Part shown: positions 1 to 64,000 of the stretch, piece by piece
How positions within the stretch are numbered: the first letter of the stretch is position 1
How the letters are laid out: the number at the start of each line of letters is the position of its first letter
Assembly: GCF_003148805.1 (NCBI RefSeq)
Contig: NZ_QGGX01000004.1
Coordinates: forward strand, 186,001-250,000
Origin: Aminobacter sp. AP02
GTDB taxonomy: Bacteria; Pseudomonadota; Alphaproteobacteria; Rhizobiales; Rhizobiaceae
Length of the DNA stretch: 64,000 bases
Direction: 5' to 3'
Translations under genes and position numbers: made by a program
Notes under the pieces: generated by a model
The model's database searches: none
What the model was told of the DNA's origin: nothing
Seen by the model: only the letters and a program-made list of their open reading frames with translations

Positions 1-971
1 TCGGCTCGGGTCCGTTCAAGCTGGAGAAGTGGGATCCCAACTCCAAGGCGGCGCTCGTCGCCAACAAGGACTGGGCTGGTGGTGCTACCGGCGTTGACGG
101 CATCGAGATCAGCGTTCTTCCCGACGAAACCGCGATCCTCGCTGCCATGCGCACCGGCCAGGTCGATTTCGCCCTGCTCAACGATCCGCTGATCGCGACG
201 CTGGTGCCCAATGAGCCCAAGCTGCAGCTCAACCGCGCGCCGCTGCTCGCCTACCACGTGCTTCAGCTCAACCCGGCGCGCAAGCCGATGAACGAACTCG
301 CCGTGCGCCAGGCCATCTCCTGCGCGGTCGACCGCCAGGCGGTGCTCGACACCGCATCCCTAGGTGAAGGCAAGGTGACCGGGCCGATTACCGCACCGTT
401 CTTCGCGTCCGATCCGAATTCGCTTTTCTGCTACAAGCAGGACATCGAGAAGGCCAAGAAGCTGATGGCCGATGCCGGCTTTGCAGATGGCTTCAGCGCC
501 ACCGTGATCGCTGCCACCGGCGAGCCGCCTACCGCCGCTGCCGAAGCCCAGGTGCTGCAGTCGCAACTCGCCGAGATCGGCGTCAAGCTCGACATCAAGA
601 TGATGGAGCTCAACGTCTATGTCGACACCTGGCTGAAGGGCGACTTCGACATGGCGGTGGCGCTGAATGGCGGTCGCCCGGATCCCTATACCATGTACAA
701 CCGCTACTGGACCAAGAACGGCAACCTGCAGAAGGTTTCCAACTTCGCCGACGACACGCTGGACAAGCTGCTGCAGGACGGCCGCGCCGAGACTGATCCG
801 GAAAAGCGCAAGGTGATCTTCGCCGAGTTCGACAAGCAGCTCGCCGAGAAGGCGCCGTGGATCTGGCTCTACACCGGCTACGGCTACACCGCGCAGCAGA
901 AGAACGTGCAGGGCTTCGTGCCGATGCCGACCGGCTCGCTGGTCAGCCTTGGCAAGGTGACCGTGCAGTAA
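1..971 (+). CDS. Peptide-type ABC transporter substrate-binding protein (3' part)
   Basis: The reading frame is already open at base 3, so the start lies outside the window; about 322 codons are visible. This is the C-terminal part of a periplasmic solute-binding protein of the SBP_bac_5 (DppA/OppA) family, whose members are usually 500-540 residues, so roughly the first 200 are missing. Family features seen are the GSGPFKL segment at the left edge, VRQAISCAVDRQAVLD, and the lysine-rich KAKKLMADAGF region. It ends 155 bp before two permease genes and a double ATPase gene on the same strand, so it is the binding protein of that importer. Linkage to anmK and a serine hydrolase suggests muropeptides or cell-wall peptides as ligand; this is inference. 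Confidence 0.9.
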   Translation, partial: GSGPFKLEKWDPNSKAALVANKDWAGGATGVDGIEISVLPDETAILAAMRTGQVDFALLNDPLIATLVPNEPKLQLNRAPLLAYHVLQLNPARKPMNELAVRQAISCAVDRQAVLDTASLGEGKVTGPITAPFFASDPNSLFCYKQDIEKAKKLMADAGFADGFSATVIAATGEPPTAAAEAQVLQSQLAEIGVKLDIKMMELNVYVDTWLKGDFDMAVALNGGRPDPYTMYNRYWTKNGNLQKVSNFADDTLDKLLQDGRAETDPEKRKVIFAEFDKQLAEKAPWIWLYTGYGYTAQQKNVQGFVPMPTGSLVSLGKVTVQ

Positions 972-984
972 CAAACTTGCTTTT

Positions 985-1049
985 GGGCGGCGGGCACTCT
1001 CCCTGACTGCCGCCCGTAGGCGGTCGCCGTTGAGCCGATGGCGACCGCC
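985..1049 (+). repeat. Two hairpins between binding-protein gene and permease gene
   Basis: The gap between the binding-protein stop and the first permease holds two inverted repeats. One is GGGCGGC (985-991) with GCCGCCC (1009-1015). The other is a perfect 10-bp pair, GGCGGTCGCC (1019-1028) with GGCGACCGCC (1040-1049). No T-run follows, so they are more likely 3' mRNA-stabilising or attenuating structures that keep binding-protein mRNA in excess over the membrane genes than full terminators. Confidence 0.6.
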
Positions 1050-1126
1050 AGCGCCGCGAAAGCCGCGCTTTGGCCAATCCCTTCCAGAACCGATGCGGTT
1101 CCTCAACCCGAGATGGGGCGCATGAC

Positions 1127-2086
1127 ATGAATTACGTGATACGTCGCCTCCAGGCCTTCCCATTGGTCCTGATCGGGGTTTCGGTCGTCGTCTTCATTGC
1201 CATACGGCTGGTGCCGGGCGACTCCATCACTGCCATGCTTGGAACCGAGGCTGGCCTTCTTACGCCTCAGCAACGCGACTCGCTCGCGATCTATTTCGGC
1301 ATCGACCAACCTTGGCCAGTCCAGTACTGGCGCTGGTTCACCGGTCTGTTCCGTGGCGACCTCGGCATTTCGGTCACCTATGGCAAGCCGGTCTTGGCGG
1401 TCATACTCGAGCGCTTTCCCTTGACGCTCGAGCTTGCGCTGCTGTCGATGCTGATCGCGCTGTCGATCGGTGTCCCCGCAGGCGTGTACGCGGCCACCCG
1501 CAACGAGCGTCCAGCCGATCTCGGCGTCCGTATCGCGGCCATGATCGGCCAGTCGACGCCAAGTTTCGTGGTCGGCCTCGTACTCATCTACATCCTCTCG
1601 GCCGGCTTCGGCGTGCTGCCGACCATGGGCATCTTCACCCCGTTCTGGCAGGACCCGCTCCAAAACCTCAGCCAGATGATCCTGCCGGCGATCACGCTGG
1701 GTTGTGCCTTCGCCGCGTCGGTGACACGCGTGTCACGCTCGGCCATGCTCGACGTTTTGAGCGACGACTATGTGCGCACCGCCCGGAGCAAGGGCGCCTC
1801 CGAGCGCAGCGTTATCTGGCGCCACGCGCTGCCCAATGCGCTTGTACCGGTCGTCACCCTGAGCGGTATCGAATTCGGCTATCTGCTCGGCGGCGCCGTC
1901 ATCGTCGAACAAATCTACGCCCTGCCTGGCCTCGGGCGCATGGTGCTGGAGGCGATCCTCCAGCGCGATTACGCGCTCGTGCAGGGTGCGGTGTTGTTCA
2001 TTGCCCTCAACTTCATGATCGTCAATTTGCTCGTCGACCTCGCCTATGCCGCGCTCGACCCCCGTATTCGCCTGGAGGGCCGTTGA
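1127..2086 (+). CDS. Peptide ABC transporter permease, DppB type
   Basis: Inner-membrane permease of 319 residues in the DppB/OppB/GsiC family. It begins MNYVIRRLQ, the usual N-terminal amphipathic start, followed by about six membrane segments. The binding-protein-dependent transport loop, with DYVRTARSKGASE and later ALPNALVPVVT, docks on the ATPase. The frame stays open upstream to 1070, but the ATG at 1127 matches the family start and follows a GATGGGGCG stretch. The stop overlaps the next ATG (TGATG), so the two permeases are translationally coupled. Confidence 0.92.
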   Translation: MNYVIRRLQAFPLVLIGVSVVVFIAIRLVPGDSITAMLGTEAGLLTPQQRDSLAIYFGIDQPWPVQYWRWFTGLFRGDLGISVTYGKPVLAVILERFPLTLELALLSMLIALSIGVPAGVYAATRNERPADLGVRIAAMIGQSTPSFVVGLVLIYILSAGFGVLPTMGIFTPFWQDPLQNLSQMILPAITLGCAFAASVTRVSRSAMLDVLSDDYVRTARSKGASERSVIWRHALPNALVPVVTLSGIEFGYLLGGAVIVEQIYALPGLGRMVLEAILQRDYALVQGAVLFIALNFMIVNLLVDLAYAALDPRIRLEGR

Positions 2087-2919
2087 TGCGTGTCGTGAAG
2101 GCCATCTTTTCGCATCCGAGCGGCCGCATCGGTGGCGCCATAGTGCTGGTCTACCTGCTGGTCGCCTTGCTGGGAGCCGTAGGCCTGACGCCGCACGACC
2201 CGCTGATGCAGTACCGCATCGACCGCCTGCATGCGCCCACGTCCTCCTACTGGATGGGCACCGACCTGTTCGGCCGCGACGTGATGAGCCGCCTGATGAA
2301 GGGTGTCGGCCAGTCCTTCACCGTGGCCTTCTTTTCCGTAGCGCTCGCAACGCTCGCCGGCACCGTGCTTGGCCTCACCGCCGCGTGGTATGGCAAGCGC
2401 TGGGACACGGTCATGATGCGCATGATGGACGTGCTGCTGGCGTTTCCGGCAATCCTGCTGGCATTGCTGATCGTCACCATCGTCGGCCCCGGCACCTGGA
2501 CCAGCGTGGCAGCCATCAGCATCGTCTACACACCGATCTTCACCCGCGTCGTACGCGGCCCGGCGCTGTCGCTGAAGGCGCGCGATTTCGTCGATGCCGC
2601 CCGCACCTTCGGGTCAAGCCGCTCGTACATCCTGACCCGGCACCTGCTGCTCAACCTCGTGGCACCGCTCACCGTTCAGGTGACGCTGGCGCTGGCCTGG
2701 GCGCTACTCACCGAGGCCGGCCTCAGCTTCCTCGGCCTCGGCACCCAGCCCCCGGCCTCGTCGCTCGGCCTGATGCTGAGCGACAGCCGCAACCTGATGG
2801 AGCAGGCGCCATGGCTGCTGGCGTTCCCGGCCGTTGCCATCATGCTGTCGATCCTCGGCTTCAACCTTCTCGGCGATGCGCTGCGCGACATCCTCGACCC
2901 CAAGACGAGGAGGGCGTGA
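2086..2919 (+). CDS. Peptide ABC transporter permease, DppC type
   Basis: Second permease, 277 residues, DppC/OppC/GsiD family. Visible marks are the N-terminal transmembrane segment after FSHPSGRIGG, the HPTSSYWMGTDLFGRDVMSR-like segment (LGTD-x-xGRD is typical of DppC) and the EAA loop around DAARTFGSSRSYI. The start at 2086 overlaps the preceding stop by one base. The frame also reads open far upstream, but that part lies inside the first permease and is a shadow. It should pair with the 1127-2086 product to form the membrane channel. Confidence 0.92.
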   Translation: MRVVKAIFSHPSGRIGGAIVLVYLLVALLGAVGLTPHDPLMQYRIDRLHAPTSSYWMGTDLFGRDVMSRLMKGVGQSFTVAFFSVALATLAGTVLGLTAAWYGKRWDTVMMRMMDVLLAFPAILLALLIVTIVGPGTWTSVAAISIVYTPIFTRVVRGPALSLKARDFVDAARTFGSSRSYILTRHLLLNLVAPLTVQVTLALAWALLTEAGLSFLGLGTQPPASSLGLMLSDSRNLMEQAPWLLAFPAVAIMLSILGFNLLGDALRDILDPKTRRA

Positions 2920-2921
2920 CG

Positions 2922-4685
2922 ATGGCATATGAGATGACGAAGCCGATCCTTTCGGTCCATGACCTCCACGTCAGCTTCGGCCCGCCAGCAAGCGCAAAGG
3001 AAGTGGTGCATGGGGTCAGCTTCGATGTCGGCGTCGGCGAGGTGCTGGCTATCGTCGGCGAGAGCGGGTCGGGCAAGTCGGTCACCGCGCTCTCCAGCAA
3101 TCGCCTGATCGACTATGCCGGCGGCCGCATCACCAGCGGCAAGATCGAGCTTCTACGCGCCGACGGCAGCGTCTTGGACATCACCAGCGCCGCCAAGCAG
3201 GAGCTGACGGGCATTCGCGGCGCTGAAATCGGCGTCATCTTCCAGGAGCCGATGACTTCGCTCAATCCGGTGCTGACCATCGGCACCCAGATCGAAGAGT
3301 CGTTCCGGCTGCATCGCGGCCTGACCGGTGCGCAGGCGCGGGCAGCGGCCCGCGAGGCGCTCGAGCGGGTGCGCATCCCCGACGCCGAACGGCGACTGAA
3401 GGCGACCCCGAACGAACTGTCCGGCGGCATGCTGCAGCGTGTGATGATCGCCATGGCATTGGCCTGCAATCCGCGCCTCCTGATCGCCGACGAGCCGACG
3501 ACGGCACTCGATGTCACCGTGCAGGCACAGATCATGGCGCTGCTGGCTGAACTGCGGCGCGAGACGGGCATGTCGATGATCTTCATCAGCCACGACATCG
3601 GCCTTGTCGCGGGCATCGCCGACCGCGTGATGGTGATGCAGGACGGCAAAGTCGTCGAGCAAGGCGAGCTGAGCCAGATCCTCGACGCCCCGCAGCATCC
3701 CTACACCAAACACCTGCTGCATGCCGTCCCGCATTTCTCCAGCGGCGTTGCGGCGAGAGAGGACGGAGTGCGCGCGACAGCGCCCCTGCCCAGGCCTACG
3801 CTGGAAGTCGATGACCTCGTCGTGCGGTATCCGCTGAAAGGGGGCTGGTTCAGCAAGCCGGTTGGCGCGGTGCACGCCGTCGATGGCGTCGGCTTCGACC
3901 TGTTGCCGGGAGAAACGCTGGCGATCGTCGGCGAGAGCGGCTCGGGCAAGTCGACTACGGCGCGAGCCGTGCTCGGTCTCGTCGCGCCGACGCGGGGCGC
4001 ATTTTCGGTGGAGGCCCAGGCGGCCCGGCCCGGCCAGAGCCGGTTGCCGGTGCAGATGGTGTTCCAGAACCCCTACGCCTCGCTCAACCCGCGCCTCAAT
4101 GTCGAGCAGATCTTGGCCGAGCCGGTGGTCGCCACGGGTGCGCCCGTCGACGCAGCGGTTCGCGACAGGATGGTCGCGCTGCTCAAGCGCGTCGGCCTGC
4201 CCGAGGACAGCCTGGCGCGTTACCCGCACCAGTTCTCCGGCGGCCAGCGGCAGCGCCTGTGCATTGCGCGCTCGCTGATGCTCAACCCTTCCGTCGTCGT
4301 GCTCGACGAGGCGGTCTCTGCACTCGACGTATCGGTCCAGGCCCGCGTTCTGGAGCTCCTGGTCGACCTGCAGCGTGAATACGGTCTCGCCTATCTTTTC
4401 ATCTCGCATGATATGGCGGTGGTCGAGCGTATCGCGCACCGCGTCGCGGTGATGTATGCCGGGCAGATTGTCGAGATCGGCGACGCGAAGTCGGTTCTCG
4501 CCGACCCGCAGCATCCCTATACAAAAAAGCTTATCGCCGCCGTGCCCACCATCGACCGCCGCAAACAGCATTTCGAGCTCGACACCCGCCAGGTTCCCTC
4601 GCTGGTGCGCCCCATCGGCTACGAGCCGCCGGTGGCGAATTGGCTCGAGGTCGGCGGCGACCACAAGGTTCGGGCGGAGGCCTGA
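2922..4685 (+). CDS. Duplicated peptide ABC transporter ATPase (DppD-DppF fusion, GsiA-like)
   Basis: A 587-residue protein with two complete ABC ATPase domains. The first Walker A (GESGSGKS) is near residue 46 and the second near residue 337. Signature motifs are LSGGMLQR in the first half and FSGGQRQR in the second, each followed by a Walker B (LLIADEPTTALD and VVVLDEAVSALD). Each half ends with the oligopeptide C-terminal element containing HPYTKxLL. In most peptide importers these are two genes, here they are one polypeptide. In the second half Walker B reads LDEAVSALD, with A in place of the usual P, as in DppF/GsiA second domains. The ATG at 2922 is two bases beyond the permease stop. 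Confidence 0.93.
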   Translation: MAYEMTKPILSVHDLHVSFGPPASAKEVVHGVSFDVGVGEVLAIVGESGSGKSVTALSSNRLIDYAGGRITSGKIELLRADGSVLDITSAAKQELTGIRGAEIGVIFQEPMTSLNPVLTIGTQIEESFRLHRGLTGAQARAAAREALERVRIPDAERRLKATPNELSGGMLQRVMIAMALACNPRLLIADEPTTALDVTVQAQIMALLAELRRETGMSMIFISHDIGLVAGIADRVMVMQDGKVVEQGELSQILDAPQHPYTKHLLHAVPHFSSGVAAREDGVRATAPLPRPTLEVDDLVVRYPLKGGWFSKPVGAVHAVDGVGFDLLPGETLAIVGESGSGKSTTARAVLGLVAPTRGAFSVEAQAARPGQSRLPVQMVFQNPYASLNPRLNVEQILAEPVVATGAPVDAAVRDRMVALLKRVGLPEDSLARYPHQFSGGQRQRLCIARSLMLNPSVVVLDEAVSALDVSVQARVLELLVDLQREYGLAYLFISHDMAVVERIAHRVAVMYAGQIVEIGDAKSVLADPQHPYTKKLIAAVPTIDRRKQHFELDTRQVPSLVRPIGYEPPVANWLEVGGDHKVRAEA

Positions 4686-4694
4686 GGGACGAAG

Positions 4695-5708
4695 ATGGCA
4701 ACCAACGAGCTGCCCCACCGTTTCGGCCCCGCTTTCGCCGTGCTGGCGCAGTCCGTCGAGACGGGGCGTATCCCCGGCGGGGTGCTCGGCATCGTCGACA
4801 AGGGCGGCGGGCGCATCACCAGGTCGATCGGCCTTGCACAGCGCGTTCCCCACGAACGGGCGATGCGTGACGACACCTGGTTCGACCTGGCGTCGCTGAC
4901 CAAGGTGATCTTCACCACGCCGCGCATCCTGGCGTTGGCAGAGGCTGGCACAATCCACCTCGACGCGCCGCTGACTTCGGTGCTTGCCGATCTGCGCCAG
5001 TACGACCCCAATGCCTGGGAGCGGCAGGTCACGTTCCGTCAGTGCCTCGGTCACCAGACGCCATTCCCTGCGGTCGAACCTGTCTACACGTACGGCCGCG
5101 ACCCCGACCTGCTGCGCACTTTCGTGCTGCAGCGCGAGTGGAGAAAGCTCGCACAACCCGTCTATTCCGACATCAATTTCATCCTGCTCGGCCTTGCCAT
5201 GGAGCGCCTGTCCGGCCGGTCGATCCGCGACATGGATGCCGGTGCGGGCTTTGCCTTTTCGGCCGATCCCGATCGGTCGGCTGCGACCGAAGACTGCACC
5301 TGGCGCCACCGGGTGCTGTCGGGCGAGGTTCACGACGACAATTGTTCGGCCCTTCAAGGAGCAGGCCATGCCGGACTGTTCGGCACGGCGGCTTCAGTTC
5401 TTGATTTTGCGCAGGGCCTGCTCGACGGCAGCGGCGCCTCGCGGGAAACCATCAAGCTTATCCGCACGCCGCTGTCGGACAAGCGCACCCACGGCTGGGA
5501 ACATGCCTACAACGGCTGGTCCGGCGGCGATCACTGCAGTCCTGAAACGATTGGCCACACCGGCTTCACCGGTACGGGTCTCTGGATCGATTTCGAAAGC
5601 GGACGCGCCTGGACCCTGCTCACCAACCGCATTCACCCGACCCGCCATTTCGACAGCGGGATTGTCGATCTTCGTCGCCAGACCGGCGACATCATCAACG
5701 GAGCTTGA
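4695..5708 (+). CDS. Serine hydrolase of the class C beta-lactamase / penicillin-binding fold
   Basis: A 337-residue protein. The nucleophile motif SLTK (SxxK, S67-K70) follows the [13 protein letters not shown] segment typical of the Beta-lactamase (PF00144) family. The second motif is read as YSD in [11 protein letters not shown], and the third as HTG in [10 protein letters not shown], in place of KTG. No signal peptide is evident, so a cytoplasmic site is likely. It lies 9 bp after the ATPase gene and 2 bp before anmK, all apparently in one transcript. A cytoplasmic amidase, esterase or carboxypeptidase acting on imported muropeptides fits this position; the exact bond cleaved is not known. 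Confidence is high for fold and moderate for role. Confidence 0.85.
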
Positions 5709-5710
5709 AC

Positions 5711-6829
5711 ATGAACCCCATCTGGTCGGTCGGGCTGATGACCGGAACCGTGCTCGACGGCAACATCGACGTCGCGCTGCTCAAGACCGACGGCGAGCGA
5801 ATCGAGGCGTTCGGGCCCTTTGCGCTCGTACCTTACGAGGCGTCCGTGCGGCCGATGCTGGAAAAGGCACAGGCCGAAGCCCGCGTGTGGAATTTCGAGG
5901 GCCCCGAGCCGGCGATCTTTGCCGAGGCGGAGGAAGCGCTGACCCGCGCCCAGTCTGCCGCCGTCAGACAGGTCGTCGAGGGCGCTGGCATGACGATGGC
6001 CGACATCGGCGTCGTCGGCTTCCACGGCCAGACCGTGTTGCATCGCGGGCCCCAGAAGGGCGGCCCGCGAGGCGAGACCCGCCAGCTGGGTGACGGTGAA
6101 CTGATGCAGTCGCTGCTCGGCACCAAGGTGGTTTACGACTTCCGCAGTGCCGACATCCGCGCCGGCGGGCAGGGCGCACCTCTCGCGGCAGCCTATCACG
6201 CAGCACTTCTCGGGACGGCCGGGGCGAGCGGCGACAGCGCAATCCTCAATCTCGGCGGCGTCGGCAACATCACCTGGTGGGACGGCAAGTCTGATCTCGT
6301 CGCCTTCGACACGGGCCCCGCCAATGCGCCGATCAACGACTTCGTCAAGGCGAGGGGCCTGGGCGAAATGGACAAGGGCGGCGCGCTGGCCGCCGCCGGC
6401 TCCGTCGACGAGGCAAGGCTCGCGCGGCTGCTTGAGCATCCGTATCTGACGGCTCCGTATCCGAAATCGCTCGATCGATTCGATTTCACGGCTTCGATGG
6501 CTGACGGGCTCAGCGATGAAGATGGCGCAGCAACACTGACCGCTTTCAGCGCCTCGTGCGTCGGCAAAGCGCTCGACCTCCTGCCGCAGCGCCCGACAAA
6601 ACTCTTCGTGTCAGGCGGCGGTCGTCACAACCCGACCTTCATGGAGATGATGCGCGAGCGCGCCGGCGTCGAGGCGGTTTCTGCAGACACGATCGGCTGG
6701 CGTGGCGACGCGGTCGAAGCAGAGTGCTTTGCGTTTCTGGCTGTGCGTGTGCTTCGTGGGATGCCGGTCAGCTTCCCGAGCACGACCGGCGTGCCGCAGC
6801 CGATGACGGGTGGCCGCATCGCTGGCTGA
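5711..6829 (+). CDS. anmK: Anhydro-N-acetylmuramic acid kinase
   Basis: A 372-residue member of the AnmK family (usual size about 370). AnmK phosphorylates and hydrates 1,6-anhydro-MurNAc to MurNAc-6-phosphate in peptidoglycan recycling. Seen are the N-terminal ATPase-fold loop ([12 protein letters not shown], where many homologues have GLMSGTSLDG), [28 protein letters not shown] and the late SGGGRHNP. The aspartate in FDTGPANA is in the position expected for the catalytic base. The ATG at 5711 is preferred over an in-frame TTG at 5705 that overlaps the previous stop. Its place after a peptide importer and a serine hydrolase supports import and reuse of anhydro-muropeptides. Confidence 0.93.
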
Positions 6830-6858
6830 CCATCTCGCGCTACGCCGCGACGCTTAGA

Positions 6859-7272
6859 CTAGAGCGGTTTTGACAGGAAGGTTCGCGTGCGGCCCTTCGG
6901 AAAATCCGGCAATTCACCGAACGGCTTGTAGCCCTGGCGCTGGTAGACCTTCAGCGCTGTCGGGTTGAAGGTGTCGATGTAGGCGCCATGGCAGCCTCGT
7001 GCCGCGGCCTCGCCTTCGGCTGCCTGCAGCATGCGTGAGGCCGCGTTCTGCCCCCGCAGGCTGTCGTCCACCCACAGCCACTGGACATAGAGCCACCCCC
7101 AGGCCGTATAGCCGGAAATGCCGGCGACGACCGAACCACCCTCGCCACGTACGAACACTGCCAGTGGGCGCTTTTCCGCCGGCCCGACGTCGGTCGCGTT
7201 GAAGGCGGTCAGGTGATCACCTACCGTGCTCAGGTCCTCGGGTGAGGGGCTGTCGGTGACTTCAATGTCCAT
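6859..7272 (-). CDS. GNAT family N-acetyltransferase
   Basis: A 137-residue single-domain acetyltransferase. The acetyl-CoA binding motif A is seen as LWVDDSLRGQNAASRML (R-G-Q-N-A-A pyrophosphate loop), followed by the GCHGAYIDTFNP strand and YQRQGYKPFG, the usual motif B. Length and order agree with small GNAT proteins. It is transcribed towards anmK with only 29 bp between the ends and no obvious partner gene, so the acceptor substrate cannot be inferred. Confidence 0.88.
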   Translation of the reverse strand: MDIEVTDSPSPEDLSTVGDHLTAFNATDVGPAEKRPLAVFVRGEGGSVVAGISGYTAWGWLYVQWLWVDDSLRGQNAASRMLQAAEGEAAARGCHGAYIDTFNPTALKVYQRQGYKPFGELPDFPKGRTRTFLSKPL

Positions 7273-7353
7273 AAGTTGCCTCGGTCAGCCTAGCGCGAAA
7301 GGCCGGGTGTTGTCCGCACAGGGGCTAAAGACCGACGCCCATTTTGGCAAGGG

Positions 7354-7367
7354 GGCGCTGTTGCAAC
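7354..7367. repeat. Possible remnant of an IS6-family terminal inverted repeat
   Basis: The 14 bases GGCGCTGTTGCAAC differ at two positions from the terminal repeat I recall for IS26 (GGCACTGTTGCAAA). No transposase is present nearby. The surrounding 7273-7555 stretch holds no gene, and the adjacent transporter genes are broken, which would fit a past insertion and deletion. A chance match is quite possible. Confidence 0.2.
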
Positions 7368-7555
7368 GGCTACATGGGAGCGCGTAGAGTGCCGGACATA
7401 CGGCCAATCACGCGGCAAGGATTTCGACCTGCTCGGCCAGGGATCGTGGTTTCATTCCTCCGCCTAAGCCCCCTTTCGTTTCATCATCACTAGCGACACA
7501 CATGTCACTGCCGAATGGGACCTTTCCACGTCGCCCTTGTTGCTAGTCAGGTCTT

Positions 7556-8330
7556 CTAATCCTCGACCAGACCTGCGTTGACCATCAGGTCACCCTTGGC
7601 ATTCCGCCCGATCTCCAACTTCACGCCATAGACATGCCCGATGATCGCATCCCGCAGGACATCTTCTGGCGGGCCGTCGGCGGCAATGCTGCCCTTATGC
7701 ATGAGGACGAAGCGATCGGCGAAGCGACTTGCCAGAGCCAGATCGTGCAGCGCCGCGAAAGTGATGATTTTTCGTTCGCGTGTGACCTTGCGGACGAGGT
7801 TCAGGACTTCCAGTTGACGCCTAAGATCAAGCGCGCTGGTAGGTTCATCGAGCAACAGCACCTGTGGATCTCGCACCAAGGCTTGCGACAAAGCGACAAG
7901 CTGCTGCTGGCCGCCGCTGTTCGGAAACGAAGCGGTCGGACAGATGTTCGATGTCGAGAAGGTTCAGTATCTCCTCGACATGCGAGATGTCCGCGTCAGT
8001 CGCCTTGCCGCCGCGCCAGCCACGCTTGGCCAGCATTACGACGTCGAATACGGCGAGCGCAGCACGCATGGCGGTGTGCTGGGTAAGCAAGAAGATACTT
8101 TCAGCGCGACGCCGCTCGGGCAGGCGACCGGTGTCTCGGCCATCCAGGCTGATCTTTCCAGCGGCGGGCTTCAGCAATCCGGCAACGAGCCGAAACAGCG
8201 ACGACTTGCCAACACCGTTCGGCCCGATCAGCGCTGTTATCTCGCCGCGCTGGAAAGGCTGGGCGTCGAGCGCGCTGAAGACAACGTTGGAGCCATAAGC
8301 GAAGCGCAGTCCGCTGATCTCGAGGCTCAT
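7556..8330 (-). pseudogene. Frameshifted ferric-siderophore ABC transporter ATPase (FecE/FhuC type)
   Basis: Two overlapping frames together spell one ABC ATPase. The 5' part (from 8330) carries Walker A GPNGVGKSS and runs to DRFVSEQ. The 3' part then continues in another frame as SGGQQQLVALSQALVRDP, with Walker B LLLDEPTSALD and the switch histidine ALHD. The break sits in the signature motif near 7915: where intact genes read E-L-S-G-G-Q, the leucine codon has lost two bases. Product family is the iron-siderophore/cobalamin ATPases. The ATG overlaps the stop of the permease remnant at 8327. Sequence error is an alternative, but the partner permease is also damaged. Confidence 0.85.
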
Positions 8331-8692
8331 CGCCAGGTCTCCCGCCGGACGGAAAGCACCAGGCTGAGGAAGAACGGTACCCCGACCAGCGCAGTAATGA
8401 TGCCGATGGGATAGATCACCCCCGGTGTGATGGCCTTCGACAAGGTCGAGGCGATGGAGAGAATGCCTGCACCCGCTGCGGCCGAAACCGGGATGAAATA
8501 TCGCTGGTCCTCGCCCACGAGCATGCGGGCAATATGCGGACCGATCAGGCCGACAAAACCGATCGTGCCTACGAAAGCGGTTGCCGTGGCTGCAAGAAGC
8601 GAGATGCAGGCGAGCATCTCAAGACGCATGCGAGCGACCGGAATCCCAAGGGGCAGGATGTCAAACCGCTTCCTTCGCATGGTGCCAACCAC
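8327..8692 (-). pseudogene. Truncated FecCD-family siderophore permease
   Basis: About 120 residues match only the C-terminal third of a FecCD permease: RFDILPLGIPVARMR, then VGTIGFVGLIGPHIARMLVGEDQR (the conserved GFVGLIxPH element), and PGVIYPIGIITALVGVPFF. Intact family members are 330-350 residues. Upstream of 8692 the same frame meets a stop after eight codons and the sequence no longer resembles the family, so the N-terminal two thirds have been lost. The open frame begins with GTG at 8692, but this is not thought to be a real start. Together with the broken ATPase this is a dead uptake system. Confidence 0.85.
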
Positions 8693-9061
8693 AGGGGGCC
8701 GTTCAACAGGAGCTTATCCAATTTCGACCCCTAGTGACGTGTGTTGCCGGCGACTATGGCGGCCTTCGGTCACATGGCAAGGCGGGGTAGGTGCCCGCAT
8801 TACCGGCAACTTTGCGGTCGATTTGTGCTCGGGTACAACGGAGACGTTCGTGTTCCGCTGTTTCGAATGGAGGAACTCGCCGCATACTGCGGCTTCGCTA
8901 TAAACCGGGGTCGACGCAGAGGATCAGTCTACGAGGGTTCCGCCAACTGATCCACATTTAGAAACCTAATCCCCATCTCAATGGCAGTAAGCAATCAGCT
9001 GGCTCTCTTAATTCTACAAAGTTTGTAGATTTTTGGAGAGACGTTAATCAAGGAGCAGGGG
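8693..9061. other. Gene-free interval upstream of the organosulfur operon
   Basis: No convincing gene in 369 bp. Short open frames on both strands show no known motif. The left part is presumably debris from the event that truncated the FecCD permease. The right part becomes AT-rich after about 8960 and should hold the promoter of the flavin reductase operon, with a palindrome at 9014-9028. Confidence 0.6.
9014..9028. promoter_or_regulatory. Perfect 7-1-7 palindrome before the organosulfur operon
   Basis: CTACAAA-G-TTTGTAG lies 34 bp upstream of the FMN reductase start within an AT-rich stretch. It is a plausible operator for a dimeric regulator of the downstream operon. No regulator gene is adjacent, and the motif does not match a consensus I can name. 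Confidence 0.4.
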
Positions 9062-9619
9062 ATGCCAGCGAAGCTCGTATTGGGAATCTCAGGCAACATC
9101 ATACGGCCGTCCAAGACCCTGACGTTCGTTGACCATATCGCTGGGCAGATTGCGTTCCGATCCGGTGGGGTTTCTCGGACCTTCGACATTCAGGATCTCG
9201 GAACTTCTCTGGGACAGGCCCGGCAGCTCAATGAGCTCGAGCCATCTGCGCGCGATCTAGTTGAGCTGATTGCTGCCGCCGACGTACTGGTCGTCGGCTC
9301 GCCCACATACAAAGGCAGCTATACAGGCCTGTTCAAGCATTTCTTGGATCTGCTCGACCCCGCTGCGCTTCGCGGAAAACCAGTGATCCTTGCCGCAACC
9401 GGGGGCGGCGAACGTCATTCGCTTATCGTGGAGCACCAGCTTAGGCCGCTCTTTGGATTCTTCGAAGCGCTGACCATGCCCACCGCCATCTATGCGACGG
9501 CTAAGGACTTCGCCGAAGGCGTGCTCGTTTCCGAAACAATCCAGGCCCGGGCGCAACAGGCTGTCATCGAAGCGTGTCGTGCCATCGGCGCTACTGAAAA
9601 TGTGAGCCTGGCCGCTTAG
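9062..9619 (+). CDS. NAD(P)H-dependent FMN reductase (SsuE/MsuE family)
   Basis: A 185-residue flavodoxin-like reductase. It has the N-terminal phosphate loop GISGNIIRPSKT, the GSPTYKGSYTGLFKHFLDLL segment that marks SsuE/MsuE flavin reductases, and ATGGGERHS later. It supplies FMNH2 to a two-component monooxygenase, whose gene follows at 9707. The start ATG is preceded by AAGGAGCAGGGG. Expected in sulfur-limited growth, from family knowledge. Confidence 0.88.
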   Translation: MPAKLVLGISGNIIRPSKTLTFVDHIAGQIAFRSGGVSRTFDIQDLGTSLGQARQLNELEPSARDLVELIAAADVLVVGSPTYKGSYTGLFKHFLDLLDPAALRGKPVILAATGGGERHSLIVEHQLRPLFGFFEALTMPTAIYATAKDFAEGVLVSETIQARAQQAVIEACRAIGATENVSLAA

Positions 9620-9706
9620 CCAGCCCTGCAAAGACCGACCGTTTGCCCAGAACGCGTTGTGAGGCGCGGATCGGCAACGCTCGCCCAAAAAAGCCAGGAG
9701 ATTTCA

Positions 9707-11071
9707 ATGACCAGTCATCGCAAGTCGAGACAGATCAAGCTTGGTGCATTTCTGCCCGGTGGCGGCCAACACATTGCCGCCTGGCGCCATCCCGACGCGC
9801 CCGCAGACGGGGCGACGAACTTCGCGTTTCACAAGCGCTTGGCCGAGACGGCCGAGCGCGGCCTGTTCGATGCGTACTTCCTGGCCGACAATCTGTCCGT
9901 TGGGCTCGGCGGACGGGAGGGTGGTAACGCCAAGATTGCTGGTTTCGAGCCGGTAACATTGTTTGCGGCACTAGCTCCACTGACCAGCCACATTGGCTTC
10001 ATAGCTACTGCCTCCACCACATATGAAGAGCCCTATACACTGGCACGCAAGTTCGCGTCACTCGACTTGCTCACAGGCGGTCGCGCGGGCTGGAACGTCG
10101 TGACTTCCGCCGGCGACGAGACAGCGAAAAACTTCAATCGCGACAGGCAGCCCGACCATGCGGACCGCTACGAGCGAGCGCATGAGCATGTCGAGGTGGT
10201 CAAGGCGCTGTGGGACAGCTGGGAGGACGATGCCTTCATCCGTGACAAGGCCAGCGGCCGCTTCTATGACGCTGCCAAGGTTCACGACATCGACCACCGC
10301 GGCAAGCACTTCAGCGTCAAGGGCCCGCTCAACGTGCCACGGCCACCCCAGGGCCATCCGGTCGTGGTGCAGGCCGGGCAGTCGGAGGACGGGCGAGGGC
10401 TTGCTGCCCAGTCGGCGGAGGTCATCTTCACCGCGCACCAGAACCTCGCATCGGCACAGGAATTCTATCGCGATATCAAGAAGCGCGTGCGTGCCGCCGG
10501 TCGCAACCCCGACCATGTCCTGGTCATGCCTGGTGTTGCGCCGTTTGTCGGCCGCACTGAGGCGGAAGCCAAGGCGAAATACCAGGAACTGACCGACCTT
10601 ATCCTGCCGGACGACGGCGTCGGGCTTCTTAACGGGTTGGCTGGCCAGACCCTCGACATTCGCGGCTATCCGCTTGATGGCCCGCTGCCCCCGAGCAAGG
10701 AAACCGAGGGCATGAAGAGCCGGCAGGCGCTGATCCGCCAGATCGCCGAAGAGCACAATTTCACGATCCGTCAGCTCTACCAGTGGATCGCCACCGCCCG
10801 CGGCCACCATACGGTGGTTGGCAGCGCAGAACAGGTCGCAGACCAGTTGGAAGAGTGGTTCCGCAACGAGGCGGCCGACGGTTTTAACATCCTGCCCCCT
10901 TGGCTACCTGGTGGGCTGGACGACTTCGTCGAGTTGGTGATCCCGGAATTGCAGCGGCGCGGCCTGTTCCGCACAGCCTACGAGGGTCGCTCGCTGCGCG
11001 AAAATCTCGGGCTGCCACGCCCCGAAAACCCATGGGCGGCCGCACGAGCGCTCGCGCCAGCCGCCGAATGA
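9707..11071 (+). CDS. FMN-dependent LLM-class monooxygenase (NtaA/SnaA/DszA family)
   Basis: A 454-residue TIM-barrel flavin monooxygenase. Family elements are KLGAFLPGGGQHIAAWRHPDA near the start, FDAYFLADNL, SLDLLTGGRAGWNVVTS, and the C-terminal GFNILPPWLPGGLDDFVELVIPELQRRG. The ATG at 9707 with AGGAG seven bases upstream is preferred over an in-frame start at 9659. It follows the FMN reductase and precedes ssuCAB-like genes, so the enzyme probably oxygenates an imported organosulfur compound (sulfonate, sulfone or thiophene derivative) to release sulfite. The NtaA family also acts on nitrilotriacetate and related chelates, so the substrate remains open. Confidence 0.88.
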   Translation: MTSHRKSRQIKLGAFLPGGGQHIAAWRHPDAPADGATNFAFHKRLAETAERGLFDAYFLADNLSVGLGGREGGNAKIAGFEPVTLFAALAPLTSHIGFIATASTTYEEPYTLARKFASLDLLTGGRAGWNVVTSAGDETAKNFNRDRQPDHADRYERAHEHVEVVKALWDSWEDDAFIRDKASGRFYDAAKVHDIDHRGKHFSVKGPLNVPRPPQGHPVVVQAGQSEDGRGLAAQSAEVIFTAHQNLASAQEFYRDIKKRVRAAGRNPDHVLVMPGVAPFVGRTEAEAKAKYQELTDLILPDDGVGLLNGLAGQTLDIRGYPLDGPLPPSKETEGMKSRQALIRQIAEEHNFTIRQLYQWIATARGHHTVVGSAEQVADQLEEWFRNEAADGFNILPPWLPGGLDDFVELVIPELQRRGLFRTAYEGRSLRENLGLPRPENPWAAARALAPAAE

Positions 11072-11096
11072 TCCGCCACAAGCAAAGGATAAGGCA

Positions 11097-11945
11097 ATGA
11101 GTTTGCAGCAGATCGAGCGGCCGTTTTTCGTCGGCCACGAACCTCGCAGACAGAAATCCGTCGCCGGATTGCTCCGACAGGCATCTGAAGCAGCCGACGG
11201 TTTCCTCGCGCGCTACGGTATGCTTTTCAGCTTCCTGACCCTTTGGCAGGTCGCCAGCAGCCTTGGCTGGATCAACGCCGCCGTGTTCCCGCCGCTGAAC
11301 GCGATTGTCACCGCCCTGTGGGACGGCCTTGTCGGCGGGGCGCTGCTCGATGATATCGCAATCAGTCTGCAGCGCTCAGGAACGGCGTTCGTAGCGGCTG
11401 TTTTGGTCGCGATCCCGGTTGGATTGATCATGGGCCAGGTCCGTGCGGTTGAACGTGCATTGGACCCGATCCTGCAGGTGTTCCGTCAGACCTCAGCGCT
11501 GGCGCTCTATCCAGTCTTCATCCTGCTACTAGGCCTCGGCGAGGCCTCGAAGATATTTGTCATCTTCTGGGCGACCCTGTTCCCTCTGCTCTTGAACACC
11601 ATTGGCGGTGTCAAGGAGGTCGACAAGAAGCTGATCGAGATGGCGCGCGTTTATGGCGCGTCACGCCTGACCGTCTTCCGGCGTGTCGTCCTCCCTGGCG
11701 CCGTACCGTCCATCTTCGTCGGCCTCAGGCTCTCGGCCACCACCGCACTACTTCTGCTCATCGCTTCGGAGATGATCGGCGCCAACAAGGGGGTCGGCTT
11801 CCAGGTCATGAATGCTCAGTACAACTTCCAGATCCCACTGATGTTTGCCGCAATCCTGCTGCTCGCCGCGCTCGGTCTGATCGCCAACTTCGCACTAGTC
11901 GCGCTGCAGCGGCGACTGTGTCGCTGGAGCGAGGTCATCGGCTGA
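11097..11945 (+). CDS. ssuC: ABC transporter permease, SsuC/TauC type
   Basis: A 282-residue permease of the nitrate/sulfonate/taurine family. About six membrane spans are visible, with the conserved loop KKLIEMARVYGASRLTVFRRVVLPGAVPSIFVGLRLS (EAA-type contact with the ATPase) and the following ASEMIGANKGVG. Part of an operon with the LLM oxygenase upstream and binding protein plus ATPase downstream. The gene order permease, binding protein, ATPase differs from the classical ssuEADCB order. Confidence 0.88.
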   Translation: MSLQQIERPFFVGHEPRRQKSVAGLLRQASEAADGFLARYGMLFSFLTLWQVASSLGWINAAVFPPLNAIVTALWDGLVGGALLDDIAISLQRSGTAFVAAVLVAIPVGLIMGQVRAVERALDPILQVFRQTSALALYPVFILLLGLGEASKIFVIFWATLFPLLLNTIGGVKEVDKKLIEMARVYGASRLTVFRRVVLPGAVPSIFVGLRLSATTALLLLIASEMIGANKGVGFQVMNAQYNFQIPLMFAAILLLAALGLIANFALVALQRRLCRWSEVIG

Positions 11946-12007
11946 TCGCAGCCAATGCCAGATCCTGCCTTCTTCTGACAACAATCCGCAATTCAAGGAG
12001 CAACCAA

Positions 12008-13006
12008 ATGTCGTTGTCAGTCCGTTTCTCGAAGATTGGAGCCGTCGTTGCCGCCGGCCTTCTCGCATCCGTCTACAACAGCATCCCGGCTGCTGCTGAC
12101 CCGGTCACTTTCCGCTACCTGGCGAGTCAGGGCGGCATCTCCCCGCACGAACTTGCCAACGAGCTTGGCTACTTCAAGGACAACGGCATCAAGATTGAAA
12201 ATGTCGGCTATGCCCAGGGTGGCCCCGCCTCGCTATTTGCGCTAGCTGCGGGAAGCGTCGGCCTTGGTTCAGCGGCAACTTCGGCCGTCATCAACTCCAT
12301 CGCCGGCGGCAACGATTTCGTCGCGGCCTACGCCTCCAACGGCATCAACGATCAGGTTCAGAGCACCTTCTATGTGCTGGAGGAAAGCCCTGTCAAATCG
12401 ATCAAGGACATCGCCGGCAAGTCAATCTCGGTCAACACACTGGGTGCACATCTCGACTACACAGTACGTGAGGCGCTACACCAGAACGGACTGCCGCTGC
12501 ATGCCGCCAACCTCGTCGTGGTGCCCGGCCCACAACTTGAGCAGACGCTACGCTCCGGTCAGGTCGACATCGCGGGCGTAGGCTACTGGCAATCCACCTT
12601 CGAGGGCGTATTAAAAGAGCATGGGGGCGTGCGTGCCGTCTTCGACGACACCGACGTGCTTGGCGAGATTGCGGGCGGCTTCGTTGTGCTGCGTCGTGAT
12701 TTTATCGAAGCTCATCCCGAAGCCGCCCGCAACTTCGTGCAGCAATCGATCCGCGCCGCTGACTGGTCACGGGAGCATCCGGACGAGGCACGTGCGGTGT
12801 TGGCCAAGATCCTGAAAGATCGAGGTGAGAACGCCGACCTGGCGAAGCATTGGCGCGGTTTTGGCCTGCGACCTGGCGCTCAGGCGGTGCCGCGCGACCT
12901 GGAGTTCTGGGTTGCCGCGCTGGAACGCGAAGGCAAACTGTCCCAGGGCAAGCTGAAGGCCGCCGATATCCTTTTTGATCCCAACGCCCAGGCGAAATCG
13001 AACTGA
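12008..13006 (+). CDS. ssuA: Sulfonate-type ABC transporter substrate-binding protein
   Basis: A 332-residue periplasmic protein of the SsuA/TauA/NrtA-like family (NMT1/THI5-like fold). A signal peptide covers about residues 1-31 (a basic start, then AAGLLASVYNSIPAAA). Mature features include GGISPHELANELGYFKDNGI, SVNTLGAHLDYTVRE and the late EAHPEAARNFVQQSIRAADW. The ATG at 12008 follows an AAGGAGCAACC ribosome site; the frame is open from 11918 but the longer form would hide the signal peptide. Confidence 0.87.
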   Translation: MSLSVRFSKIGAVVAAGLLASVYNSIPAAADPVTFRYLASQGGISPHELANELGYFKDNGIKIENVGYAQGGPASLFALAAGSVGLGSAATSAVINSIAGGNDFVAAYASNGINDQVQSTFYVLEESPVKSIKDIAGKSISVNTLGAHLDYTVREALHQNGLPLHAANLVVVPGPQLEQTLRSGQVDIAGVGYWQSTFEGVLKEHGGVRAVFDDTDVLGEIAGGFVVLRRDFIEAHPEAARNFVQQSIRAADWSREHPDEARAVLAKILKDRGENADLAKHWRGFGLRPGAQAVPRDLEFWVAALEREGKLSQGKLKAADILFDPNAQAKSN

Positions 13007-13013
13007 GGTCGAA

Positions 13014-13784
13014 ATGACGATTGCGCAACCTGCCCAACGCGGGGAGGTCTCGATCAGAGACCTCTCCAAGTCCTTCACCATCAACGGCCGCTCGCTCAAT
13101 GTGCTCAAGGGCTTGGACCTCGACGTCAAGCCGGGCGAGTGCCTGGTTATCGTCGGTGCTAGCGGCTCGGGCAAAACAACCCTGCTTCGCGTGCTAGCCG
13201 GACTGGAGCAGGCCGACGGCGGCAGGGTAATGATCGATGGCGCGCCTGTCAGCGGCGTCGGTGCCGAACGCGCGGTGATTTTCCAAGAACCACGCCTATT
13301 ACCGTGGCTCAACGTGCTCGGCAACGTGACCTTTGGCCTCGAAGTACGTGGCGTCGCGCGGGCCGAGGCAGAAGAACGCGCTCGTGGCTACATCCGCCTA
13401 GTCGGCCTTAGCGATTTCGAAGATGCCTATCCACGCCAGCTTTCCGGCGGCATGGCCCAGCGCGTTGGCATCGCCCGAGCGCTCACCGTCCAGCCAGAAC
13501 TCCTCTTGCTCGACGAGCCCCTTGGTGCGCTCGACGCCATGACCAAGATAACAATGCAGGAAGAACTTTTCCGCATCTGGCGGGAAGAGAACGTCACCAT
13601 GATCGTGGTCACCCACGACCTGGAGGAAGCGGTCTACCTCGCCGATCGCGTGCTAATCCTGCCGAAGGAAAAGGGCGATACGACGCGACTGATCGACGTC
13701 GATCTGCCGCGTCCTCGCGACCGTAGCGAAGTCCGATTCGTGCGCCATCGCGAGGCGCTGCTACGCGAGTTTGGGCTGCATTAG
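13014..13784 (+). CDS. ssuB: Sulfonate-type ABC transporter ATPase, SsuB/TauB type
   Basis: A 256-residue ABC ATPase. Walker A GASGSGKTT, Q-loop VIFQEPRLLPW, signature LSGGMAQRVGIARAL, Walker B LLLLDEPLGALD and switch His in VTHDLEEA are all present. The QEPRLLPWL sequence is typical of the SsuB/TauB/NrtD branch. The ATG at 13014 lies 7 bp after the binding-protein stop. Last gene of the operon; no clear intrinsic terminator follows. Confidence 0.9.
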   Translation: MTIAQPAQRGEVSIRDLSKSFTINGRSLNVLKGLDLDVKPGECLVIVGASGSGKTTLLRVLAGLEQADGGRVMIDGAPVSGVGAERAVIFQEPRLLPWLNVLGNVTFGLEVRGVARAEAEERARGYIRLVGLSDFEDAYPRQLSGGMAQRVGIARALTVQPELLLLDEPLGALDAMTKITMQEELFRIWREENVTMIVVTHDLEEAVYLADRVLILPKEKGDTTRLIDVDLPRPRDRSEVRFVRHREALLREFGLH

Positions 13785-14078
13785 ATAACAACTTCGACGA
13801 CGGTTTGGTGACTTCGCGCCACGGGCGGCAGCTTGGGTCCACGAACAAATCATTGCCTGCGACGGCAACCATCAAATTGCAGGATAGATGATGCGAAACG
13901 ACAGGCAAGGTAAGCCTACAATCCCGCACCAACCCTTGCCGAGCAGTTCTGCGAACGGCGGTACCGTTTAAGCTTCAAGCGCATGAAAAACCGCCGTCCC
14001 GCGGACTTGGATTAGCAATGTCCACCGCCATCGCCGATTGCCGCATTGCACAATCGGAGATGGCGCGCAAAATAGAGC
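13785..14078. other. Gene-free interval before nasT
   Basis: No gene seen in 294 bp between the Ssu-type operon and nasT. The only structure noted is a 7-bp inverted repeat, CCGATTG (14034-14040) with CAATCGG (14051-14057), just ahead of the nasT start. It might be the binding site of a regulator or a leader hairpin. Confidence 0.5.
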
Positions 14079-14675
14079 ATGGCCGCGAAACCACTCGCCG
14101 TACTCGTGATTGACGAAAACCGCATCCGCGCCTCGATCATCGAGGCGGGCCTGCGCGAGGCCGGGCATGAGGACGTCACGCTGGTCTACGACGTGGCGGG
14201 CATCGGCCGGCGCATCGCCGAGACCAATCCCGACGTCATCGTCATCGATCTCGAAAACCCCAACCGCGACATGCTGGAAAACATGTTCCAGCTTTCGCGC
14301 GCGGTGAAGCGACCGATCGCCATGTTCGTCGACCGCTCCGACAGCGCCTCGATCGAGGCGGCCGTCGACGCCGGCGTCTCCGCCTATGTCGTCGACGGGC
14401 TGAAGCGCGAGCGGGTCAAGCCGATCCTCGACATGGCGGTGAGCCGCTTCAACGCGTTTTCGCGGCTGGCGCGCGAACTGGAGGAGGCGCGCAGCGAACT
14501 CGAGGACCGCAAGGTGATCGGCCGCGCCAAGGGCATCCTAATGAAGTCGCGCACCATCTCCGAGGCCGAGGCCTATGCGCTGATGCGCAAGGCGGCGATG
14601 AACCAGAACCGCAAGCTGTCGGAGATCGCGCAAAGCCTCGTCACCGCCGCCGGCCTGTTGGGAGACGACGCATGA
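14079..14675 (+). CDS. nasT: ANTAR-domain antiterminator NasT
   Basis: A 198-residue response-regulator-like protein. Residues 1-125 form a receiver fold (VLVIDENRIR, VIVIDLENPNRD with the phospho-acceptor-like Asp). Residues about 135-190 form the RNA-binding ANTAR domain, with DRKVIGRAKGILM and SEAEAYALMRKAAM as hallmarks. NasT binds a two-hairpin leader and prevents termination of nitrate-assimilation transcripts. It overlaps nasS by ATGA, so both are coupled. A matching leader exists at 16082-16198. Confidence 0.95.
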   Translation: MAAKPLAVLVIDENRIRASIIEAGLREAGHEDVTLVYDVAGIGRRIAETNPDVIVIDLENPNRDMLENMFQLSRAVKRPIAMFVDRSDSASIEAAVDAGVSAYVVDGLKRERVKPILDMAVSRFNAFSRLARELEEARSELEDRKVIGRAKGILMKSRTISEAEAYALMRKAAMNQNRKLSEIAQSLVTAAGLLGDDA

Positions 14676-15907
14676 GCGATATCCGCTTCGAGATCTCAGC
14701 CGGTTTCCTGCCCTTGCTCGACAGCGCGCTTCTGGTTGCCGCCAAGGAGAAGGACTTTGCCGCGGCCGAAGGCATCGAACTCACTCTGGTCCGCGAGACC
14801 TCATGGGCCAACATCCGCGACCGGCTCGCCGTCGGACACTTCCAGGTGGCGCACATGCTGGCGCCGATGCCGATCGCCTGCAATCTCGGCCTGACCTCGC
14901 TGGCGGCAACCACCGTCGTGCCGATGGCGCTCGGCCTCGGCGGCAACGCCGTCACCGTCTCGAATGCGCTGTGGCGCGACATGGCCGCCCATGGCGCGAG
15001 CGGCGATCTTTCGCCACGCGTAACTGGCGACGCGCTCAGGGCCGTGGTGGCCGAACGCGCCAGCCGCAATGCTGCGCCGCTGCGCCTCGGCGTAGTTCAT
15101 CCGCATTCGGGTCACAACTACGAACTGCGTTACTGGTTGGCTGCCTGCGGCATCGACCCCGATCGCGACGTCGAGATCGTGATTCTGCCGCCACCGTTGA
15201 TGGCCGACGCTTTGGGCTCGGGCTCGCTCGACGGCTTCTGCGCTGGCGAGCCCTGGAATACCGCCGCCGTTTTGCTCGGCCATGGCCGCATTGCTACGGT
15301 GAAGGCCACGATCTGGCGATCCAGCCCGGAAAAGGTGCTGGGCGCCGACGCGCGCTGGAGCGACGCCAATCCCGAGGCGCTGTCGGCGTTGCTTCGCGCC
15401 ATCCACCATGCCGCGCAGTGGTGCGCTGGACCGGCCAATCACGCCGAGCTGGCCGGCATCATGGCCGGCCCTGCCTATGTCGGGCGGCCGCCCGAATGGA
15501 TGCTGCCAGCATTGTCGGGCCGTCTCGGCACGGCAGTGGACAACGTTGTCGACGTCGACGACTTCTTCGTGCCCCAGGCAAAGGCCGCGACCTTCCCGTG
15601 GAAGAGCCATGCCTTGTGGTTCTACAGCCAGATGGTGCGCTGGGGCCAGGTAGAGCATTCCGCCGCCAATGCCGCGATTGCTCGTGAAACCTACCGGCCC
15701 GATCTCTACCGTAGCGCGCTCAAGCCATTGGGCGCTGCCTTGCCCGGCGCCAACGCCAAGGTCGAGGGTGCATTGCCGGCGCCGACACCGGTCGGCTCCG
15801 CCGGCGCCAGCCTGGTGCTCGGGCCGGATGGGTTCTTCGACGGCGGGCTGTTCGATCCCGATGATCTCGACGGCTACATTGCCGCCCAGCGGTATATGCC
15901 GGGCTGA
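14672..15907 (+). CDS. nasS: Nitrate-sensing NasS (NrtA/CmpA-like)
   Basis: A 411-residue protein of the nitrate/bicarbonate binding family but without a secretion signal: it starts MSDIRFEISAGFLPLLDSALL and is cytoplasmic. Family features include LGVVHPHSGHNYELRYWLA, FCAGEPWNTAAV and the WMLPALSGRL region. NasS binds and silences NasT when nitrate is absent and releases it when nitrate is bound (known from Azotobacter, Paracoccus and Bradyrhizobium). The ATG overlaps the nasT stop. A strong terminator follows at 15953-16010. Confidence 0.93.
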   Translation: MSDIRFEISAGFLPLLDSALLVAAKEKDFAAAEGIELTLVRETSWANIRDRLAVGHFQVAHMLAPMPIACNLGLTSLAATTVVPMALGLGGNAVTVSNALWRDMAAHGASGDLSPRVTGDALRAVVAERASRNAAPLRLGVVHPHSGHNYELRYWLAACGIDPDRDVEIVILPPPLMADALGSGSLDGFCAGEPWNTAAVLLGHGRIATVKATIWRSSPEKVLGADARWSDANPEALSALLRAIHHAAQWCAGPANHAELAGIMAGPAYVGRPPEWMLPALSGRLGTAVDNVVDVDDFFVPQAKAATFPWKSHALWFYSQMVRWGQVEHSAANAAIARETYRPDLYRSALKPLGAALPGANAKVEGALPAPTPVGSAGASLVLGPDGFFDGGLFDPDDLDGYIAAQRYMPG

Positions 15908-15952
15908 TCGGTCGTAAATTTTTGTGCACTGCACATCAAATAGGCAGGTACC

Positions 15953-16010
15953 CGGGCGCGATGGCTAGTGATTGATCGCTGGCTTTCCGGCAGCCAACGC
16001 GCCCGTTTTT
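15953..16010 (+). terminator. Intrinsic terminator of nasTS
   Basis: CGGGCGCG (15953-15960) pairs perfectly with CGCGCCCG (15998-16005) and is followed by five T. A smaller hairpin (TGGCT with AGCCA) lies inside the loop. It separates nasTS from the nitrate operon, which has its own promoter. Confidence 0.75.
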
Positions 16011-16055
16011 GCATAAACATCTGAAAATAAAAGAAAACACTCTGCCCTGCAAAAC

Positions 16056-16070
16056 TGGCACGGTTTGTGC
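16056..16070 (+). promoter_or_regulatory. Sigma-54-type promoter of the nitrate operon
   Basis: TGGCACGGTTTGTGC has the GG (16057-16058) and GC (16069-16070) dinucleotides of the -24/-12 class separated by exactly ten bases, and the -24 box TGGCACG is full consensus; the -12 box is GTGC in place of TTGC. A start near 16082 would place the first leader hairpin at the very 5' end of the transcript. This implies NtrC/RpoN nitrogen control. No clear NtrC site was found upstream. Confidence 0.7.
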
Positions 16071-16081
16071 GTCGCAATAGG

Positions 16082-16198
16082 CGAGGCCGAAAGGCCAGAC
16101 ATATCGGCGTCCAATGGCGGGCGCCCCAGGCGAAGCTGCCGACCAGATGACCGCGATCCCGGATGTACGGACGCGCGACCCTGGCCGGCAGCTTTTTT
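16082..16198 (+). promoter_or_regulatory. NasT-responsive two-hairpin leader with terminator
   Basis: The predicted leader has three elements. Hairpin 1 is GGCC-GAAA-GGCC (16085-16096). Hairpin 2 is GGCGTCC (16106-16112), loop AATGGC (16113-16118), GGGCGCC (16119-16125). Its six-base loop has A at position 1 and G at position 4, the known ANTAR recognition pattern. Hairpin 3 is the terminator at 16133-16198. Hairpin 1 has a tetraloop in this fold and departs from the hexaloop consensus. NasT should bind the first two and block the terminator when nitrate is present. Confidence 0.8.
16133..16198 (+). terminator. Conditional terminator in the nitrate leader
   Basis: AAGCTGCCGACCAG (16133-16146) pairs with CTGGCCGGCAGCTT (16181-16194) with one mismatch, giving a 14-bp stem directly followed by a run of six T (16193-16198). 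It lies 55 bp before narK and after the NasT-recognised hairpin, the position of a regulated attenuator. Confidence 0.85.
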
Positions 16199-16253
16199 GT
16201 TTTCGCGATCCAGATCAGCGCGGCGCCTCCCATGCCGCCCAACGGAGCCGACA

Positions 16254-17546
16254 ATGACCACCCACCTCCCAGCCGCGCCCAGCCAGGACAATGCTCCGGT
16301 CAGGGCGCTTGCCATTTCCACCATCGCCTTCACTGTCTGCTTTGCCGTGTGGACTATCTTTTCGATCATCGGCGTGCGCATCAAGCAGGAGCTCGGCCTC
16401 TCCGAGACCCAGTTCGGGCTGCTGATTGGCACGCCGATCCTGACCGGCTCGCTGGTGCGCATCGTGCTCGGCGTCTGGACCGACCGTTTCGGCGGGCGTC
16501 TCGTCTACACCGCAACCATGCTGGCGGCGGCCATCGCCACTTTCCTGCTTGCCTTTGCCCAGACCTACACCCAGATGCTGATCGCCGCGCTCGGCGTCGG
16601 CCTTGCCGGCGGCTCATTCGCCGTCGGCGTCGCCTATGTCTCGCGCTTCTTCCCGGCCGCAAAGCAGGGCACGGCGCTCGGCATCTTCGGCGTCGGCAAT
16701 GTCGGCGCCGCCGTCACCAAGTTCCTGGCACCCTTCGTGCTGCTCGCCGGCGGCTGGCAGGAAGTGGCGCTGATCTGGGCTGCCTGCCTCGGCTTCATGG
16801 CCTTCATCTTCTGGTTCGGCAGCGAGGATGATCCCGTCATCCGCCAGCGCCGCGTCCATGGCGGACAGGCAAAAAGCTTCTCGGCCGCGTTCGCGCCCCT
16901 CCGCAACGTGCAGGTCTGGCGCTTCGGTCTCTACTACTTCTTTTCCTTCGGCGCTTTCGTGGCCCTTGCATTGTGGTTGCCGCGCTACCTGATCGGCGTC
17001 TACGGCTTCGACATCGTCACCGCCGGCATGATCGGTGCCGCCTATTCCATCCCGGCCAGTATCTTCCGCGCCTATGGCGGTATGCTGTCCGACCGCATCG
17101 GCGCGCGCACGGTGATGTACTGGACCTTAGGCGTCTCGGCGATCACCACGCTGATCCTGTCTTTGCCAACGGCCGACTACGTCGTGCGCGGCATCAGTGG
17201 GCCGATGTCCTTCCATTTCGAGGTCGGCCCGATCGCCTTCATGGCCGTCGCCTTCGTGCTCGGCTTTTTCATGAGCCTGGGCAAGGCCGCCGTCTACAAG
17301 CACATCCCGGCCTACTATCCTGAAAATGTCGGCGCCGTCGGCGGTCTCGTCGGCATGATCGGCGGCCTTGGCGGCTTCATCCTGCCCATAGCCTTCGGCG
17401 CGCTCAACGATCTCACCGGCCTGTGGTCGAGCTGCTTTATGCTGCTGTTTGCCATCGTCTTGGCATCGCTGGTCTGGATGCATCTGTCGATCCGCAGCAT
17501 GTCGCGCGAAAGCGCCGGCGAGCCGCTGACCTTGGCCGCCCAGTGA
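16254..17546 (+). CDS. narK: Nitrate/nitrite MFS transporter NarK/NasA type
   Basis: A 430-residue 12-span major facilitator. Both nitrate signatures are visible as glycine-rich helices: GIFGVGNVGAAVTKF in the first half and GLVGMIGGLGGFILPI in the second. The early loop GVWTDRFGGR is the MFS motif A equivalent. The start at 16254 follows GGAGCCGACA and the nitrate leader; an open frame upstream to 16065 covers the leader and is not coding. First gene of the narK-nirB-nirD-nasA operon. It imports nitrate and may export nitrite. Confidence 0.93.
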   Translation: MTTHLPAAPSQDNAPVRALAISTIAFTVCFAVWTIFSIIGVRIKQELGLSETQFGLLIGTPILTGSLVRIVLGVWTDRFGGRLVYTATMLAAAIATFLLAFAQTYTQMLIAALGVGLAGGSFAVGVAYVSRFFPAAKQGTALGIFGVGNVGAAVTKFLAPFVLLAGGWQEVALIWAACLGFMAFIFWFGSEDDPVIRQRRVHGGQAKSFSAAFAPLRNVQVWRFGLYYFFSFGAFVALALWLPRYLIGVYGFDIVTAGMIGAAYSIPASIFRAYGGMLSDRIGARTVMYWTLGVSAITTLILSLPTADYVVRGISGPMSFHFEVGPIAFMAVAFVLGFFMSLGKAAVYKHIPAYYPENVGAVGGLVGMIGGLGGFILPIAFGALNDLTGLWSSCFMLLFAIVLASLVWMHLSIRSMSRESAGEPLTLAAQ

Positions 17547-17566
17547 CATTGTCGAGGAGCCCCGCA

Positions 17567-20017
17567 ATGACCGAGAGACTTGTCATCATCGGCAACGGCA
17601 TGGCCCCCGGGCGCATGCTGGAGCATCTGCTGGAGGCAGCACCCAGCCGCTACCAGGTCACCATCTTCAACGCCGAGCCGCGCGTGAACTACGACCGCAT
17701 CATGCTGTCGCCGGTCCTGTCGGGCGAGAAGGGTTATGAAGAGATCATCATCCATGGCGACGGCTGGTACATCAAGCACGGCATCACTCTGTACAAGGGC
17801 CACACGATCGTCGCCATCGACCGCGCGGCGAAGACCGTCACGTCGGACCATGGGGTGACGGAGACATACGACAAGCTGGTCATCGCCACCGGCTCGGTGC
17901 CGTTTATCATCCCGGTGCCGGGCAACGACATGGCCGGCGTGCTGAGCTACCGCGATCTCGACGACGTCAACGCCATGTTGCTTGCCGCCCAGTCGCGGGC
18001 CAAGGCCGTCGTCATCGGCGGTGGCCTGCTCGGCCTCGAAGCTGCCGCCGGGCTGCAGGCGCGCGGCATGGACGTCACCGTTTTGCATGTCATGCCGACG
18101 CTGATGGAGCGCCAGCTCGACCCGGCTGCCGGCTACCTGCTGCAAAGGGCGGTCGAGGCACGCGGAATCAAGGTCATGACCAAGGCCAACACCAAGGCCA
18201 TCGTCGGCAATGGCAAGGTCGAGGGCGTTGAACTCGCCGATGGCAGCGTCGTGCCGGCAACGCTGGTGGTGATGGCCGTCGGCATCCGGCCGAATGCTTC
18301 GATCGCCAGGGACGCCGGTATCGAGACCAATCGCGGTATCGTCGTCGACAACGGCATGCGCACCTCCGATCCCGACATATTGGCGCTCGGCGAATGCGCC
18401 GAGGTCGGCGGCCAGGTCTACGGGCTTGTCGCGCCGCTCTACGAGATGGCACGCGTTGCAGCTGCCCATCTCGCCGGCGACCAGACGGCCGGTTTCGTCC
18501 ACTCCGACACGCCGACCAAGCTCAAGGTCACCGGCATCGACCTCTATTCGCTCGGCGATTTCGCCGACGGCGACGACCGCGAGGAGATCGTGCTGCGCGA
18601 CGCCGCGGCCGGCATCTACAAGCGGCTGGTGCTCAAGGACAACCGCGTCATTGGCACCGTGCTCTATGGTGAGACCGGCGACGGCGCCTGGTTCAACGAC
18701 CTCAAGAAGAAGCAGACCGACATTTCGGAGATGCGCGACACGCTGATCTTCGGCCAGGCCTACCAGGGAGGATCGCCGCTGGACCCTATGGCGGCCGTTG
18801 CGGCACTGGCGGATGATGCGGAAATCTGCGGCTGCAACGGCGTCTGCAAGGGCAAGATCACCGGCACCATTACCGAAAAGGGGCTGACCTCGCTCGATGA
18901 CGTCAGGGCCCATACCAAGGCATCGGCTTCCTGCGGCTCCTGCACCGGGCTTGTCGAGCAGCTGATGTCGCTGACTTTGGGCGACAGCTACAACCCGGCC
19001 GCCGTGCAGCCGATGTGCAAATGCACAGACCTCGGTCACGACGACGTCCGCCGGCTGATCAAGGCCAAGGGTCTGAAGACGATACCGGAAGTCATGCAGG
19101 AGCTGCAGTGGAAGTCCTCCTGCGGCTGCGCCAAGTGCCGGCCGGCGCTCAACTACTATCTCGTCTGCGACTGGCCGGATGAATATGCCGATGACTACCA
19201 GTCGCGCTTTATCAACGAGCGCGTCCACGCCAACATCCAGAAGGACGGCACCTATTCGGTGGTGCCGCGCATGTGGGGCGGGGTGACCAATTCAAGTGAA
19301 CTGCGCGCCATCGCCGATGTCGTCGACAAGTTCGAGATCCCGATGGTCAAGGTCACCGGCGGCCAGCGCATCGACATGCTGGGTATCAGGAAGGAGGACT
19401 TGCCGGCGGTCTGGTCTGATCTCGGCAAGGCAGGCTTCGTCTCGGGCCACGCCTATGCCAAGGGCCTGCGCACGGTGAAGACCTGCGTCGGATCGGACTG
19501 GTGTCGTTTCGGCACCCAGGATTCGACCGGGCTTGGCATACGCATCGAGAAATTCATGTGGGGTTCGTGGACGCCGGCCAAGGTTAAGATGGCGGTGTCG
19601 GGCTGCCCGCGCAACTGCGCCGAGGCGACCTGCAAGGACATCGGCGTCATTTGCGTCGACAGCGGTTTCGAGATCCACTTCGCCGGTGCCGCCGGCCTCG
19701 ACATCAAGGGCACCGAGGTGCTCGGCCTGGTGAAGACGGAGGATGAGGCGCTCGAGGTGATCGTCGCGCTGACGCAGATGTACCGCGAGCAGGGCCGTTA
19801 TCTCGAGCGCATCTACAAATGGGCCAAGCGTGTCGGCATAGCCGAGATCAAGCGCCAGATTCTCGACGATGCCGACATGCGCACGGCCTATTATGAGCGT
19901 TTCGTCTTCTCCCAGAAATTCGCCCAGGTCGATCCGTGGTCGGAGCGTGTCTCCGGCATGGACAAGCACGAGTTCCACCCGATGGCTTCGGTCGGCTTCG
20001 CGGAGGCAGCGGAATGA
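17567..20017 (+). CDS. nirB: Assimilatory nitrite reductase large subunit
   Basis: An 816-residue NirB. The order is an FAD/NAD(P)H reductase domain (MTERLVIIGNGMAP at the start, VVIGGGLLGLEAAAGL for the second nucleotide site), a BFD-like [2Fe-2S] region (CGCNGVCKGK with ASCGSC), and a siroheme/[4Fe-4S] reductase domain with TCVGSDWCRFG (C-x5-C) and SGCPRNCAEA (C-x3-C). It reduces nitrite to ammonium with NAD(P)H. The ATG at 17567 is preceded by GAGGAGCCCCGCA. It overlaps nirD by ATGA. Confidence 0.97.
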   Translation: MTERLVIIGNGMAPGRMLEHLLEAAPSRYQVTIFNAEPRVNYDRIMLSPVLSGEKGYEEIIIHGDGWYIKHGITLYKGHTIVAIDRAAKTVTSDHGVTETYDKLVIATGSVPFIIPVPGNDMAGVLSYRDLDDVNAMLLAAQSRAKAVVIGGGLLGLEAAAGLQARGMDVTVLHVMPTLMERQLDPAAGYLLQRAVEARGIKVMTKANTKAIVGNGKVEGVELADGSVVPATLVVMAVGIRPNASIARDAGIETNRGIVVDNGMRTSDPDILALGECAEVGGQVYGLVAPLYEMARVAAAHLAGDQTAGFVHSDTPTKLKVTGIDLYSLGDFADGDDREEIVLRDAAAGIYKRLVLKDNRVIGTVLYGETGDGAWFNDLKKKQTDISEMRDTLIFGQAYQGGSPLDPMAAVAALADDAEICGCNGVCKGKITGTITEKGLTSLDDVRAHTKASASCGSCTGLVEQLMSLTLGDSYNPAAVQPMCKCTDLGHDDVRRLIKAKGLKTIPEVMQELQWKSSCGCAKCRPALNYYLVCDWPDEYADDYQSRFINERVHANIQKDGTYSVVPRMWGGVTNSSELRAIADVVDKFEIPMVKVTGGQRIDMLGIRKEDLPAVWSDLGKAGFVSGHAYAKGLRTVKTCVGSDWCRFGTQDSTGLGIRIEKFMWGSWTPAKVKMAVSGCPRNCAEATCKDIGVICVDSGFEIHFAGAAGLDIKGTEVLGLVKTEDEALEVIVALTQMYREQGRYLERIYKWAKRVGIAEIKRQILDDADMRTAYYERFVFSQKFAQVDPWSERVSGMDKHEFHPMASVGFAEAAE

Positions 20018-20352
20018 GCGAGATGGACTGGATCGCGATTGGAACGATCGCCGACATACCGTTGCGCGGCGCGCGCTGCGTTAACACGCCTGAGGGCAAG
20101 ATCGGCGTGTTCCGCACCGCCGAGGACCAGATCTTCGCCATCGAGGACCACTGCCCGCACAAGGGCGGGCCGCTGAGCCAGGGCATCGTGCATGGCGCCT
20201 CGGTGACCTGTCCGTTGCACAACTGGGTGTTTTCGCTGGAAACCGGCAAGGCACAGGGCGCCGACGAAGGTTCGGTCAGGACCATCCCGCTCAAGGTCGA
20301 GGACGGGCGGCTGTTCATCGCGCTTGAGCTTCGTGCATCGAAGGCTGCCTGA
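20014..20352 (+). CDS. nirD: Nitrite reductase small subunit with intact Rieske motif
   Basis: A 112-residue NirD. Unlike the enterobacterial small subunit, which lacks the cluster ligands, this one keeps a full Rieske pair: CPH in EDHCPHKGGPLSQG and CPLH in VTCPLHNWVF. It should therefore bind a [2Fe-2S] cluster. The ATG at 20014 overlaps the nirB stop, and nasA starts two bases after its stop, so the three are translated together. Confidence 0.93.
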   Translation: MSEMDWIAIGTIADIPLRGARCVNTPEGKIGVFRTAEDQIFAIEDHCPHKGGPLSQGIVHGASVTCPLHNWVFSLETGKAQGADEGSVRTIPLKVEDGRLFIALELRASKAA

Positions 20353-20354
20353 TC

Positions 20355-23027
20355 ATGACGGATGCACGCGAGGTGAGGACCACCTGTCCCTATTGCGGGG
20401 TGGGTTGCGGCGTGCAGGCGCGTGTCGCCGCGGACGGCACGACGTCCGTGCGCGGCGCCCCCGGCCATCCCGCCAATTTGGGCAAGCTCTGTTCCAAGGG
20501 CTCCGCGCTTGGCGAAACACTCGGCCTCGACGGGCGCGTGCTCCACCCCGAGATCGGCGGCCGCCGCGCCTCCTGGGGTACAGCGCTCGACCTGGTGGCA
20601 GGCCGCTTCTCCGAGACCATCGCCCGGCACGGACCGGATGCGGTTGCCTTCTATGTCTCGGGGCAATTGCTGACCGAGGACTATTACGTCGCCAACAAGC
20701 TGATGAAGGGCTTCATCGGCTCGGCCAATATCGACACCAATTCGCGGCTGTGCATGGCCTCGTCGGTCGCCGGCCACAAGCGCGCCTTCGGCGAAGACAT
20801 CGTGCCCGGCGTCTATGCCGATTTCGAGCAGGCCGACCTTGTCGTGCTGGTCGGTTCCAACACCGCCTGGTGCCATCCGATCCTCTATCAGCGCCTGCTC
20901 GCCGCGCGCGCCGAACGCGGAACGAAGATCGTTGTCGTCGATCCGCGCCGCACGGCAACCGCAGCGGAATGCGACCTGCACCTGCAGCTCAGGCCGGGCA
21001 CCGACGTGGCGCTGTTCAACGGCCTTCTGGCGCATCTTGCGGGCAGCAGCGCCGTCGACCGGGACTATGTGGCCGCCCACACTTCGGGCTTTGATGCGGC
21101 GCTCAGCCTCGCTTGCGCCGATGCGCCGACGCCGCGGCGCGTCGCCGAGAACTGCGATCTCGATGCTGCCGACGTGTCGGCCTTCTATGACTGGTTCGCG
21201 ACCACGGAGCGCACCGTCACCGTCTACAGCCAGGGCGTCAACCAGTCGGCGCATGGCACCGACAAGGTCAACGCCATTCTCAACTGCCATCTCGCGACGG
21301 GGCGCATCGGCAGGCCGGGCATGGGGCCGTTTTCGGTCACCGGCCAGCCCAACGCCATGGGCGGCCGGGAGGTCGGCGGTTTGGCCAACCAGCTTGCCGC
21401 GCATATGGGCTTCGACGATCCTGCCGCCCCTGAAAGGGTCGGCCGCTTCTGGCGCACGGCTGGTGTCGCCCGCAAGCCAGGCCTCAAGGCGGTCGACATG
21501 TTCGAGGCGGCCGGCGACGGCCGCATCAAGGCGCTCTGGGTGATGGGCACCAACCCGGCCGTCAGCATGCCGGATGCCGGCAAGGTGCGCGCTGCCCTGA
21601 AGGCCTGCGAATTCGTCGTCGTCTCGGATGTCACGCGCACTGACACCAGCCGTTTCGCCGACGTGCTACTGCCTGCCGCCGCCTGGGGCGAGAAGGACGG
21701 CACGGTGACCAATTCCGAGCGCCTGATATCGCGCCAGAAATCGTTCCTGCCGATGCCGGGTGATATCAGGCCCGACTGGTGGATCGTCTCGGAGGTCGCC
21801 CGGCGCATGGGCTTTGCTGAGGCTTTCAACCATCCGGGACCGGCGGCGATCTTTCGCGAGCATGCGGCACTGTCCGCCTTCGAGAACGGCGGCGAACGGC
21901 TGTTCGACATTGGGGGTCTCGCCGATATCGAGGACGGCGCCTACGATGCGCTTGCGCCGCTGCACTGGCCTTTTTCCGCCGGTGCCTCAGCCGGGACCCA
22001 ACGGTTGCTTGGCGATGGCCGCTTTCCCACCGCAGATGGCCGCGCCCGTTTCGTGGCCGTGCGCCAGGAAGGTGCGGCGCTGCCAGTCGATGCCGCTTTT
22101 CCTGTTGTTCTCAACACCGGCCGGCTGCGCGACCAGTGGCACACCATGACCCGCACTGGGCGAGTGCCGCGACTGATGGCCAATGCGCCGGAGCCGGCGA
22201 TCGAACTCAACGCTGCCGACGCTGCCGCGCTGGGGATAGCCGACGGCGATCTCGTCCGCATCGAAAGCCGCTATGGCGGCGGCCGGGCCAAGGCGGCTGT
22301 CAGTGCCGGCCAGCGGCGGGGCGAGGCCTTTCTGCCGATGCATTGGAGCGGGCGCTTTGCCGCCAATGCAGCCGCCGGGTCATTGTCGGCGCCGATCACT
22401 GATCCTTTTTCCGGCCAACCGGAACTCAAGCACGTGCCAGTGCGGATCTCGCGCGAGCCGGTCGCATGGGCCGGCGTACTGATGACCCGCCGCGACATCA
22501 GGCCGACGGGCTTCGTTCATTGGAGCCGTGCGGCGGTGGCAGGCGGCTGGGTCTACGAATTGTCCGGCACCGAACCGCCCGAACAGGGCATCCTGCTCGC
22601 CCGCCGGCTGGTCGACGTGGTGCCGGCCGACCAACTGCTCGAATACACCGACCGGCGGAGCTCGACCTTCCGTGCCGCTGCAACTGACGGCGAGGGCAGG
22701 CTCAGCGAGGCGCTGCTGGTCGCACCGCACCGCCATCTGCCCGAACGCGATTGGCTGTTGTCGCTGCTCGCCTCAGTCGAACCGCTGTCGCCGCTCGACC
22801 GCCGCGCGCTGCTGTCGGGGCGGGCGCCGGTGCCTGTGCCGTTTGTCGGCCGCATCGTCTGCTCCTGCTTCAATATCGGGGTGAACCAACTCTCACAGGC
22901 CGTCGCTGGCGGCTGCGTTAGTGTCGAACAGATTGGCGAACGCCTGCGCGCGGGGACCAACTGTGGCGCTTGCCGCGCCGAGATCAGGACATTTCTAGAT
23001 GCAGCCCGTCTCGCCGCAGCCGAGTGA
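20355..23027 (+). CDS. nasA: Assimilatory nitrate reductase catalytic subunit
   Basis: An 890-residue molybdopterin oxidoreductase. The N-terminal [4Fe-4S] site is TCPYCGVGCGVQ with a fourth Cys in KLCSKGSALG. The molybdopterin domains follow (ALWVMGTNPAVSMP, DVLLPAAAWGEKDGTVTNSERLIS). The C-terminus, from about residue 830, is a BFD-like [2Fe-2S] domain (CSCFNIG and TNCGACRAE), as in Klebsiella-type NasA. Cytoplasmic, no Tat signal. It reduces nitrate to nitrite for NirBD. Last gene of the nitrate operon. Confidence 0.96.
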   Translation: MTDAREVRTTCPYCGVGCGVQARVAADGTTSVRGAPGHPANLGKLCSKGSALGETLGLDGRVLHPEIGGRRASWGTALDLVAGRFSETIARHGPDAVAFYVSGQLLTEDYYVANKLMKGFIGSANIDTNSRLCMASSVAGHKRAFGEDIVPGVYADFEQADLVVLVGSNTAWCHPILYQRLLAARAERGTKIVVVDPRRTATAAECDLHLQLRPGTDVALFNGLLAHLAGSSAVDRDYVAAHTSGFDAALSLACADAPTPRRVAENCDLDAADVSAFYDWFATTERTVTVYSQGVNQSAHGTDKVNAILNCHLATGRIGRPGMGPFSVTGQPNAMGGREVGGLANQLAAHMGFDDPAAPERVGRFWRTAGVARKPGLKAVDMFEAAGDGRIKALWVMGTNPAVSMPDAGKVRAALKACEFVVVSDVTRTDTSRFADVLLPAAAWGEKDGTVTNSERLISRQKSFLPMPGDIRPDWWIVSEVARRMGFAEAFNHPGPAAIFREHAALSAFENGGERLFDIGGLADIEDGAYDALAPLHWPFSAGASAGTQRLLGDGRFPTADGRARFVAVRQEGAALPVDAAFPVVLNTGRLRDQWHTMTRTGRVPRLMANAPEPAIELNAADAAALGIADGDLVRIESRYGGGRAKAAVSAGQRRGEAFLPMHWSGRFAANAAAGSLSAPITDPFSGQPELKHVPVRISREPVAWAGVLMTRRDIRPTGFVHWSRAAVAGGWVYELSGTEPPEQGILLARRLVDVVPADQLLEYTDRRSSTFRAAATDGEGRLSEALLVAPHRHLPERDWLLSLLASVEPLSPLDRRALLSGRAPVPVPFVGRIVCSCFNIGVNQLSQAVAGGCVSVEQIGERLRAGTNCGACRAEIRTFLDAARLAAAE

Positions 23028-23206
23028 AAACGCCAGGCCGCGCGCTCAACGTTGTTCATGTTTTCCTCGATCAATTGTGTCAGGTCGATCATGCCTACCC
23101 GGCACAAAAAACCTCTCAAGAAGAATCCAAGCCGTCGCCACCCGGGGAAACTCCTCCGCACCGGAGCGATCCTTCCGGTCCAGCCGCATGCAGATTGAGC
23201 ACAATT

Positions 23207-23241
23207 ATTGTCGATTATTCTATTGAAGAATTGTCGGCAAT
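23207..23241. promoter_or_regulatory. Candidate GntR/FCD operator pair, site A
   Basis: ATTGTCGGCAAT (23230-23241) and a weaker copy ATTGTCGATTAT (23207-23218) lie in an AT-rich stretch 73 bp before the amino-acid-type binding-protein gene. The first copy has 11 of 12 bases of the palindrome ATTGTCGACAAT. The same motif precedes three other units of the island, and a GntR/FCD gene lies at 34602. Confidence 0.65.
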
Positions 23242-23313
23242 TTGATTGGATCAAGCTGTTGTAGAGGGAGCGGTCGGCGGTGCACCCGCTGGAACCGTAA
23301 TGGGAGGATAAAA

Positions 23314-24345
23314 ATGGTAACGTTCCGTAGGGCATGCCGCATGGCCGCGGCTGCCGCCTTGCTACTGGGCTCTTCCGCCGTAGCGGCGCAGGCAGCGTCC
23401 ACATTGGAGACGGTCAAGGCGCGCGGCAAACTGATTTGCGGCGTTTCGATGGGCACGACCGGCTTCGCCCTTGCCGACGCGCAGGGCAAGTTCGCCGGTT
23501 TCGACGTAGACGTCTGCCGCGCCATCGCGACGGCCGTGTTCGGCGACCCGAACAAGGTCGACTTCGTGATGACCAACATCAACACGCGTTTCCAGGTGCT
23601 GCAGTCGGGCGAGATCGACGTTCTGTCGCGCCAGACGACCATGACCTACTCGCGCGAAGCCTCGCTCGGTATCGATTTCGGCCCCACCGTATTTTATGAC
23701 GGCCAAGGCCTGATGGTCGCCAAGAGCCTCGGCATCAACAGCGCCAAGGAACTCGACGGTGCGGCCGTCTGCACCTTGCCCGGCACGACGACGGCCCAGA
23801 ACCTCGCCGACTTCTTCCGCGCCACCGGCAAGAAGTTCGAGCTGGTGGTGTTCGAGAACCCCGACGAGAACAACAACGCCTTCTTCTCCGGCCGCTGCGA
23901 CGCGGTCTCGTCTGACCGTTCGGACCTCGCCTCCATTCGCGCCGCCTCCAAGAGCCCCGGCGACTACGTGATCCTGCCAGAAACCATCTCCAAGGAACCG
24001 CTGGCGCCTGCCGTACGCCAAAACGATTCTAACTGGCGCGACATCGTCTCGTGGTCGGCGTGGATGTTGATGGCCGCCGAGGAAAAGGGCATCACCCAGG
24101 CAAACGTCGACGAGCAGCTCAAGAGCCAGGATCCTGAGATCCAGCGCATGCTCGGCGTCACTGACGAGCTTGGCCCGATGCTCGGCCTGGACAAGAACTG
24201 GGGCTACAACATCATCAAGCAGGTCGGCAATTATGCCGAGGTCTTCGACCGCAATCTCGGTGAAAAGACGGCGCTCGGCCTGAGCCGTGGCCCCAACAGC
24301 CTTTGGAACACCGGCGGCCTGCTCTACCCGCCGCCCGTCCGCTAA
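23314..24345 (+). CDS. Polar amino-acid-type ABC transporter substrate-binding protein (AapJ-like)
   Basis: A 343-residue periplasmic protein close to the general L-amino acid binding protein AapJ. The signal peptide ends near residue 28 (LLLGSSAVAAQAA). The mature part begins STLETVKARGKLICGVSMGTTGFA, with FAGFDVDVCRAIATAVFGD and SDRSDLASIRAASK further on, as in AapJ/BztA. The ATG at 23314 follows GGGAGGATAAAA. It opens a unit with two permeases and an amidohydrolase, so it may bind an amide, ureide or cyclic amino-acid derivative and not ordinary amino acids. Confidence 0.9.
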   Translation: MVTFRRACRMAAAAALLLGSSAVAAQAASTLETVKARGKLICGVSMGTTGFALADAQGKFAGFDVDVCRAIATAVFGDPNKVDFVMTNINTRFQVLQSGEIDVLSRQTTMTYSREASLGIDFGPTVFYDGQGLMVAKSLGINSAKELDGAAVCTLPGTTTAQNLADFFRATGKKFELVVFENPDENNNAFFSGRCDAVSSDRSDLASIRAASKSPGDYVILPETISKEPLAPAVRQNDSNWRDIVSWSAWMLMAAEEKGITQANVDEQLKSQDPEIQRMLGVTDELGPMLGLDKNWGYNIIKQVGNYAEVFDRNLGEKTALGLSRGPNSLWNTGGLLYPPPVR

Positions 24346-24360
24346 GGTGCCAAGAGAATA

Positions 24361-24397
24361 CGGCGCGTGTCGGCCCGACATGCGCCGTTGTCTTTTC
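24361..24397 (+). terminator. Attenuating hairpin after the binding-protein gene
   Basis: CGGCGCGTGT (24361-24370) pairs with ACATGCGCCG (24378-24387) with one G-T pair, and TTGTCTTTTC follows. It lies between the binding-protein gene and the first permease. It also covers a GTG (24367) that could be taken as the permease start, which is why the later ATG is preferred. Confidence 0.65.
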
Positions 24398-24408
24398 ATC
24401 AGACCTCC

Positions 24409-25587
24409 ATGAGGACCGACGGCGTGTCGCCCATTGTTCTGTTACGAAATCGGCGCGTGCGCGAACTTGCCTATCAAGTTCTGTGCGTTGCGGCGGTCGT
24501 CGGCTGCGGCTGGTATCTGCTCAACAACGCGCTCGCCAATCTGGCAAAGCAAGACATCGCCACCGGCTTTGATTACCTCGGACGCGAGGCGGCTTTCATC
24601 ATCAGCGAAACGCCGATCGCCTATGAACCCTCGGACAGCTATGGCCGGGCATTGCTCGTCGGCTTGCTCAACACGGTCAAGGTCGCTGTACTTGCGATCG
24701 TGTTCAGCACCATCATCGGCACGATCGTCGGCATCGCCCGCCTGTCTTCCAACCCGCTTCTGTCGCGGCTGATGCTTGCCTATGTCGAAGCGCTGCGCAA
24801 CGTCCCGCTGCTGCTTTACCTTTTCCTGTGGTACTCGGCCATCATCTTCACACTGCCACCGGTCAAGCAGGCCATCACGTTGCTGCCGGGCGTTTATGTA
24901 TCAAATAGCGGCCTGGTCGTGCCCGCTTTCGTCTGGAACTCCGGCTTCTGGGCAGTCGCGACCGCCGCCATCATCGGCATCGCAGCCGCGATCTTATGGC
25001 AGCGATGGGCGGGTCGCCGGCGTATTCTGACAGGCAAGATAGTGCCTGGCTGGCCGGTTGCCACAGCCCTGTTCGTGCTGCCTGTTGCGGCAGCCGTCCT
25101 GTTTTTCGACGTCAGCGGCGAGGTCGACTGGCCCGTGCTGGGCAAGTTCCGCCTGACCGGCGGCGCCCATCTCAAACCGGAGTTCGTGGCGCTGCTGCTC
25201 GGCCTGACGCTTGGCGCATCAGCGACCGTGGCAGAGATCGTGCGCAGCGGTATCCTGGCAATCCGCAAGGGTCAGCGCGAAGCAGCCAAGGCGCTTGGCA
25301 TGTCGGACCGGCAGACGATGCGGCTGGTCATCTTGCCCCAGGCGCTCAGGGTCATCGTGCCGCCGCTGACCAATGTCTATGTGACGACCTTCAAGAACAG
25401 CTCGCTGGCAATCGCGATCGGTTATCCCGACCTGGTGATGGTCTCCAATACGATCATGAACCAGACAGGCCAGGCGATCGAGCCTATCGCCCTGTTCATG
25501 TTCGTCTATTTGCTGCTTTCGCTCGCAACCTCGGCGTTGATGAACTGGTACAACGGGCATGTCGCCCTGAAGGGGCGTCAGCCGTGA
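24409..25587 (+). CDS. Amino-acid ABC transporter permease (AapQ-like)
   Basis: A 392-residue HisM/GlnP-family permease of the long AapQ/BztB subtype. A large extra membrane and periplasmic insertion sits between the first spans and the conserved part. Recognisable are NTVKVAVLAIVFSTIIGTIVGIARLS, YVEALRNVPLLLYLFLWY, and the ATPase-contact loop AIRKGQREAAKALGMSDRQTMRLVILPQALRVIVPP. An in-frame GTG at 24367 lies inside the upstream hairpin and is rejected. The stop overlaps the next gene's GTG start. Confidence 0.9.
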   Translation: MRTDGVSPIVLLRNRRVRELAYQVLCVAAVVGCGWYLLNNALANLAKQDIATGFDYLGREAAFIISETPIAYEPSDSYGRALLVGLLNTVKVAVLAIVFSTIIGTIVGIARLSSNPLLSRLMLAYVEALRNVPLLLYLFLWYSAIIFTLPPVKQAITLLPGVYVSNSGLVVPAFVWNSGFWAVATAAIIGIAAAILWQRWAGRRRILTGKIVPGWPVATALFVLPVAAAVLFFDVSGEVDWPVLGKFRLTGGAHLKPEFVALLLGLTLGASATVAEIVRSGILAIRKGQREAAKALGMSDRQTMRLVILPQALRVIVPPLTNVYVTTFKNSSLAIAIGYPDLVMVSNTIMNQTGQAIEPIALFMFVYLLLSLATSALMNWYNGHVALKGRQP

Positions 25588-26678
25588 GCGACCAATCGAC
25601 AACGATGGCCGAAGGCCGCTCGGCGCCGCGACGGCCCGCCCGCCGCAACGAAACCTTCAAGGCTTATTTCGGCACTCCCGGCAACACGGTGGTAACGCTG
25701 ATCTGCCTTGTCCTGCTCGGGCTCGCCGCCAAGGCGGCGGCTTCCTGGCTGCTGATCAATGCGGTGTTCGACGGAGCGCCCGAAGATTGCAAGGCAGCGT
25801 CGGGTGCCTGCTGGCCCTATGTCGCCGCCAAGCTGCGCTACATGCTGTTCGGCATATACCCCTTTGACGAGCAATGGCGGCCGCTGTCGGCAACCTTGTT
25901 GTTCATCGCAGCCATGGCCGTTTCAGGCATTCCACGCCTGTGGGGGCGATCCCTGATCGTCGCCTGGGCGGTGTTGCTGCCTGTCCTGTTCCTGCTGATG
26001 GCCGGTGGTGCGTTCGGATTGACCGAGGTTGCCACCTCGCAATGGGGCGGCCTGCCGCTGTCTTTCATGTTGACCTTCATCGGTCTCGTCTGCGCGCTGC
26101 CGCTGGGCATCCTGCTTGCGTTGGCGCGGCTGTCGAAACTGCCGGCCATCCGCATTCTTGCGGTCACCTTCATTGAACTGGTGCGCGGCGTTCCGCTCAT
26201 CAGCATCCTGTTCATGGCATCGGTGATGTTGCCGCTGTTCATGCCCGAAGGGGTGACCATCGACAAACTTCTGAGGGCACAGGTTGCCATCATCCTGTTT
26301 GCAGCGGCCTACATAGCCGAAATCGTGCGTGCGGGTCTGCAGGCCCTGCCTGCCGGACAGACCGAGGCTGCCAAGGCGCTGGGGCTGCACTACTGGCAAT
26401 GCACCTTCCTCATCACCGTCCCGCAGGCGCTGAAAACAGTCATCCCACCATTGGTGTCGCTGTTCATCGGCTTTTTCCAGGACACGACGCTGGTCACGAT
26501 CGTTGGCCTGCTGGACTTTCTGAACACCGTCCGCACGGCACTTCGCGATCCAAACTGGCAAGGCATCGCGGTGCTCGAAGGTTATGTATTCGCAGCCGTC
26601 GTCTACTTCGTGTTCAGCGCGCTCATGGGCGCGTACAGCCGCTTTCTCGAGAAACGATTCAGGGTAGGTCATGACTGA
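25584..26678 (+). CDS. Amino-acid ABC transporter permease (AapM-like)
   Basis: A 364-residue HisM/GlnP-family permease of the AapM/BztC subtype. It begins with GTG (GTGA overlap with the previous stop), giving V/MSDQSTTMAEG. Conserved segments are GLPLSFMLTFIGLVCALPLGILLALARLS, FIELVRGVPLISILFM, and the EAA loop LPAGQTEAAKALGLHYWQCTFLITVPQALKTVIPP. It normally works with AapQ, AapJ and an ATPase, AapP. No aapP homologue of this class follows; an amidohydrolase gene overlaps its 3' end. Confidence 0.9.
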   Translation: MSDQSTTMAEGRSAPRRPARRNETFKAYFGTPGNTVVTLICLVLLGLAAKAAASWLLINAVFDGAPEDCKAASGACWPYVAAKLRYMLFGIYPFDEQWRPLSATLLFIAAMAVSGIPRLWGRSLIVAWAVLLPVLFLLMAGGAFGLTEVATSQWGGLPLSFMLTFIGLVCALPLGILLALARLSKLPAIRILAVTFIELVRGVPLISILFMASVMLPLFMPEGVTIDKLLRAQVAIILFAAAYIAEIVRAGLQALPAGQTEAAKALGLHYWQCTFLITVPQALKTVIPPLVSLFIGFFQDTTLVTIVGLLDFLNTVRTALRDPNWQGIAVLEGYVFAAVVYFVFSALMGAYSRFLEKRFRVGHD

Positions 26679-28113
26679 AATCACGGTCATTCGCGACGTC
26701 GAAACCATTGTTGCCTATGACCCGGATGGCGACCGACAGGTCTACCTGCACGGAGGTGATGTCGCCTTCGACGAGACCGGGCTGATCTGTGTTGGCACAC
26801 GCTTTGAAGGGCAGGCAACGACCGAGCTGTCGGGCAAGGCGCGCATGGTGATGCCCGGCCTGATCGACATCCACTGCCACTCGCATGACGAACCGATGGC
26901 CAAGAGCATCTTCGAGGATGTTGGCACCGCCGCCCTCTGGGGCCAGGCCATGTATGAATATTCAGGCGTGATCGACGGCGGCGAGGATGCCCGCGCCGCT
27001 TGCCTCACCGTCATGCTGGGCGACCTGATGCGATCTGGCGCTACCACCATCCTCGACATTGCCGGCGCCAACGATATCTGGCTCGACATCGCCGCCCAAA
27101 GCGGTGCGCGGGCCTATCTCGCGCCCGGCTTCCGCCAGGCCGACTGGGTGGTCAGTGACAGCCACCGGCTCGATTTCGAATGGAACGACAAGGCAGGCCG
27201 CGATGCCTTTGCGCGTGCACTGGACTTCGCCGAGCGGGCGAGGGCGCATCCGAGCGGACGGCTTGACGGCGTCATCTCGCCATCACAGGTCGAGACCTGC
27301 CGGCCCGACCTTCTGGTCGATGCGGCCGAAGAGGCGCGCAACCGCAGCATGCTGATCACGGTCCACACCGCCCAGACCATGGCCGAGCATGAAGAGCTTC
27401 TGCGCCGCACCGGGCTGACGGGCGTGCAATATCTCGAGCAACTCGGGGTGCTCGGACCCGACGTCATACTGGGCCATTGCATCTTCGCCGACCACCACTC
27501 CTGGACCAGGCAACGAACGCGCAACGACCTCGTCACGCTCGCCGACCGCGGCACGACCGTTGCCCACTGCCCCGTTACCTTCGCGCGCAGCGGCATGGCG
27601 CTCGAAACCCTTGGCGCATACCGCCGCGCCGGCGTGAATGTCGCCATCGGCACCGACAGCTATCCGTTCAACATGCTCGAGGAGATGCGCCAGGCGCTGA
27701 TCTGCTCGCGGCTTGGCGGCAAGAGCGTCTTTGACATCAACACCGCCGACATTTTTGACGCCGCCACCCTTGCCGGCGCGAAGGCGCTCGGCCGCGACGA
27801 TATCGGCAGGCTGAGCGTTGGCGCCAAGGCCGACCTTTTGGTGATCGATCTCGACGCACCGACGATGCGCCCCGTCTACGACCCGCTGCGAAGCCTGCTT
27901 CATTGCGCCGCTGAGCGTGCCGTCGAGAGGGTCTATGTCGATGGACGGTTGACGGTGAATCAGGGCAAGCCGACGCAACTGGACTACGACGGGGCGGTGC
28001 GCGAAATGCAGGCCCTTCAAGACTGGGCCTGTTCTCGCGCCGGCACCTACGACCCACGAGGCCGCAACATCGACGAGTTGGCTCCGAAGTCGTTGCCGGT
28101 GCTCGAAAGGTGA
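26671..28113 (+). CDS. Amidohydrolase of the TrzN/AtzA/SsnA group with intact metal site
   Basis: A 480-residue amidohydrolase-superfamily enzyme. Metal ligands are H68 and H70 (PGLIDIHCHSHDE), a third His in ITVHTAQTM, a fourth in LGHCIFADHH, and the Asp in IGTDSYPFNM. The C-terminal ALGRDDIGRLSVGAKADLLVIDL closing segment is typical. Such enzymes deaminate or dechlorinate N-heterocycles or cleave cyclic amides. It overlaps the upstream permease by 8 bp, which places it in the importer operon and suggests it acts on the imported compound. Substrate unknown. Confidence 0.88.
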   Translation: MTEITVIRDVETIVAYDPDGDRQVYLHGGDVAFDETGLICVGTRFEGQATTELSGKARMVMPGLIDIHCHSHDEPMAKSIFEDVGTAALWGQAMYEYSGVIDGGEDARAACLTVMLGDLMRSGATTILDIAGANDIWLDIAAQSGARAYLAPGFRQADWVVSDSHRLDFEWNDKAGRDAFARALDFAERARAHPSGRLDGVISPSQVETCRPDLLVDAAEEARNRSMLITVHTAQTMAEHEELLRRTGLTGVQYLEQLGVLGPDVILGHCIFADHHSWTRQRTRNDLVTLADRGTTVAHCPVTFARSGMALETLGAYRRAGVNVAIGTDSYPFNMLEEMRQALICSRLGGKSVFDINTADIFDAATLAGAKALGRDDIGRLSVGAKADLLVIDLDAPTMRPVYDPLRSLLHCAAERAVERVYVDGRLTVNQGKPTQLDYDGAVREMQALQDWACSRAGTYDPRGRNIDELAPKSLPVLER

Positions 28114-28120
28114 GCGCCGT

Positions 28121-28158
28121 TCCGAGCTAGCCTTCAGGGCAGGATGGGATAGCTCGGA
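28121..28158. repeat. Inverted repeat between two converging amidohydrolase genes
   Basis: TCCGAGCTA (28121-28129) and TAGCTCGGA (28150-28158) form a perfect 9-bp pair spanning the gap and the last codons of the minus-strand gene. It could act as a weak bidirectional terminator; no T-run is present on either side. Confidence 0.4.
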
Positions 28159-29612
28159 GCAAAAATCGCGGACACCGGCGGGTGCTGCCAGCTTCTATCT
28201 GGGTATTTGGCGATCAGCCCCTCGAACTGCCGCTGCGCTTGCTCGCGCGCGGCCCGGATGTCAAAGCCGGCTAGATTCCCGTCGAGCATCGACAGTCGCC
28301 CGTCGACGAACACCGCTTGCGTGACCTTGCCCGATCCGCCAAGCACCAGCGTGGTGATCGGATCGACTGTCGGCGTCATGTAAGGATCGTCCAGGCGAAA
28401 CACTGCGACATCCGCCCTGGCTCCGGCTGCCAGACGCCCGATGTCGGAGCGACCCAGCGCCTTGGCTCCGCCCAGCGTCGCCGCGTCGAAGAAGTCTTTG
28501 CTCAGCGCCGCGTCCGAAGCCTTTTCGCTGATGCGACAGGCGACAAGCCCCATGAGCAGGTTCATCAGCATGTCGGGCGGTGACGTATCGGTCGCCATGC
28601 CGATGTTGATGCCTAGCTTCCTGCAGGAGGCGAAGGAGTTCAGCGTGCTGCCCATGCGCGCCGACACCAAGGGCGAATGCGCAATCGAGACGCCGGCGGC
28701 GGCATAGTGCTTCAAGTCTTCTGCCGAAGCATGGGTGCCGTGCGGCGTGATCAGCCGCTCGCTCAGCAGGCCGTGATCGGCCATCCAACGCGGGCCGGAA
28801 ACGCCGTGAAGCTTGTGCATCGTGTCAAGCTCGAGCTTGCCCTGGGCCATGTGCAGTCGCACCCGGCAGTCGAGGTCGCGCGCCGCATTCATCGTCCGCT
28901 GCAACACGTTGAGCGTGCAGGTCTCTACCCGGTCGGGTGCGAGCATGCCATTGACCAACCCGCCATGGCGGCCGTGCTGGCGTTCGATGAAGGCGATCGC
29001 GTCATCGAGCCCCGCGAGACCCCTTGCCTCATCAAAGTCGGGCACTATCTTGCCAGGCGCCTCCAGGACCATGCCGCCCGAGCGATAGGCCGGGCTGAGG
29101 AAGACACGCAGGCCGAGCTCACCGGCGGCATCTGCCGCCGCGTCGAACTCGGCGACCGTCTCGCCCCATTCACGGTAATAGAGCGAAGCGATGGGAGCCG
29201 CAGTGCTGACCCCATTCAGCAACGACAAGCCGAAGGCGAACTTCTTCTGGAAGGCTAGCTCTTCGGGGGAGTACATCTCATAGGGGCCGCGCTCGACATA
29301 GGAACGCGGCCAGATCCGGCCCTTGGCCCATCCGGGCTGGTTGTCGGTGACCAGCACATAGGTGTCGATGTCAGAGAGCGCGTCGAGGTCGACGAGGCCC
29401 GGGCTGATCAACGCGTTGCCGAAGTCGATGCGCCGGGCAACCTCACCGTCAAAGTGGCGTCCTGCAAAGATGATTTCGCCAGCCTGGATCACCAGTTCGC
29501 CGCGCGGCACCAGGCAGTGCCCCTCACCGTGATAGGCAAGCAGCCAGTCGGCGGTCATCAAGGTGCGGCCAGCCGGCCGTTGGCCGAGGGTCAGCTCTTC
29601 GGGACGTGTCAT
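28134..29612 (-). CDS. Atypical amidohydrolase lacking the HxH metal motif (paralogue 1)
   Basis: A 492-residue amidohydrolase-like protein. The barrel is recognisable from the N-terminal beta sandwich, PGLVDLDALSD, RLHMAQG, RLITPHGTH, MATDTSPPDML and the closing KALGRSDIGRLAAGARADVAVF. At the place of the usual HxH pair it has D77-A78-L79, while the later His, His and Asp ligands are retained. A close paralogue at 37250-38746 has the same change, so it is not an error. It follows the peptide-type binding-protein gene at 29729 in one unit. The enzyme may use a different metal geometry; activity cannot be predicted. Alternative: a non-catalytic or sensor protein. Confidence 0.82.
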   Translation of the reverse strand: MTRPEELTLGQRPAGRTLMTADWLLAYHGEGHCLVPRGELVIQAGEIIFAGRHFDGEVARRIDFGNALISPGLVDLDALSDIDTYVLVTDNQPGWAKGRIWPRSYVERGPYEMYSPEELAFQKKFAFGLSLLNGVSTAAPIASLYYREWGETVAEFDAAADAAGELGLRVFLSPAYRSGGMVLEAPGKIVPDFDEARGLAGLDDAIAFIERQHGRHGGLVNGMLAPDRVETCTLNVLQRTMNAARDLDCRVRLHMAQGKLELDTMHKLHGVSGPRWMADHGLLSERLITPHGTHASAEDLKHYAAAGVSIAHSPLVSARMGSTLNSFASCRKLGINIGMATDTSPPDMLMNLLMGLVACRISEKASDAALSKDFFDAATLGGAKALGRSDIGRLAAGARADVAVFRLDDPYMTPTVDPITTLVLGGSGKVTQAVFVDGRLSMLDGNLAGFDIRAAREQAQRQFEGLIAKYPDRSWQHPPVSAIFAPSYPILP

Positions 29613-29664
29613 GACAGCTCATTCCATTCTGAAATCACCGCGACTGGCCGGAAGCCGACACGGT

Positions 29665-29700
29665 CAAAGAAAGGGCGCTTCACCGGATGATGAAGCGCCC
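29665..29700 (-). terminator. Attenuating hairpin after the peptide-type binding-protein gene
   Basis: GGGCGCTTCA (29673-29682) pairs perfectly with TGAAGCGCCC (29691-29700). Read on the minus strand, the stem is followed by TTTCTTTG. It lies between the binding-protein gene and the downstream amidohydrolase and should lower readthrough into the enzyme gene. Confidence 0.65.
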
Positions 29701-29728
29701 AGGTCTTGGGAGATGCTATTGGCCGGGC

Positions 29729-31297
29729 TTAGTCGCCGGCCATCTGCGTCAGCCAGTGGCGCGGCTTGTTGTCGGAGCGGAAGTCGACGCTCTTGACCGT
29801 GCCCTGCATTGCCCAGGCAATCGGCTGCTGGTGCAGCGGGATCAGGATCGTGTCGTCCTTGGCGATCTTGAGGGCCGCTTCTTCGAGCTGCAGGCGCTTG
29901 GCGCTGTCAGGCTCCAGCACCGACTGGGCAACCAGCTTGTCCAACTCCGGATACGACCATCCGCCGTAGTTCGACACACCCACCTTGTCGTTCTTGGTGG
30001 AGAGCACCTGGGCCAGGATCGAATAGGCGTCGAGCGTAGGCTCGTTGGCCCAGCTCAGGTTGAACATGTCGGCCTTGCCCTGCGTGCGCTTGGGCGACTG
30101 GACGGCGCGCGGCGCAATGTCGATCGAGACGTCGAAGCCGGCGCGCTTCAGCATGTTGGCGATGCCGGCGCAGAAGTCCTCCTCGTTGATGCTCTCGTCG
30201 TTGGAGCACATATAGGTGAACTTCAGCCCTTCCTGGCCAGCCTCGGCGAGCAGCTTCTTGGCGCGTTCCGGATCGGCCTTGCCGTAGGTGTCGAGCGACT
30301 TGGCGTAGCCGGCGATCTCAGGAGCGATCAGCGAGCCGGACGGACGGGCCAGCCCGCGCATCACCTTGGCGTTGATCAGGTCACGGTCGATCGCAGCTTC
30401 CACCGCTTCACGAACACGCACGTCGTTGAACGGATTGGCGCGGCCGTCTTCCAGCTTTTCCTTGCGGTTGAAGCCCAGGAAGACCGTGCGGAACTCCTGC
30501 TTTTTCATGACCGACAGGCCCGGCGAACTTTCGAGGCGGGGCAGGTCCTGGATCGGAGCGGAATCGACCAGATCGACTTCACCCGACAAGAGCGCCGCGA
30601 CACGCGTCGCAGCCGAGGCGATCGGCATGTACTCGATGCGGTCGAGATTGTGCTTCTTTTCATCCCACCAGGCGTCGTTGACCAGCAGCACGGTCTTGCT
30701 GTCGGCCACGCGGCTCTCCAGCTTGAAGGGGCCAGTGCCGTTAGTGTTGTGGGTCGCATAGCCCTCGGTCTTGGTGTCGACGGCGGTCGGCTTTTCGGTG
30801 TTGTTGTCCTTCAGCCACTTGGCGCTGAACATGAAGATGTTGGTCATGTCATTGAGGAACAGCGATGTTGGCGCCGAGACCTCGACGTCGACGGTGTAGT
30901 CGTCGACCTTCTTGCTGCTGACGTAGAGCGGGATGTTGCCGCGCAGCGGCGAATCCGGGTCGGTGACGCGGTTGAGCGAGGCGATCACGTCGTCGGCAGT
31001 GAAGTCCGCGCCGTTGTGGAACTTGACGCCCTGCCGCAGGGTGAAGCGCCAGACCTTGTTGTCGATCAACTCCCACTTGGTCGCCAGAGCCGGCTCGACC
31101 TTGAAGTTCGCGTCGTAGCGGACCAGACCCTCATAGATGTGGTTGAGGAACGACAGGTTGAACGTCGATGCGATCGAGTCCGGATCGAGCGAATAGATGT
31201 CGGCCCGACCACCCCAACGCAGGGTTTCGGCACTGGCCGGAGCGGCGATGGCGATGGCGGCGACGGCACCGAGAATGAGTTTCTTAAAGCGAGACAT
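29729..31297 (-). CDS. Peptide-type ABC transporter substrate-binding protein
   Basis: A 522-residue SBP_bac_5 family protein with a signal peptide (MSRFKKLILG then AIAIAAPASA, cleaved near residue 24). Domain hallmarks are FTLRQGVKFHNGADFTADDV, GTGPFKLESRVADSK, VREAVEAAIDRDLI and the C-terminal DDTILIPLHQQP. The ATG at 31297 follows GGGAGGTAAA; an open frame continues to 31360 but covers the operator region. No permease or ATPase adjoins it. The complete permease and ATPase set with the same operator lies at 35297-41877, so this is its probable binding protein. Confidence 0.92.
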   Translation of the reverse strand: MSRFKKLILGAVAAIAIAAPASAETLRWGGRADIYSLDPDSIASTFNLSFLNHIYEGLVRYDANFKVEPALATKWELIDNKVWRFTLRQGVKFHNGADFTADDVIASLNRVTDPDSPLRGNIPLYVSSKKVDDYTVDVEVSAPTSLFLNDMTNIFMFSAKWLKDNNTEKPTAVDTKTEGYATHNTNGTGPFKLESRVADSKTVLLVNDAWWDEKKHNLDRIEYMPIASAATRVAALLSGEVDLVDSAPIQDLPRLESSPGLSVMKKQEFRTVFLGFNRKEKLEDGRANPFNDVRVREAVEAAIDRDLINAKVMRGLARPSGSLIAPEIAGYAKSLDTYGKADPERAKKLLAEAGQEGLKFTYMCSNDESINEEDFCAGIANMLKRAGFDVSIDIAPRAVQSPKRTQGKADMFNLSWANEPTLDAYSILAQVLSTKNDKVGVSNYGGWSYPELDKLVAQSVLEPDSAKRLQLEEAALKIAKDDTILIPLHQQPIAWAMQGTVKSVDFRSDNKPRHWLTQMAGD

Positions 31298-31349
31298 TTT
31301 ACCTCCCAGGATCATGCTTCCTGCCCGTACCATCGTAACGAATGCAAAG

Positions 31350-31373
31350 ATTGTCAACAATATTGTTGACGTA
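31350..31373. promoter_or_regulatory. Candidate GntR/FCD operator pair, site B
   Basis: Two abutting 12-mers, ATTGTCAACAAT (31350-31361) and ATTGTTGACGTA (31362-31373), contain a perfect 18-bp palindrome at 31353-31370. They lie in the divergent region between the peptide-type binding-protein gene (minus) and an amidohydrolase gene (plus), where one site can control both. Confidence 0.7.
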
Positions 31374-31489
31374 AATTGCCGATATCGGTAGCAAAATTAC
31401 CTGGCGGCATCCCTTTGGCGGCGCTCGACGCAATCGCCATGAAACGGCCGCGCAAAGCCTAACAGCTTGACTGTATTGGAGGAAAAGAC

Positions 31490-32965
31490 TTGACCGACAT
31501 GCTTTTGGTGCACGCAACGATCGTCACCGTCGATCCTGAAAGACGCATCATAGAAGACGGCGCAATTGCGATATCGGGCGACAGGATTGTCGACATTGGA
31601 TCGAGCGGCGATCTCCAGGCGAGGCACCAAGGCAAGAAGGTCTTGGATTGTCGCGGCAAGCTCGTCATTCCCGGGTTGATCGACGCACACGGTCATGCCG
31701 GGCACGTGCTTATCCGCAGCATCGCCGCGGATACCAACTCGATGTGGATGAAGATCGTCACCCCCACCTACCATCACTATACGACCCGCGACTACTGGTA
31801 TGCGGACGGACTCGTTTCGGGTCTCGAGCGCCTGCGCGCAGGCGTCACCACCGGCGTCAGCATCATCTCGTCGATGCCGAGAAGCGACGATCCGGTCTTT
31901 GCCAGCAATCACGCCAAGGCCTATGGCGAGATCGGCTTGAGGGAAATCATCTGCGTCGGACCCGCCGGGCTGCCATGGCCCCATGCGGTGACACGGTGGG
32001 AAACCGGAAGCCCGGTACGGCGGCACGTTTCGTTCGAAGAAATGATCGAGGGTGCCGAGGCGACGATCCAGGAACTGGACGGCAGCGCCGATGGCCGTAT
32101 CAAGGTATTCATCACGCCCTTCACCATCGTGCCATCGCTAGACCCGTCCAACATGTCATCGCCCGATCAGGCGGTTAAGCTCACCGACAATGATCGCATG
32201 CAGGCCCGCAGGGTCCGCGAAACGGCGCGCAAATGGGGCGTGCGCATCCACTCCGATGCCTTTGCCGGGCAGATCCGCATGGCTTTCCAGGACAAGGAAA
32301 ATGCGATCCTTGGCCCGGACGTGCACCTGCAGCATTGCTGGGGCATTTCACACCAGGAAATCGACATCCTGGCCGAGACCGGCACCTTCGTCACCCATGC
32401 CCCTCCCGGTCGTTCCACGCCCATTCTCAACATGATCGCCAGGGGCGTTCCGGTGGCAATCACCACCGACGGGGTGTCGCCAAGCCGCCATTTCGACATG
32501 TTCCAGACGGCGCGCCTGGCGCAGTACACCCAGCATCTGCTGGCAAATCACGACCGTTACCTGCTGCCTCCCGGCAAGCTTTTCGAGATGATCACTATCG
32601 ATGCAGCCAAGGCGCTCGGCATGGCGCATGAGATCGGTTCGCTGGAAGTTGGCAAGAAGGCGGACATCGCCATCATCAACATGCGCCAGCCGCACCTGAC
32701 GCCAAACTGGATGGTGATCCACCGGCTCGCGCATCAGGTGCTCGGCAGCGATGTAGAGACCGTCATCGTCGATGGCAAGATTTTGATGGAGGGCGGCAAG
32801 GTGCTGACTGCTGACGTCGAGCAGGCGCTCGATTTCGGCGAGCGCGAGGCCCAGGCTCTGGTCGAACGGGCGGGCCTTCAAGCACATATGCACAACCCGG
32901 GATGGGGGCAGCTCTACCGTACTTTCGAGGAGCCCGTAGTTCCGCCGGCGCCTCCAGCAGTCTGA
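31490..32965 (+). CDS. Amidohydrolase of the TrzN/AtzA group with intact metal site
   Basis: A 491-residue amidohydrolase-superfamily enzyme. The metal ligands are H67 and H69 (PGLIDAHGHAGH), His in RIHSDAFAGQ, His in LQHCWGIS, and Asp in ITTDGVSPSRHFD. The closing region KALGMAHEIGSLEVGKKADIAIINM is typical. The start ATG has GGAGG in front (TTGGAGGAAAAGACTTG, with an alternative TTG at 31490 by frame; the ATG at 31499 is three codons later). Transcribed away from site B and followed by a strong terminator. Substrate unknown; hydrolytic deamination or amide cleavage on a ring compound is the family expectation. Confidence 0.88.
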   Translation: MTDMLLVHATIVTVDPERRIIEDGAIAISGDRIVDIGSSGDLQARHQGKKVLDCRGKLVIPGLIDAHGHAGHVLIRSIAADTNSMWMKIVTPTYHHYTTRDYWYADGLVSGLERLRAGVTTGVSIISSMPRSDDPVFASNHAKAYGEIGLREIICVGPAGLPWPHAVTRWETGSPVRRHVSFEEMIEGAEATIQELDGSADGRIKVFITPFTIVPSLDPSNMSSPDQAVKLTDNDRMQARRVRETARKWGVRIHSDAFAGQIRMAFQDKENAILGPDVHLQHCWGISHQEIDILAETGTFVTHAPPGRSTPILNMIARGVPVAITTDGVSPSRHFDMFQTARLAQYTQHLLANHDRYLLPPGKLFEMITIDAAKALGMAHEIGSLEVGKKADIAIINMRQPHLTPNWMVIHRLAHQVLGSDVETVIVDGKILMEGGKVLTADVEQALDFGEREAQALVERAGLQAHMHNPGWGQLYRTFEEPVVPPAPPAV

Positions 32966-32983
32966 CCCTTCGGAAAACAATCC

Positions 32984-33019
32984 GTCCGCCGAAGATAATC
33001 CTTCGGCGGACCTTTTTTT
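32984..33019 (+). terminator. Intrinsic terminator of the amidohydrolase gene
   Basis: GTCCGCCGAAG (32984-32994) pairs perfectly with CTTCGGCGGAC (33001-33011), loop of six, followed by seven T at 33013-33019. It closes the unit begun at 31490, in front of the converging racemase gene. Confidence 0.9.
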
Positions 33020-33069
33020 GGCCGAGACTGGTGCGAAAAGGCGGACCCACCACAGATGGGCCGCAGTTC

Positions 33070-33819
33070 TCAGCCGTTCATTGCCAGACGCTGTGGCGCA
33101 AGGCTGCCAGCATTACCCGCTTGTTTCTGGCGGGGATAATTGTAGGCGTTGACCTTGGAGGTGGAGTAGCCAGCGCCGACGAGGGCCTCGGCGATCTTGA
33201 GCGCGGCCGTTACGCCATCGATCACAGGAACGCCGGTCGCTTGGGCGAGCCGCTCGCACAGGCTCGACATTCCAGCGCAGCCCAGGATGATGGCTTCCGC
33301 GCGATCTTCGATCTTGGAGCGTTCGATCACGTCGATCAGCAGCCGTTCGGCGGTTTCGGGATCCTCCTCAAGGCCGAGCACCGGCAGGTCGATCGCATGA
33401 ACGGCGCGGCAATGATGTCCGGCACCATAGGCCTGGACGATGTCTTCGATGATCGGAACCGATCGCGGCAACGTGGTAACGACCGAAAAGCGGCGGCTGA
33501 TCGTCATCGCAACCTGGACTGCGGCCTGGCAGATTCCGATGACTGGCCCTTTGGCCATCTCGCGCGCCGCATGCAGTCCTGGGTCATCGAAGCAGGCAAT
33601 CACATAGGCATCGACGCCCAGCTCTTCGCCCTTCTTTATCTCGGACAACATGTCCGGAACCGCCACCGCCTCGTCTACACTGCCTTCGATGCTGACAGGC
33701 GACCTCGTCGGATTCACTGCGCTAACATGCGTTCCCGCACTGGCCACGCGGAGCGCGCTCTCCAGCACCTGATTGGTCATGGAAACAGTCGAATTTGGAT
33801 TGATCAGACGAATATGCAC
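33070..33819 (-). CDS. Aspartate/glutamate/hydantoin racemase family protein (HyuA-like)
   Basis: A 249-residue member of the Asp/Glu/hydantoin racemase superfamily. It starts MHIRLINPNSTVSMT, and the paired catalytic cysteines are C76 (IACFDDPG) and C181 (LGCAGM). From memory, these are the same positions as in the characterised Sinorhizobium meliloti hydantoin racemase. Racemisation of a 5-substituted hydantoin or a related ureide (for example allantoin) is the family expectation. It lies 11 bp downstream of a flavin reductase-like gene on the same strand. Confidence 0.85.
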   Translation of the reverse strand: MHIRLINPNSTVSMTNQVLESALRVASAGTHVSAVNPTRSPVSIEGSVDEAVAVPDMLSEIKKGEELGVDAYVIACFDDPGLHAAREMAKGPVIGICQAAVQVAMTISRRFSVVTTLPRSVPIIEDIVQAYGAGHHCRAVHAIDLPVLGLEEDPETAERLLIDVIERSKIEDRAEAIILGCAGMSSLCERLAQATGVPVIDGVTAALKIAEALVGAGYSTSKVNAYNYPRQKQAGNAGSLAPQRLAMNG

Positions 33820-33830
33820 GTTGGTTAATC

Positions 33831-34466
33831 CTATTCGCCGCTCTCGCTGGCCTTCAAGACGTCCGCGATCGCAGGTGCCTTGAGCACGAACTGGCGATCG
33901 GATGTGATGTAATTGTCCGCATGCAGCCGCGCGATCGGCTGGTAGACTTCCGGATTGACGTAGCGTCCAGCCTCATCGAGGCAGTCTCGGCGGACATGCA
34001 TGTGGACGACTTCTCCGAGCACGAGCACACGGCGTGGGAACTCGATCAGCCGCTCGACCCGGCACTCAAAGGAGCAAGGCGCGCTGGTGATGTAGTCGAC
34101 ATCGATCTGGGTGCCCTTGGCTGTCGGCAGCCCGGCCATTTCGAGTTCATCGACGCCGCTGTCGAAGCCAAGTCCGCAGACAAGCATCTGCTGTGACAGC
34201 GCCATGTCGACCATCGCAACCGTAAACTCTCCGGTACGTCTGATGTTTGCGACCGTGTCTTTTTCCTCCCCCGACAGGCGAGGCTGGATGCCAAGCACCA
34301 CGATGGGCGGCTCGTGCGAAAAGACGTTGAAGAAACTCATTGGCGCGGCATTGCTGCGCCCGCTGGGCGAGCGGGTGGTAACGAGTGCGATCGGCCGCGG
34401 ACCAATGAAATTGGTAAGCAGGCGATAGCGGCTGTCCATCTCCAGCTTTGTAAAATCGAACTCCAT
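33831..34466 (-). CDS. Flavin reductase-like domain protein (FMN-binding split barrel)
   Basis: A 211-residue member of the flavin reductase-like family (DIM6/NTAB type). Seen are RYRLLTNFIGPRPIALVTTRSP, the SNAAPMSFFNVFS segment and PPIVVLGI, which form the flavin pocket. Start: the ATG at 34466 has GAGAGG close upstream; an in-frame ATG at 34499 would place 11 extra residues over the operator region. No flavin monooxygenase lies in the island, so it either serves an oxygenase encoded elsewhere or acts alone as an FMN oxidoreductase. Confidence 0.85.
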   Translation of the reverse strand: MEFDFTKLEMDSRYRLLTNFIGPRPIALVTTRSPSGRSNAAPMSFFNVFSHEPPIVVLGIQPRLSGEEKDTVANIRRTGEFTVAMVDMALSQQMLVCGLGFDSGVDELEMAGLPTAKGTQIDVDYITSAPCSFECRVERLIEFPRRVLVLGEVVHMHVRRDCLDEAGRYVNPEVYQPIARLHADNYITSDRQFVLKAPAIADVLKASESGE

Positions 34467-34510
34467 TCGGCCTCTCAGTCCTGCTTCATTGGTACACAAT
34501 TTGATAGATA

Positions 34511-34522
34511 ATTGTCAGCAAT
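34511..34522. promoter_or_regulatory. Candidate GntR/FCD operator, site C
   Basis: ATTGTCAGCAAT lies in the divergent gap between the flavin reductase gene (minus) and the GntR gene (plus), allowing autoregulation. A further inverted repeat, ACAATT (34496-34501) with AATTGT (34510-34515), overlaps it. Confidence 0.65.
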
Positions 34523-34601
34523 GAGCGATTCAGGTAATCTCTGTACATGTTGACTTTTTGTTGCGCATGTCGAATGTCGGCCTTGGTGGGGGCATAGTTT
34601 C

Positions 34602-35279
34602 ATGACCGAGCAAGCAAGCGTTTCGACCCAGCAGATTGTCGAAAAAGTATGGCTTTCGATTGCTGAACGACGACTGCGTCCTGGCGTCCAGCTGAAGGAG
34701 GGTCAACTGGCGGCGATTTTCGACGTCAGCCGGGCTCGAATCCGCCAGGCACTCACCGCGCTGGAACGCGAAGGGCTGGTAACCATCATCCCAAATCGTG
34801 GCGCTTTTGTCTGCCATCCCTCTGTTGACGAGGCCAGGGACGTATTCGCCGTGCGACGCTCCGTCGAAGCCTGCGTCGTCGAACGGATCGGCACCTCGAT
34901 CACCAAGGCCGACGTTACGCGGCTGCGCAACCACGTCGCCCAGGAACGCATCGCCAGCGCCAAGGACATCACCACCGACATCATCAAGCTGTCGGGTGGC
35001 TTTCATCTTCTGCTGGCCGAGATCTCCGGCTCCGATTTCTTGTTTGGGATGATGCGCGACCTGATTTCGCGCACCTCGCTGATTACCGCCGTCTACCGCA
35101 ACACGGCCCGCTTCAACTGCGGCCCTGACGAGCACGACGAAATCGTCGAGGAGATTGCCAAGGGCAATTTCAAGAGAGCGGCAGCACTGATGGAACATCA
35201 TCTCGAGCACGTCGAAACGGAGCTCGACCTGAGGGAAGTGCGCGACATCTCCCACGACTTGCGGGCCGCACTGGCGTAG
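34602..35279 (+). CDS. GntR-family regulator with FCD ligand domain
   Basis: A 225-residue FadR-subfamily regulator. Residues 8-75 form the winged helix (QQIVEKVWLSIAERRLRPG, RARIRQALTALEREGLV, IIPNRGAFVC). Residues 80-215 form the all-helical FCD domain, with His ligands in GGFHLLL, DEHDEIV and MEHHLEHV that normally hold a metal and an acidic ligand. Such proteins bind ATTGTnnACAAT-like palindromes, and four such sites flank transcription units of this island, including its own promoter. It is therefore the likely repressor, relieved by a pathway intermediate. Confidence 0.9.
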   Translation: MTEQASVSTQQIVEKVWLSIAERRLRPGVQLKEGQLAAIFDVSRARIRQALTALEREGLVTIIPNRGAFVCHPSVDEARDVFAVRRSVEACVVERIGTSITKADVTRLRNHVAQERIASAKDITTDIIKLSGGFHLLLAEISGSDFLFGMMRDLISRTSLITAVYRNTARFNCGPDEHDEIVEEIAKGNFKRAAALMEHHLEHVETELDLREVRDISHDLRAALA

Positions 35280-35296
35280 TTCAGCCCGCAGCGACA

Positions 35297-36277
35297 TCAT
35301 GCGTCTTGCACCAGATGGCAGGCCACGCGCGTTCCGCTGGCGAGCGTGCGCACTGCGGGAAGCTCGCGTGCGCACTGGGCCGTCGCCATCGGGCAACGCG
35401 GATGGAAGGTGCAGCCGGATGGCGGCTTGAGCGGGCTCGGCACCTCGCCTGCGGCCACTACCCGGTCCCGGTGAGGCTTTTCAATGTTCGGGATCGTCTG
35501 CAACAGCATCTGCGTATAGGGATGCCGCGGCTTGGCGAACAGCTCCTCGGTCTCGCCTTCCTCGACGATGCGCCCGAGATACATCACCGCGATGCGGTCC
35601 GACATGTGGCGTACAACGCTCATGTCGTGGCTGATGAACAGGTAGGTCAGCCCGAACTCATCCTGCAGGCGACGCATCAGGTTGAGCACTTGCGCCTGCA
35701 CCGACACGTCGAGTGCCGAGGTCGGCTCGTCGCAGACCAGGAAGCGCGGCTCGCTGGCGAGAGCGCGGGCGATCGAAATGCGCTGGCGCTGGCCGCCTGA
35801 AAATTCATGCGGGAACTTGTCGCCATCGGAGGCCGATAGTCCGACGGTCTTCAACAGTTCCGCCACGCGCTCGTCGATCTCCGCCGCGGTATTCCTGAGC
35901 TTCAGCTCGCGGATCGGCTCGGCGATGATGTTCTTCACCCGCCAGCGTGGGTTAAGCGAGGCGTAGGGGTCCTGGAAGATCATCTGGGCCGACAGCGGCT
36001 TGCCGTCTTCGCCAGGCGCAAAGCGCATCTCGCCACTGTTTGCCCGGTACAACCCGGTCACCAGGCGCGCGACGGTCGACTTGCCGCAACCACTTTCGCC
36101 GACGAGGCTGAGACAACCGCCGAGCGGCACCTCGAAACTGATGTCGTTGACGGCCTGCAGATATTGCCGCGGCTTGCGCTCGACCACGCGGTTGAGCCAC
36201 GGGGCCGAAACGTCGAACGTCTTGACGAGCCCGTCGACGCTGAGCGCCGAGGTCTTGTGTGCAGTCATCGCGGTCAT
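35297..36277 (-). CDS. Peptide ABC transporter ATPase, DppF/OppF type
   Basis: A 326-residue ATPase. Walker A GESGCGKST, signature FSGGQRQRISIARAL, Walker B FLVCDEPTSALD and the C-terminal oligopeptide element HPYTQMLL, followed by cysteine-containing CTFHPRCPMATAQC. The last element is typical of DppF and its relatives. The ATG at 36277 follows AGGAGGAACCGC and overlaps the upstream stop by four bases. Last gene of the long minus-strand operon from 41877. Confidence 0.92.
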   Translation of the reverse strand: MTAMTAHKTSALSVDGLVKTFDVSAPWLNRVVERKPRQYLQAVNDISFEVPLGGCLSLVGESGCGKSTVARLVTGLYRANSGEMRFAPGEDGKPLSAQMIFQDPYASLNPRWRVKNIIAEPIRELKLRNTAAEIDERVAELLKTVGLSASDGDKFPHEFSGGQRQRISIARALASEPRFLVCDEPTSALDVSVQAQVLNLMRRLQDEFGLTYLFISHDMSVVRHMSDRIAVMYLGRIVEEGETEELFAKPRHPYTQMLLQTIPNIEKPHRDRVVAAGEVPSPLKPPSGCTFHPRCPMATAQCARELPAVRTLASGTRVACHLVQDA

Positions 36278-37257
36278 GCGGTTCCTCCTGCATTGATCCA
36301 GCACGCACTAGCTCCCGCACCCGCCGGCGTCAGGCTCGGCCGGTCGCGCGAACAGCGCGGTCCGGCGTCCCTGCAGCGCGGATTGAAGGCGCAACCGTTT
36401 GGAATGGCATCGAGCCTCGGCATCGAGCCGTCGATCTGGTTGAGCCGCTCGACACGCGCACCAAGTGCGGGGATCGAAGCCATCAGCCCGCGCGTATAGG
36501 GATGCTTTGGCGCATGCAGCACCTCGGCGACAGGCCCGATCTCGACGAGGCGGCCTGCATACATTACCGCGATGCGGTCGGCGGTTTCGGCGATGACGCC
36601 CATGTCGTGGGTCACCAGCATCACCGCCGTCTGCTTCTCCTTGCACAGTTTGCGCAATAACGAGGTGATCTGCGCCTGGATCGACACGTCGAGCGCCGTA
36701 GTCGGTTCGTCGGCTATGATCAGCTTCGGCGATGCGGCCAGTGCCAGCGCGATGACCACGCGCTGACGCATGCCGCCGGAAAACTGGTGCGGGTACTGGT
36801 TGAAGCGGTCTTCCGGCGATGGAATGCCGACATCCTTGAGCAGCGAAATCGCCCGCGCCCTGGCTTCCGCCCGGCCCATGTCGAGATGCTGCCGGATGGT
36901 CTCGGTGAGTTGCGCGCCAACCGTGAACAGCGGGTTGAGCGAGGTCAGCGGGTCCTGGAAAATCGCGCCGATCTCGCGGCCGCGGATCGTCTCCATCTCG
37001 CGGTCGCTAAGCTGGTCGATGCGACGATCACCGAGCCAGATCTCGCCATCGGCGATGCGGCCCGGCCGCTCGAGCAGGCCCTGGATCGCCAGCCCCGTCA
37101 TCGACTTGCCGGCACCGGATTCGCCGACCACGCCCAGGATCTCGCCAGGGCGGATCGACAGGCTCACTTCGGAAAGAGCGGTCGCCACCCCGCGGCGGCC
37201 AGGGAACTCGACCTTGAGGTTACGTACTTCAAGCACTGCCTTCTCGGTGTCAGCCAT
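36274..37257 (-). CDS. Peptide ABC transporter ATPase, DppD/OppD type
   Basis: A 327-residue ATPase with Walker A GESGAGKSM, Q-loop IFQDPLTSLNP, signature FSGGMRQRVVIALAL, Walker B LIIADEPTTALD and the terminal element HPYTRGLM, then CAFNPRCRDAGPRC. It pairs with the DppF-type ATPase. The start overlaps the end of the upstream amidohydrolase gene by 8 bp, which shows the transporter and enzyme genes are translated as one set. Confidence 0.93.
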   Translation of the reverse strand: MADTEKAVLEVRNLKVEFPGRRGVATALSEVSLSIRPGEILGVVGESGAGKSMTGLAIQGLLERPGRIADGEIWLGDRRIDQLSDREMETIRGREIGAIFQDPLTSLNPLFTVGAQLTETIRQHLDMGRAEARARAISLLKDVGIPSPEDRFNQYPHQFSGGMRQRVVIALALAASPKLIIADEPTTALDVSIQAQITSLLRKLCKEKQTAVMLVTHDMGVIAETADRIAVMYAGRLVEIGPVAEVLHAPKHPYTRGLMASIPALGARVERLNQIDGSMPRLDAIPNGCAFNPRCRDAGPRCSRDRPSLTPAGAGASACWINAGGTA

Positions 37258-38746
37258 TATCGTTGACCTCTATCGGGTAGCTGGGCGGGAAGATCTCCGA
37301 AACCGGCGGGTTGGCCCAGCTGCGTTCCGGATACTTGGCGATGAGACCGTCGAACTGGCGCTGGGCCTGCTGGCGTGCCGCCTTCATGTCGATGCCGGCA
37401 ACCTCGCCGAAGCGCATCGACAGACGCCCGTCGACGAACACGGCCTGCGTTACCTTGCCCGAGCCGCCTGTCACCAGCGTGGTGATCGGATCGATGGATG
37501 GCGCCATGACCGCGTCATCCACGCCGAACACTGCAATGTCGGCACGCGCGCCTGGAACAAGCTTGCCCAGGTCGTCGCGGCCAAGCGCCTTGGCGCCGCC
37601 AAGCGTTGCGGCATCGAACAGGTCGGCGCTGCGGACACGATCAGGGGCACCGTCGTTGATGCGGCAGGCGATCAGGCCAACGAGCAGGTTCATAAGCATG
37701 TCGGCAGGTGTCGTGTCGGTGCCCATCGCGATGTTGATGCCGCGCGCCTTGCACTTCGAGAACGAGTTGAGCGTGCTGCCACCACGTGCCGAGACCAGCG
37801 GGCAATGCACGATCGACACGCCGTTGTCGGCATAGAGCCCGAGGTCTTCGTCGGTGGCGTTGGTGGCGTGCGGGGCGATCAGCCGCTCGTTGAGCAGGCC
37901 GGCACGCGCCAGCCACACGGGCGCGGTCGTGCCATGCAGCTTGCGGACGGTTTCGACCTCCATCGAGCCCTGCGCCATGTGCAGGCGGATCTTGCAGCCA
38001 AGCTCTTCAGCCGCAGCCTGGGTCTGGCGCAGAAGCTCTTCCGTGCAGGTCTCGACGCGATCAGGCACCAGCATGCCACGCACCAGGTCGCCATGACGGC
38101 CGGTCTGACGGCCGATATAGTCGACCGCGTCGCGCAGGCCGGCGAGGCCGCGCGCCTCATTGAACACGGCCTCCATCCGACCCGGCGCCTCAAGCACCAT
38201 GCCACCGGCGCGATAGGCCGGGCTGAGGTAGACACGTAGGCCGAGATCGCCGGCCGCGTCGGCTGCCGCGTCGAACTCGGCGACCGTCTCGCCCCACTCA
38301 CGATAAAACAGCGAGGCGATGGGGGCTGCGGTGGTGATGCCGTTCAAAAGGAGCTGGCCGAAGGCAAAGCGCTTCTGGAAGGCAAGCTCTTCTTGCGAAT
38401 ACATCTCGTAGGGACCGGCCTCGACATAGTGGCGCGGCCATACGCGGCCCTTGGCCCAGCCCGGGTGATGGTCGATGCCCAAAATGGTGGTGTCGAGATC
38501 CGACAGCGCGTCGAGGTCGATGAGGCCAGGGCTGACGAGTGCGGCGCCGAAATCGATGCGGCGAGCGACCTCACCGGTGAAATCGGTGCCGACATAGACA
38601 ACCTCGCCGCCCTCGACGACGACCTGGCCATTGGGGATCAGCCGGTGGCTGCCATCGCGGTGTCCGAGCACCCAGGCGGCTGTGATCAGCGTACGCCCAT
38701 CGGGGCGCTTGCCGAGTTCAAGTGTTTCGAGAACCTGCCTGGTCAT
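37250..38746 (-). CDS. Atypical amidohydrolase lacking the HxH metal motif (paralogue 2)
   Basis: A 498-residue close paralogue of the 28134-29612 product; by eye well over half of the residues are the same. Here the HxH site reads D79-A80-L81 (PGLIDLDALSD). The later ligands remain: RLHMAQG, RLIAPHATN and MGTDTTPADML. Strongly conserved between the two are YREWGETVAEFDAAADAAG and PGWAKGR-WPR-YVE, so these may form the altered active site. It lies between the deaminase and ATPase genes, overlapping both. Function unknown; it may be a hydrolase with altered metal use. Confidence 0.82.
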   Translation of the reverse strand: MTRQVLETLELGKRPDGRTLITAAWVLGHRDGSHRLIPNGQVVVEGGEVVYVGTDFTGEVARRIDFGAALVSPGLIDLDALSDLDTTILGIDHHPGWAKGRVWPRHYVEAGPYEMYSQEELAFQKRFAFGQLLLNGITTAAPIASLFYREWGETVAEFDAAADAAGDLGLRVYLSPAYRAGGMVLEAPGRMEAVFNEARGLAGLRDAVDYIGRQTGRHGDLVRGMLVPDRVETCTEELLRQTQAAAEELGCKIRLHMAQGSMEVETVRKLHGTTAPVWLARAGLLNERLIAPHATNATDEDLGLYADNGVSIVHCPLVSARGGSTLNSFSKCKARGINIAMGTDTTPADMLMNLLVGLIACRINDGAPDRVRSADLFDAATLGGAKALGRDDLGKLVPGARADIAVFGVDDAVMAPSIDPITTLVTGGSGKVTQAVFVDGRLSMRFGEVAGIDMKAARQQAQRQFDGLIAKYPERSWANPPVSEIFPPSYPIEVNDNG

Positions 38747-39936
38747 GGCATTTCCACCGTAGCCTGGCCGTTGCGCGCGGTGACGCGGCCGCCCTTGACG
38801 ACCAGCGGACGTGGCGCGACATCGACTACCGCATGGGCAAGCGTCTCGCCTGTCAGCAGCGTCAGATCGGCCTTGCAGCCTTCCGCGATGCCGTAGCCCT
38901 CGAGACGCATGACATCGGCGCCGCCCTGCGAGACCATGTGCAGCAGATGCGCCAGCTCGATATCCGAACGCAGGCCGTTCTTCATGCCGACGATCTTGGC
39001 GCGGTCGAGCATGTCTGGCTGGCCCCAGGGGCCCCAGGTGTCGCGGATGCCGTCGCAGCCGGCGCCGACGCGCACGCCTGCCTGCTTGAGGCGCATGATC
39101 GACGGTACCGTTGCCGACGGCGCTCCCGTCGTCAGGATCGCAACGTCCAGTTCGGCGATCTGCTCGATGAGTTGGCCGACGCGCAGATAATCGTTCATGC
39201 CGAGCGCAAAGGCGTGGCTGATGGCAACCTTGCCCTGCATGCCGTTGGCGCGGATGCGCTCGAACATCAGTTCCATGGTGAAGGCGCCGAGATCGCCCGC
39301 CTCATGCAGGTGGATGTCGATAGGGCACTGGTGCTTAAGAGCCAGCGCAAAGATGGCGTCCAACTGGCCCTTGGGGTCGCGGTCGATGCCGCAAGGATCG
39401 ATACCGCCGAGAACCTCGCAGCCCTGGCCTAGCGCCTCGTCGAGCAATTCCAGCGTGCCGGGCATGACCATGACGCCCGACTGCGGGAAGGCGACGATCT
39501 CGATGTCGATGATGCCCTTGAGCTTTTCGCGCGTCTCCATCACGCCTTCGACGATCAACAGGCCATGCGTCGGGTCGATGTCGACATGGCTGCGGATATG
39601 GGTGGCGCCATGCGCGGCAAGGCCGATGGCGTGCCGCATCGACTGGCGATGCGGGTCGATGCCAATCTCGATGCGGTTCTCGCGCTCGAAGTCGATGCGC
39701 TCGCGCAGCACGGCGCGGCGATTGTTTTCGTGCCAGGGCATGCCCCAGGTTGTCTTGTCCAGGTGGGTATGCGCGTCGATCAGGCCGGGAACGGCGATCG
39801 CGCCCTTGCCGTCCTCGACAGGCATGCCGGGGTCCGCCTCGAAGCGGCCGACACCGACGATCCGTCCGTTGCGGATCAGCAGGTCGGAGTTCGCGCCGCC
39901 ATAGGGACGAACATTGCGCAGCAACAGACTAGTCAT
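38743..39936 (-). CDS. Cytosine deaminase/AtzC-like amidohydrolase
   Basis: A 397-residue enzyme of the CodA/AtzC group. It has the metal motif H56-T-H58 in PGLIDAHTHLDKT, the second site IDIHLHEAG, ISHAFALG and the Asp in GAGCDGIRDTWGPWG. The HTHLDK and DGIRDxWxPxG sequences are hallmarks of cytosine deaminase-like enzymes that act on pyrimidines, isocytosine or triazine derivatives. It overlaps the atypical amidohydrolase gene by four bases and follows the permease genes. A ring deaminase step on the imported compound is likely. Confidence 0.88.
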   Translation of the reverse strand: MTSLLLRNVRPYGGANSDLLIRNGRIVGVGRFEADPGMPVEDGKGAIAVPGLIDAHTHLDKTTWGMPWHENNRRAVLRERIDFERENRIEIGIDPHRQSMRHAIGLAAHGATHIRSHVDIDPTHGLLIVEGVMETREKLKGIIDIEIVAFPQSGVMVMPGTLELLDEALGQGCEVLGGIDPCGIDRDPKGQLDAIFALALKHQCPIDIHLHEAGDLGAFTMELMFERIRANGMQGKVAISHAFALGMNDYLRVGQLIEQIAELDVAILTTGAPSATVPSIMRLKQAGVRVGAGCDGIRDTWGPWGQPDMLDRAKIVGMKNGLRSDIELAHLLHMVSQGGADVMRLEGYGIAEGCKADLTLLTGETLAHAVVDVAPRPLVVKGGRVTARNGQATVEMP

Positions 39937-39940
39937 GCAC

Positions 39941-40891
39941 TTACCTCAGTTTCGGATTAAGCACGTCACGCAGCCAGTCGCCGAGGATGTTGACGACGAC
40001 GACGAGCAGGCAGAGCTGGATCACCGGGAACAGCACGATCCACCACGAGCCGGAAAACAGGAACTGGTTGCCGATGCGGATCAGCGTTCCGAGCGAAGGC
40101 TGGTCGGGCGGCATGCCGATGCCCAGGAACGACAAGGTCGCCTCTGTCAGGATCGCCATGCCGAAGTTCAGCGTGGCGGCGACCAGCACCGGCGTCAGCG
40201 TGTTAGGCAGAATGTGATAGGCCAGGATACGGCGCGGCGGCACCTTGAGCAGCCTTGCCGCCTGCACATATTCCTTGTTGCGCTCGACGATTGTCTGGGC
40301 GCGCACCGTGCGGGCATATTGCACCCACGCCGACAGCGAGATCGCCAGCACAAGCACGGCCGCAGCACCAATCTCACGCAGGTTGTCCGGCAGCAATTGC
40401 CGCGCAACGGTCGACACCAGGATGGCGATCAGGATTGTCGGGATCGACAGGGTGATGTCGCCGAAGCGCATCAGGAGATTGTCGGCGAAGCCGCCGAAGA
40501 AGCCGGCACACAGGCCTGCGGTCATGCCGATCAGCAACGACAGCGCCACCGAGCCGAGGCCGATGAAAATGGAGATGCGCGTGCCGTAGAGGATGGCCGA
40601 AAGCATGTCGCGGCCTTGCGTGTCGGTGCCGAGCAGGTAGGGCCATTCGCCCGTCGGCTCCCAGATCGGCGGCAGCTCGGCCTTCCACATGTCGAGCTGG
40701 GCCGCATCGTAGGGGTTCTGCGGCGCGATCAGCGGTGCGAACACCGCAGCAAGCACCAGGATGGCCAGCACAAGGGCAGCGATCATCGCCGACTTGCTGT
40801 GGGTGAAGGACCACCAGACATCGCTGTTGCGGATGCGTTTCAGCATGGTGGGACGCGCCACGGCGCCCGGTTTGGTAACGTCGGTTGTCAT
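39941..40891 (-). CDS. Peptide ABC transporter permease, DppC type
   Basis: A 316-residue DppC/OppC permease. It has the N-terminal span after WWSFTHSKSAM, the LLGTDTQGRDMLSAILYGTR motif and the EAA loop EYVQAARLLKVPPRRILAYHILPN. Ends with VNILGDWLRDVLNPKLR, the usual C-terminus (GDxLRDxLDP). 4 bp separate it from the deaminase gene and 17 bp from the DppB-type permease. Confidence 0.93.
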   Translation of the reverse strand: MTTDVTKPGAVARPTMLKRIRNSDVWWSFTHSKSAMIAALVLAILVLAAVFAPLIAPQNPYDAAQLDMWKAELPPIWEPTGEWPYLLGTDTQGRDMLSAILYGTRISIFIGLGSVALSLLIGMTAGLCAGFFGGFADNLLMRFGDITLSIPTILIAILVSTVARQLLPDNLREIGAAAVLVLAISLSAWVQYARTVRAQTIVERNKEYVQAARLLKVPPRRILAYHILPNTLTPVLVAATLNFGMAILTEATLSFLGIGMPPDQPSLGTLIRIGNQFLFSGSWWIVLFPVIQLCLLVVVVNILGDWLRDVLNPKLR

Positions 40892-40908
40892 CGACTAGCC
40901 TCCCGCTG

Positions 40909-41877
40909 TCAGTGCGAGCTACGCAGGCGCGGATCGATCACCGCATAGGTGATGTCGACCAGCGTGTTCAGCGCGACGAAGATGAATGAAATGATGCAGA
41001 GATAGGCGGCCATGACAGGGATATCGAGGAAGGTCACCGCCTGGATGAACAGCATGCCCATTCCAGGCCACTGGAAGACTGTCTCCGTGATCAGCGCAAA
41101 TGCGATCAGCGAACCGATGTTCATCGCTGTCATGGTGACGACCGGCATCAGGCAGTTGCGCAGAGCATGGCGGAAATAGATGCGCCAGCGCGGAATGCCT
41201 CGGGCCCGGGCGAATTTCACAAAATCGGAACGCAGCACTTCGAGCATCTCGGCGCGCACGAGGCGCATGATCAGCGTGATCTGGTAGAGCGACAGTGCGA
41301 TGGCTGGAAGGATCAACGCCGCACGTCCCGAAGGCGTGAGCAGGCCCGTCGACCACCAGCCGACCTGTACCACCTCACCGCGACCGAAGGACGGCGACCA
41401 ACCTAGAATGACCGAAAACACCAAGATGAGCAGGATGCCGACGACGAAACTTGGAAGCGAAACGCCGATGATCGACAGGAACTGCAGCGTTTCGGTGTAC
41501 CATCGCCCTCGCTTGATTGCGGTGAGCACGCCGAGAGGCAGGCCGGCGAACAACGAGATCAAGGTCGCCACCAGCACCAGTTCAAGCGTCGCTGGGAAGC
41601 GTTCGCCGATCAGCGTCAGCACGTCCTGGCCGTTTCGGTAGGAAATGCCGAAATCGCCCCGCGCCGCATTGCCGACAAAGTGCACGAACTGCGTGACGAC
41701 ACTGTCATTGAGACCCAGCCGCTCACGCAGGGCGTCACGGTCGGCCTGCGTCGTCTGCTCGGTGACCATGAGTTCGACTGGGTCGCCGGCAAGGCGAAAG
41801 ATCAGGAAAGCGAGCATGGCAACCGCGAGCATGACCATGACGGCATTGCCAATGCGGCTGATAATGAAAACCAGCAT
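40909..41877 (-). CDS. Peptide ABC transporter permease, DppB type
   Basis: A 322-residue DppB/OppB permease starting MLVFIISRIGNAVMVM. The family segments are GDFGISYRNGQDVLTLIGERFPATLEL, the EAA loop LRSDFVKFARARGIPRWRIYFRHALRN and VFQWPGMGMLFIQAV. First confirmed gene of the six-gene minus-strand operon. Its promoter region holds operator site D, and a short open frame with a strong ribosome site comes between. Confidence 0.93.
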   Translation of the reverse strand: MLVFIISRIGNAVMVMLAVAMLAFLIFRLAGDPVELMVTEQTTQADRDALRERLGLNDSVVTQFVHFVGNAARGDFGISYRNGQDVLTLIGERFPATLELVLVATLISLFAGLPLGVLTAIKRGRWYTETLQFLSIIGVSLPSFVVGILLILVFSVILGWSPSFGRGEVVQVGWWSTGLLTPSGRAALILPAIALSLYQITLIMRLVRAEMLEVLRSDFVKFARARGIPRWRIYFRHALRNCLMPVVTMTAMNIGSLIAFALITETVFQWPGMGMLFIQAVTFLDIPVMAAYLCIISFIFVALNTLVDITYAVIDPRLRSSH

Positions 41878-41888
41878 TTGAAGCCTCG

Positions 41889-42041
41889 TCAGTTAGGCAG
41901 GGAGCGGAGTTTGCTCCGCTTGCAAGCGGACTGATGCGCCGAGCGGCCAAAGGCAACAATTTCGCCGCTGGTTCTCCCAACACGGACGTCGGCAGCGCGG
42001 CCTACCAGTGACGGTCGCTGCCAGAGCAAGGTCTTGAACAT
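41889..42041 (-). CDS. Possible 50-residue leader protein before the permease operon
   Basis: A short frame begins with ATG at 42041, preceded on the minus strand by GGGAGG seven bases upstream, a better ribosome site than most in the window. It ends 11 bp before the permease start. The peptide, with AADVRVGRTSGEIVAFGRS in the middle, vaguely resembles the N-terminal strand of amidohydrolases (DLLIRNGRIVGVGRF in the neighbouring deaminase). It could be a real small protein, a leader peptide or the decayed start of a lost amidohydrolase. Confidence 0.35.
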   Translation of the reverse strand: MFKTLLWQRPSLVGRAADVRVGRTSGEIVAFGRSAHQSACKRSKLRSLPN

Positions 42042-42572
42042 CCTCTATCCTCCCACTTGAGGTGGCGCCTTCGTTTTCGAAGGTCATTATTCTCAAGCCG
42101 ACGCGACGCGGGCCGACGTCCACCATCTGGCGGAGCGAGCTTCCCAACTCCGGCGGCCGCTGTCTTCGCTGACCGCTCGACGGAGCAATCACTCAGTACG
42201 GCATACCTATCGTGCTGCCATATTCGTAAGCCGCCGCAGATTGTCAACTACTTTGTCGACAATCTGCGGCCAATTAGGCGACTATTGTGGCGACAGGCCT
42301 GTGCCGGTCGTTATCGAGACTGCCTGTTAGTGTCGAGCGTACGCGAGCGCTGCCAGCTCGCTCCGGCAAAAGTCCAACGAGTCCTGTGTCGGATTTGCCT
42401 ATCGCTTACGCTACCGTCGACGACGACGCGGCTGGGCCGTCGATGACGTGCCAGCGCGCATCGTTGGAGATTTTCTTGGGCGAGGGCAGATCACGCTGCT
42501 CGCTGAACCGGAATTGAGCGTTTCTATCGCCTAGACTGTCGATAGCGCCACTCGCCGTGAAACCTTGATGGC
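42042..42572. other. Promoter-bearing interval between the island and vapBC
   Basis: No gene beyond the short frame at 41889-42041 and the vapC remnant. It holds a hairpin, CCTTCG-TTTT-CGAAGG (42068-42083), and the large dyad of site D (42234-42269). The right half (42290-42570) shows no recognisable structure. Confidence 0.6.
42234..42269. promoter_or_regulatory. Candidate GntR/FCD operator pair with a 12-12-12 dyad, site D
   Basis: CCGCAGATTGTC (42234-42245) and GACAATCTGCGG (42258-42269) form a perfect 12-bp inverted repeat with a 12-base spacer. Within it two abutting copies of the island motif occur, ATTGTCAACTAC (42240-42251) and TTTGTCGACAAT (42252-42263). On the minus strand a TTGACA sits inside the site, and AATATG lies 17 bases after it, so the operator would cover the -35 box of the permease operon promoter. 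Confidence 0.7.
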
Positions 42573-42953
42573 TCATTTCCCTCGCATCGCCGCTCGGACG
42601 TCGGTTTGCGAAAAATCGTTGCCTTTGAAGAGGAGGGTTCATCGGCCAGCCTGGCGAGCGCGTAGGAGAAACAATCCCCATAATTCAGTCCTTGCCGTAG
42701 CGTCGCCACGCGCGCCGGGCCTGATCGGCGTGCTCAGCGTCGACCCCGACGATCTCGACACCCAACCTTGCCAGCCACAGATCGAGTTCGGCCCCGCCCG
42801 GTTCGCCGAAGCGCGTCTCAAGCACCATGGCCGCTTCAAACACCTGGCAGCCGAGATGAGGCGCACGGAATCCTCCGCGATCAACTCTTCGAAGGTCACC
42901 GCTTCAGCTTGGTTCTGGGCGATCGCCACAATTGCCGATGTATCAATGACCAT
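42573..42953 (-). pseudogene. vapC: Frameshifted VapC-type PIN-domain toxin
   Basis: The start MVIDTSAIVAIAQNQAEA carries the first PIN acidic residue. After ISAA the frame is lost, and the sequence continues in another frame as VFEAAMVLETRFGEPGGAELDLWLARLGVEIV. It then shifts again to LNYGDCFSYALARLADEP (the GDCFSYALA motif) and once more to LFKGNDFSQTDV. At least three frameshifts separate complete PIN motifs, so the toxin is inactive. The first ATG overlaps the vapB stop. The product would be an RNase of a type II toxin-antitoxin pair. Confidence 0.85.
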
Positions 42954-43207
42954 CAGCTTGGCAGCCCGCTTTCGTCGTAGCCAACTATGTCGTCGGCGCT
43001 ACGGCTGTCGAGAACGGGCATGGCACCCCAGCGCCGCCGACTGGCAGCAAGATCCTCCAGCAGCGCGGCCTTGCGCGTGTCGGATCCGAGCCTACGTATT
43101 CTCTCCTCGAGAGCGCGGCGGGTGGCGACGGTAATTGTTTCGCCTGTTCGTTCCGCAAGGCTGCAGGCAAGGCGCTCGGTCTGGGGATCCTTGATGCTCA
43201 GCGCCAT
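42953..43207 (-). CDS. vapB: VapB-family antitoxin
   Basis: An 84-residue antitoxin of the Rv0623/VapB group. It starts MALSIKDPQTERLA with AERTGETITVATRRALEERI following, the ribbon-helix-helix type DNA-binding region. The ATG at 43207 is preferred over an in-frame ATG at 43219, which would lie in the operator repeat. It is intact although its toxin gene is broken. TGATG coupling links it to the vapC remnant. Direct repeats upstream fit autoregulation. Confidence 0.85.
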   Translation of the reverse strand: MALSIKDPQTERLACSLAERTGETITVATRRALEERIRRLGSDTRKAALLEDLAASRRRWGAMPVLDSRSADDIVGYDESGLPS

Positions 43208-43218
43208 TGGGGTCTCCA

Positions 43219-43246
43219 TCTACCTAAGTGTCTATATTCTACCTAA
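43219..43246. promoter_or_regulatory. Direct repeats upstream of vapB
   Basis: TCTACCTAA occurs twice (43219-43227 and 43238-43246), 19 bp apart, just upstream of vapB. The spacing of about two helical turns suggests binding of the antitoxin on one face of the DNA. Confidence 0.5.
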
Positions 43247-43389
43247 ATGGTCTGCCGTGCACCGAACTGCAATTGGAAATGGAAATGGAATGCTGACGTT
43301 GGCGCAAGCATGATAGAAATCTATTTGACGGCCGGACACAGCGAGCCAAGGGATTTGCGGCTCAAGCAGCCGCGACACTGGCGCGGTTT

Positions 43390-44478
43390 TTACTGAACTT
43401 CGAAGGTCGGCTTGAACCAGGCCGGGGCGAGGCTGCGCTCCAGGTCAAGTGACTGGACATTGGTCCGATCGATCACTTCGACCGGCGGTCCGACATGGCG
43501 GTAGCGCAGCGTGCCCTCGATCGCCCGGATGGCCTGGTCGATAGCGATGCGTCCTTGCAGTGGCGGCGAGTCCGTAGGTGCTGCCACCACCTTGCCCCTG
43601 ATGATCTCCCTGTAGGTGCCGTGCGTGAAGTAGTCGGCCAGGATCTGGACATGGTTCGCCCTGCCTTGCGCCCTCAAAATGCTGACCGCAGCGTCGGCGG
43701 TTGGGGCGCTGCCGACGATGTAGTCGATGTCGGGTTCGGCCTCGAGCAGTTCTTCGATCAGCAGCAGCTGTATCTCGACGCCGGTGTCGCCCCATTTGAC
43801 GGCAGCGATGTTTGCAGAACTCTGCTTCAGTGCGCGTTGGAAACCGGTTTCCACGAACTTGACCCAGCCTGCGCCCTTGGGTCCCGGGAACCATGCCACC
43901 TTGACCGGCATCGATCCGGTCGGGTGGAGGCGAGCGAGATAGGCGCCGATCGACTGGCCCATCTCTTCCCACGAAACGCCGGTCTTCGCCGCAATGCCAG
44001 CGTCATCGATATCGTTCACTGTAGCGATCACCGGGATGCGCTGGGCGATTTCCTTGATTGTCGGCGTCAGGCCTTCATAAGAAACCGTGCCGACAATGAG
44101 CGCATCGGCGTTGGCGCTGCAGGTGCGAATCTGCTCGATCTGGCGATCGACATTCGGATATCCGCCTGCCTCGACGACGGTCAGCTTGACGCCCGCCGAG
44201 CGCGCCTGCTCAACCATGCCGTAGTTGACGCTGACCCAGTACGAATCCTTGAGATGCGGGTAGGAGGCACAAATGCGCCAGGACTTGGCGGCCTTGCCAA
44301 CAGGTTCGTAGTCAATGGTGGTTGGTTGCCGCGAATAGTCGAAAGGCGGTTCCCAGGCATTCAGTTTCCAGGTCACCGCCGTGTCCGCAGCCGTGGCATC
44401 ATGGCAGGCGAGGGGCGCCAGAAAGGCAGCGGAAAACAGGCCCAGCCATAGGCTACTAACGCGAGATTTCATCGCCAT
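43390..44478 (-). CDS. torT: TMAO sensor protein TorT (periplasmic)
   Basis: A 362-residue periplasmic binding protein of the TorT family (peripla_BP fold). Signal peptide about residues 1-31 (LGLFSAAFLAPLACHDATAA). Family segments are WRICASYPHLKDSYWVSVNYGMVEQA, TCSANADALIVGTVSYEGL and ILADYFTHGTYREIIRGKV. TorT presents trimethylamine N-oxide to the TorS kinase. Divergent from torS with 47 bp between. A Cys at about residue 25 does not sit in a good lipobox. Confidence 0.9.
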   Translation of the reverse strand: MAMKSRVSSLWLGLFSAAFLAPLACHDATAADTAVTWKLNAWEPPFDYSRQPTTIDYEPVGKAAKSWRICASYPHLKDSYWVSVNYGMVEQARSAGVKLTVVEAGGYPNVDRQIEQIRTCSANADALIVGTVSYEGLTPTIKEIAQRIPVIATVNDIDDAGIAAKTGVSWEEMGQSIGAYLARLHPTGSMPVKVAWFPGPKGAGWVKFVETGFQRALKQSSANIAAVKWGDTGVEIQLLLIEELLEAEPDIDYIVGSAPTADAAVSILRAQGRANHVQILADYFTHGTYREIIRGKVVAAPTDSPPLQGRIAIDQAIRAIEGTLRYRHVGPPVEVIDRTNVQSLDLERSLAPAWFKPTFEVQ

Positions 44479-44505
44479 ACGCTAGACAGCTTACGTTGGC
44501 AGCGC

Positions 44506-44517
44506 AAACCATGGTTT
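44506..44517. promoter_or_regulatory. Palindrome in the torT-torS gap
   Basis: AAACCATGGTTT is a perfect 12-bp palindrome in the 47-bp gap between divergent torT and torS, followed by a second AACCATG that contains the torS start codon. It could be an operator for both genes. It does not resemble the E. coli TorR box. Confidence 0.35.
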
Positions 44518-44525
44518 AATGAACC

Positions 44526-47453
44526 ATGCTTCATAGGTTCGGCATCGGCGGGAGGCTGTTCCTCGCCTTCCTGTGCATCACTGGCTTGTCTGTGACATCC
44601 GGCGTCGTGAGCTGGCTGATCCTGCGCAACATTGCCGATGCCCAGGCCGTGGTGAACGCACAGGCGCTGCCGGCCGTCGCCGCCACCCAGCGCACCGCAG
44701 AACTCAGCGCCAAGCTGATCGCCACGGCACCCGCCCTTGCGGCTGTACGCTCGCGCGACGAGTTGCAGGCCGAGCAGGCCAAGCTCGCCACGCTATCGCA
44801 GGAAATCGTCAAGTCGTTGGCCGAGGTCCAGCGCCTCTCTATCGACCCCGAACTCGTAGAAGCCTTTGCCGGGTCGGTCGAAAAGATGCTGGCGAACCTC
44901 AAGCAAAACAACGACCTGGTCCGGCAGCGGCTGGAAGAGGACAAGGCATATCGAGAAGGTGCCGAAGCGGCAGCAACGGCGGCCCAGTCGATTCTGCTGC
45001 TGTCTGAAACCTTGATTTCCAACGCGTCTGCCGGTGCATCGGCGGTGACGGCGAGTCTCTACGGCCTGATCGGCGATCCCGGCCGCCGCGAGGACGCCTA
45101 TACCGCGCTTGACAGGCTGATCGAGCACGACATCTATCTCATGGAGCGGATGTACGAGCTTCGCCACCGAAGCGCCCAGGTCAGCCTGTTGATCAACAGG
45201 TTGAGCCGTGCTGAATCGAAGGCCGAGATCAATGAGATCAGCGGCATCTTCCACGATCATGTGAAGGTCATAAGACGGCGTATCTTGAGCATTGACGACC
45301 CGGTGCGCCGCAAGCAGGGCGTGGAGTTCTTCCGCGCCATCGAGGCAGCTGCCGGCGACGTGCCGGTCGCGGGCTCGATCTTCGGCCGTCGCCAGCATGT
45401 TGTCGATCTGGCCGGCAACCTCGATGACATGGCGCAAGCCAATAGCGAGCTTGCCGTGACGCAGAACCAGGTTGCGCGGAACATTCTCGACCGCTCCGAC
45501 GAATTTGCCAGGACTACGGCCGAACGTGCCGACAACGCCGTTCGCATCGGCGTCATGGTGCTCGTCGTGACACTGCTTGGTGCAATCCTCGCCTCGGGCG
45601 CCATCGTTTGGTTCTATGTCGAGCGCAATCTTGTGCGCCGTCTCAGCGGCCTATCGCGCGCCATGCAGCGCCTGACGGCAGGCGACCTTGACGTCACTGT
45701 CACCGACACCGGCGACGACGAATTGCGCACCATGGCCATTGCCGTCAACCAGTTCCGCGACGAGTCGCGGCGGCGGCTCGAGTTGGAACAAGAACGCGAG
45801 CGCATCACCGACGAACTCAGGCGTCATCGCGAAGAACTGCAGCAACTGGTCGAAGAGCAGACGGAGCAGATCAGGCTGGTCAACAAACGCTTGCGTCAGG
45901 AGGCTATCGACCATGGCGAAGCACGCGCCCGGGCCGAACAGGCCAGCAGCGCCAAGTCGGCCTTTCTTGCCACGATGAGCCACGAGATACGCACGCCGAT
46001 GACGGGCATGCTGGGCATGATGCGCCTCCTTTCCGACACCAGGCTGGGTCCCAAGCAACGCGAGCACCTGTCGGTCGCGGCGAGTTCAGGCGAGGCATTG
46101 CTCGGCATCTTGAACGCCATCCTCGATTACTCGAAGGTCGAGTCGGGCAATGTCGAGATCGAAAAGGTCGATTTCGACCTTTCGGAACTGGTTGCCGGTG
46201 TCGTTACCTTCATGCGGCCGATGGCGGCTGAAAAGGGTCTCGATCTCAGACTCAAAATCGATCCAAAGCTTGGAGGAGCGTTTACCGCCGACGCGGGCAA
46301 GATACGTCAGATCCTGTTCAATCTGGTGAGCAACGCGATCAAGTTCACCGAACATGGCCACGTTGTGGTTGCGGTCGAGGTCGTCGGCCATCGCAAGACG
46401 GTTCAAAATGTTCGCCTGGCCGTTTCGGATACCGGTATCGGTATCTCGACGGAACGCCAGGAAGATATCTTCCAGGCGTTTGCCCAGATGGATGTCTCGA
46501 TCACCCGACGTTTCGGCGGAACCGGATTGGGACTGGCCATCAGCCGTGAATTTGCCCGCCTGCTTGGCGCAGAGCTCGCAGTCAGCTCGCAGCCGGGCAA
46601 GGGCAGCGTTTTCGCATTTGAGATCCCATTGGATAGGTCACTGAGCCCGGGCCCTTCCAAGCAAAGGAGTCGGCGAGCGCGCAAGCCCACCACATTGCCA
46701 CGCGCTATCCTGGTGGTCGAGGACGACGATGCGACACGATTGGTCTCGACGACGCTGCTGTCCAAGGCTGGCCACCGGGTAGTGGCGGTAAGTTCGGGTT
46801 ATCTGGCACTCAAGGCGATTGCAGAGTTCAGGCCAGATCTTGTGGTCATGGACGTCAGCCTGCCCGGCATCGACGGCATCGAGACGATGAGACGGCTACG
46901 CGCCGCACTCTCCGCGCCCGATCTGCCTGTCGTGGCGATGTCAGCGCATGTGTTCAAGACCGACATCGACCGCTATCTTGATGCGGGTGTCACTGCCTTT
47001 GTCGCTAAGCCGATCGTCCATGAACAATTGCTCGATGCGATTGCGGCACTGTCCGATCAAGCCGCGCATTTTGACGCCCAATCGGTCGCGGCCCTTGATG
47101 TGGTGGCCTGCCAGGCCGATGTCGACGCTCTCGGAACCGAAACAGTGCGGCGCCTGCACCACATTGCCCATGACAGCTTGCCACGCCGTTTTCAGTCGAT
47201 GCGGGATGCGCTCAAAACTGGGGACCGGGAGGCACTGCGCGACCTTGCCCATGCCACGCGAAGCACGGCCGGTTCACTTGGGTTTCCACGTCTGTTGAAG
47301 CTGGCAGAAATGCTTGAGGAGGCCGTAGAGCACGCGCCGTTGCGCGAGCTGCAGAAATTGGTCAACGCGTCCGAGCAGGCCTTCGGCGAGGGCTCGCAGC
47401 AATGGCAGAAAATGCTGGGAGAGATGGTCGATCCAGCAGCTTCGGCACGGTGA
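44526..47453 (+). CDS. torS: Hybrid sensor histidine kinase TorS
   Basis: A 975-residue tripartite sensor. A first membrane span at about residues 10-35 and a second at about 335-360 enclose a helical periplasmic domain. HAMP follows at about 360-415, with a coiled coil after it. HisKA carries H486 in [12 protein letters not shown], and the HATPase contains [18 protein letters not shown] and [12 protein letters not shown]. The receiver has D776 ([12 protein letters not shown]), and a C-terminal HPt domain has H909 ([11 protein letters not shown]). It relays phosphate to TorR. Its partners torT and torR flank it. Confidence 0.95.
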
Positions 47454-47459
47454 TTTCCG

Positions 47460-48194
47460 TCAAAAAGCCATCGCCCCATGTGCCGGCTGGCTGGCGTCGG
47501 GGGCGAAGAAATAGCCTTCGCCATGGGCCGTGACGATGATGCGCGGCGCGCGCGGGTTGTCGTTCAGTTTTTGCCTTAGCCGTCTCACGAGCACATCGAC
47601 CGTGCGGTCGCTGGCGTCCCACTCGCGCCGCGAAATCTCGTGCAACAAGCGCTCGCGTGACAACACCTGACCGGGATTTGCGGTCAGCACTGACAGAAGC
47701 TTGAATTCCGCGCCCGTCAACTCGACGAACGTTCCATCGGTAGCCTGTAGTGTGCGGCGCGACACTTCGAGCGTCCAGCCGTAAAAATGGCGTGGGCCTA
47801 CCGTGACGCCAATTTGGCGGCCCTTGCCGACTCGGCGGAGCAGGCCTTTCACCCTGGCAAGCAGCTCGCGATGCTCGACGGGCTTCGTGACATAGTCATC
47901 GGCCCCGATTTCGAGCCCTACGATGCGGTCGACCGTATCGGTCCTGCCGGTGACCAAAATGATACCGACGTCGGAGCGCTCACGCTGCTCACGGGTGAGC
48001 TTGAGGCCATCCTCGCCCGGCAGGTTGATGTCGATCATCAGCAGATCGGCAGGGTAACGCCCCATGATGGAACGCATCTGTTCGCCATCCCCCGCCTCAC
48101 TGACCTTGTAGCCTTCGGCCAGGAAATAACCCGCGAGCTTAGCCCTTGTGACCGGATCATCCTCCACGATCACGATGTGATGTTGAGCCCGCAT
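47460..48194 (-). CDS. torR: Response regulator TorR (OmpR family)
   Basis: A 244-residue OmpR/PhoB-type regulator. Receiver: EDD near residue 11, D55 in MIDINLPGEDG, and GADDYVTKP. Winged helix: LTGAEFKLLSVLTANPGQVLSRERLL and RTVDVLVRRLRQKLNDNPRAPRIIVTAHGEGYFF. It converges on torS with 6 bp between the ends and is divergent from the TMAO-type importer genes. GGGAGG precedes the start. In enterobacteria TorR activates torCAD; here the nearest possible target is the importer. Confidence 0.94.
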   Translation of the reverse strand: MRAQHHIVIVEDDPVTRAKLAGYFLAEGYKVSEAGDGEQMRSIMGRYPADLLMIDINLPGEDGLKLTREQRERSDVGIILVTGRTDTVDRIVGLEIGADDYVTKPVEHRELLARVKGLLRRVGKGRQIGVTVGPRHFYGWTLEVSRRTLQATDGTFVELTGAEFKLLSVLTANPGQVLSRERLLHEISRREWDASDRTVDVLVRRLRQKLNDNPRAPRIIVTAHGEGYFFAPDASQPAHGAMAF

Positions 48195-48384
48195 GCCATT
48201 TTATCCTCCCACGTCTTGTTAACATATTTTCACAATTCAGGCCACGACTTTTACACCCCGCCCGACACCGGTTCACTTCTCCCCGCTATGTTTGCAGGGC
48301 TGGAGCGGAAAAGGCACAGGCCCGCAGAGGCTGACATCCGAAACTCCACGGGAACGATCGCAACACAAAACAATGGGAGCTTCA
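48195..48384. promoter_or_regulatory. Divergent promoter region torR / tmoX
   Basis: 190 bp between divergent torR and the importer operon. It contains an AT-rich stretch with GTTAACATAT at about 48219-48230. It shares CATAT with the E. coli TorR box but only about six of ten bases overall. It is likely the regulated promoter, by position. Confidence 0.4.
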
Positions 48385-49338
48385 ATGAGCAAGTTCACGA
48401 AGTCTGCGAGCATGGCCGCGATTTTGGCATTCGCGACAGGCTCGGCTTTCGCCGAGGATTCCACTGACGTCATCAAAATTCCGACCCACAACTGGTCCAG
48501 CCAGATTGTCGGCGCCCACATCGTGGGCAAGTTGCTCGAAAAGGGCGGCGCCAAGGTCGAATACGTTTCCGCAGACAGTCAGGTAGTCTACACAGCACTT
48601 TGCGAAGGTGACGTCAGTCTTGTGCATGAGGTCTGGGAAGGCGCCTTCGGCGTCGCGTTCCAGAAGGTGGTCAAGGAAGGCTGCGTCGTTGACGCGGCTA
48701 CTCATGACGCCAAGACGCGCGAGGAGTGGTGGTACCCAACCTATGTCGAGGAGGTCTGTCCGGGCCTGCCGGCATGGGAAGCTTTGAACGCCTGCGCCGA
48801 CAAGTTTGCCACCGCCGAAACCGCGCCGAAGGGACGATTCCTTGGCGGTCCTGTGGACTGGCTCAAGCATGACGCCGAACGCGTCGAAGCACTGGGCATG
48901 AATTTCGAAGTGGTCAATGCCGGTTCGGCAGCCGCGCTGTGGGCCGAGCTCGATTCCGCCTTCAAGCGCAAGGAACCGATCGTTCTTTTCAACTGGACGC
49001 CGAATTTCGTCGAAGCGCTGTATGACGGCAAGTTCGTCGAGTTTCCGGCCTTTGATCCCAAGTGCAAGGACGATCCGGCCTGGGGCTCCAACAAGGAGCT
49101 GAGCTACGACTGCGGCAATCCGAAAGACGGTTATCTGAAGATCGCCGCGTGGAAGGAATTCCCCACCAAATGGCCCAAGGCCTATGCGATCCTGCGGAAG
49201 ATCAACTTCTCCAACATGGACATCGCGGTTCAGGCCAAGCTGGCGGACATCGACAACATGGAGCCCGAAGAGGCCGCCGACAAATGGTTGGCCGACAACG
49301 AAGGGCGTTGGAAGACCTGGCTGGGTTCGGGTAGCTAA
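48385..49338 (+). CDS. tmoX: Betaine/TMAO-type ABC transporter substrate-binding protein (TmoX-like)
   Basis: A 317-residue OpuAC-family periplasmic protein. Signal peptide about residues 1-24 (MSKFTKSAS then AFATGSAFA). The aromatic-rich ligand segments THNWSSQIVGAHIVG, EEWWYPTYVEEV and LFNWTPNFVEALYDG agree with quaternary-amine binding proteins. The start at 48385 follows GGGAGC. Its position next to TorTSR makes TMAO the preferred ligand guess (TmoX family), though glycine betaine, choline or carnitine remain possible. Confidence 0.85.
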   Translation: MSKFTKSASMAAILAFATGSAFAEDSTDVIKIPTHNWSSQIVGAHIVGKLLEKGGAKVEYVSADSQVVYTALCEGDVSLVHEVWEGAFGVAFQKVVKEGCVVDAATHDAKTREEWWYPTYVEEVCPGLPAWEALNACADKFATAETAPKGRFLGGPVDWLKHDAERVEALGMNFEVVNAGSAAALWAELDSAFKRKEPIVLFNWTPNFVEALYDGKFVEFPAFDPKCKDDPAWGSNKELSYDCGNPKDGYLKIAAWKEFPTKWPKAYAILRKINFSNMDIAVQAKLADIDNMEPEEAADKWLADNEGRWKTWLGSGS

Positions 49339-49440
49339 CTCCTCCATCGACAGGTCGTAGCGTCGTGGCGCTTGCGCAGAGCAGGCGTCACTTCGCTCGC
49401 ACGCACCCATCGGCCACCTTGGCGAGAGGCAAAACTCGAC

Positions 49441-50469
49441 ATGACCGAAGCAAAAATCGCATGCCGCAACCTTTGGAAACTCTACGGCTCTGATCCGGCC
49501 GGCTTCCTGCGCCGGCACGGCGGCAATCCTTCGATCGACACCATCAGGGCCGAGGGCTATGTTCCTGCCGTCCGCGACGTCTCCTTTGAGGTGATGCCGG
49601 GAGAAATCCTTGTCGTCATGGGCCTGTCAGGCTCCGGCAAATCGACCTTGCTGCGTTGCCTTGCACGGTTGATCGAACCAACCGCCGGCGAAGTGATGTT
49701 CGAGGGCAGCGATATCCTTGCTGCTTCTGAGCGAGAACTGATCGATCTCAGGCGTCACAAGATGGGAATGGTGTTTCAGCATTTCGCGCTATTGCCGCAT
49801 CGCACAGTGCTCGACAATGTCGCGTTTCCGCTACAGGTTCGAGGCACCGACCGGCAGAAGCGCGAGCTGCGTGCTCGCGAAGTGATTGAACTTGTCGGCC
49901 TAAAGGGCCGTGAGGGTTACTATCCACGCGAGCTCTCGGGTGGCCAGCAGCAGCGTGTAGGTATTGCCCGCTCGCTCGCCGTCGGCCCGGATGTGTGGTT
50001 CCTCGATGAGCCCTTCTCGGCGCTCGACCCCTTGATCCGCCGCGAAATGCAAGACGAGTTCCTGCGCCTGCAAAGGGTCCTCAACAAGACCATCGTCTTC
50101 ATCACCCACGACTTCGACGAAGCCATCCGTGTCGCCGACAGGATCGCCATCATGAAGGATGGCGTCGTCGAACAACTCGGCACCGCCGAAGAACTGATAA
50201 CGTGCCCGGCAACGCCTTATGTCGCCGAGTTCACGCGCAACGTATCTCACGATCGCCTGCTGTCCGTGCGCGCATTCATGGCGCCCGCATCCTCCCGCAA
50301 GCCGGACGCTGCAGCCATCCAGGCGCAGGCGTTGCTCGCCAGCGTTGCCCGTCAGGTGCTGACGTCGGAGCGGCCTGTCGACGTTGTCGACGACGCCGGT
50401 GCGCTGGTCGGCACGCTCAGCCGCGACAGCCTGATCGACGCGCTCTACGGCAAGGAGGAGCACGCATGA
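49441..50469 (+). CDS. tmoW: Betaine/TMAO-type ABC transporter ATPase (TmoW/ProV-like)
   Basis: A 342-residue ATPase of the ProV/OpuAA group. It has the N-terminal NLWKLYGSDPAGFLRRHGG segment, Walker A GLSGSGKSTLLRCLARL, signature LSGGQQQRVGIARSLA and Walker B VWFLDEPFSALDPLIRREMQ. A C-terminal half after DRIAIMKDG (residues 245-342) is a single divergent CBS-like region. The start ATG at 49441 is 102 bp after tmoX; the frame is open from 49372. It overlaps tmoV by ATGA. Confidence 0.9.
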   Translation: MTEAKIACRNLWKLYGSDPAGFLRRHGGNPSIDTIRAEGYVPAVRDVSFEVMPGEILVVMGLSGSGKSTLLRCLARLIEPTAGEVMFEGSDILAASERELIDLRRHKMGMVFQHFALLPHRTVLDNVAFPLQVRGTDRQKRELRAREVIELVGLKGREGYYPRELSGGQQQRVGIARSLAVGPDVWFLDEPFSALDPLIRREMQDEFLRLQRVLNKTIVFITHDFDEAIRVADRIAIMKDGVVEQLGTAEELITCPATPYVAEFTRNVSHDRLLSVRAFMAPASSRKPDAAAIQAQALLASVARQVLTSERPVDVVDDAGALVGTLSRDSLIDALYGKEEHA

Positions 50470-52457
50470 GCGCCGCGACTCTGACTCGTCACGAAGAAAT
50501 CGAACCGCAAAGGCAGCTTGCCTCGGTGACCAAGCCGCTGCTGGTCGTGCTCCCTTTTGTCGTCCTGCTGCTTGCCGCCTCGCTGCTGCCCGACTGGGCG
50601 GTGCAGGTGCCCAAGGGCTGGACGATCCCCTTCGTCGACTGGGCGAATACGGTGATCGAGCACTTGCGCGACGACGCGATCTTCGGGCTGTTTTCGTTCC
50701 GAGACCTGACGCGGGCGATCGCCGAGATGATCACGTTGCCGTTGGCCTTCGTTGAGGGTCTGCTGGTCGCCGGTTTCCCTAACATCGGCGTCGCCGCCAT
50801 GCCCTGGGTGATGACCGCCGGTCTCTCCGGCGTGCTCGGCTGGTACCTGAGAGACTGGCGCCTTGGCGCGCTCGCCGCCGGCTGCGTCGCCTATATGGCG
50901 ATCTTCGGCAAATGGGAGTTGTCGATGATCACCTTGTCGGTGGTGCTTGTCGCGGCCCCCATCGCGGGCCTCATCGGTTTCGGCATCGGCATTCTCGCAG
51001 TCAAAAAGCAGTGGTTCGAAGCGCTCATCGTGCCATTCCTTAACGTACTGCAGTCGCTGCCGCATTTTTCCTACCTGATCCCGATCGCCGTGTTTATCGG
51101 CGTCGGCCACAAGGCCGGCGCGATCGCGACAGTCATCTTCGCCATCCCGCCGATGGCCCGCCTCACCATTCTCGGCCTCAATGGCGTTGCCGAGGAAGTT
51201 CGCGAGGCAGGCAAGATGGCCGGCTGCACCCGCTTCCAGACCTTGTGGATGGTCGAGATCCCGTCCGCCCGCCAGCCACTGCTCGTCGGCGTGAACCAGG
51301 TCATCATGCAGTGCCTTGCGATGGTCGTCATCGCCTCCTTCGTCGGCGCACGGGGCCTCGGCCATGACCTGTTGTTCCGGCTCCAGGCGCTGAAGATCGG
51401 CCAAGCGCTTGAAAGCGGCGTCGCCATCGTGCTGATGGCAATCACGCTCGACCAGCTGAGCCGGGCGGCGGCCCATAAAGAACCTGCGCACGTCTCATCC
51501 GACGCTACATTGTTGCAGCGTTTTCCGTTCCTCGCCGCTAGCGTGGCGGTCATTGCCGCTTCGCTGCTGTTGGCCACCGCAACCCCCATCGCGCAGGCCT
51601 GGCCTTCGGAACTCACCCTCAGCACGGCACCCTTTTGGGACGCGCTCGTCGATTGGGTCACGGTCACGCTCTACGATCCGCTGCAACATCTGCGCAACGC
51701 GATGCTGCTCTACGTGCTTATCCCCGTCCGCGACCTGTTCCAGAGCATTCCCTGGATAGCGATGGTGGCGCTTGTCGCGGCGGCCGGCTGGTCGCTGGGC
51801 GGTCTGCGCCTTGCGCTCACTGTCTCTGGCCTCGTGCTGTTCATCGCATTCGCCGGCTATTGGGAGCGCTCGCTGATCACCGCTTACATGGTCGCGGTCG
51901 CGGTTTTGATCTGCATCGCGATCGGCCTGCCGATCGGCATCTGGGCATCGCATAGCGAGCGCCGCACCGGCATCGCCAAGTTGTTGTGCGACACCTTTCA
52001 GACCTTCCCGTCCTTCATCTACCTGATCCCCGTCATCATGCTGTTCAAGGTTGGTGACGTCGCGGCGATTTCGGCGATCATCATCTACGCAATGATCCCG
52101 ATCGTCCGCTACACCATCTTCGGTCTGCGCAACGTTCCATCCGAAATCGTCGAGGCCGGCATCACCTCCGGCTGCACCAGGCGGCAATTATTGTGGAACA
52201 TCCGCATGCCGCTCGCGTTCCCGGAGATCATGCTCGGCATTAACCAGACGATCATGTTCGCGCTGTTCATGGTCATTATCGCGGCCTTCATCGGCACAAA
52301 GGACATCGGCCAGGAGATTTTCCGGGCCCTGACCTTCAACGATGCCGGCAAGGGCCTCGTGCTTGGTCTCTGCGTCGCCTTCATGGGTCTCACCGCCGAC
52401 CAGTTGATCACCGCCTGGGCAGCGAAACGAAAGCAGCGTCTAGGCTTGGCGTCTTGA
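50466..52457 (+). CDS. tmoV: Tandem permease of the betaine/TMAO-type importer (TmoV/ProW-like fusion)
   Basis: A 663-residue protein containing two ProW-like permease units. The first (about residues 1-330) ends with GVNQVIMQCLAMVVIASFVGARGLG. The second (about 340-663) ends with GINQTIMFALFMVIIAAFIGTKDIG. Both repeat the same ATPase-contact loops (EEVREAGKMAGCTRFQ and SEIVEAGITSGCTRRQ). One polypeptide thus probably supplies both halves of the channel. The ATG at 50466 overlaps the ATPase stop. A terminator follows at 52488. Confidence 0.9.
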   Translation: MSAATLTRHEEIEPQRQLASVTKPLLVVLPFVVLLLAASLLPDWAVQVPKGWTIPFVDWANTVIEHLRDDAIFGLFSFRDLTRAIAEMITLPLAFVEGLLVAGFPNIGVAAMPWVMTAGLSGVLGWYLRDWRLGALAAGCVAYMAIFGKWELSMITLSVVLVAAPIAGLIGFGIGILAVKKQWFEALIVPFLNVLQSLPHFSYLIPIAVFIGVGHKAGAIATVIFAIPPMARLTILGLNGVAEEVREAGKMAGCTRFQTLWMVEIPSARQPLLVGVNQVIMQCLAMVVIASFVGARGLGHDLLFRLQALKIGQALESGVAIVLMAITLDQLSRAAAHKEPAHVSSDATLLQRFPFLAASVAVIAASLLLATATPIAQAWPSELTLSTAPFWDALVDWVTVTLYDPLQHLRNAMLLYVLIPVRDLFQSIPWIAMVALVAAAGWSLGGLRLALTVSGLVLFIAFAGYWERSLITAYMVAVAVLICIAIGLPIGIWASHSERRTGIAKLLCDTFQTFPSFIYLIPVIMLFKVGDVAAISAIIIYAMIPIVRYTIFGLRNVPSEIVEAGITSGCTRRQLLWNIRMPLAFPEIMLGINQTIMFALFMVIIAAFIGTKDIGQEIFRALTFNDAGKGLVLGLCVAFMGLTADQLITAWAAKRKQRLGLAS

Positions 52458-52487
52458 GGGTCGCATCGAATACCAGCATTGGAAATG

Positions 52488-52523
52488 CGGTCCAGCGCCA
52501 GACAAGCTGGACCGTCCGTCTTT
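52488..52523 (+). terminator. Intrinsic terminator of the importer operon
   Basis: CGGTCCAGC (52488-52496) pairs perfectly with GCTGGACCG (52506-52514) and is followed by TCCGTCTTT. It lies 31 bp after the tandem permease stop. Confidence 0.75.
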
Positions 52524-52545
52524 GCCGACGCTGGTTTGAGCCATC

Positions 52546-52860
52546 TCAATCGGGATCGAGCGTGAAGAAATGCCCTGGTGGAGTTGGTTGCGGCCATTTC
52601 TTTCGCTGGCCGCCGCTTGCGTCGACGTAGCCTCGCCGGCGTTTCGCCCCCTCAATGCGCCTGAGTTCCACATCCGCCTGTTCGGAGCGGTCGAAACTCT
52701 GCATCATGGACTGCCCGCTCGTTCCTATCCGGCCCCAACGCCGGACAAGCGATGCGCCCCCGAAAAGCGTCGGCTGCACGGTCAGCCCATAGTAGCGCCG
52801 CATGTTCTTGCCCGCATCAATGCGGTGAAGGTGCAAATCGTTATCATCCTGCTTTGACAT
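52546..52860 (-). CDS. WGR domain protein
   Basis: A 104-residue stand-alone WGR domain, the nucleic-acid-associated module also found in PARPs and MolR-type proteins. The name motif is seen in SLVRRWGRIGTSGQ, preceded by RRYYGLTVQPTLFGG and followed by KRRRGYVD. Bacterial proteins of this size are of unknown role. It stands alone between the TMAO importer and the efflux locus with no operon partner. Confidence 0.85.
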   Translation of the reverse strand: MSKQDDNDLHLHRIDAGKNMRRYYGLTVQPTLFGGASLVRRWGRIGTSGQSMMQSFDRSEQADVELRRIEGAKRRRGYVDASGGQRKKWPQPTPPGHFFTLDPD

Positions 52861-52905
52861 AGGCAGGTTGTCGCTGGCCAGGGCCCGCGCCGTCCAACGA
52901 GTTTG

Positions 52906-52933
52906 TTGAATCGATCACGTAGGGTCGATTCAA
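52906..52933. repeat. 9-bp inverted repeat between WGR gene and TetR gene
   Basis: TTGAATCGA (52906-52914) and TCGATTCAA (52925-52933) form a perfect dyad with a 10-base spacer, 100 bp beyond the end of the TetR gene. It may be an operator for the WGR gene or a hairpin; no T-run marks it as a terminator. Confidence 0.35.
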
Positions 52934-53032
52934 AAAACTGATGGGCGGGTTGCGGCAATCGCCCGGGCCCCAGCGAACGGCACCGACGCCGGCGCAGCCT
53001 AAGCTTACCACTGGGCGAACCTTCGCCCCCAA

Positions 53033-53497
53033 TCAAGCGTCAGTGGAAATCGGGGCTCGGGACGTTTTCAGACAAAGCCGGTTGGCGAAGCTGCTTGCCA
53101 AGGCCAGCCGGGCCGCACGCTGTTCACCGCAGGTTCGTCCAGGGCCCTGAAGGTCGAACGTCGGACTGATAGTCTCAAGGAGCAATGTATCTTCCGCCGC
53201 AGCAACGAGCGCAGCAACGGCTAGCGGATCTGTATCGATTCCCGTGAGGTGTCGATCACGCGGGGCGTCAGCATAATGCTCCAGCATTGCCCTGATCAGG
53301 TGCTTCTTGGTGGCGAAGTGATGAAGCAGCCCGCCTTTGCTGATGCCCGCCTGCTGGGCAACCGCATCCAGGGTGACTTTGCCAAAGCCGTTTTCCAGCG
53401 CAACGCAAATTGCCGCGTGGAACAGACGCTCCTTGGGGCCGCATCCTCGCGGCGGGGCCGGCCAATCTACGACCGGCCCCTTATCGAGATCATTCAT
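53033..53497 (-). CDS. TetR-family regulator, short C-terminal domain
   Basis: A 154-residue protein. The N-terminal HTH is typical of TetR: KERLFHAAICVALENGFGKVTLDAVAQQAGISKGGLLHHFATKKHLIRAML. The ligand domain after residue 85 is short and poorly recognisable (TetR proteins are usually 180-220 residues). It may be a C-terminally shortened regulator, possibly frameshifted. The ATG overlaps the stop of the RND pump gene, so it is the distal gene of the efflux operon. Its target is likely the pump operon or the neighbouring genes. Confidence 0.75.
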   Translation of the reverse strand: MNDLDKGPVVDWPAPPRGCGPKERLFHAAICVALENGFGKVTLDAVAQQAGISKGGLLHHFATKKHLIRAMLEHYADAPRDRHLTGIDTDPLAVAALVAAAEDTLLLETISPTFDLQGPGRTCGEQRAARLALASSFANRLCLKTSRAPISTDA

Positions 53498-56400
53498 TCG
53501 CCCTGAACCCGCACCCCTTCGAGCGCATCGGTGCTTGCCTGCTGTTCAGCCTTGCCTCGCCCGAACAACTTCATGACAAAGACGAAGAAGACCGGCACGA
53601 AGAAGACTGCAAGCACGGTTGCCGAAATCATGCCGCCCAGCACGCCGGTGCCGATGGCGTTCTGGCTGGCGGCGCTCGCTCCGGTGGCGATGGCCAGCGG
53701 CACGACGCCCAGGCTGAAGGCCAGCGACGTCATGATGATCGGCCTGAAGCGGAGCTTGGCGGCCTCCACCGTCGCGTCGATCAACGACATGCCTTCCTGG
53801 CGCAGGTCCTTGGCGAACTCGATGATCAGGATCGCGTTCTTGGCGGACAGGCCGATGATCGCGATCAGACCGACCTTGAAGTAGACGTCGTTCGGCATCC
53901 CCATGTACATCACGGCGAGCACCGAGCCCAAAACGCCCAGAGGCACGACGAGGATCACCGACACCGGAATGGACCAGCTCTCGTAAAGTGCCGCCAACAG
54001 CAGGAACACAAACAGGATGCTGAGCGCGATCAGGGCAGGGGCCTGCGAGCCGGACTGGATTTCCTGAAGCGATTGACCTGTCCACTCATAGCCAAAACCG
54101 GCGGGCAGTTCATTTGCCAGGCGCTCCATCTCCTCGATCGCCGCTCCAGATGAGTGGCCAGGCGCCGACTGGCCGCTGATGCGCACCGAGGGATAACCAT
54201 TGTAGCCCACGACCTGGGCCGCACCTTTTTGCCACTCGACGGAGGCGAACGAAGACAGCGGCACCATGCCACCGTTGGCGTTTCGAACGTTGAGGTTCAG
54301 CAGATCTTCCGTCTGCATGCGGCGCCCGGCGTCGGATTGGACGGTCACGCGCTGCATCCTGCCGGCATTCGGGAAATCGTTGACATAGGCGGAACCCAGA
54401 TTGGCCGAGATCGTCGAATTGATATCGGCGAAGGTAACGCCGAAAGTGTTGGCCTTTTCACGGTCGATCAAAAGATTGACCTGGGCCGCGTCGGGCATGC
54501 CTTCGACGCGCACGCCGGTGATGACCTCACTCTTCGCGGCAGCCGCAAGCAACTGGTCGCGGGCAGCGGCAAGGGCTACCTGGCCGCGTCCCGAGCGGTC
54601 CTGAAGACGGAAGGTAAAGCCGTTGGACGTGCCAAGGCCCTGAATCGGCGGTGGCGAAAGCGCAAAGGATACCGCATCCTTCATCTGGAAGAGTGCACGA
54701 TTGGCCCGGCCCGCGATGGCGGCGGCCGAATTCTGTTCGTCGCGCTCGCTCCAGTCATCAAGGGTGACGAAAGCCAGGCCGGCATTCTGACCCGCGCCTG
54801 AGAAGCTGAAGCCGTTGACCACGATCATGCGGTCGACCGCATCTTCGCCCATGAAGATCGTCTCGACAGTCTCGGCTATGGTCCGGGTGCGATTGCTGCT
54901 GGATTCCGGCGGCCCCTGGATATCGACGATCAGGAAGCCTTGGTCTTCATTCGGCAGGAAGGAAGTGGGCAGCTGAATGAAAGACCAGCCAAGGCCGACC
55001 AGCAGCGCCAGGTAGATGACCATGAAGCGGCCCGTGCGGTTGACGATCCAACCGACGCTCGAGGTGTAGCTGCTTGTCGTCCGGTCAAAGCCGCGGTTGA
55101 ACCAGCCGAAGAAACCCTTCTTCTGATGGTGACCCTTGCTGATCGGCTTCAGGAAGCTTGCGCAAAGCGCGGGTGTCAAGGACAGGGCGAGGAATCCCGA
55201 GAACAGGATCGACACGACCATCGTCAGGCTGAACTGCCGGTAGATGACGCCAACGGCACCCGGGAAAAACGCCATGGGCACAAACACTGCGGTCAAAACC
55301 AGTGTGATGCCGATGATCGCGCCGGAGATCTGCTTCATGGCCTTGCGCGTCGCTTCCCGTGGCGACAGACCTTCTTCCGCCATGATGCGCTCGACGTTTT
55401 CAACCACCACGATGGCATCGTCGACCAGGATGCCGATCGCCAGCACCATCGCAAACATGGTCAGGACGTTGATGGAGAACCCCGTGGCCAGCATGACCGC
55501 ACAGGTGCCCAGAAGCGCTACCGGGACGACCAGCGTCGGGATAACCGTGTAGCGGAAGTTCTGCAGGAACAGGAACATCACCGCAAAAACGAGCAGTATC
55601 GCCTCGAACAGCGTGGTGATCACCTTCTCGATCGAAACCTTCACGAACGGCGACGTGTCGTAAGGGATCGCGTATTCCAGGCTCTCGGGGAAGAAGCTCG
55701 AAAGTTCCTCCATTTGCGCTCGAACGGCTTCGGACGTTGCCAAGGCATTGCCCGTGGGCGACAGCTGCACCGCGATTGCAGCGCTCGGCTTGCCGTTCAG
55801 CCTGGTTGAAAAGTTGTAGTTTTCCGCTCCGACCTCGATGCGCGCCACGTCCGACAAGCGGACCGACGAGCCGTCGGGATTGGCGCGGAGTACGATCGAG
55901 CCGAATTCTTCGGCTGAAGTAAGCTGCCCTTTCACCAGCACGGTGGCCGAGATCTGCTGCGTGATCGGGTTGGGATCCGCCCCGATGCGGCCGGCGGCAA
56001 CCTGCGCATTCTGCGACCGGATCGCATTGGTGATGTCGTCTGAGGTGAGCTTCAGTCCGACCATCTTGTCGGGGTCGATCCAGATGCGCATAGCGCGTTG
56101 CGTCGCAAACAGCTGCGCGCGGCCGACACCGTCGATACGCCTGATTTCGCTGAGCACGTTGCGGCTGAGATAATCGCCAAGACCAACGACATCGAGCGAG
56201 CCGTCCGTCGATGTAAGTGCAACCATCATCAGGAAGCCGCTGCCGGCTTCTTCGACCTGGATGCCCACCTGCTTGACGACCTGCGGCAATCGCGGCTCAA
56301 CGCGGCGGACCGCGTTCTGCACGTCGATTGACGCCTGGCCGCTGTCGGTCCCGGGAGCAAAGGTCGCGGTAATGCTGACCATGCCGGAGGAATCGGACGT

Positions 56401-56640
56401 CGATTCAAAGTAGAGGAGACCGGCGACGCCGTTCAGCTCTTCTTCGATCGGCCGGGTAACGCTTTGATAGATGTCTTCGGGTGCAGCACCAGCATAAGTC
56501 GCGCTGATGGAGACCTGAGGCGGGGCCACGTTTGGATATTGCGCGACCGGCAGGAACGGGATGGCGATAACGCCGGCGAGCATGATGAAGATCGCCACGA
56601 CCCATGCGAAAATGGGTCGATCAATGAAAAACTGGGGCAT
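53494..56640 (-). CDS. RND multidrug efflux pump inner-membrane subunit (AcrB/MexB type)
   Basis: A 1048-residue HAE1-family RND permease. It starts MPQFFIDRPIFAWVVAIFIMLAGV and has 12 expected spans. The proton-relay aspartates are in LVDDAIVVVENVERIM. Other hallmarks are the repeated LTPALCASFLKPI and the final AVFFVPVFFVFVMKLF. Full length. It exports amphiphilic compounds with the adjacent adaptor protein and an outer-membrane channel that is not encoded here. The stop overlaps the TetR start. Confidence 0.96.
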   Translation of the reverse strand: MPQFFIDRPIFAWVVAIFIMLAGVIAIPFLPVAQYPNVAPPQVSISATYAGAAPEDIYQSVTRPIEEELNGVAGLLYFESTSDSSGMVSITATFAPGTDSGQASIDVQNAVRRVEPRLPQVVKQVGIQVEEAGSGFLMMVALTSTDGSLDVVGLGDYLSRNVLSEIRRIDGVGRAQLFATQRAMRIWIDPDKMVGLKLTSDDITNAIRSQNAQVAAGRIGADPNPITQQISATVLVKGQLTSAEEFGSIVLRANPDGSSVRLSDVARIEVGAENYNFSTRLNGKPSAAIAVQLSPTGNALATSEAVRAQMEELSSFFPESLEYAIPYDTSPFVKVSIEKVITTLFEAILLVFAVMFLFLQNFRYTVIPTLVVPVALLGTCAVMLATGFSINVLTMFAMVLAIGILVDDAIVVVENVERIMAEEGLSPREATRKAMKQISGAIIGITLVLTAVFVPMAFFPGAVGVIYRQFSLTMVVSILFSGFLALSLTPALCASFLKPISKGHHQKKGFFGWFNRGFDRTTSSYTSSVGWIVNRTGRFMVIYLALLVGLGWSFIQLPTSFLPNEDQGFLIVDIQGPPESSSNRTRTIAETVETIFMGEDAVDRMIVVNGFSFSGAGQNAGLAFVTLDDWSERDEQNSAAAIAGRANRALFQMKDAVSFALSPPPIQGLGTSNGFTFRLQDRSGRGQVALAAARDQLLAAAAKSEVITGVRVEGMPDAAQVNLLIDREKANTFGVTFADINSTISANLGSAYVNDFPNAGRMQRVTVQSDAGRRMQTEDLLNLNVRNANGGMVPLSSFASVEWQKGAAQVVGYNGYPSVRISGQSAPGHSSGAAIEEMERLANELPAGFGYEWTGQSLQEIQSGSQAPALIALSILFVFLLLAALYESWSIPVSVILVVPLGVLGSVLAVMYMGMPNDVYFKVGLIAIIGLSAKNAILIIEFAKDLRQEGMSLIDATVEAAKLRFRPIIMTSLAFSLGVVPLAIATGASAASQNAIGTGVLGGMISATVLAVFFVPVFFVFVMKLFGRGKAEQQASTDALEGVRVQGE

Positions 56641-56651
56641 TTTGATTGTCC

Positions 56652-57869
56652 TTAGCCGGCCTTGGGCTTGCTGGCTGGCTCAGTCGAGCCGTCGCTGCCA
56701 GTTGCTGGCGTCGCATCCTGTGGCTTCCATGTCTGGGCACTGACCGCAGCACCCGGCCTGACCTTCTGGAAGCCTTCAACGATGACCTTGTCGCCTGACT
56801 TGAGGCCTTCTTCCACGACCCAGCGGTCGCCGGCCACGCGTCCGACCCGAACCGTCCTGAGTTCGGCCAGGTTCTCGTCGTTCACGACATAGACCTGCGA
56901 GCGCCCGCCGGCGTCACGTTGGATTGCCTGCTGCGGAATGGCGATAGCGTTTTGCTGGATACCCTGCTCGATCAGCACACGGACATACATGCCCGGCAGC
57001 AAGTCGCCTTCAGGATTGGGGAACTCGCCGCGCAGCGTCACCTGCCCGGTGGTGGCGTCGACGGCCGCCTCTAGGAACAAGAGTTTTCCGGGATGCGCGT
57101 ACTCGCTACCGTCGTCCAGTCGCAGCATCACCCGAGCGCCGCCCGCCTCGGCTGTGGTCAATGCGCCGTTTTCGAGCGCGCGCCGAAGCCTGAGAAGCTC
57201 GTTGGCCGATTGGGTGAAGTCGGCATAGACCGGATCGATCTGCTGGATGGTGGCCAGGCTTTCGGGACCGTTGGCGCTGACGAGAGCGCCCTCCGTGACC
57301 ATGGCGCGGCCGATGCGTCCCGAGATCGGCGCAGTGATTTCGGCATAGTCCAGGTTGAGCTGTGCTGTGGTCAGGCCTGCGGTCGCGATCGCCACATCGG
57401 CATCTGCCTGCGCGAGTGCCGCCACCGCATTGTCGAATTGCTGGCCGCTGGAGACGTTGCGTTCGCGCAGTTCGCCTTGACGCTCGGCCTGCTGGCGCGC
57501 CTGGAGTTGCACCGCTTGCGCGCGCTTGAGCGTCGCTTCCGCGCTCGCCACCTGTGCGCGGAACAACGCCGGGTCGATGCGATAGAGAACGTCGCCTTCC
57601 TTCACCAGGCTGCCCTGCTCGAACACGCGTTCGAGTACGATGCCGGAGACTCGCGGCCGCACCTCGGCGATGCGGGTCGGGGCAATGCGTCCCGGCAGTT
57701 CGTTCAAGATGGGAAGGGTCTCAGGAACAACATCGATCACGCTCACTGCGGGTGGAGGAGGAGCGGCCGGCTGTGCCTCGGCTGAGCTCTTGGCATCGCT
57801 GCACCCGGAAATGAAAGCGAAAAGGGCGACCGCCGCTGTGAGTTTCAGCGGCAAAACGGGAATACGCAT
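56652..57869 (-). CDS. RND efflux periplasmic adaptor (AcrA/MexA type)
   Basis: A 405-residue membrane fusion lipoprotein. Its lipobox is ISGC with C23. It contains the hairpin and lipoyl segments (PRVSGIVLERVFEQGSLVKEGDVLYRIDPALF, and LNLDYAEITAPISGRIGRAM) and the beta-barrel/membrane-proximal part ending KSGDKVIVEGFQKVRPG. Located 11 bp upstream of the pump gene. It links the pump with an outer-membrane channel of the TolC family. Confidence 0.95.
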   Translation of the reverse strand: MRIPVLPLKLTAAVALFAFISGCSDAKSSAEAQPAAPPPPAVSVIDVVPETLPILNELPGRIAPTRIAEVRPRVSGIVLERVFEQGSLVKEGDVLYRIDPALFRAQVASAEATLKRAQAVQLQARQQAERQGELRERNVSSGQQFDNAVAALAQADADVAIATAGLTTAQLNLDYAEITAPISGRIGRAMVTEGALVSANGPESLATIQQIDPVYADFTQSANELLRLRRALENGALTTAEAGGARVMLRLDDGSEYAHPGKLLFLEAAVDATTGQVTLRGEFPNPEGDLLPGMYVRVLIEQGIQQNAIAIPQQAIQRDAGGRSQVYVVNDENLAELRTVRVGRVAGDRWVVEEGLKSGDKVIVEGFQKVRPGAAVSAQTWKPQDATPATGSDGSTEPASKPKAG

Positions 57870-57950
57870 AGGGAAATCCAGGAAAAGTTGACGATTGCCG
57901 GGACCCGAGGTGGCCGGGCGATGAATTGGTTTGGCGGCGGCTGTTGGCGT

Positions 57951-58532
57951 TCAGCCTTCTGCCGGCGAATTGTTGCCTTGCAGATATTCCGCATCGACCA
58001 GCCACTGGATGTCGTGCAGGATGCCTGCACGTTCGGCGTCCGACCACGGATGCATGTTGTGCAGTTCGAGCCTCTTGAGCCCCTCGAGCGCCAGAAACGC
58101 CAGGATCGCCCCACGCGGATTTTCCGCCGTTTCCGAGACCGAAGCGATCATGCGGGCATAAACTGCCTCAATGAAACCGCGCGATTCCGCGTCCTGGGCG
58201 AGGGCTGCAACCAGATTGACCGCGACAGCCCGCACATGATCGCGAGGCCGTTGGGCCGCGGCCGCGATGAGACCATTGATGGCTGCGCTTGGAACCGAAC
58301 CTGCAGGTGGCGTGAGCGCTTGAATCCGCTCTTGTTCGGCGTCGACACGCCGCCTTATCACGGCATTGATGAGTTGTTGCTTGGATTTGTAGTCGTAGAT
58401 CACGCTCGCCTTGCTGATCCCGGCGGCGGTGGCAACGGCATCCAGCGTCAGATGCGCAGCACCGTCGCGGACAACCACGAGTTCCGCGGCGTCAAGAATG
58501 TCGCTTTGCTCAATTACTCTTGGACGAGCCAT
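57951..58532 (-). CDS. TetR-family repressor of the efflux operon
   Basis: A 193-residue regulator. HTH: MARPRVIEQSDILDAAELVV and LTLDAVATAAGISKASVIYDYKSKQQLINAVI. The C-terminal ligand domain resembles the TetR_C region seen in RND repressors (AILAFLALEGLKRLELHNMHP). The ATG at 58532 is chosen because the preceding frame to 58568 would run into the operator palindrome. Same strand as the adaptor gene, 81 bp upstream of it. Confidence 0.87.
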   Translation of the reverse strand: MARPRVIEQSDILDAAELVVVRDGAAHLTLDAVATAAGISKASVIYDYKSKQQLINAVIRRRVDAEQERIQALTPPAGSVPSAAINGLIAAAAQRPRDHVRAVAVNLVAALAQDAESRGFIEAVYARMIASVSETAENPRGAILAFLALEGLKRLELHNMHPWSDAERAGILHDIQWLVDAEYLQGNNSPAEG

Positions 58533-58564
58533 ACGTTCGCGCCTGTGCGGCCTCTGATTAGTTT

Positions 58565-58576
58565 CCAACCGGTTGG
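58565..58576. promoter_or_regulatory. TetR-type operator upstream of the efflux operon
   Basis: CCAACCGGTTGG is a perfect 12-bp palindrome, extended to the right by a further TTGGTT, 33 bp upstream of the TetR start. Such alternating AACC/GGTT dyads are common TetR-family operators. It would repress the repressor, adaptor and pump genes together. Confidence 0.6.
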
Positions 58577-58692
58577 TTGGTTATAGGAGCGGCGCGGCAG
58601 AAAGTTCAATTCACCAATTTGTGTACCAGCGGTGAGGAGGCCGATTTGACGTGCATTTTCGTCGCTGCCCGGCTTGGCAAAGGCCGACCACT

Positions 58693-59619
58693 TCACCCGG
58701 TGGAGATGTTGGAAAATTGCAGCCAAGGCGGATTCTGCGCATACATTTCACGGATCAGGCTCTTGATCTCTTCGATGCGTGCCGAATTGTCCTTGCGCCG
58801 GCAGCTCATGATCACCGGCGAGGTTGCTTGGGCATCGGACAAGATGCGGTAGCAGACGTCGTCGGGACGCTGGCGCTGCGATGGGGCAGGAATGATGCAC
58901 AATCCTGCTGCCGCGGCCACCAGGCCAAGTGCGGTCTGGATTTCGCGGACCTCTTCCACCATCCCCAGCTCGACGTTGAGATCGGCGAACAGGCCCAGGA
59001 TCTCATCGGCGAAACTCGGGCGCGGCTTGGATGGATAGATCACCAAGGTCTCGCCTTCGATCTCCTTCAACGCGATTGGCTCGCTGGAAAGAGACTTCGG
59101 ATGCCCCTTTGGAAAGGCAACGACCAATCGTTCCTCGCGAAGCGTTATACGTTCCACATCCGGATCGGTCAGGCGCACGCGTCCAACACCGAGATCGATG
59201 CGTCCGTCCTTCAAGGCGGCGATCTGCTCGACAGACATCATCTCGCGGATTTCGATGCCGAGTTCCGGCCAGCGGGCGCGCATGCTGCGTACCAGATCGG
59301 GGATGCCGCTATAGAGCGTCGAGCCGACGCAGCCGATGATGAATATCTCGCGGCGTGACTGCGCAATCCGACGCGTCTGCTCGCGAATGTGCTCCATGCG
59401 GGTAATCATCTGGGTTGCTTGCTCGTAAAAGAATCGACCGGCTTCAGTCAGCGTAAGCGGCCGGCTCGTGCGGTCGATCAGCACCGCGCCCAGGCTCTCT
59501 TCGAGCTGCTGAATCTGCCGGCTGAGGGGCGGCTGGGCAATATGCAGTGTCTCGGCCGCCCTCGAAAAATTGCGCTCGCGCGCCACCGCGACGAAATAGC
59601 GAAGCTGTCGCATATCCAT
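58693..59619 (-). CDS. catR: LysR-type regulator of catechol genes (CatM/CatR/BenM-like)
   Basis: A 308-residue LysR protein starting MDMRQLRYFVAVARERNFSRAAETLHIAQPPLSRQIQQLEE. Its effector domain has LGMVEEVREIQTALGLVAAAAGLCIIPA, a stretch strongly conserved in CatM/BenM-type regulators that respond to cis,cis-muconate. The ATG at 59619 is used; a second Met is two codons in. An open frame upstream to 59880 overlaps catB and is not coding. It is divergent from catB, with an ATAC-N7-GTAT site seven bases beyond its start. Confidence 0.9.
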   Translation of the reverse strand: MDMRQLRYFVAVARERNFSRAAETLHIAQPPLSRQIQQLEESLGAVLIDRTSRPLTLTEAGRFFYEQATQMITRMEHIREQTRRIAQSRREIFIIGCVGSTLYSGIPDLVRSMRARWPELGIEIREMMSVEQIAALKDGRIDLGVGRVRLTDPDVERITLREERLVVAFPKGHPKSLSSEPIALKEIEGETLVIYPSKPRPSFADEILGLFADLNVELGMVEEVREIQTALGLVAAAAGLCIIPAPSQRQRPDDVCYRILSDAQATSPVIMSCRRKDNSARIEEIKSLIREMYAQNPPWLQFSNISTG

Positions 59620-59625
59620 GACACT

Positions 59626-59640
59626 ATACCTTCTGGGTAT
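59626..59640. promoter_or_regulatory. CatM/BenM-type ATAC-N7-GTAT site
   Basis: ATACCTTCTGGGTAT matches ATAC-N7-GTAT exactly, the consensus known for CatM, BenM and related muconate-responsive regulators. It lies between the LysR gene and catB, 80 bp before the catB start, and is the likely binding site for both autoregulation and catB activation. Confidence 0.8.
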
Positions 59641-59719
59641 CGAAACCGACCGCGATAGTCTTGGACTGTTTGTCTGCGCAAAGCTAGCGTCTGCCAAAGG
59701 AAGTTCGGAGGAAAATTCC

Positions 59720-60874
59720 GTGAGCTCTGGCGCCCGCATTGTCGAAATCGAGACCTTACTGCTTGATGTGCCTACGATAAGGCCGCATCGGTTGTCGATG
59801 GTAACGATGAGCGGGCAAACGATGATGGTCGTCAGGCTGCGCTGTTCCGACGAGTTTTCAGGGCTTGGCGAAGGCACCACAATCGGCGGCCTGGCCTACG
59901 GGTCAGAGAGCCCCGAAAGTATGAAGCTCACCATAGACCGGTACATCGCCCCTCTGCTTATGGGTGCCGACGCCACACGCGTTGGGCTCGCCATGGATAA
60001 GGTCAACACCGCGGTGAAGGGCAACCACTTCGCAAAATGCGCGGTCGAGACAGCGCTTCTGGACGCGCAGGCCCGCCGTCTTGGGCTGCCCCTGTCTGAA
60101 CTGCTCGGCGGTCGCCGGCGCGACAGCCTTCCGGTCGCCTGGACGCTCGCTTCCGGCGACACAGCCAAGGACATCGAGGAGGCCCAGCGCATGCTGGAGA
60201 CCCGTCGTCACAAGGATTTCAAGCTCAAGATCGGCCGTCGCCCGATCAACGAGGATGTGGCTCACGTGGCTGCGGTCCGCAAGGCGCTGCCCGACTTTGC
60301 CAGCGTGCGTGTCGACGTCAACATGGCCTGGCGCGAGCGCGAAGCCGCCAACGGCATCGCAGCACTTGGCGACGCGGGCTGTGTGCTGGTCGAACAGCCG
60401 GTGCCAGGCGTCGAGCCGCTTGCAAGGCTTCAGGCGAAGGCAGGTATCGCGCTGATGGCCGACGAGATTTTGACGGGACCGGAAAGCGCGCTGACAGCGG
60501 CATCGAAACTCGCCGGCGATGTGTTTTCGATCAAGATCGAACAGGCCGGCGGCCTGTTTTCCGCAGCCAAGGTGATCTCAGTGGCGGAAGCGGCCGATAT
60601 CGCCGTCTATGGCGGAACGATGCTTGAAGGGCCGATCGGCACGATCGCCGCGGCCCAGCTATTTTCAGGTGTACGCAGCCTCGAATGGGGAACCGAACTG
60701 TTCGGGCCGTTGCTCCTCACCGAAGAGTTGCTGACCGAGCCTCTCGTGTATGCCGATTTCGAGCTCAAGGTTCCGACCGGGCCGGGGCTGGGCATTCAAT
60801 TGCACGAAGCGGCGGTGAACCGCTTCCGCCGCGACCGGACCAGTACGTCCACAACGCTCAAGGCAGTGGGGTAG
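59720..60874 (+). CDS. catB: Muconate cycloisomerase
   Basis: A 384-residue enolase-superfamily enzyme that lactonises cis,cis-muconate to muconolactone. The catalytic set is present: K168-x-K170 (FKLKIG), Asp/Asn in VDVNMAW, Glu in VEQPVPG, Asp-Glu in MADEIL, and Lys in SIKIEQAGG. The N-terminal capping domain starts VEIETLLLDVP. It begins with GTG at 59720, preceded by CGGAGG; the frame extends upstream to 59618 through the promoter but that part is not coding. First gene of the cat operon. Confidence 0.94.
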   Translation: MSSGARIVEIETLLLDVPTIRPHRLSMVTMSGQTMMVVRLRCSDEFSGLGEGTTIGGLAYGSESPESMKLTIDRYIAPLLMGADATRVGLAMDKVNTAVKGNHFAKCAVETALLDAQARRLGLPLSELLGGRRRDSLPVAWTLASGDTAKDIEEAQRMLETRRHKDFKLKIGRRPINEDVAHVAAVRKALPDFASVRVDVNMAWREREAANGIAALGDAGCVLVEQPVPGVEPLARLQAKAGIALMADEILTGPESALTAASKLAGDVFSIKIEQAGGLFSAAKVISVAEAADIAVYGGTMLEGPIGTIAAAQLFSGVRSLEWGTELFGPLLLTEELLTEPLVYADFELKVPTGPGLGIQLHEAAVNRFRRDRTSTSTTLKAVG

Positions 60875-60878
60875 AGCT

Positions 60879-61169
60879 ATGCTTTTCCAAGTCGAGATGA
60901 CCGTCCACCTGCCGCACGATCTGCCCAAGGAACAAGCCGACCGGCTGAAGACGACGGAGAGGGCGCTGGCCCAGGAACTCCAGCGCAACGGCAAGTGGCG
61001 CCACCTTTGGCGGGTTGCCGGTCAGTACGCCAATGTCAGCATCTTTGACGTCAGCGGACCGGGCGAGTTGCATGAGATCCTGTCGGGCTTGCCGCTGTTT
61101 CCTTTCATGCAGATCGAGGTGAAGGCGCTTTGCCGGCATCCGTCGGCGATCGCCGACGATGGCGCATAG
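60879..61169 (+). CDS. catC: Muconolactone delta-isomerase
   Basis: A 96-residue CatC (typical length), starting MLFQVEMTVHLPHDLP. The RALAQELQRNGKWRHLWRVAGQYANVSIFDV segment carries conserved Trp-Arg residues of the family. It turns muconolactone into 3-oxoadipate enol-lactone. Four bases after catB, so both are co-translated. Confidence 0.94.
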   Translation: MLFQVEMTVHLPHDLPKEQADRLKTTERALAQELQRNGKWRHLWRVAGQYANVSIFDVSGPGELHEILSGLPLFPFMQIEVKALCRHPSAIADDGA

Positions 61170-61263
61170 GCGCCGGGATGGCTCCCTTCCGCGCAGGTAG
61201 AGCGGGAGCAGGGAGTGAGTTTTAGTCAACGCGCAGAAATGCGAGCCAGAAAGGGAGGTTCCC

Positions 61264-62190
61264 ATGTCCAGCAAGCTCATCGAAAAGTCAGTCATCGCCG
61301 ATCTCGCCAACCGCGCCAGCGGTCTCGATCAGCCGGGCGGCGACCAGCGCCTGAAGACGATCACCAACCGCCTGCTTTTTGATCTCTTCACCGCGATCGA
61401 CGATCTCGATATCAGCATGAACGAGGTCTGGAGTGCCGTGGCCTATCTCGGCCAGGCGGCGCGCGCCAACGAACTTGGTCTGGTCGCGCCCGGCATTGGC
61501 CTTGAACATTTCCTCGATCTGCGCCTCGATGAGGCCGAGCGTCGCGCCGGCCTGGCAGGCGGCACCGCGCGCACCATCGAGGGTCCGCTCTATATAGCCG
61601 GTGCACCGCTCTCCAAGGCAACCGCCCGCCTCGACGACGGCTCGGAACGCGGTGAAGTCCTGTTCATGCAAGGCCAGGTCCGCGACCACAACGGCAAGCC
61701 GGTCGCCGATGCGATCGTCGATGTGTGGCACGCCAACGTGCTCGGCAATTACTCGCATTTCGATCCGCTGCAGCCGGCCTACAATCTGCGCCGGCGCATC
61801 CAGACTGACGCGGACGGCCGCTACAGCTTCCGCTCGATCATGCCCAGCGGCTATGCCACGCCCGAAGGCGGCTCGACCGAGGCTCTCATGTTGGCGCTAG
61901 GCCGCCATGGCCACCGTCCGGCGCACATCCACTTCTTCGTCTCGGCCCCAGGTCACCGCCACCTGACGACGCAAATCAACATCGAGGGCGACGAATACCT
62001 GTTCGAGGATTTCGCTTTCGGCACCCGAAACGATCTTATCCCACCGGTCACCCGCGTCGACGACCCAAAGGCGCTGGCGGAACGCCAGGTTCAGGAGCCT
62101 TTCGCCTCGATCGACTTCGACTTTGTGCTGATGCCGGAAGTGGAAGGCGTAACCGACACCGTGGTCGAGCGCGAACGCGCTACCGCCTGA
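61264..62190 (+). CDS. catA: Catechol 1,2-dioxygenase
   Basis: A 308-residue intradiol dioxygenase. The N-terminal helical dimer-linker domain is followed by the catalytic barrel. Iron ligands are visible as Tyr in GNYSHFD, Tyr in MPSGYATPEGG and the His pair in RPAHIHFFV. It cleaves catechol between the hydroxyls to cis,cis-muconate. GGGAGG precedes the ATG. Shares the cat operon after catB and catC; a strong hairpin follows the stop. Confidence 0.96.
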   Translation: MSSKLIEKSVIADLANRASGLDQPGGDQRLKTITNRLLFDLFTAIDDLDISMNEVWSAVAYLGQAARANELGLVAPGIGLEHFLDLRLDEAERRAGLAGGTARTIEGPLYIAGAPLSKATARLDDGSERGEVLFMQGQVRDHNGKPVADAIVDVWHANVLGNYSHFDPLQPAYNLRRRIQTDADGRYSFRSIMPSGYATPEGGSTEALMLALGRHGHRPAHIHFFVSAPGHRHLTTQINIEGDEYLFEDFAFGTRNDLIPPVTRVDDPKALAERQVQEPFASIDFDFVLMPEVEGVTDTVVERERATA

Positions 62191-62509
62191 TGTCGGCTCG
62201 GGCGCGCCAGCGAAGGCGCGCCCCATTCAACTCGCTGGGTTCATCGGTGATCGCCCAGTTGATGAAAACTCTATGCGGTGGACGATGTATGGCGGGCGCC
62301 TCGTGACCGAGCCGGCATCGCCGGCGTTCTGACCGCCTGTTTCAGCGGTCGCTGCAGTGGTCGCCAGCATCGTGGCGTCATCTGCCGCGCGCACTCCATC
62401 TATCGACGCCGTTTCATGCCGCCGGCAGGGCTCGCCCTTGTTTGCGAAACTCGAACTCCTGGAAGAGCAGGGCAATCCTGCTCCACCGTCAATCTGCAGA
62501 GGCTGCATC
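62191..62509. other. Gene-free interval between catA and benD
   Basis: 319 bp without a supportable gene. Open frames on both strands lack family features. The hairpin at 62200-62223 is the only clear structure. No benABC remnant could be recognised. Confidence 0.5.
62200..62223 (+). repeat. Perfect hairpin after catA
   Basis: GGGCGCGCC (62200-62208) and GGCGCGCCC (62215-62223) form a 9-bp GC stem with a 6-base loop, 10 bp after the catA stop. No T-run, so termination is uncertain, but it may stabilise the upstream mRNA. Confidence 0.6.
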
Positions 62510-63298
62510 ATGAACAATCGAACCAGACGCTTCGAGGGCAAGGCGATGGTCGTCACCGGTGCCGCGCAAGGTATCGGCCGCCAGGTGGCGATGGATGCGG
62601 CCGCCGAGGGCGCCCATGTTTCCCTTGTCGACCGCTCGGGGTTGGTGAGGGAGGCCGCAGCCGAAATCGTGGCGGGTGGCGGCAAGGCTTTTGCCATCCT
62701 GGCCGATCTCGAAAGCTGGCAGGGCGCACAGGTTGCGATCGATGAAGCGAGCGCTGTCCTCGGGGGCATCGACATTCTCGTCAACAATGTCGGTGGTGCA
62801 ATCTGGATGCGGCCGTTTGAGCACTTCGACGAGACCCAGATCGAGGCGGAGATCCGCCGCTCGCTGTTTCCGACGATGTGGTGCTGCCGTGCCGTGCTTC
62901 CTCTGATGGTTGAGGCGGGAGGCGGGTCGATCGTCAACGTCTCGTCGATCGCCACGCGCGGCATCAATCGTGTGCCCTACTCTGCGGCCAAGGGCGCCGT
63001 CAACGCGCTCACCGTGTCGCTCGCCATGGAAAACGCCGAACGCGGCGTCCGCGTCAATGCCGTGGCACCGGGCGGCACGGACGCACCAGTACGCCGCATT
63101 CCCCGCAACGACGCAACCCAAGACGCACAAGACAAGGCGTGGATGCAGGCAGTCGTCGATCAGACCAAGGCTACAAGCTTCATGAAGCGCTACGGCACGC
63201 TCGCCGAGCAGAGCAGCGCGATCCTGTTCATGGCGTCCGATGACGCCTCTTACGTCACCGGCACGATCCTGCCGGTCGGCGGCGGTGACAGCGGCTGA
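62510..63298 (+). CDS. benD: Dihydroxycyclohexadiene carboxylate dehydrogenase (BenD-like SDR)
   Basis: A 262-residue short-chain dehydrogenase. NAD(H) motif TGAAQGIG, the NNVG motif, catalytic Ser in IVNVSSIA and Y-x3-K in VPYSAAKGAVNALT. Sequences such as NNVGGAIWMRPFEHF and FMKRYGTLAEQSSAI match BenD/XylL, which oxidise benzoate diol to catechol with decarboxylation. The ATG is at 62510; an open frame extends upstream to 62357 but shows no conserved sequence. It lies next to catA and an aromatic-acid transporter, which fits benzoate use. No benABC lies between catA and benD. Confidence 0.9.
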   Translation: MNNRTRRFEGKAMVVTGAAQGIGRQVAMDAAAEGAHVSLVDRSGLVREAAAEIVAGGGKAFAILADLESWQGAQVAIDEASAVLGGIDILVNNVGGAIWMRPFEHFDETQIEAEIRRSLFPTMWCCRAVLPLMVEAGGGSIVNVSSIATRGINRVPYSAAKGAVNALTVSLAMENAERGVRVNAVAPGGTDAPVRRIPRNDATQDAQDKAWMQAVVDQTKATSFMKRYGTLAEQSSAILFMASDDASYVTGTILPVGGGDSG

Positions 63299-63383
63299 GC
63301 GCGACGCGCTGCGAGCCAGCGCGATCGAAAGCGCCAAAGAAACTGCCGGATGAATTACAGAAATTCCCAGAGGAGGTATCTAC

Positions 63384-64000
63384 GTGCGAAATTCTAGACT
63401 GGACATTCGGCAGTTGCTTGATGAGCGCCCTGTCAGTGGCCTGCAATTGCGGGTTTTTTCGCTTTGCTTTCTTGTCGCGCTGCTTGACGGCTTCGACACG
63501 CAAGCCATCGCCTATACCGGCCCCGCGATTGCCAAGGCGTTCGGAATGTCGCCGGGCGACATGACCTACATCTTCATCTCGGGCACGCTGGGTATGGCGT
63601 TGGGCGCGATGGGCCTCGGCATGATCGGCGATCGGATCGGCCGCCGCATCGCCATTGTCGGCTCGATCGTTCTGTTTGGCGCATTTTCGCTGGCCATCGC
63701 CTTTGCCCAGTCACCCGCCCAGATCGTGGCGCTCCGTTTCCTGACCGGTCTCGGCATGGGTGGTGCTACGCCCGTGCTGCTGGCCATGGCGGCTGAATAC
63801 AGTCCCTCGCGCCTACGCGGCGCGGTCCTCACTGGCGTGCTTTTGGGCTTGCCCGCGGGCGCGATGGTTGGCGGTGTGCTCGCTGCAGGCTGGATGCCCG
63901 TGATCGGCTGGCAAGGCATCTACATCGTCGGCGGCGCGATACCACTTGTCGTTCTGTTGATCTGCCTGGCGTTCCTGCCGGAATCGGCCCAGTTTCTGGC
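63384..64000 (+). CDS. Aromatic-acid MFS transporter (BenK/PcaK-like), 5' part
   Basis: The reading frame starts with GTG at 63384 behind AGGAGG and runs to the right edge, about 205 codons. It has AAHS-family marks: LLDGFDTQAIAYTGPAIAKAFG in the first span and the loop GMIGDRIGRR with LRFLTGLGMGGATPVLLAMAAEYSP. This family imports benzoate, 4-hydroxybenzoate or related acids. Its place directly after benD suggests benzoate. The C-terminal half is outside the window. Confidence 0.9.
   Translation, partial: MRNSRLDIRQLLDERPVSGLQLRVFSLCFLVALLDGFDTQAIAYTGPAIAKAFGMSPGDMTYIFISGTLGMALGAMGLGMIGDRIGRRIAIVGSIVLFGAFSLAIAFAQSPAQIVALRFLTGLGMGGATPVLLAMAAEYSPSRLRGAVLTGVLLGLPAGAMVGGVLAAGWMPVIGWQGIYIVGGAIPLVVLLICLAFLPESAQFL

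Follow-up and report, generated by a model that had tools for sequence, protein, structure and literature searches.

Amidohydrolases of the ATZ/TRZ type, among them the SAH/MTA deaminases, AtzA, TrzN and 8-oxoguanine/isocytosine deaminase, have an HxH pair on strand 1, together with a His at strand 5, a His at strand 6 and an Asp at strand 8. The alpha-metal histidines, that is the HxH pair, hold the metal in the relatives of known structure, and the solved deaminase structure 4f0r is described as zinc-bound. A strand-1 site of another kind is found in the Glu-x-Ala/Glu-x-His decarboxylases, in which the first position is acidic: the ligands of Mn in LigW are Glu19, His188 and Asp314, and those of the metal in 2,3-DHBD are Glu8, His167 and Asp293 (PMC7894528, PMC8187880).

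The window analysed here, a stretch of 64,000 nucleotides from Aminobacter sp. AP02, contains two amidohydrolase-fold proteins in which the HxH pair has been replaced by D-A-L. DAL1 (28134..29612, minus strand; 492 aa, ATG start) carries the change at D77-A78-L79, encoded by GAC GCG CTC at 29376..29384; its residues 75-81 read D-L-D-A-L-S-D (GAC CTC GAC GCG CTC TCT GAC). The paralogue DAL2 (37250..38746, minus strand; 498 aa, 68% identical to DAL1) has the same three residues at positions 79-81, with partly different codons (38504-38512). The stretch formed by DAL1 residues 71-83 is PGLVDLDALSDID, and its equivalent in the HxH neighbour encoded at 26671 is PGLIDIHCHSHDE. When these two proteins are aligned, D-A-L stands opposite the H-C-H of PGLIDIHCH, and in the alignment with the sequence of 4f0r PGLINLHGH stands opposite PGfiDlDal; both therefore agree with the sequence-only reading, which had placed the lost first-strand HxH at residues 77-79. 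That reading had also judged a sequencing error unlikely from the presence of the same change in the paralogue, and to this can now be added its conservation throughout the clade. The true pair does not lie elsewhere in the chain: a search for the H-x-H string through the whole of DAL1 and DAL2 found none, and the string is absent from 51 of 53 members of the DAL clade, the other two having it in the N-terminal region, off strand 1. The ligands retained in DAL1 are His254 (after strand 5), His291 (after strand 6) and Asp342 (after strand 8).

The AF2 model of the DAL1 barrel (pLDDT 92.9, pTM 0.93) places residues 77, 227, 254, 291 and 342 just after strands 1, 4, 5, 6 and 8, respectively. Foldseek matched it to AtzA, TrzN and 4f0r with probability 1.00 and TM of 0.73-0.78, the ATZ/TRZ-type deaminases and chlorohydrolases being the closest solved folds. 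From the strand positions we infer that Asp77, Arg252 and Asp227 lie close to the retained ligands.

In terms of family, both proteins belong to NCBIfam NF004801 (PRK06151.1, "chlorohydrolase family protein"), which DAL1 matches with 711.1 bits and DAL2 with 760.4 against a cut-off of 416, and the Pfam matches of the DAL proteins are restricted to PF01979 (3e-23) and PF07969. The H-C-H neighbour at 26671 reaches 338 bits, under the cut-off. The pattern used for scanning contigs contained DLDA and was hence biased towards the motif; the motif-independent evidence is a search with the NF004801 profile over whole genomes of the order, phylum and class, which yielded a graded set. Among the matches to NF004801, the DAL clade forms the core with high scores. 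All members above 600 bits that were read have D-A-L, save for N-A-L in one genus and D-A-V in a second, and those at about 530 bits and lower have HxH, with the exception of one D-A-L copy (L147, a truncated gene) and an H-C-I protein. In maximum-likelihood trees D-A-L arises by a single change with support of 100/100 and is not scattered among the HxH proteins; it is a single-origin trait of a conserved clade.

The H-C-I protein (L149, 407 bits) is placed as sister to the DAL clade with support of 100/99, a placement on a long branch that rests on few members (L149, L171 and L172; matches at 1501-2928). Both groups are set apart from the HxH proteins by Arg252, Asp83, Asp90 and the residues W149, E151 and E155 of an inserted loop, and both have a residue other than His at position 79. 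Unlike the DAL proteins, the H-C-I clade retains the first His, does not have Asp227 and is found in other gene surroundings; in L176 and L177 a substrate-binding protein of a different type was seen nearby. Judged from these residues, the H-C-I clade appears to be an evolutionary intermediate.

The conservation of individual positions was counted over 134 DAL-type rows, in which some genes are present twice. Position 77 is Asp in 131 rows and Asn in 3 (one genus), position 78 is Ala in all of them, and position 79 is Leu in 132 and Val in 2. The HxH pair is kept in all 57 HxH-type relatives. The earlier statement that the later His, His and Asp ligands persist holds for the whole clade, since His254 and His291 (28740..28742, minus strand) are invariant in 134/134 rows and Asp342 (28587..28589, minus strand) in all 133 that could be read at that position. 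Equally invariant are several clade-specific polar residues near the ends of the barrel strands (D83, R147, E151, D227, R228 and R252; 134/134), with the reservation that the co-changes fall on one or two branches of the tree and that row counts are not counts of independent events. Arg252, which precedes the strand-5 metal His by two positions (Arg252 and His254 together, 28851..28859, minus strand), occurs in all 134 DAL-type rows and all 3 H-C-I rows but in none of the 57 HxH rows. Asp227, after strand 4 (28932..28934, minus strand), is a candidate new ligand of metal or substrate: it is present in all DAL-type rows and in 0/3 H-C-I rows, and in the HxH relatives the position is mostly Ser, Ala, Gly, His or Met, with Asp outside the five commonest residues. 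The loop after strand 2 (residues 140-156; 29145..29195, minus strand) carries Y146, R147, W149, E151 and E155 in the pattern YRxWxExxxE; W149 and E151 are common to the DAL and H-C-I clades and missing from nearly all HxH relatives. Arg252, Asp227 and this loop, together with the H-C-I sister clade and the conserved operon described below, go beyond what the sequence-only reading had noticed.

The loss of the motif, taken by itself, would be compatible with decaying copies or with a sequencing error. Such an explanation is extremely improbable, given that D-A-L is conserved in many genera, that the frames are intact and that dN/dS against orthologues lies at 0.06-0.09 (0.059-0.068 for DAL1, 0.086 for DAL2); because of this conservation, these ratios, the confident barrel model and the operon context, we conclude that the DAL genes are not decaying. 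In-frame stops suspected in L030 and L032 turned out to be just the natural terminal stop. A second explanation follows the annotation and regards the DAL proteins as ordinary ATZ/TRZ hydrolases, active in deamination or dechlorination, that tolerate the change. They do exceed the cut-off of the "chlorohydrolase family protein" model, and the copy from Marinovum is annotated as "cytosine deaminase". However, the names derived from NF004801 do not track the type of active site, because the model passes D-A-L proteins and HVH proteins (L016 and L039, about 530 bits) alike; both alpha-metal histidines are gone, and the literature searched contained no characterised member. Thus, this second explanation is very unlikely.

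The DAL genes lie in a transport cluster. The gene order around DAL2 is OppB, OppC, a PRK05985-type amidohydrolase, DAL2, OppD and OppF, and DAL2 overlaps both of its neighbours (stop/start) within this transporter operon. The OppC- and OppB-type permeases (39941..41877, minus strand) were assigned from their place in the operon and from how the orthologous operon is annotated; the OppD- and OppF-type ATPases occupy 35297..37257 (minus strand), and the PRK05985-type amidohydrolase, with an intact HTH motif and a stop/start overlap with DAL2, 38743..39936 (minus strand). A substrate-binding protein (SBP_bac_5; 29729..31360, minus strand) is encoded directly upstream of DAL1. The cluster also contains an Asp/Glu/hydantoin racemase-family protein and a flavin-reductase-like protein (33070..34499, minus strand), a GntR/FCD regulator (34602..35279, plus strand) and a second intact (H-G-H) amidohydrolase of the ATZ/TRZ type (31490..32965, plus strand; start codon provisional). 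The flavin reductase, the racemase and the second amidohydrolase pointed to no known pathway. On the other side of DAL1 adjoins its H-C-H relative (26671..28113, plus strand), present in some close relatives only. This H-C-H protein has Gln instead of the HxxE glutamate, and it adjoins a gene set for an amino-acid-type ABC transporter (23242-26678), a linkage kept in close relatives only. Elsewhere in the window, a molybdopterin oxidoreductase with a C-terminal BFD-like [2Fe-2S] domain (20355-23027) is probably an assimilatory nitrate reductase, and the region 43390-48194, with a hybrid kinase bearing a TorS sensor domain (44526-47453), a periplasmic-binding-type protein and a response regulator, looks TorTSR-like.

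The operon recurs in Mesorhizobium, Aminobacter, Sinorhizobium, Rhizobium, Agrobacterium, Brucella/Ochrobactrum, Devosia, Paracoccus and others, where it includes the GntR, flavin-reductase-like and racemase-family genes and often the H-G-H amidohydrolase of the ATZ type. It is conserved over Rhizobiales and Rhodobacterales, forms a single compact operon in Marinovum, and is kept in part in more distant proteobacteria, whose DAL proteins are 40-55% identical. Two DAL genes were found in 18 loci, within the stretch fetched for each locus. Two loci labelled Bacillus subtilis SK6B4 (L064 and L105) contain typical rhizobial DAL clusters and probably represent alphaproteobacterial contamination or a mislabelled assembly.

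The closest association is that with the PRK05985 gene, which is directly adjacent to DAL on the same strand in 80/89 loci, often with overlapping stop and start codons; it is absent or apart in the remaining nine (L064, L113, L117, L130, L132-L135 and L180). In two of these nine a different, distantly related amidohydrolase adjoins DAL (10903 in L133 and 10866 in L132), 24-28% identical to the H-C-H or DAL proteins. The PRK05985 neighbour retains its H/H/H/D metal ligands in 79/79 complete copies, and DAL is uniformly changed; the pair thus consists of one amidohydrolase with the standard site and one in which it is consistently missing. This adjacency, the frequent overlaps and the full metal set of the neighbour speak for DAL as a pseudoenzyme, a chain without catalysis that would serve the PRK05985-type protein, or another enzyme of the cluster, in a structural or regulatory role, and there is a precedent in the inactive dihydroorotase-like chain required for the ATCase activity of P. 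aeruginosa (PMC7053772). Nevertheless, the nine loci carry DAL without an adjacent PRK05985 gene, and the old ligands and the new clade-specific polar residues are invariant in 134/134 rows, a pattern in which interface and catalysis are indistinguishable here. A pseudoenzyme is, on balance, rather unlikely.

Since neither the old ligands nor the new polar residues at the ends of the strands vary, a metal-dependent enzyme is the most likely solution. The explanation that we prefer, with about as much to be said for it as against it, is that DAL would work as a catabolic enzyme of the import pathway and would hold its metal, probably still a single one, in a rebuilt site. In the simplest order suggested by the tree, the second His would have been lost first, at the step that brought in Arg252 and the WxE loop, and His77 would then have changed to Asp with the gain of Asp227. 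Strong selection preserved the strand-5 His, the strand-6 His and the strand-8 Asp throughout. Two layouts of the site may be considered. A single divalent metal could sit on Asp77, His254 and Asp342, as in the Glu-x-Ala decarboxylases, or the metal could have moved to the beta position, on Asp227, His254 and His291. The beta-position site is slightly favoured, because Asp227 is strictly invariant and Asp77 is replaced by Asn in one genus, which counts against Asp77 as an essential ligand. Arg252 might occupy the position left empty or bind a carboxylate of the substrate; its co-change with His79 falls on a single branch and carries no independent statistical weight.

The same arginine is also an argument for an enzyme working without metal, in which Arg252 with Asp77 or Asp75 would replace the charge of the metal and His and Asp residues would carry out acid-base catalysis. 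Arg252 came in exactly where the second metal His disappeared (every DAL and H-C-I row has it, and 0/57 HxH relatives do), Asn77 is tolerated in one genus, and the superfamily has recognised metal-independent members (PMC12017989). However, none of His254, His291 and Asp342 varies, seemingly more conservation than such a site needs, and a metal-free enzyme is unlikely.

According to the preferred explanation of a rebuilt metal site, the DAL proteins would act, beside the intact PRK05985-type amidohydrolase, on a compound imported by the Opp-type transporter of their own operon, in a reaction that is not necessarily a hydrolysis. The type of transporter and the racemase and amidohydrolase neighbours suggest, no more, that the substrate is a nitrogen-containing small molecule. 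For cyclic amides and imines, the substrates proposed in the sequence-only reading, the only support is general knowledge of the family. The sequence-only reading had offered a different metal site, another reaction or a protein that is not an enzyme; the list was the right one, its three entries standing as candidates, and outright decay is unlikely. A bolder version is put forward tentatively, with the balance somewhat against it: the lineage may have left the canonical alpha-metal site through an H-C-I-like state, for a beta-site metal (Asp227/His254/His291) or a metal-free Arg252 site, and may catalyse a reaction undescribed for the ATZ/TRZ lineage, as part of a catabolic operon widespread among alphaproteobacteria that live in soil or with plants.

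The DAL subfamily was already known by sequence through NF004801, and the name "chlorohydrolase" is unsupported, as is the label "cytosine deaminase" on DAL genes. Searches of the literature on the family and the operon gave no characterised member, and they gave no mention that HxH is uniformly lost, that this loss arose once, that an H-C-I clade exists or that other residues changed along with it (most subscription journals lay outside the scope of the searches). The three-state series HxH, HxI and DxL on one tree illustrates how the superfamily can dismantle a metal site and keep the rest; together with the co-changed arginine and loop, it allows each change to be tested separately for its order and its effect. 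Besides, the results point to a widespread uncharacterised catabolic operon.

Compared with known systems, DAL1 and DAL2 are members of NF004801 by score, a model that itself mixes site types. With LigW, 2,3-DHBD and gamma-resorcylate decarboxylase they have in common an acidic first position in the strand-1 pair, a His and the strand-8 Asp; the residue is Asp in DAL and Glu in those decarboxylases, and Pfam detected no sequence membership, so that the likeness is one of layout only. A possible parallel is the dihydroorotase-like pDHO, an inactive subunit of the ATCase of Pseudomonas, which is likewise an amidohydrolase-fold chain and works with another enzyme, a partner role that is possible for DAL; it belongs to another subfamily, however, and the remaining ligands of DAL are invariant. 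With the ATZ/TRZ-type amidohydrolases the DAL proteins share the fold, the strand-5 His, the strand-6 His and the strand-8 Asp. Where many ATZ/TRZ members have Glu, DAL has Gln257, as do most of the close HxH relatives, whereas the absence of the strand-1 HxH and the clade-specific Asp227, Arg252 and loop 140-156 set the DAL proteins apart.
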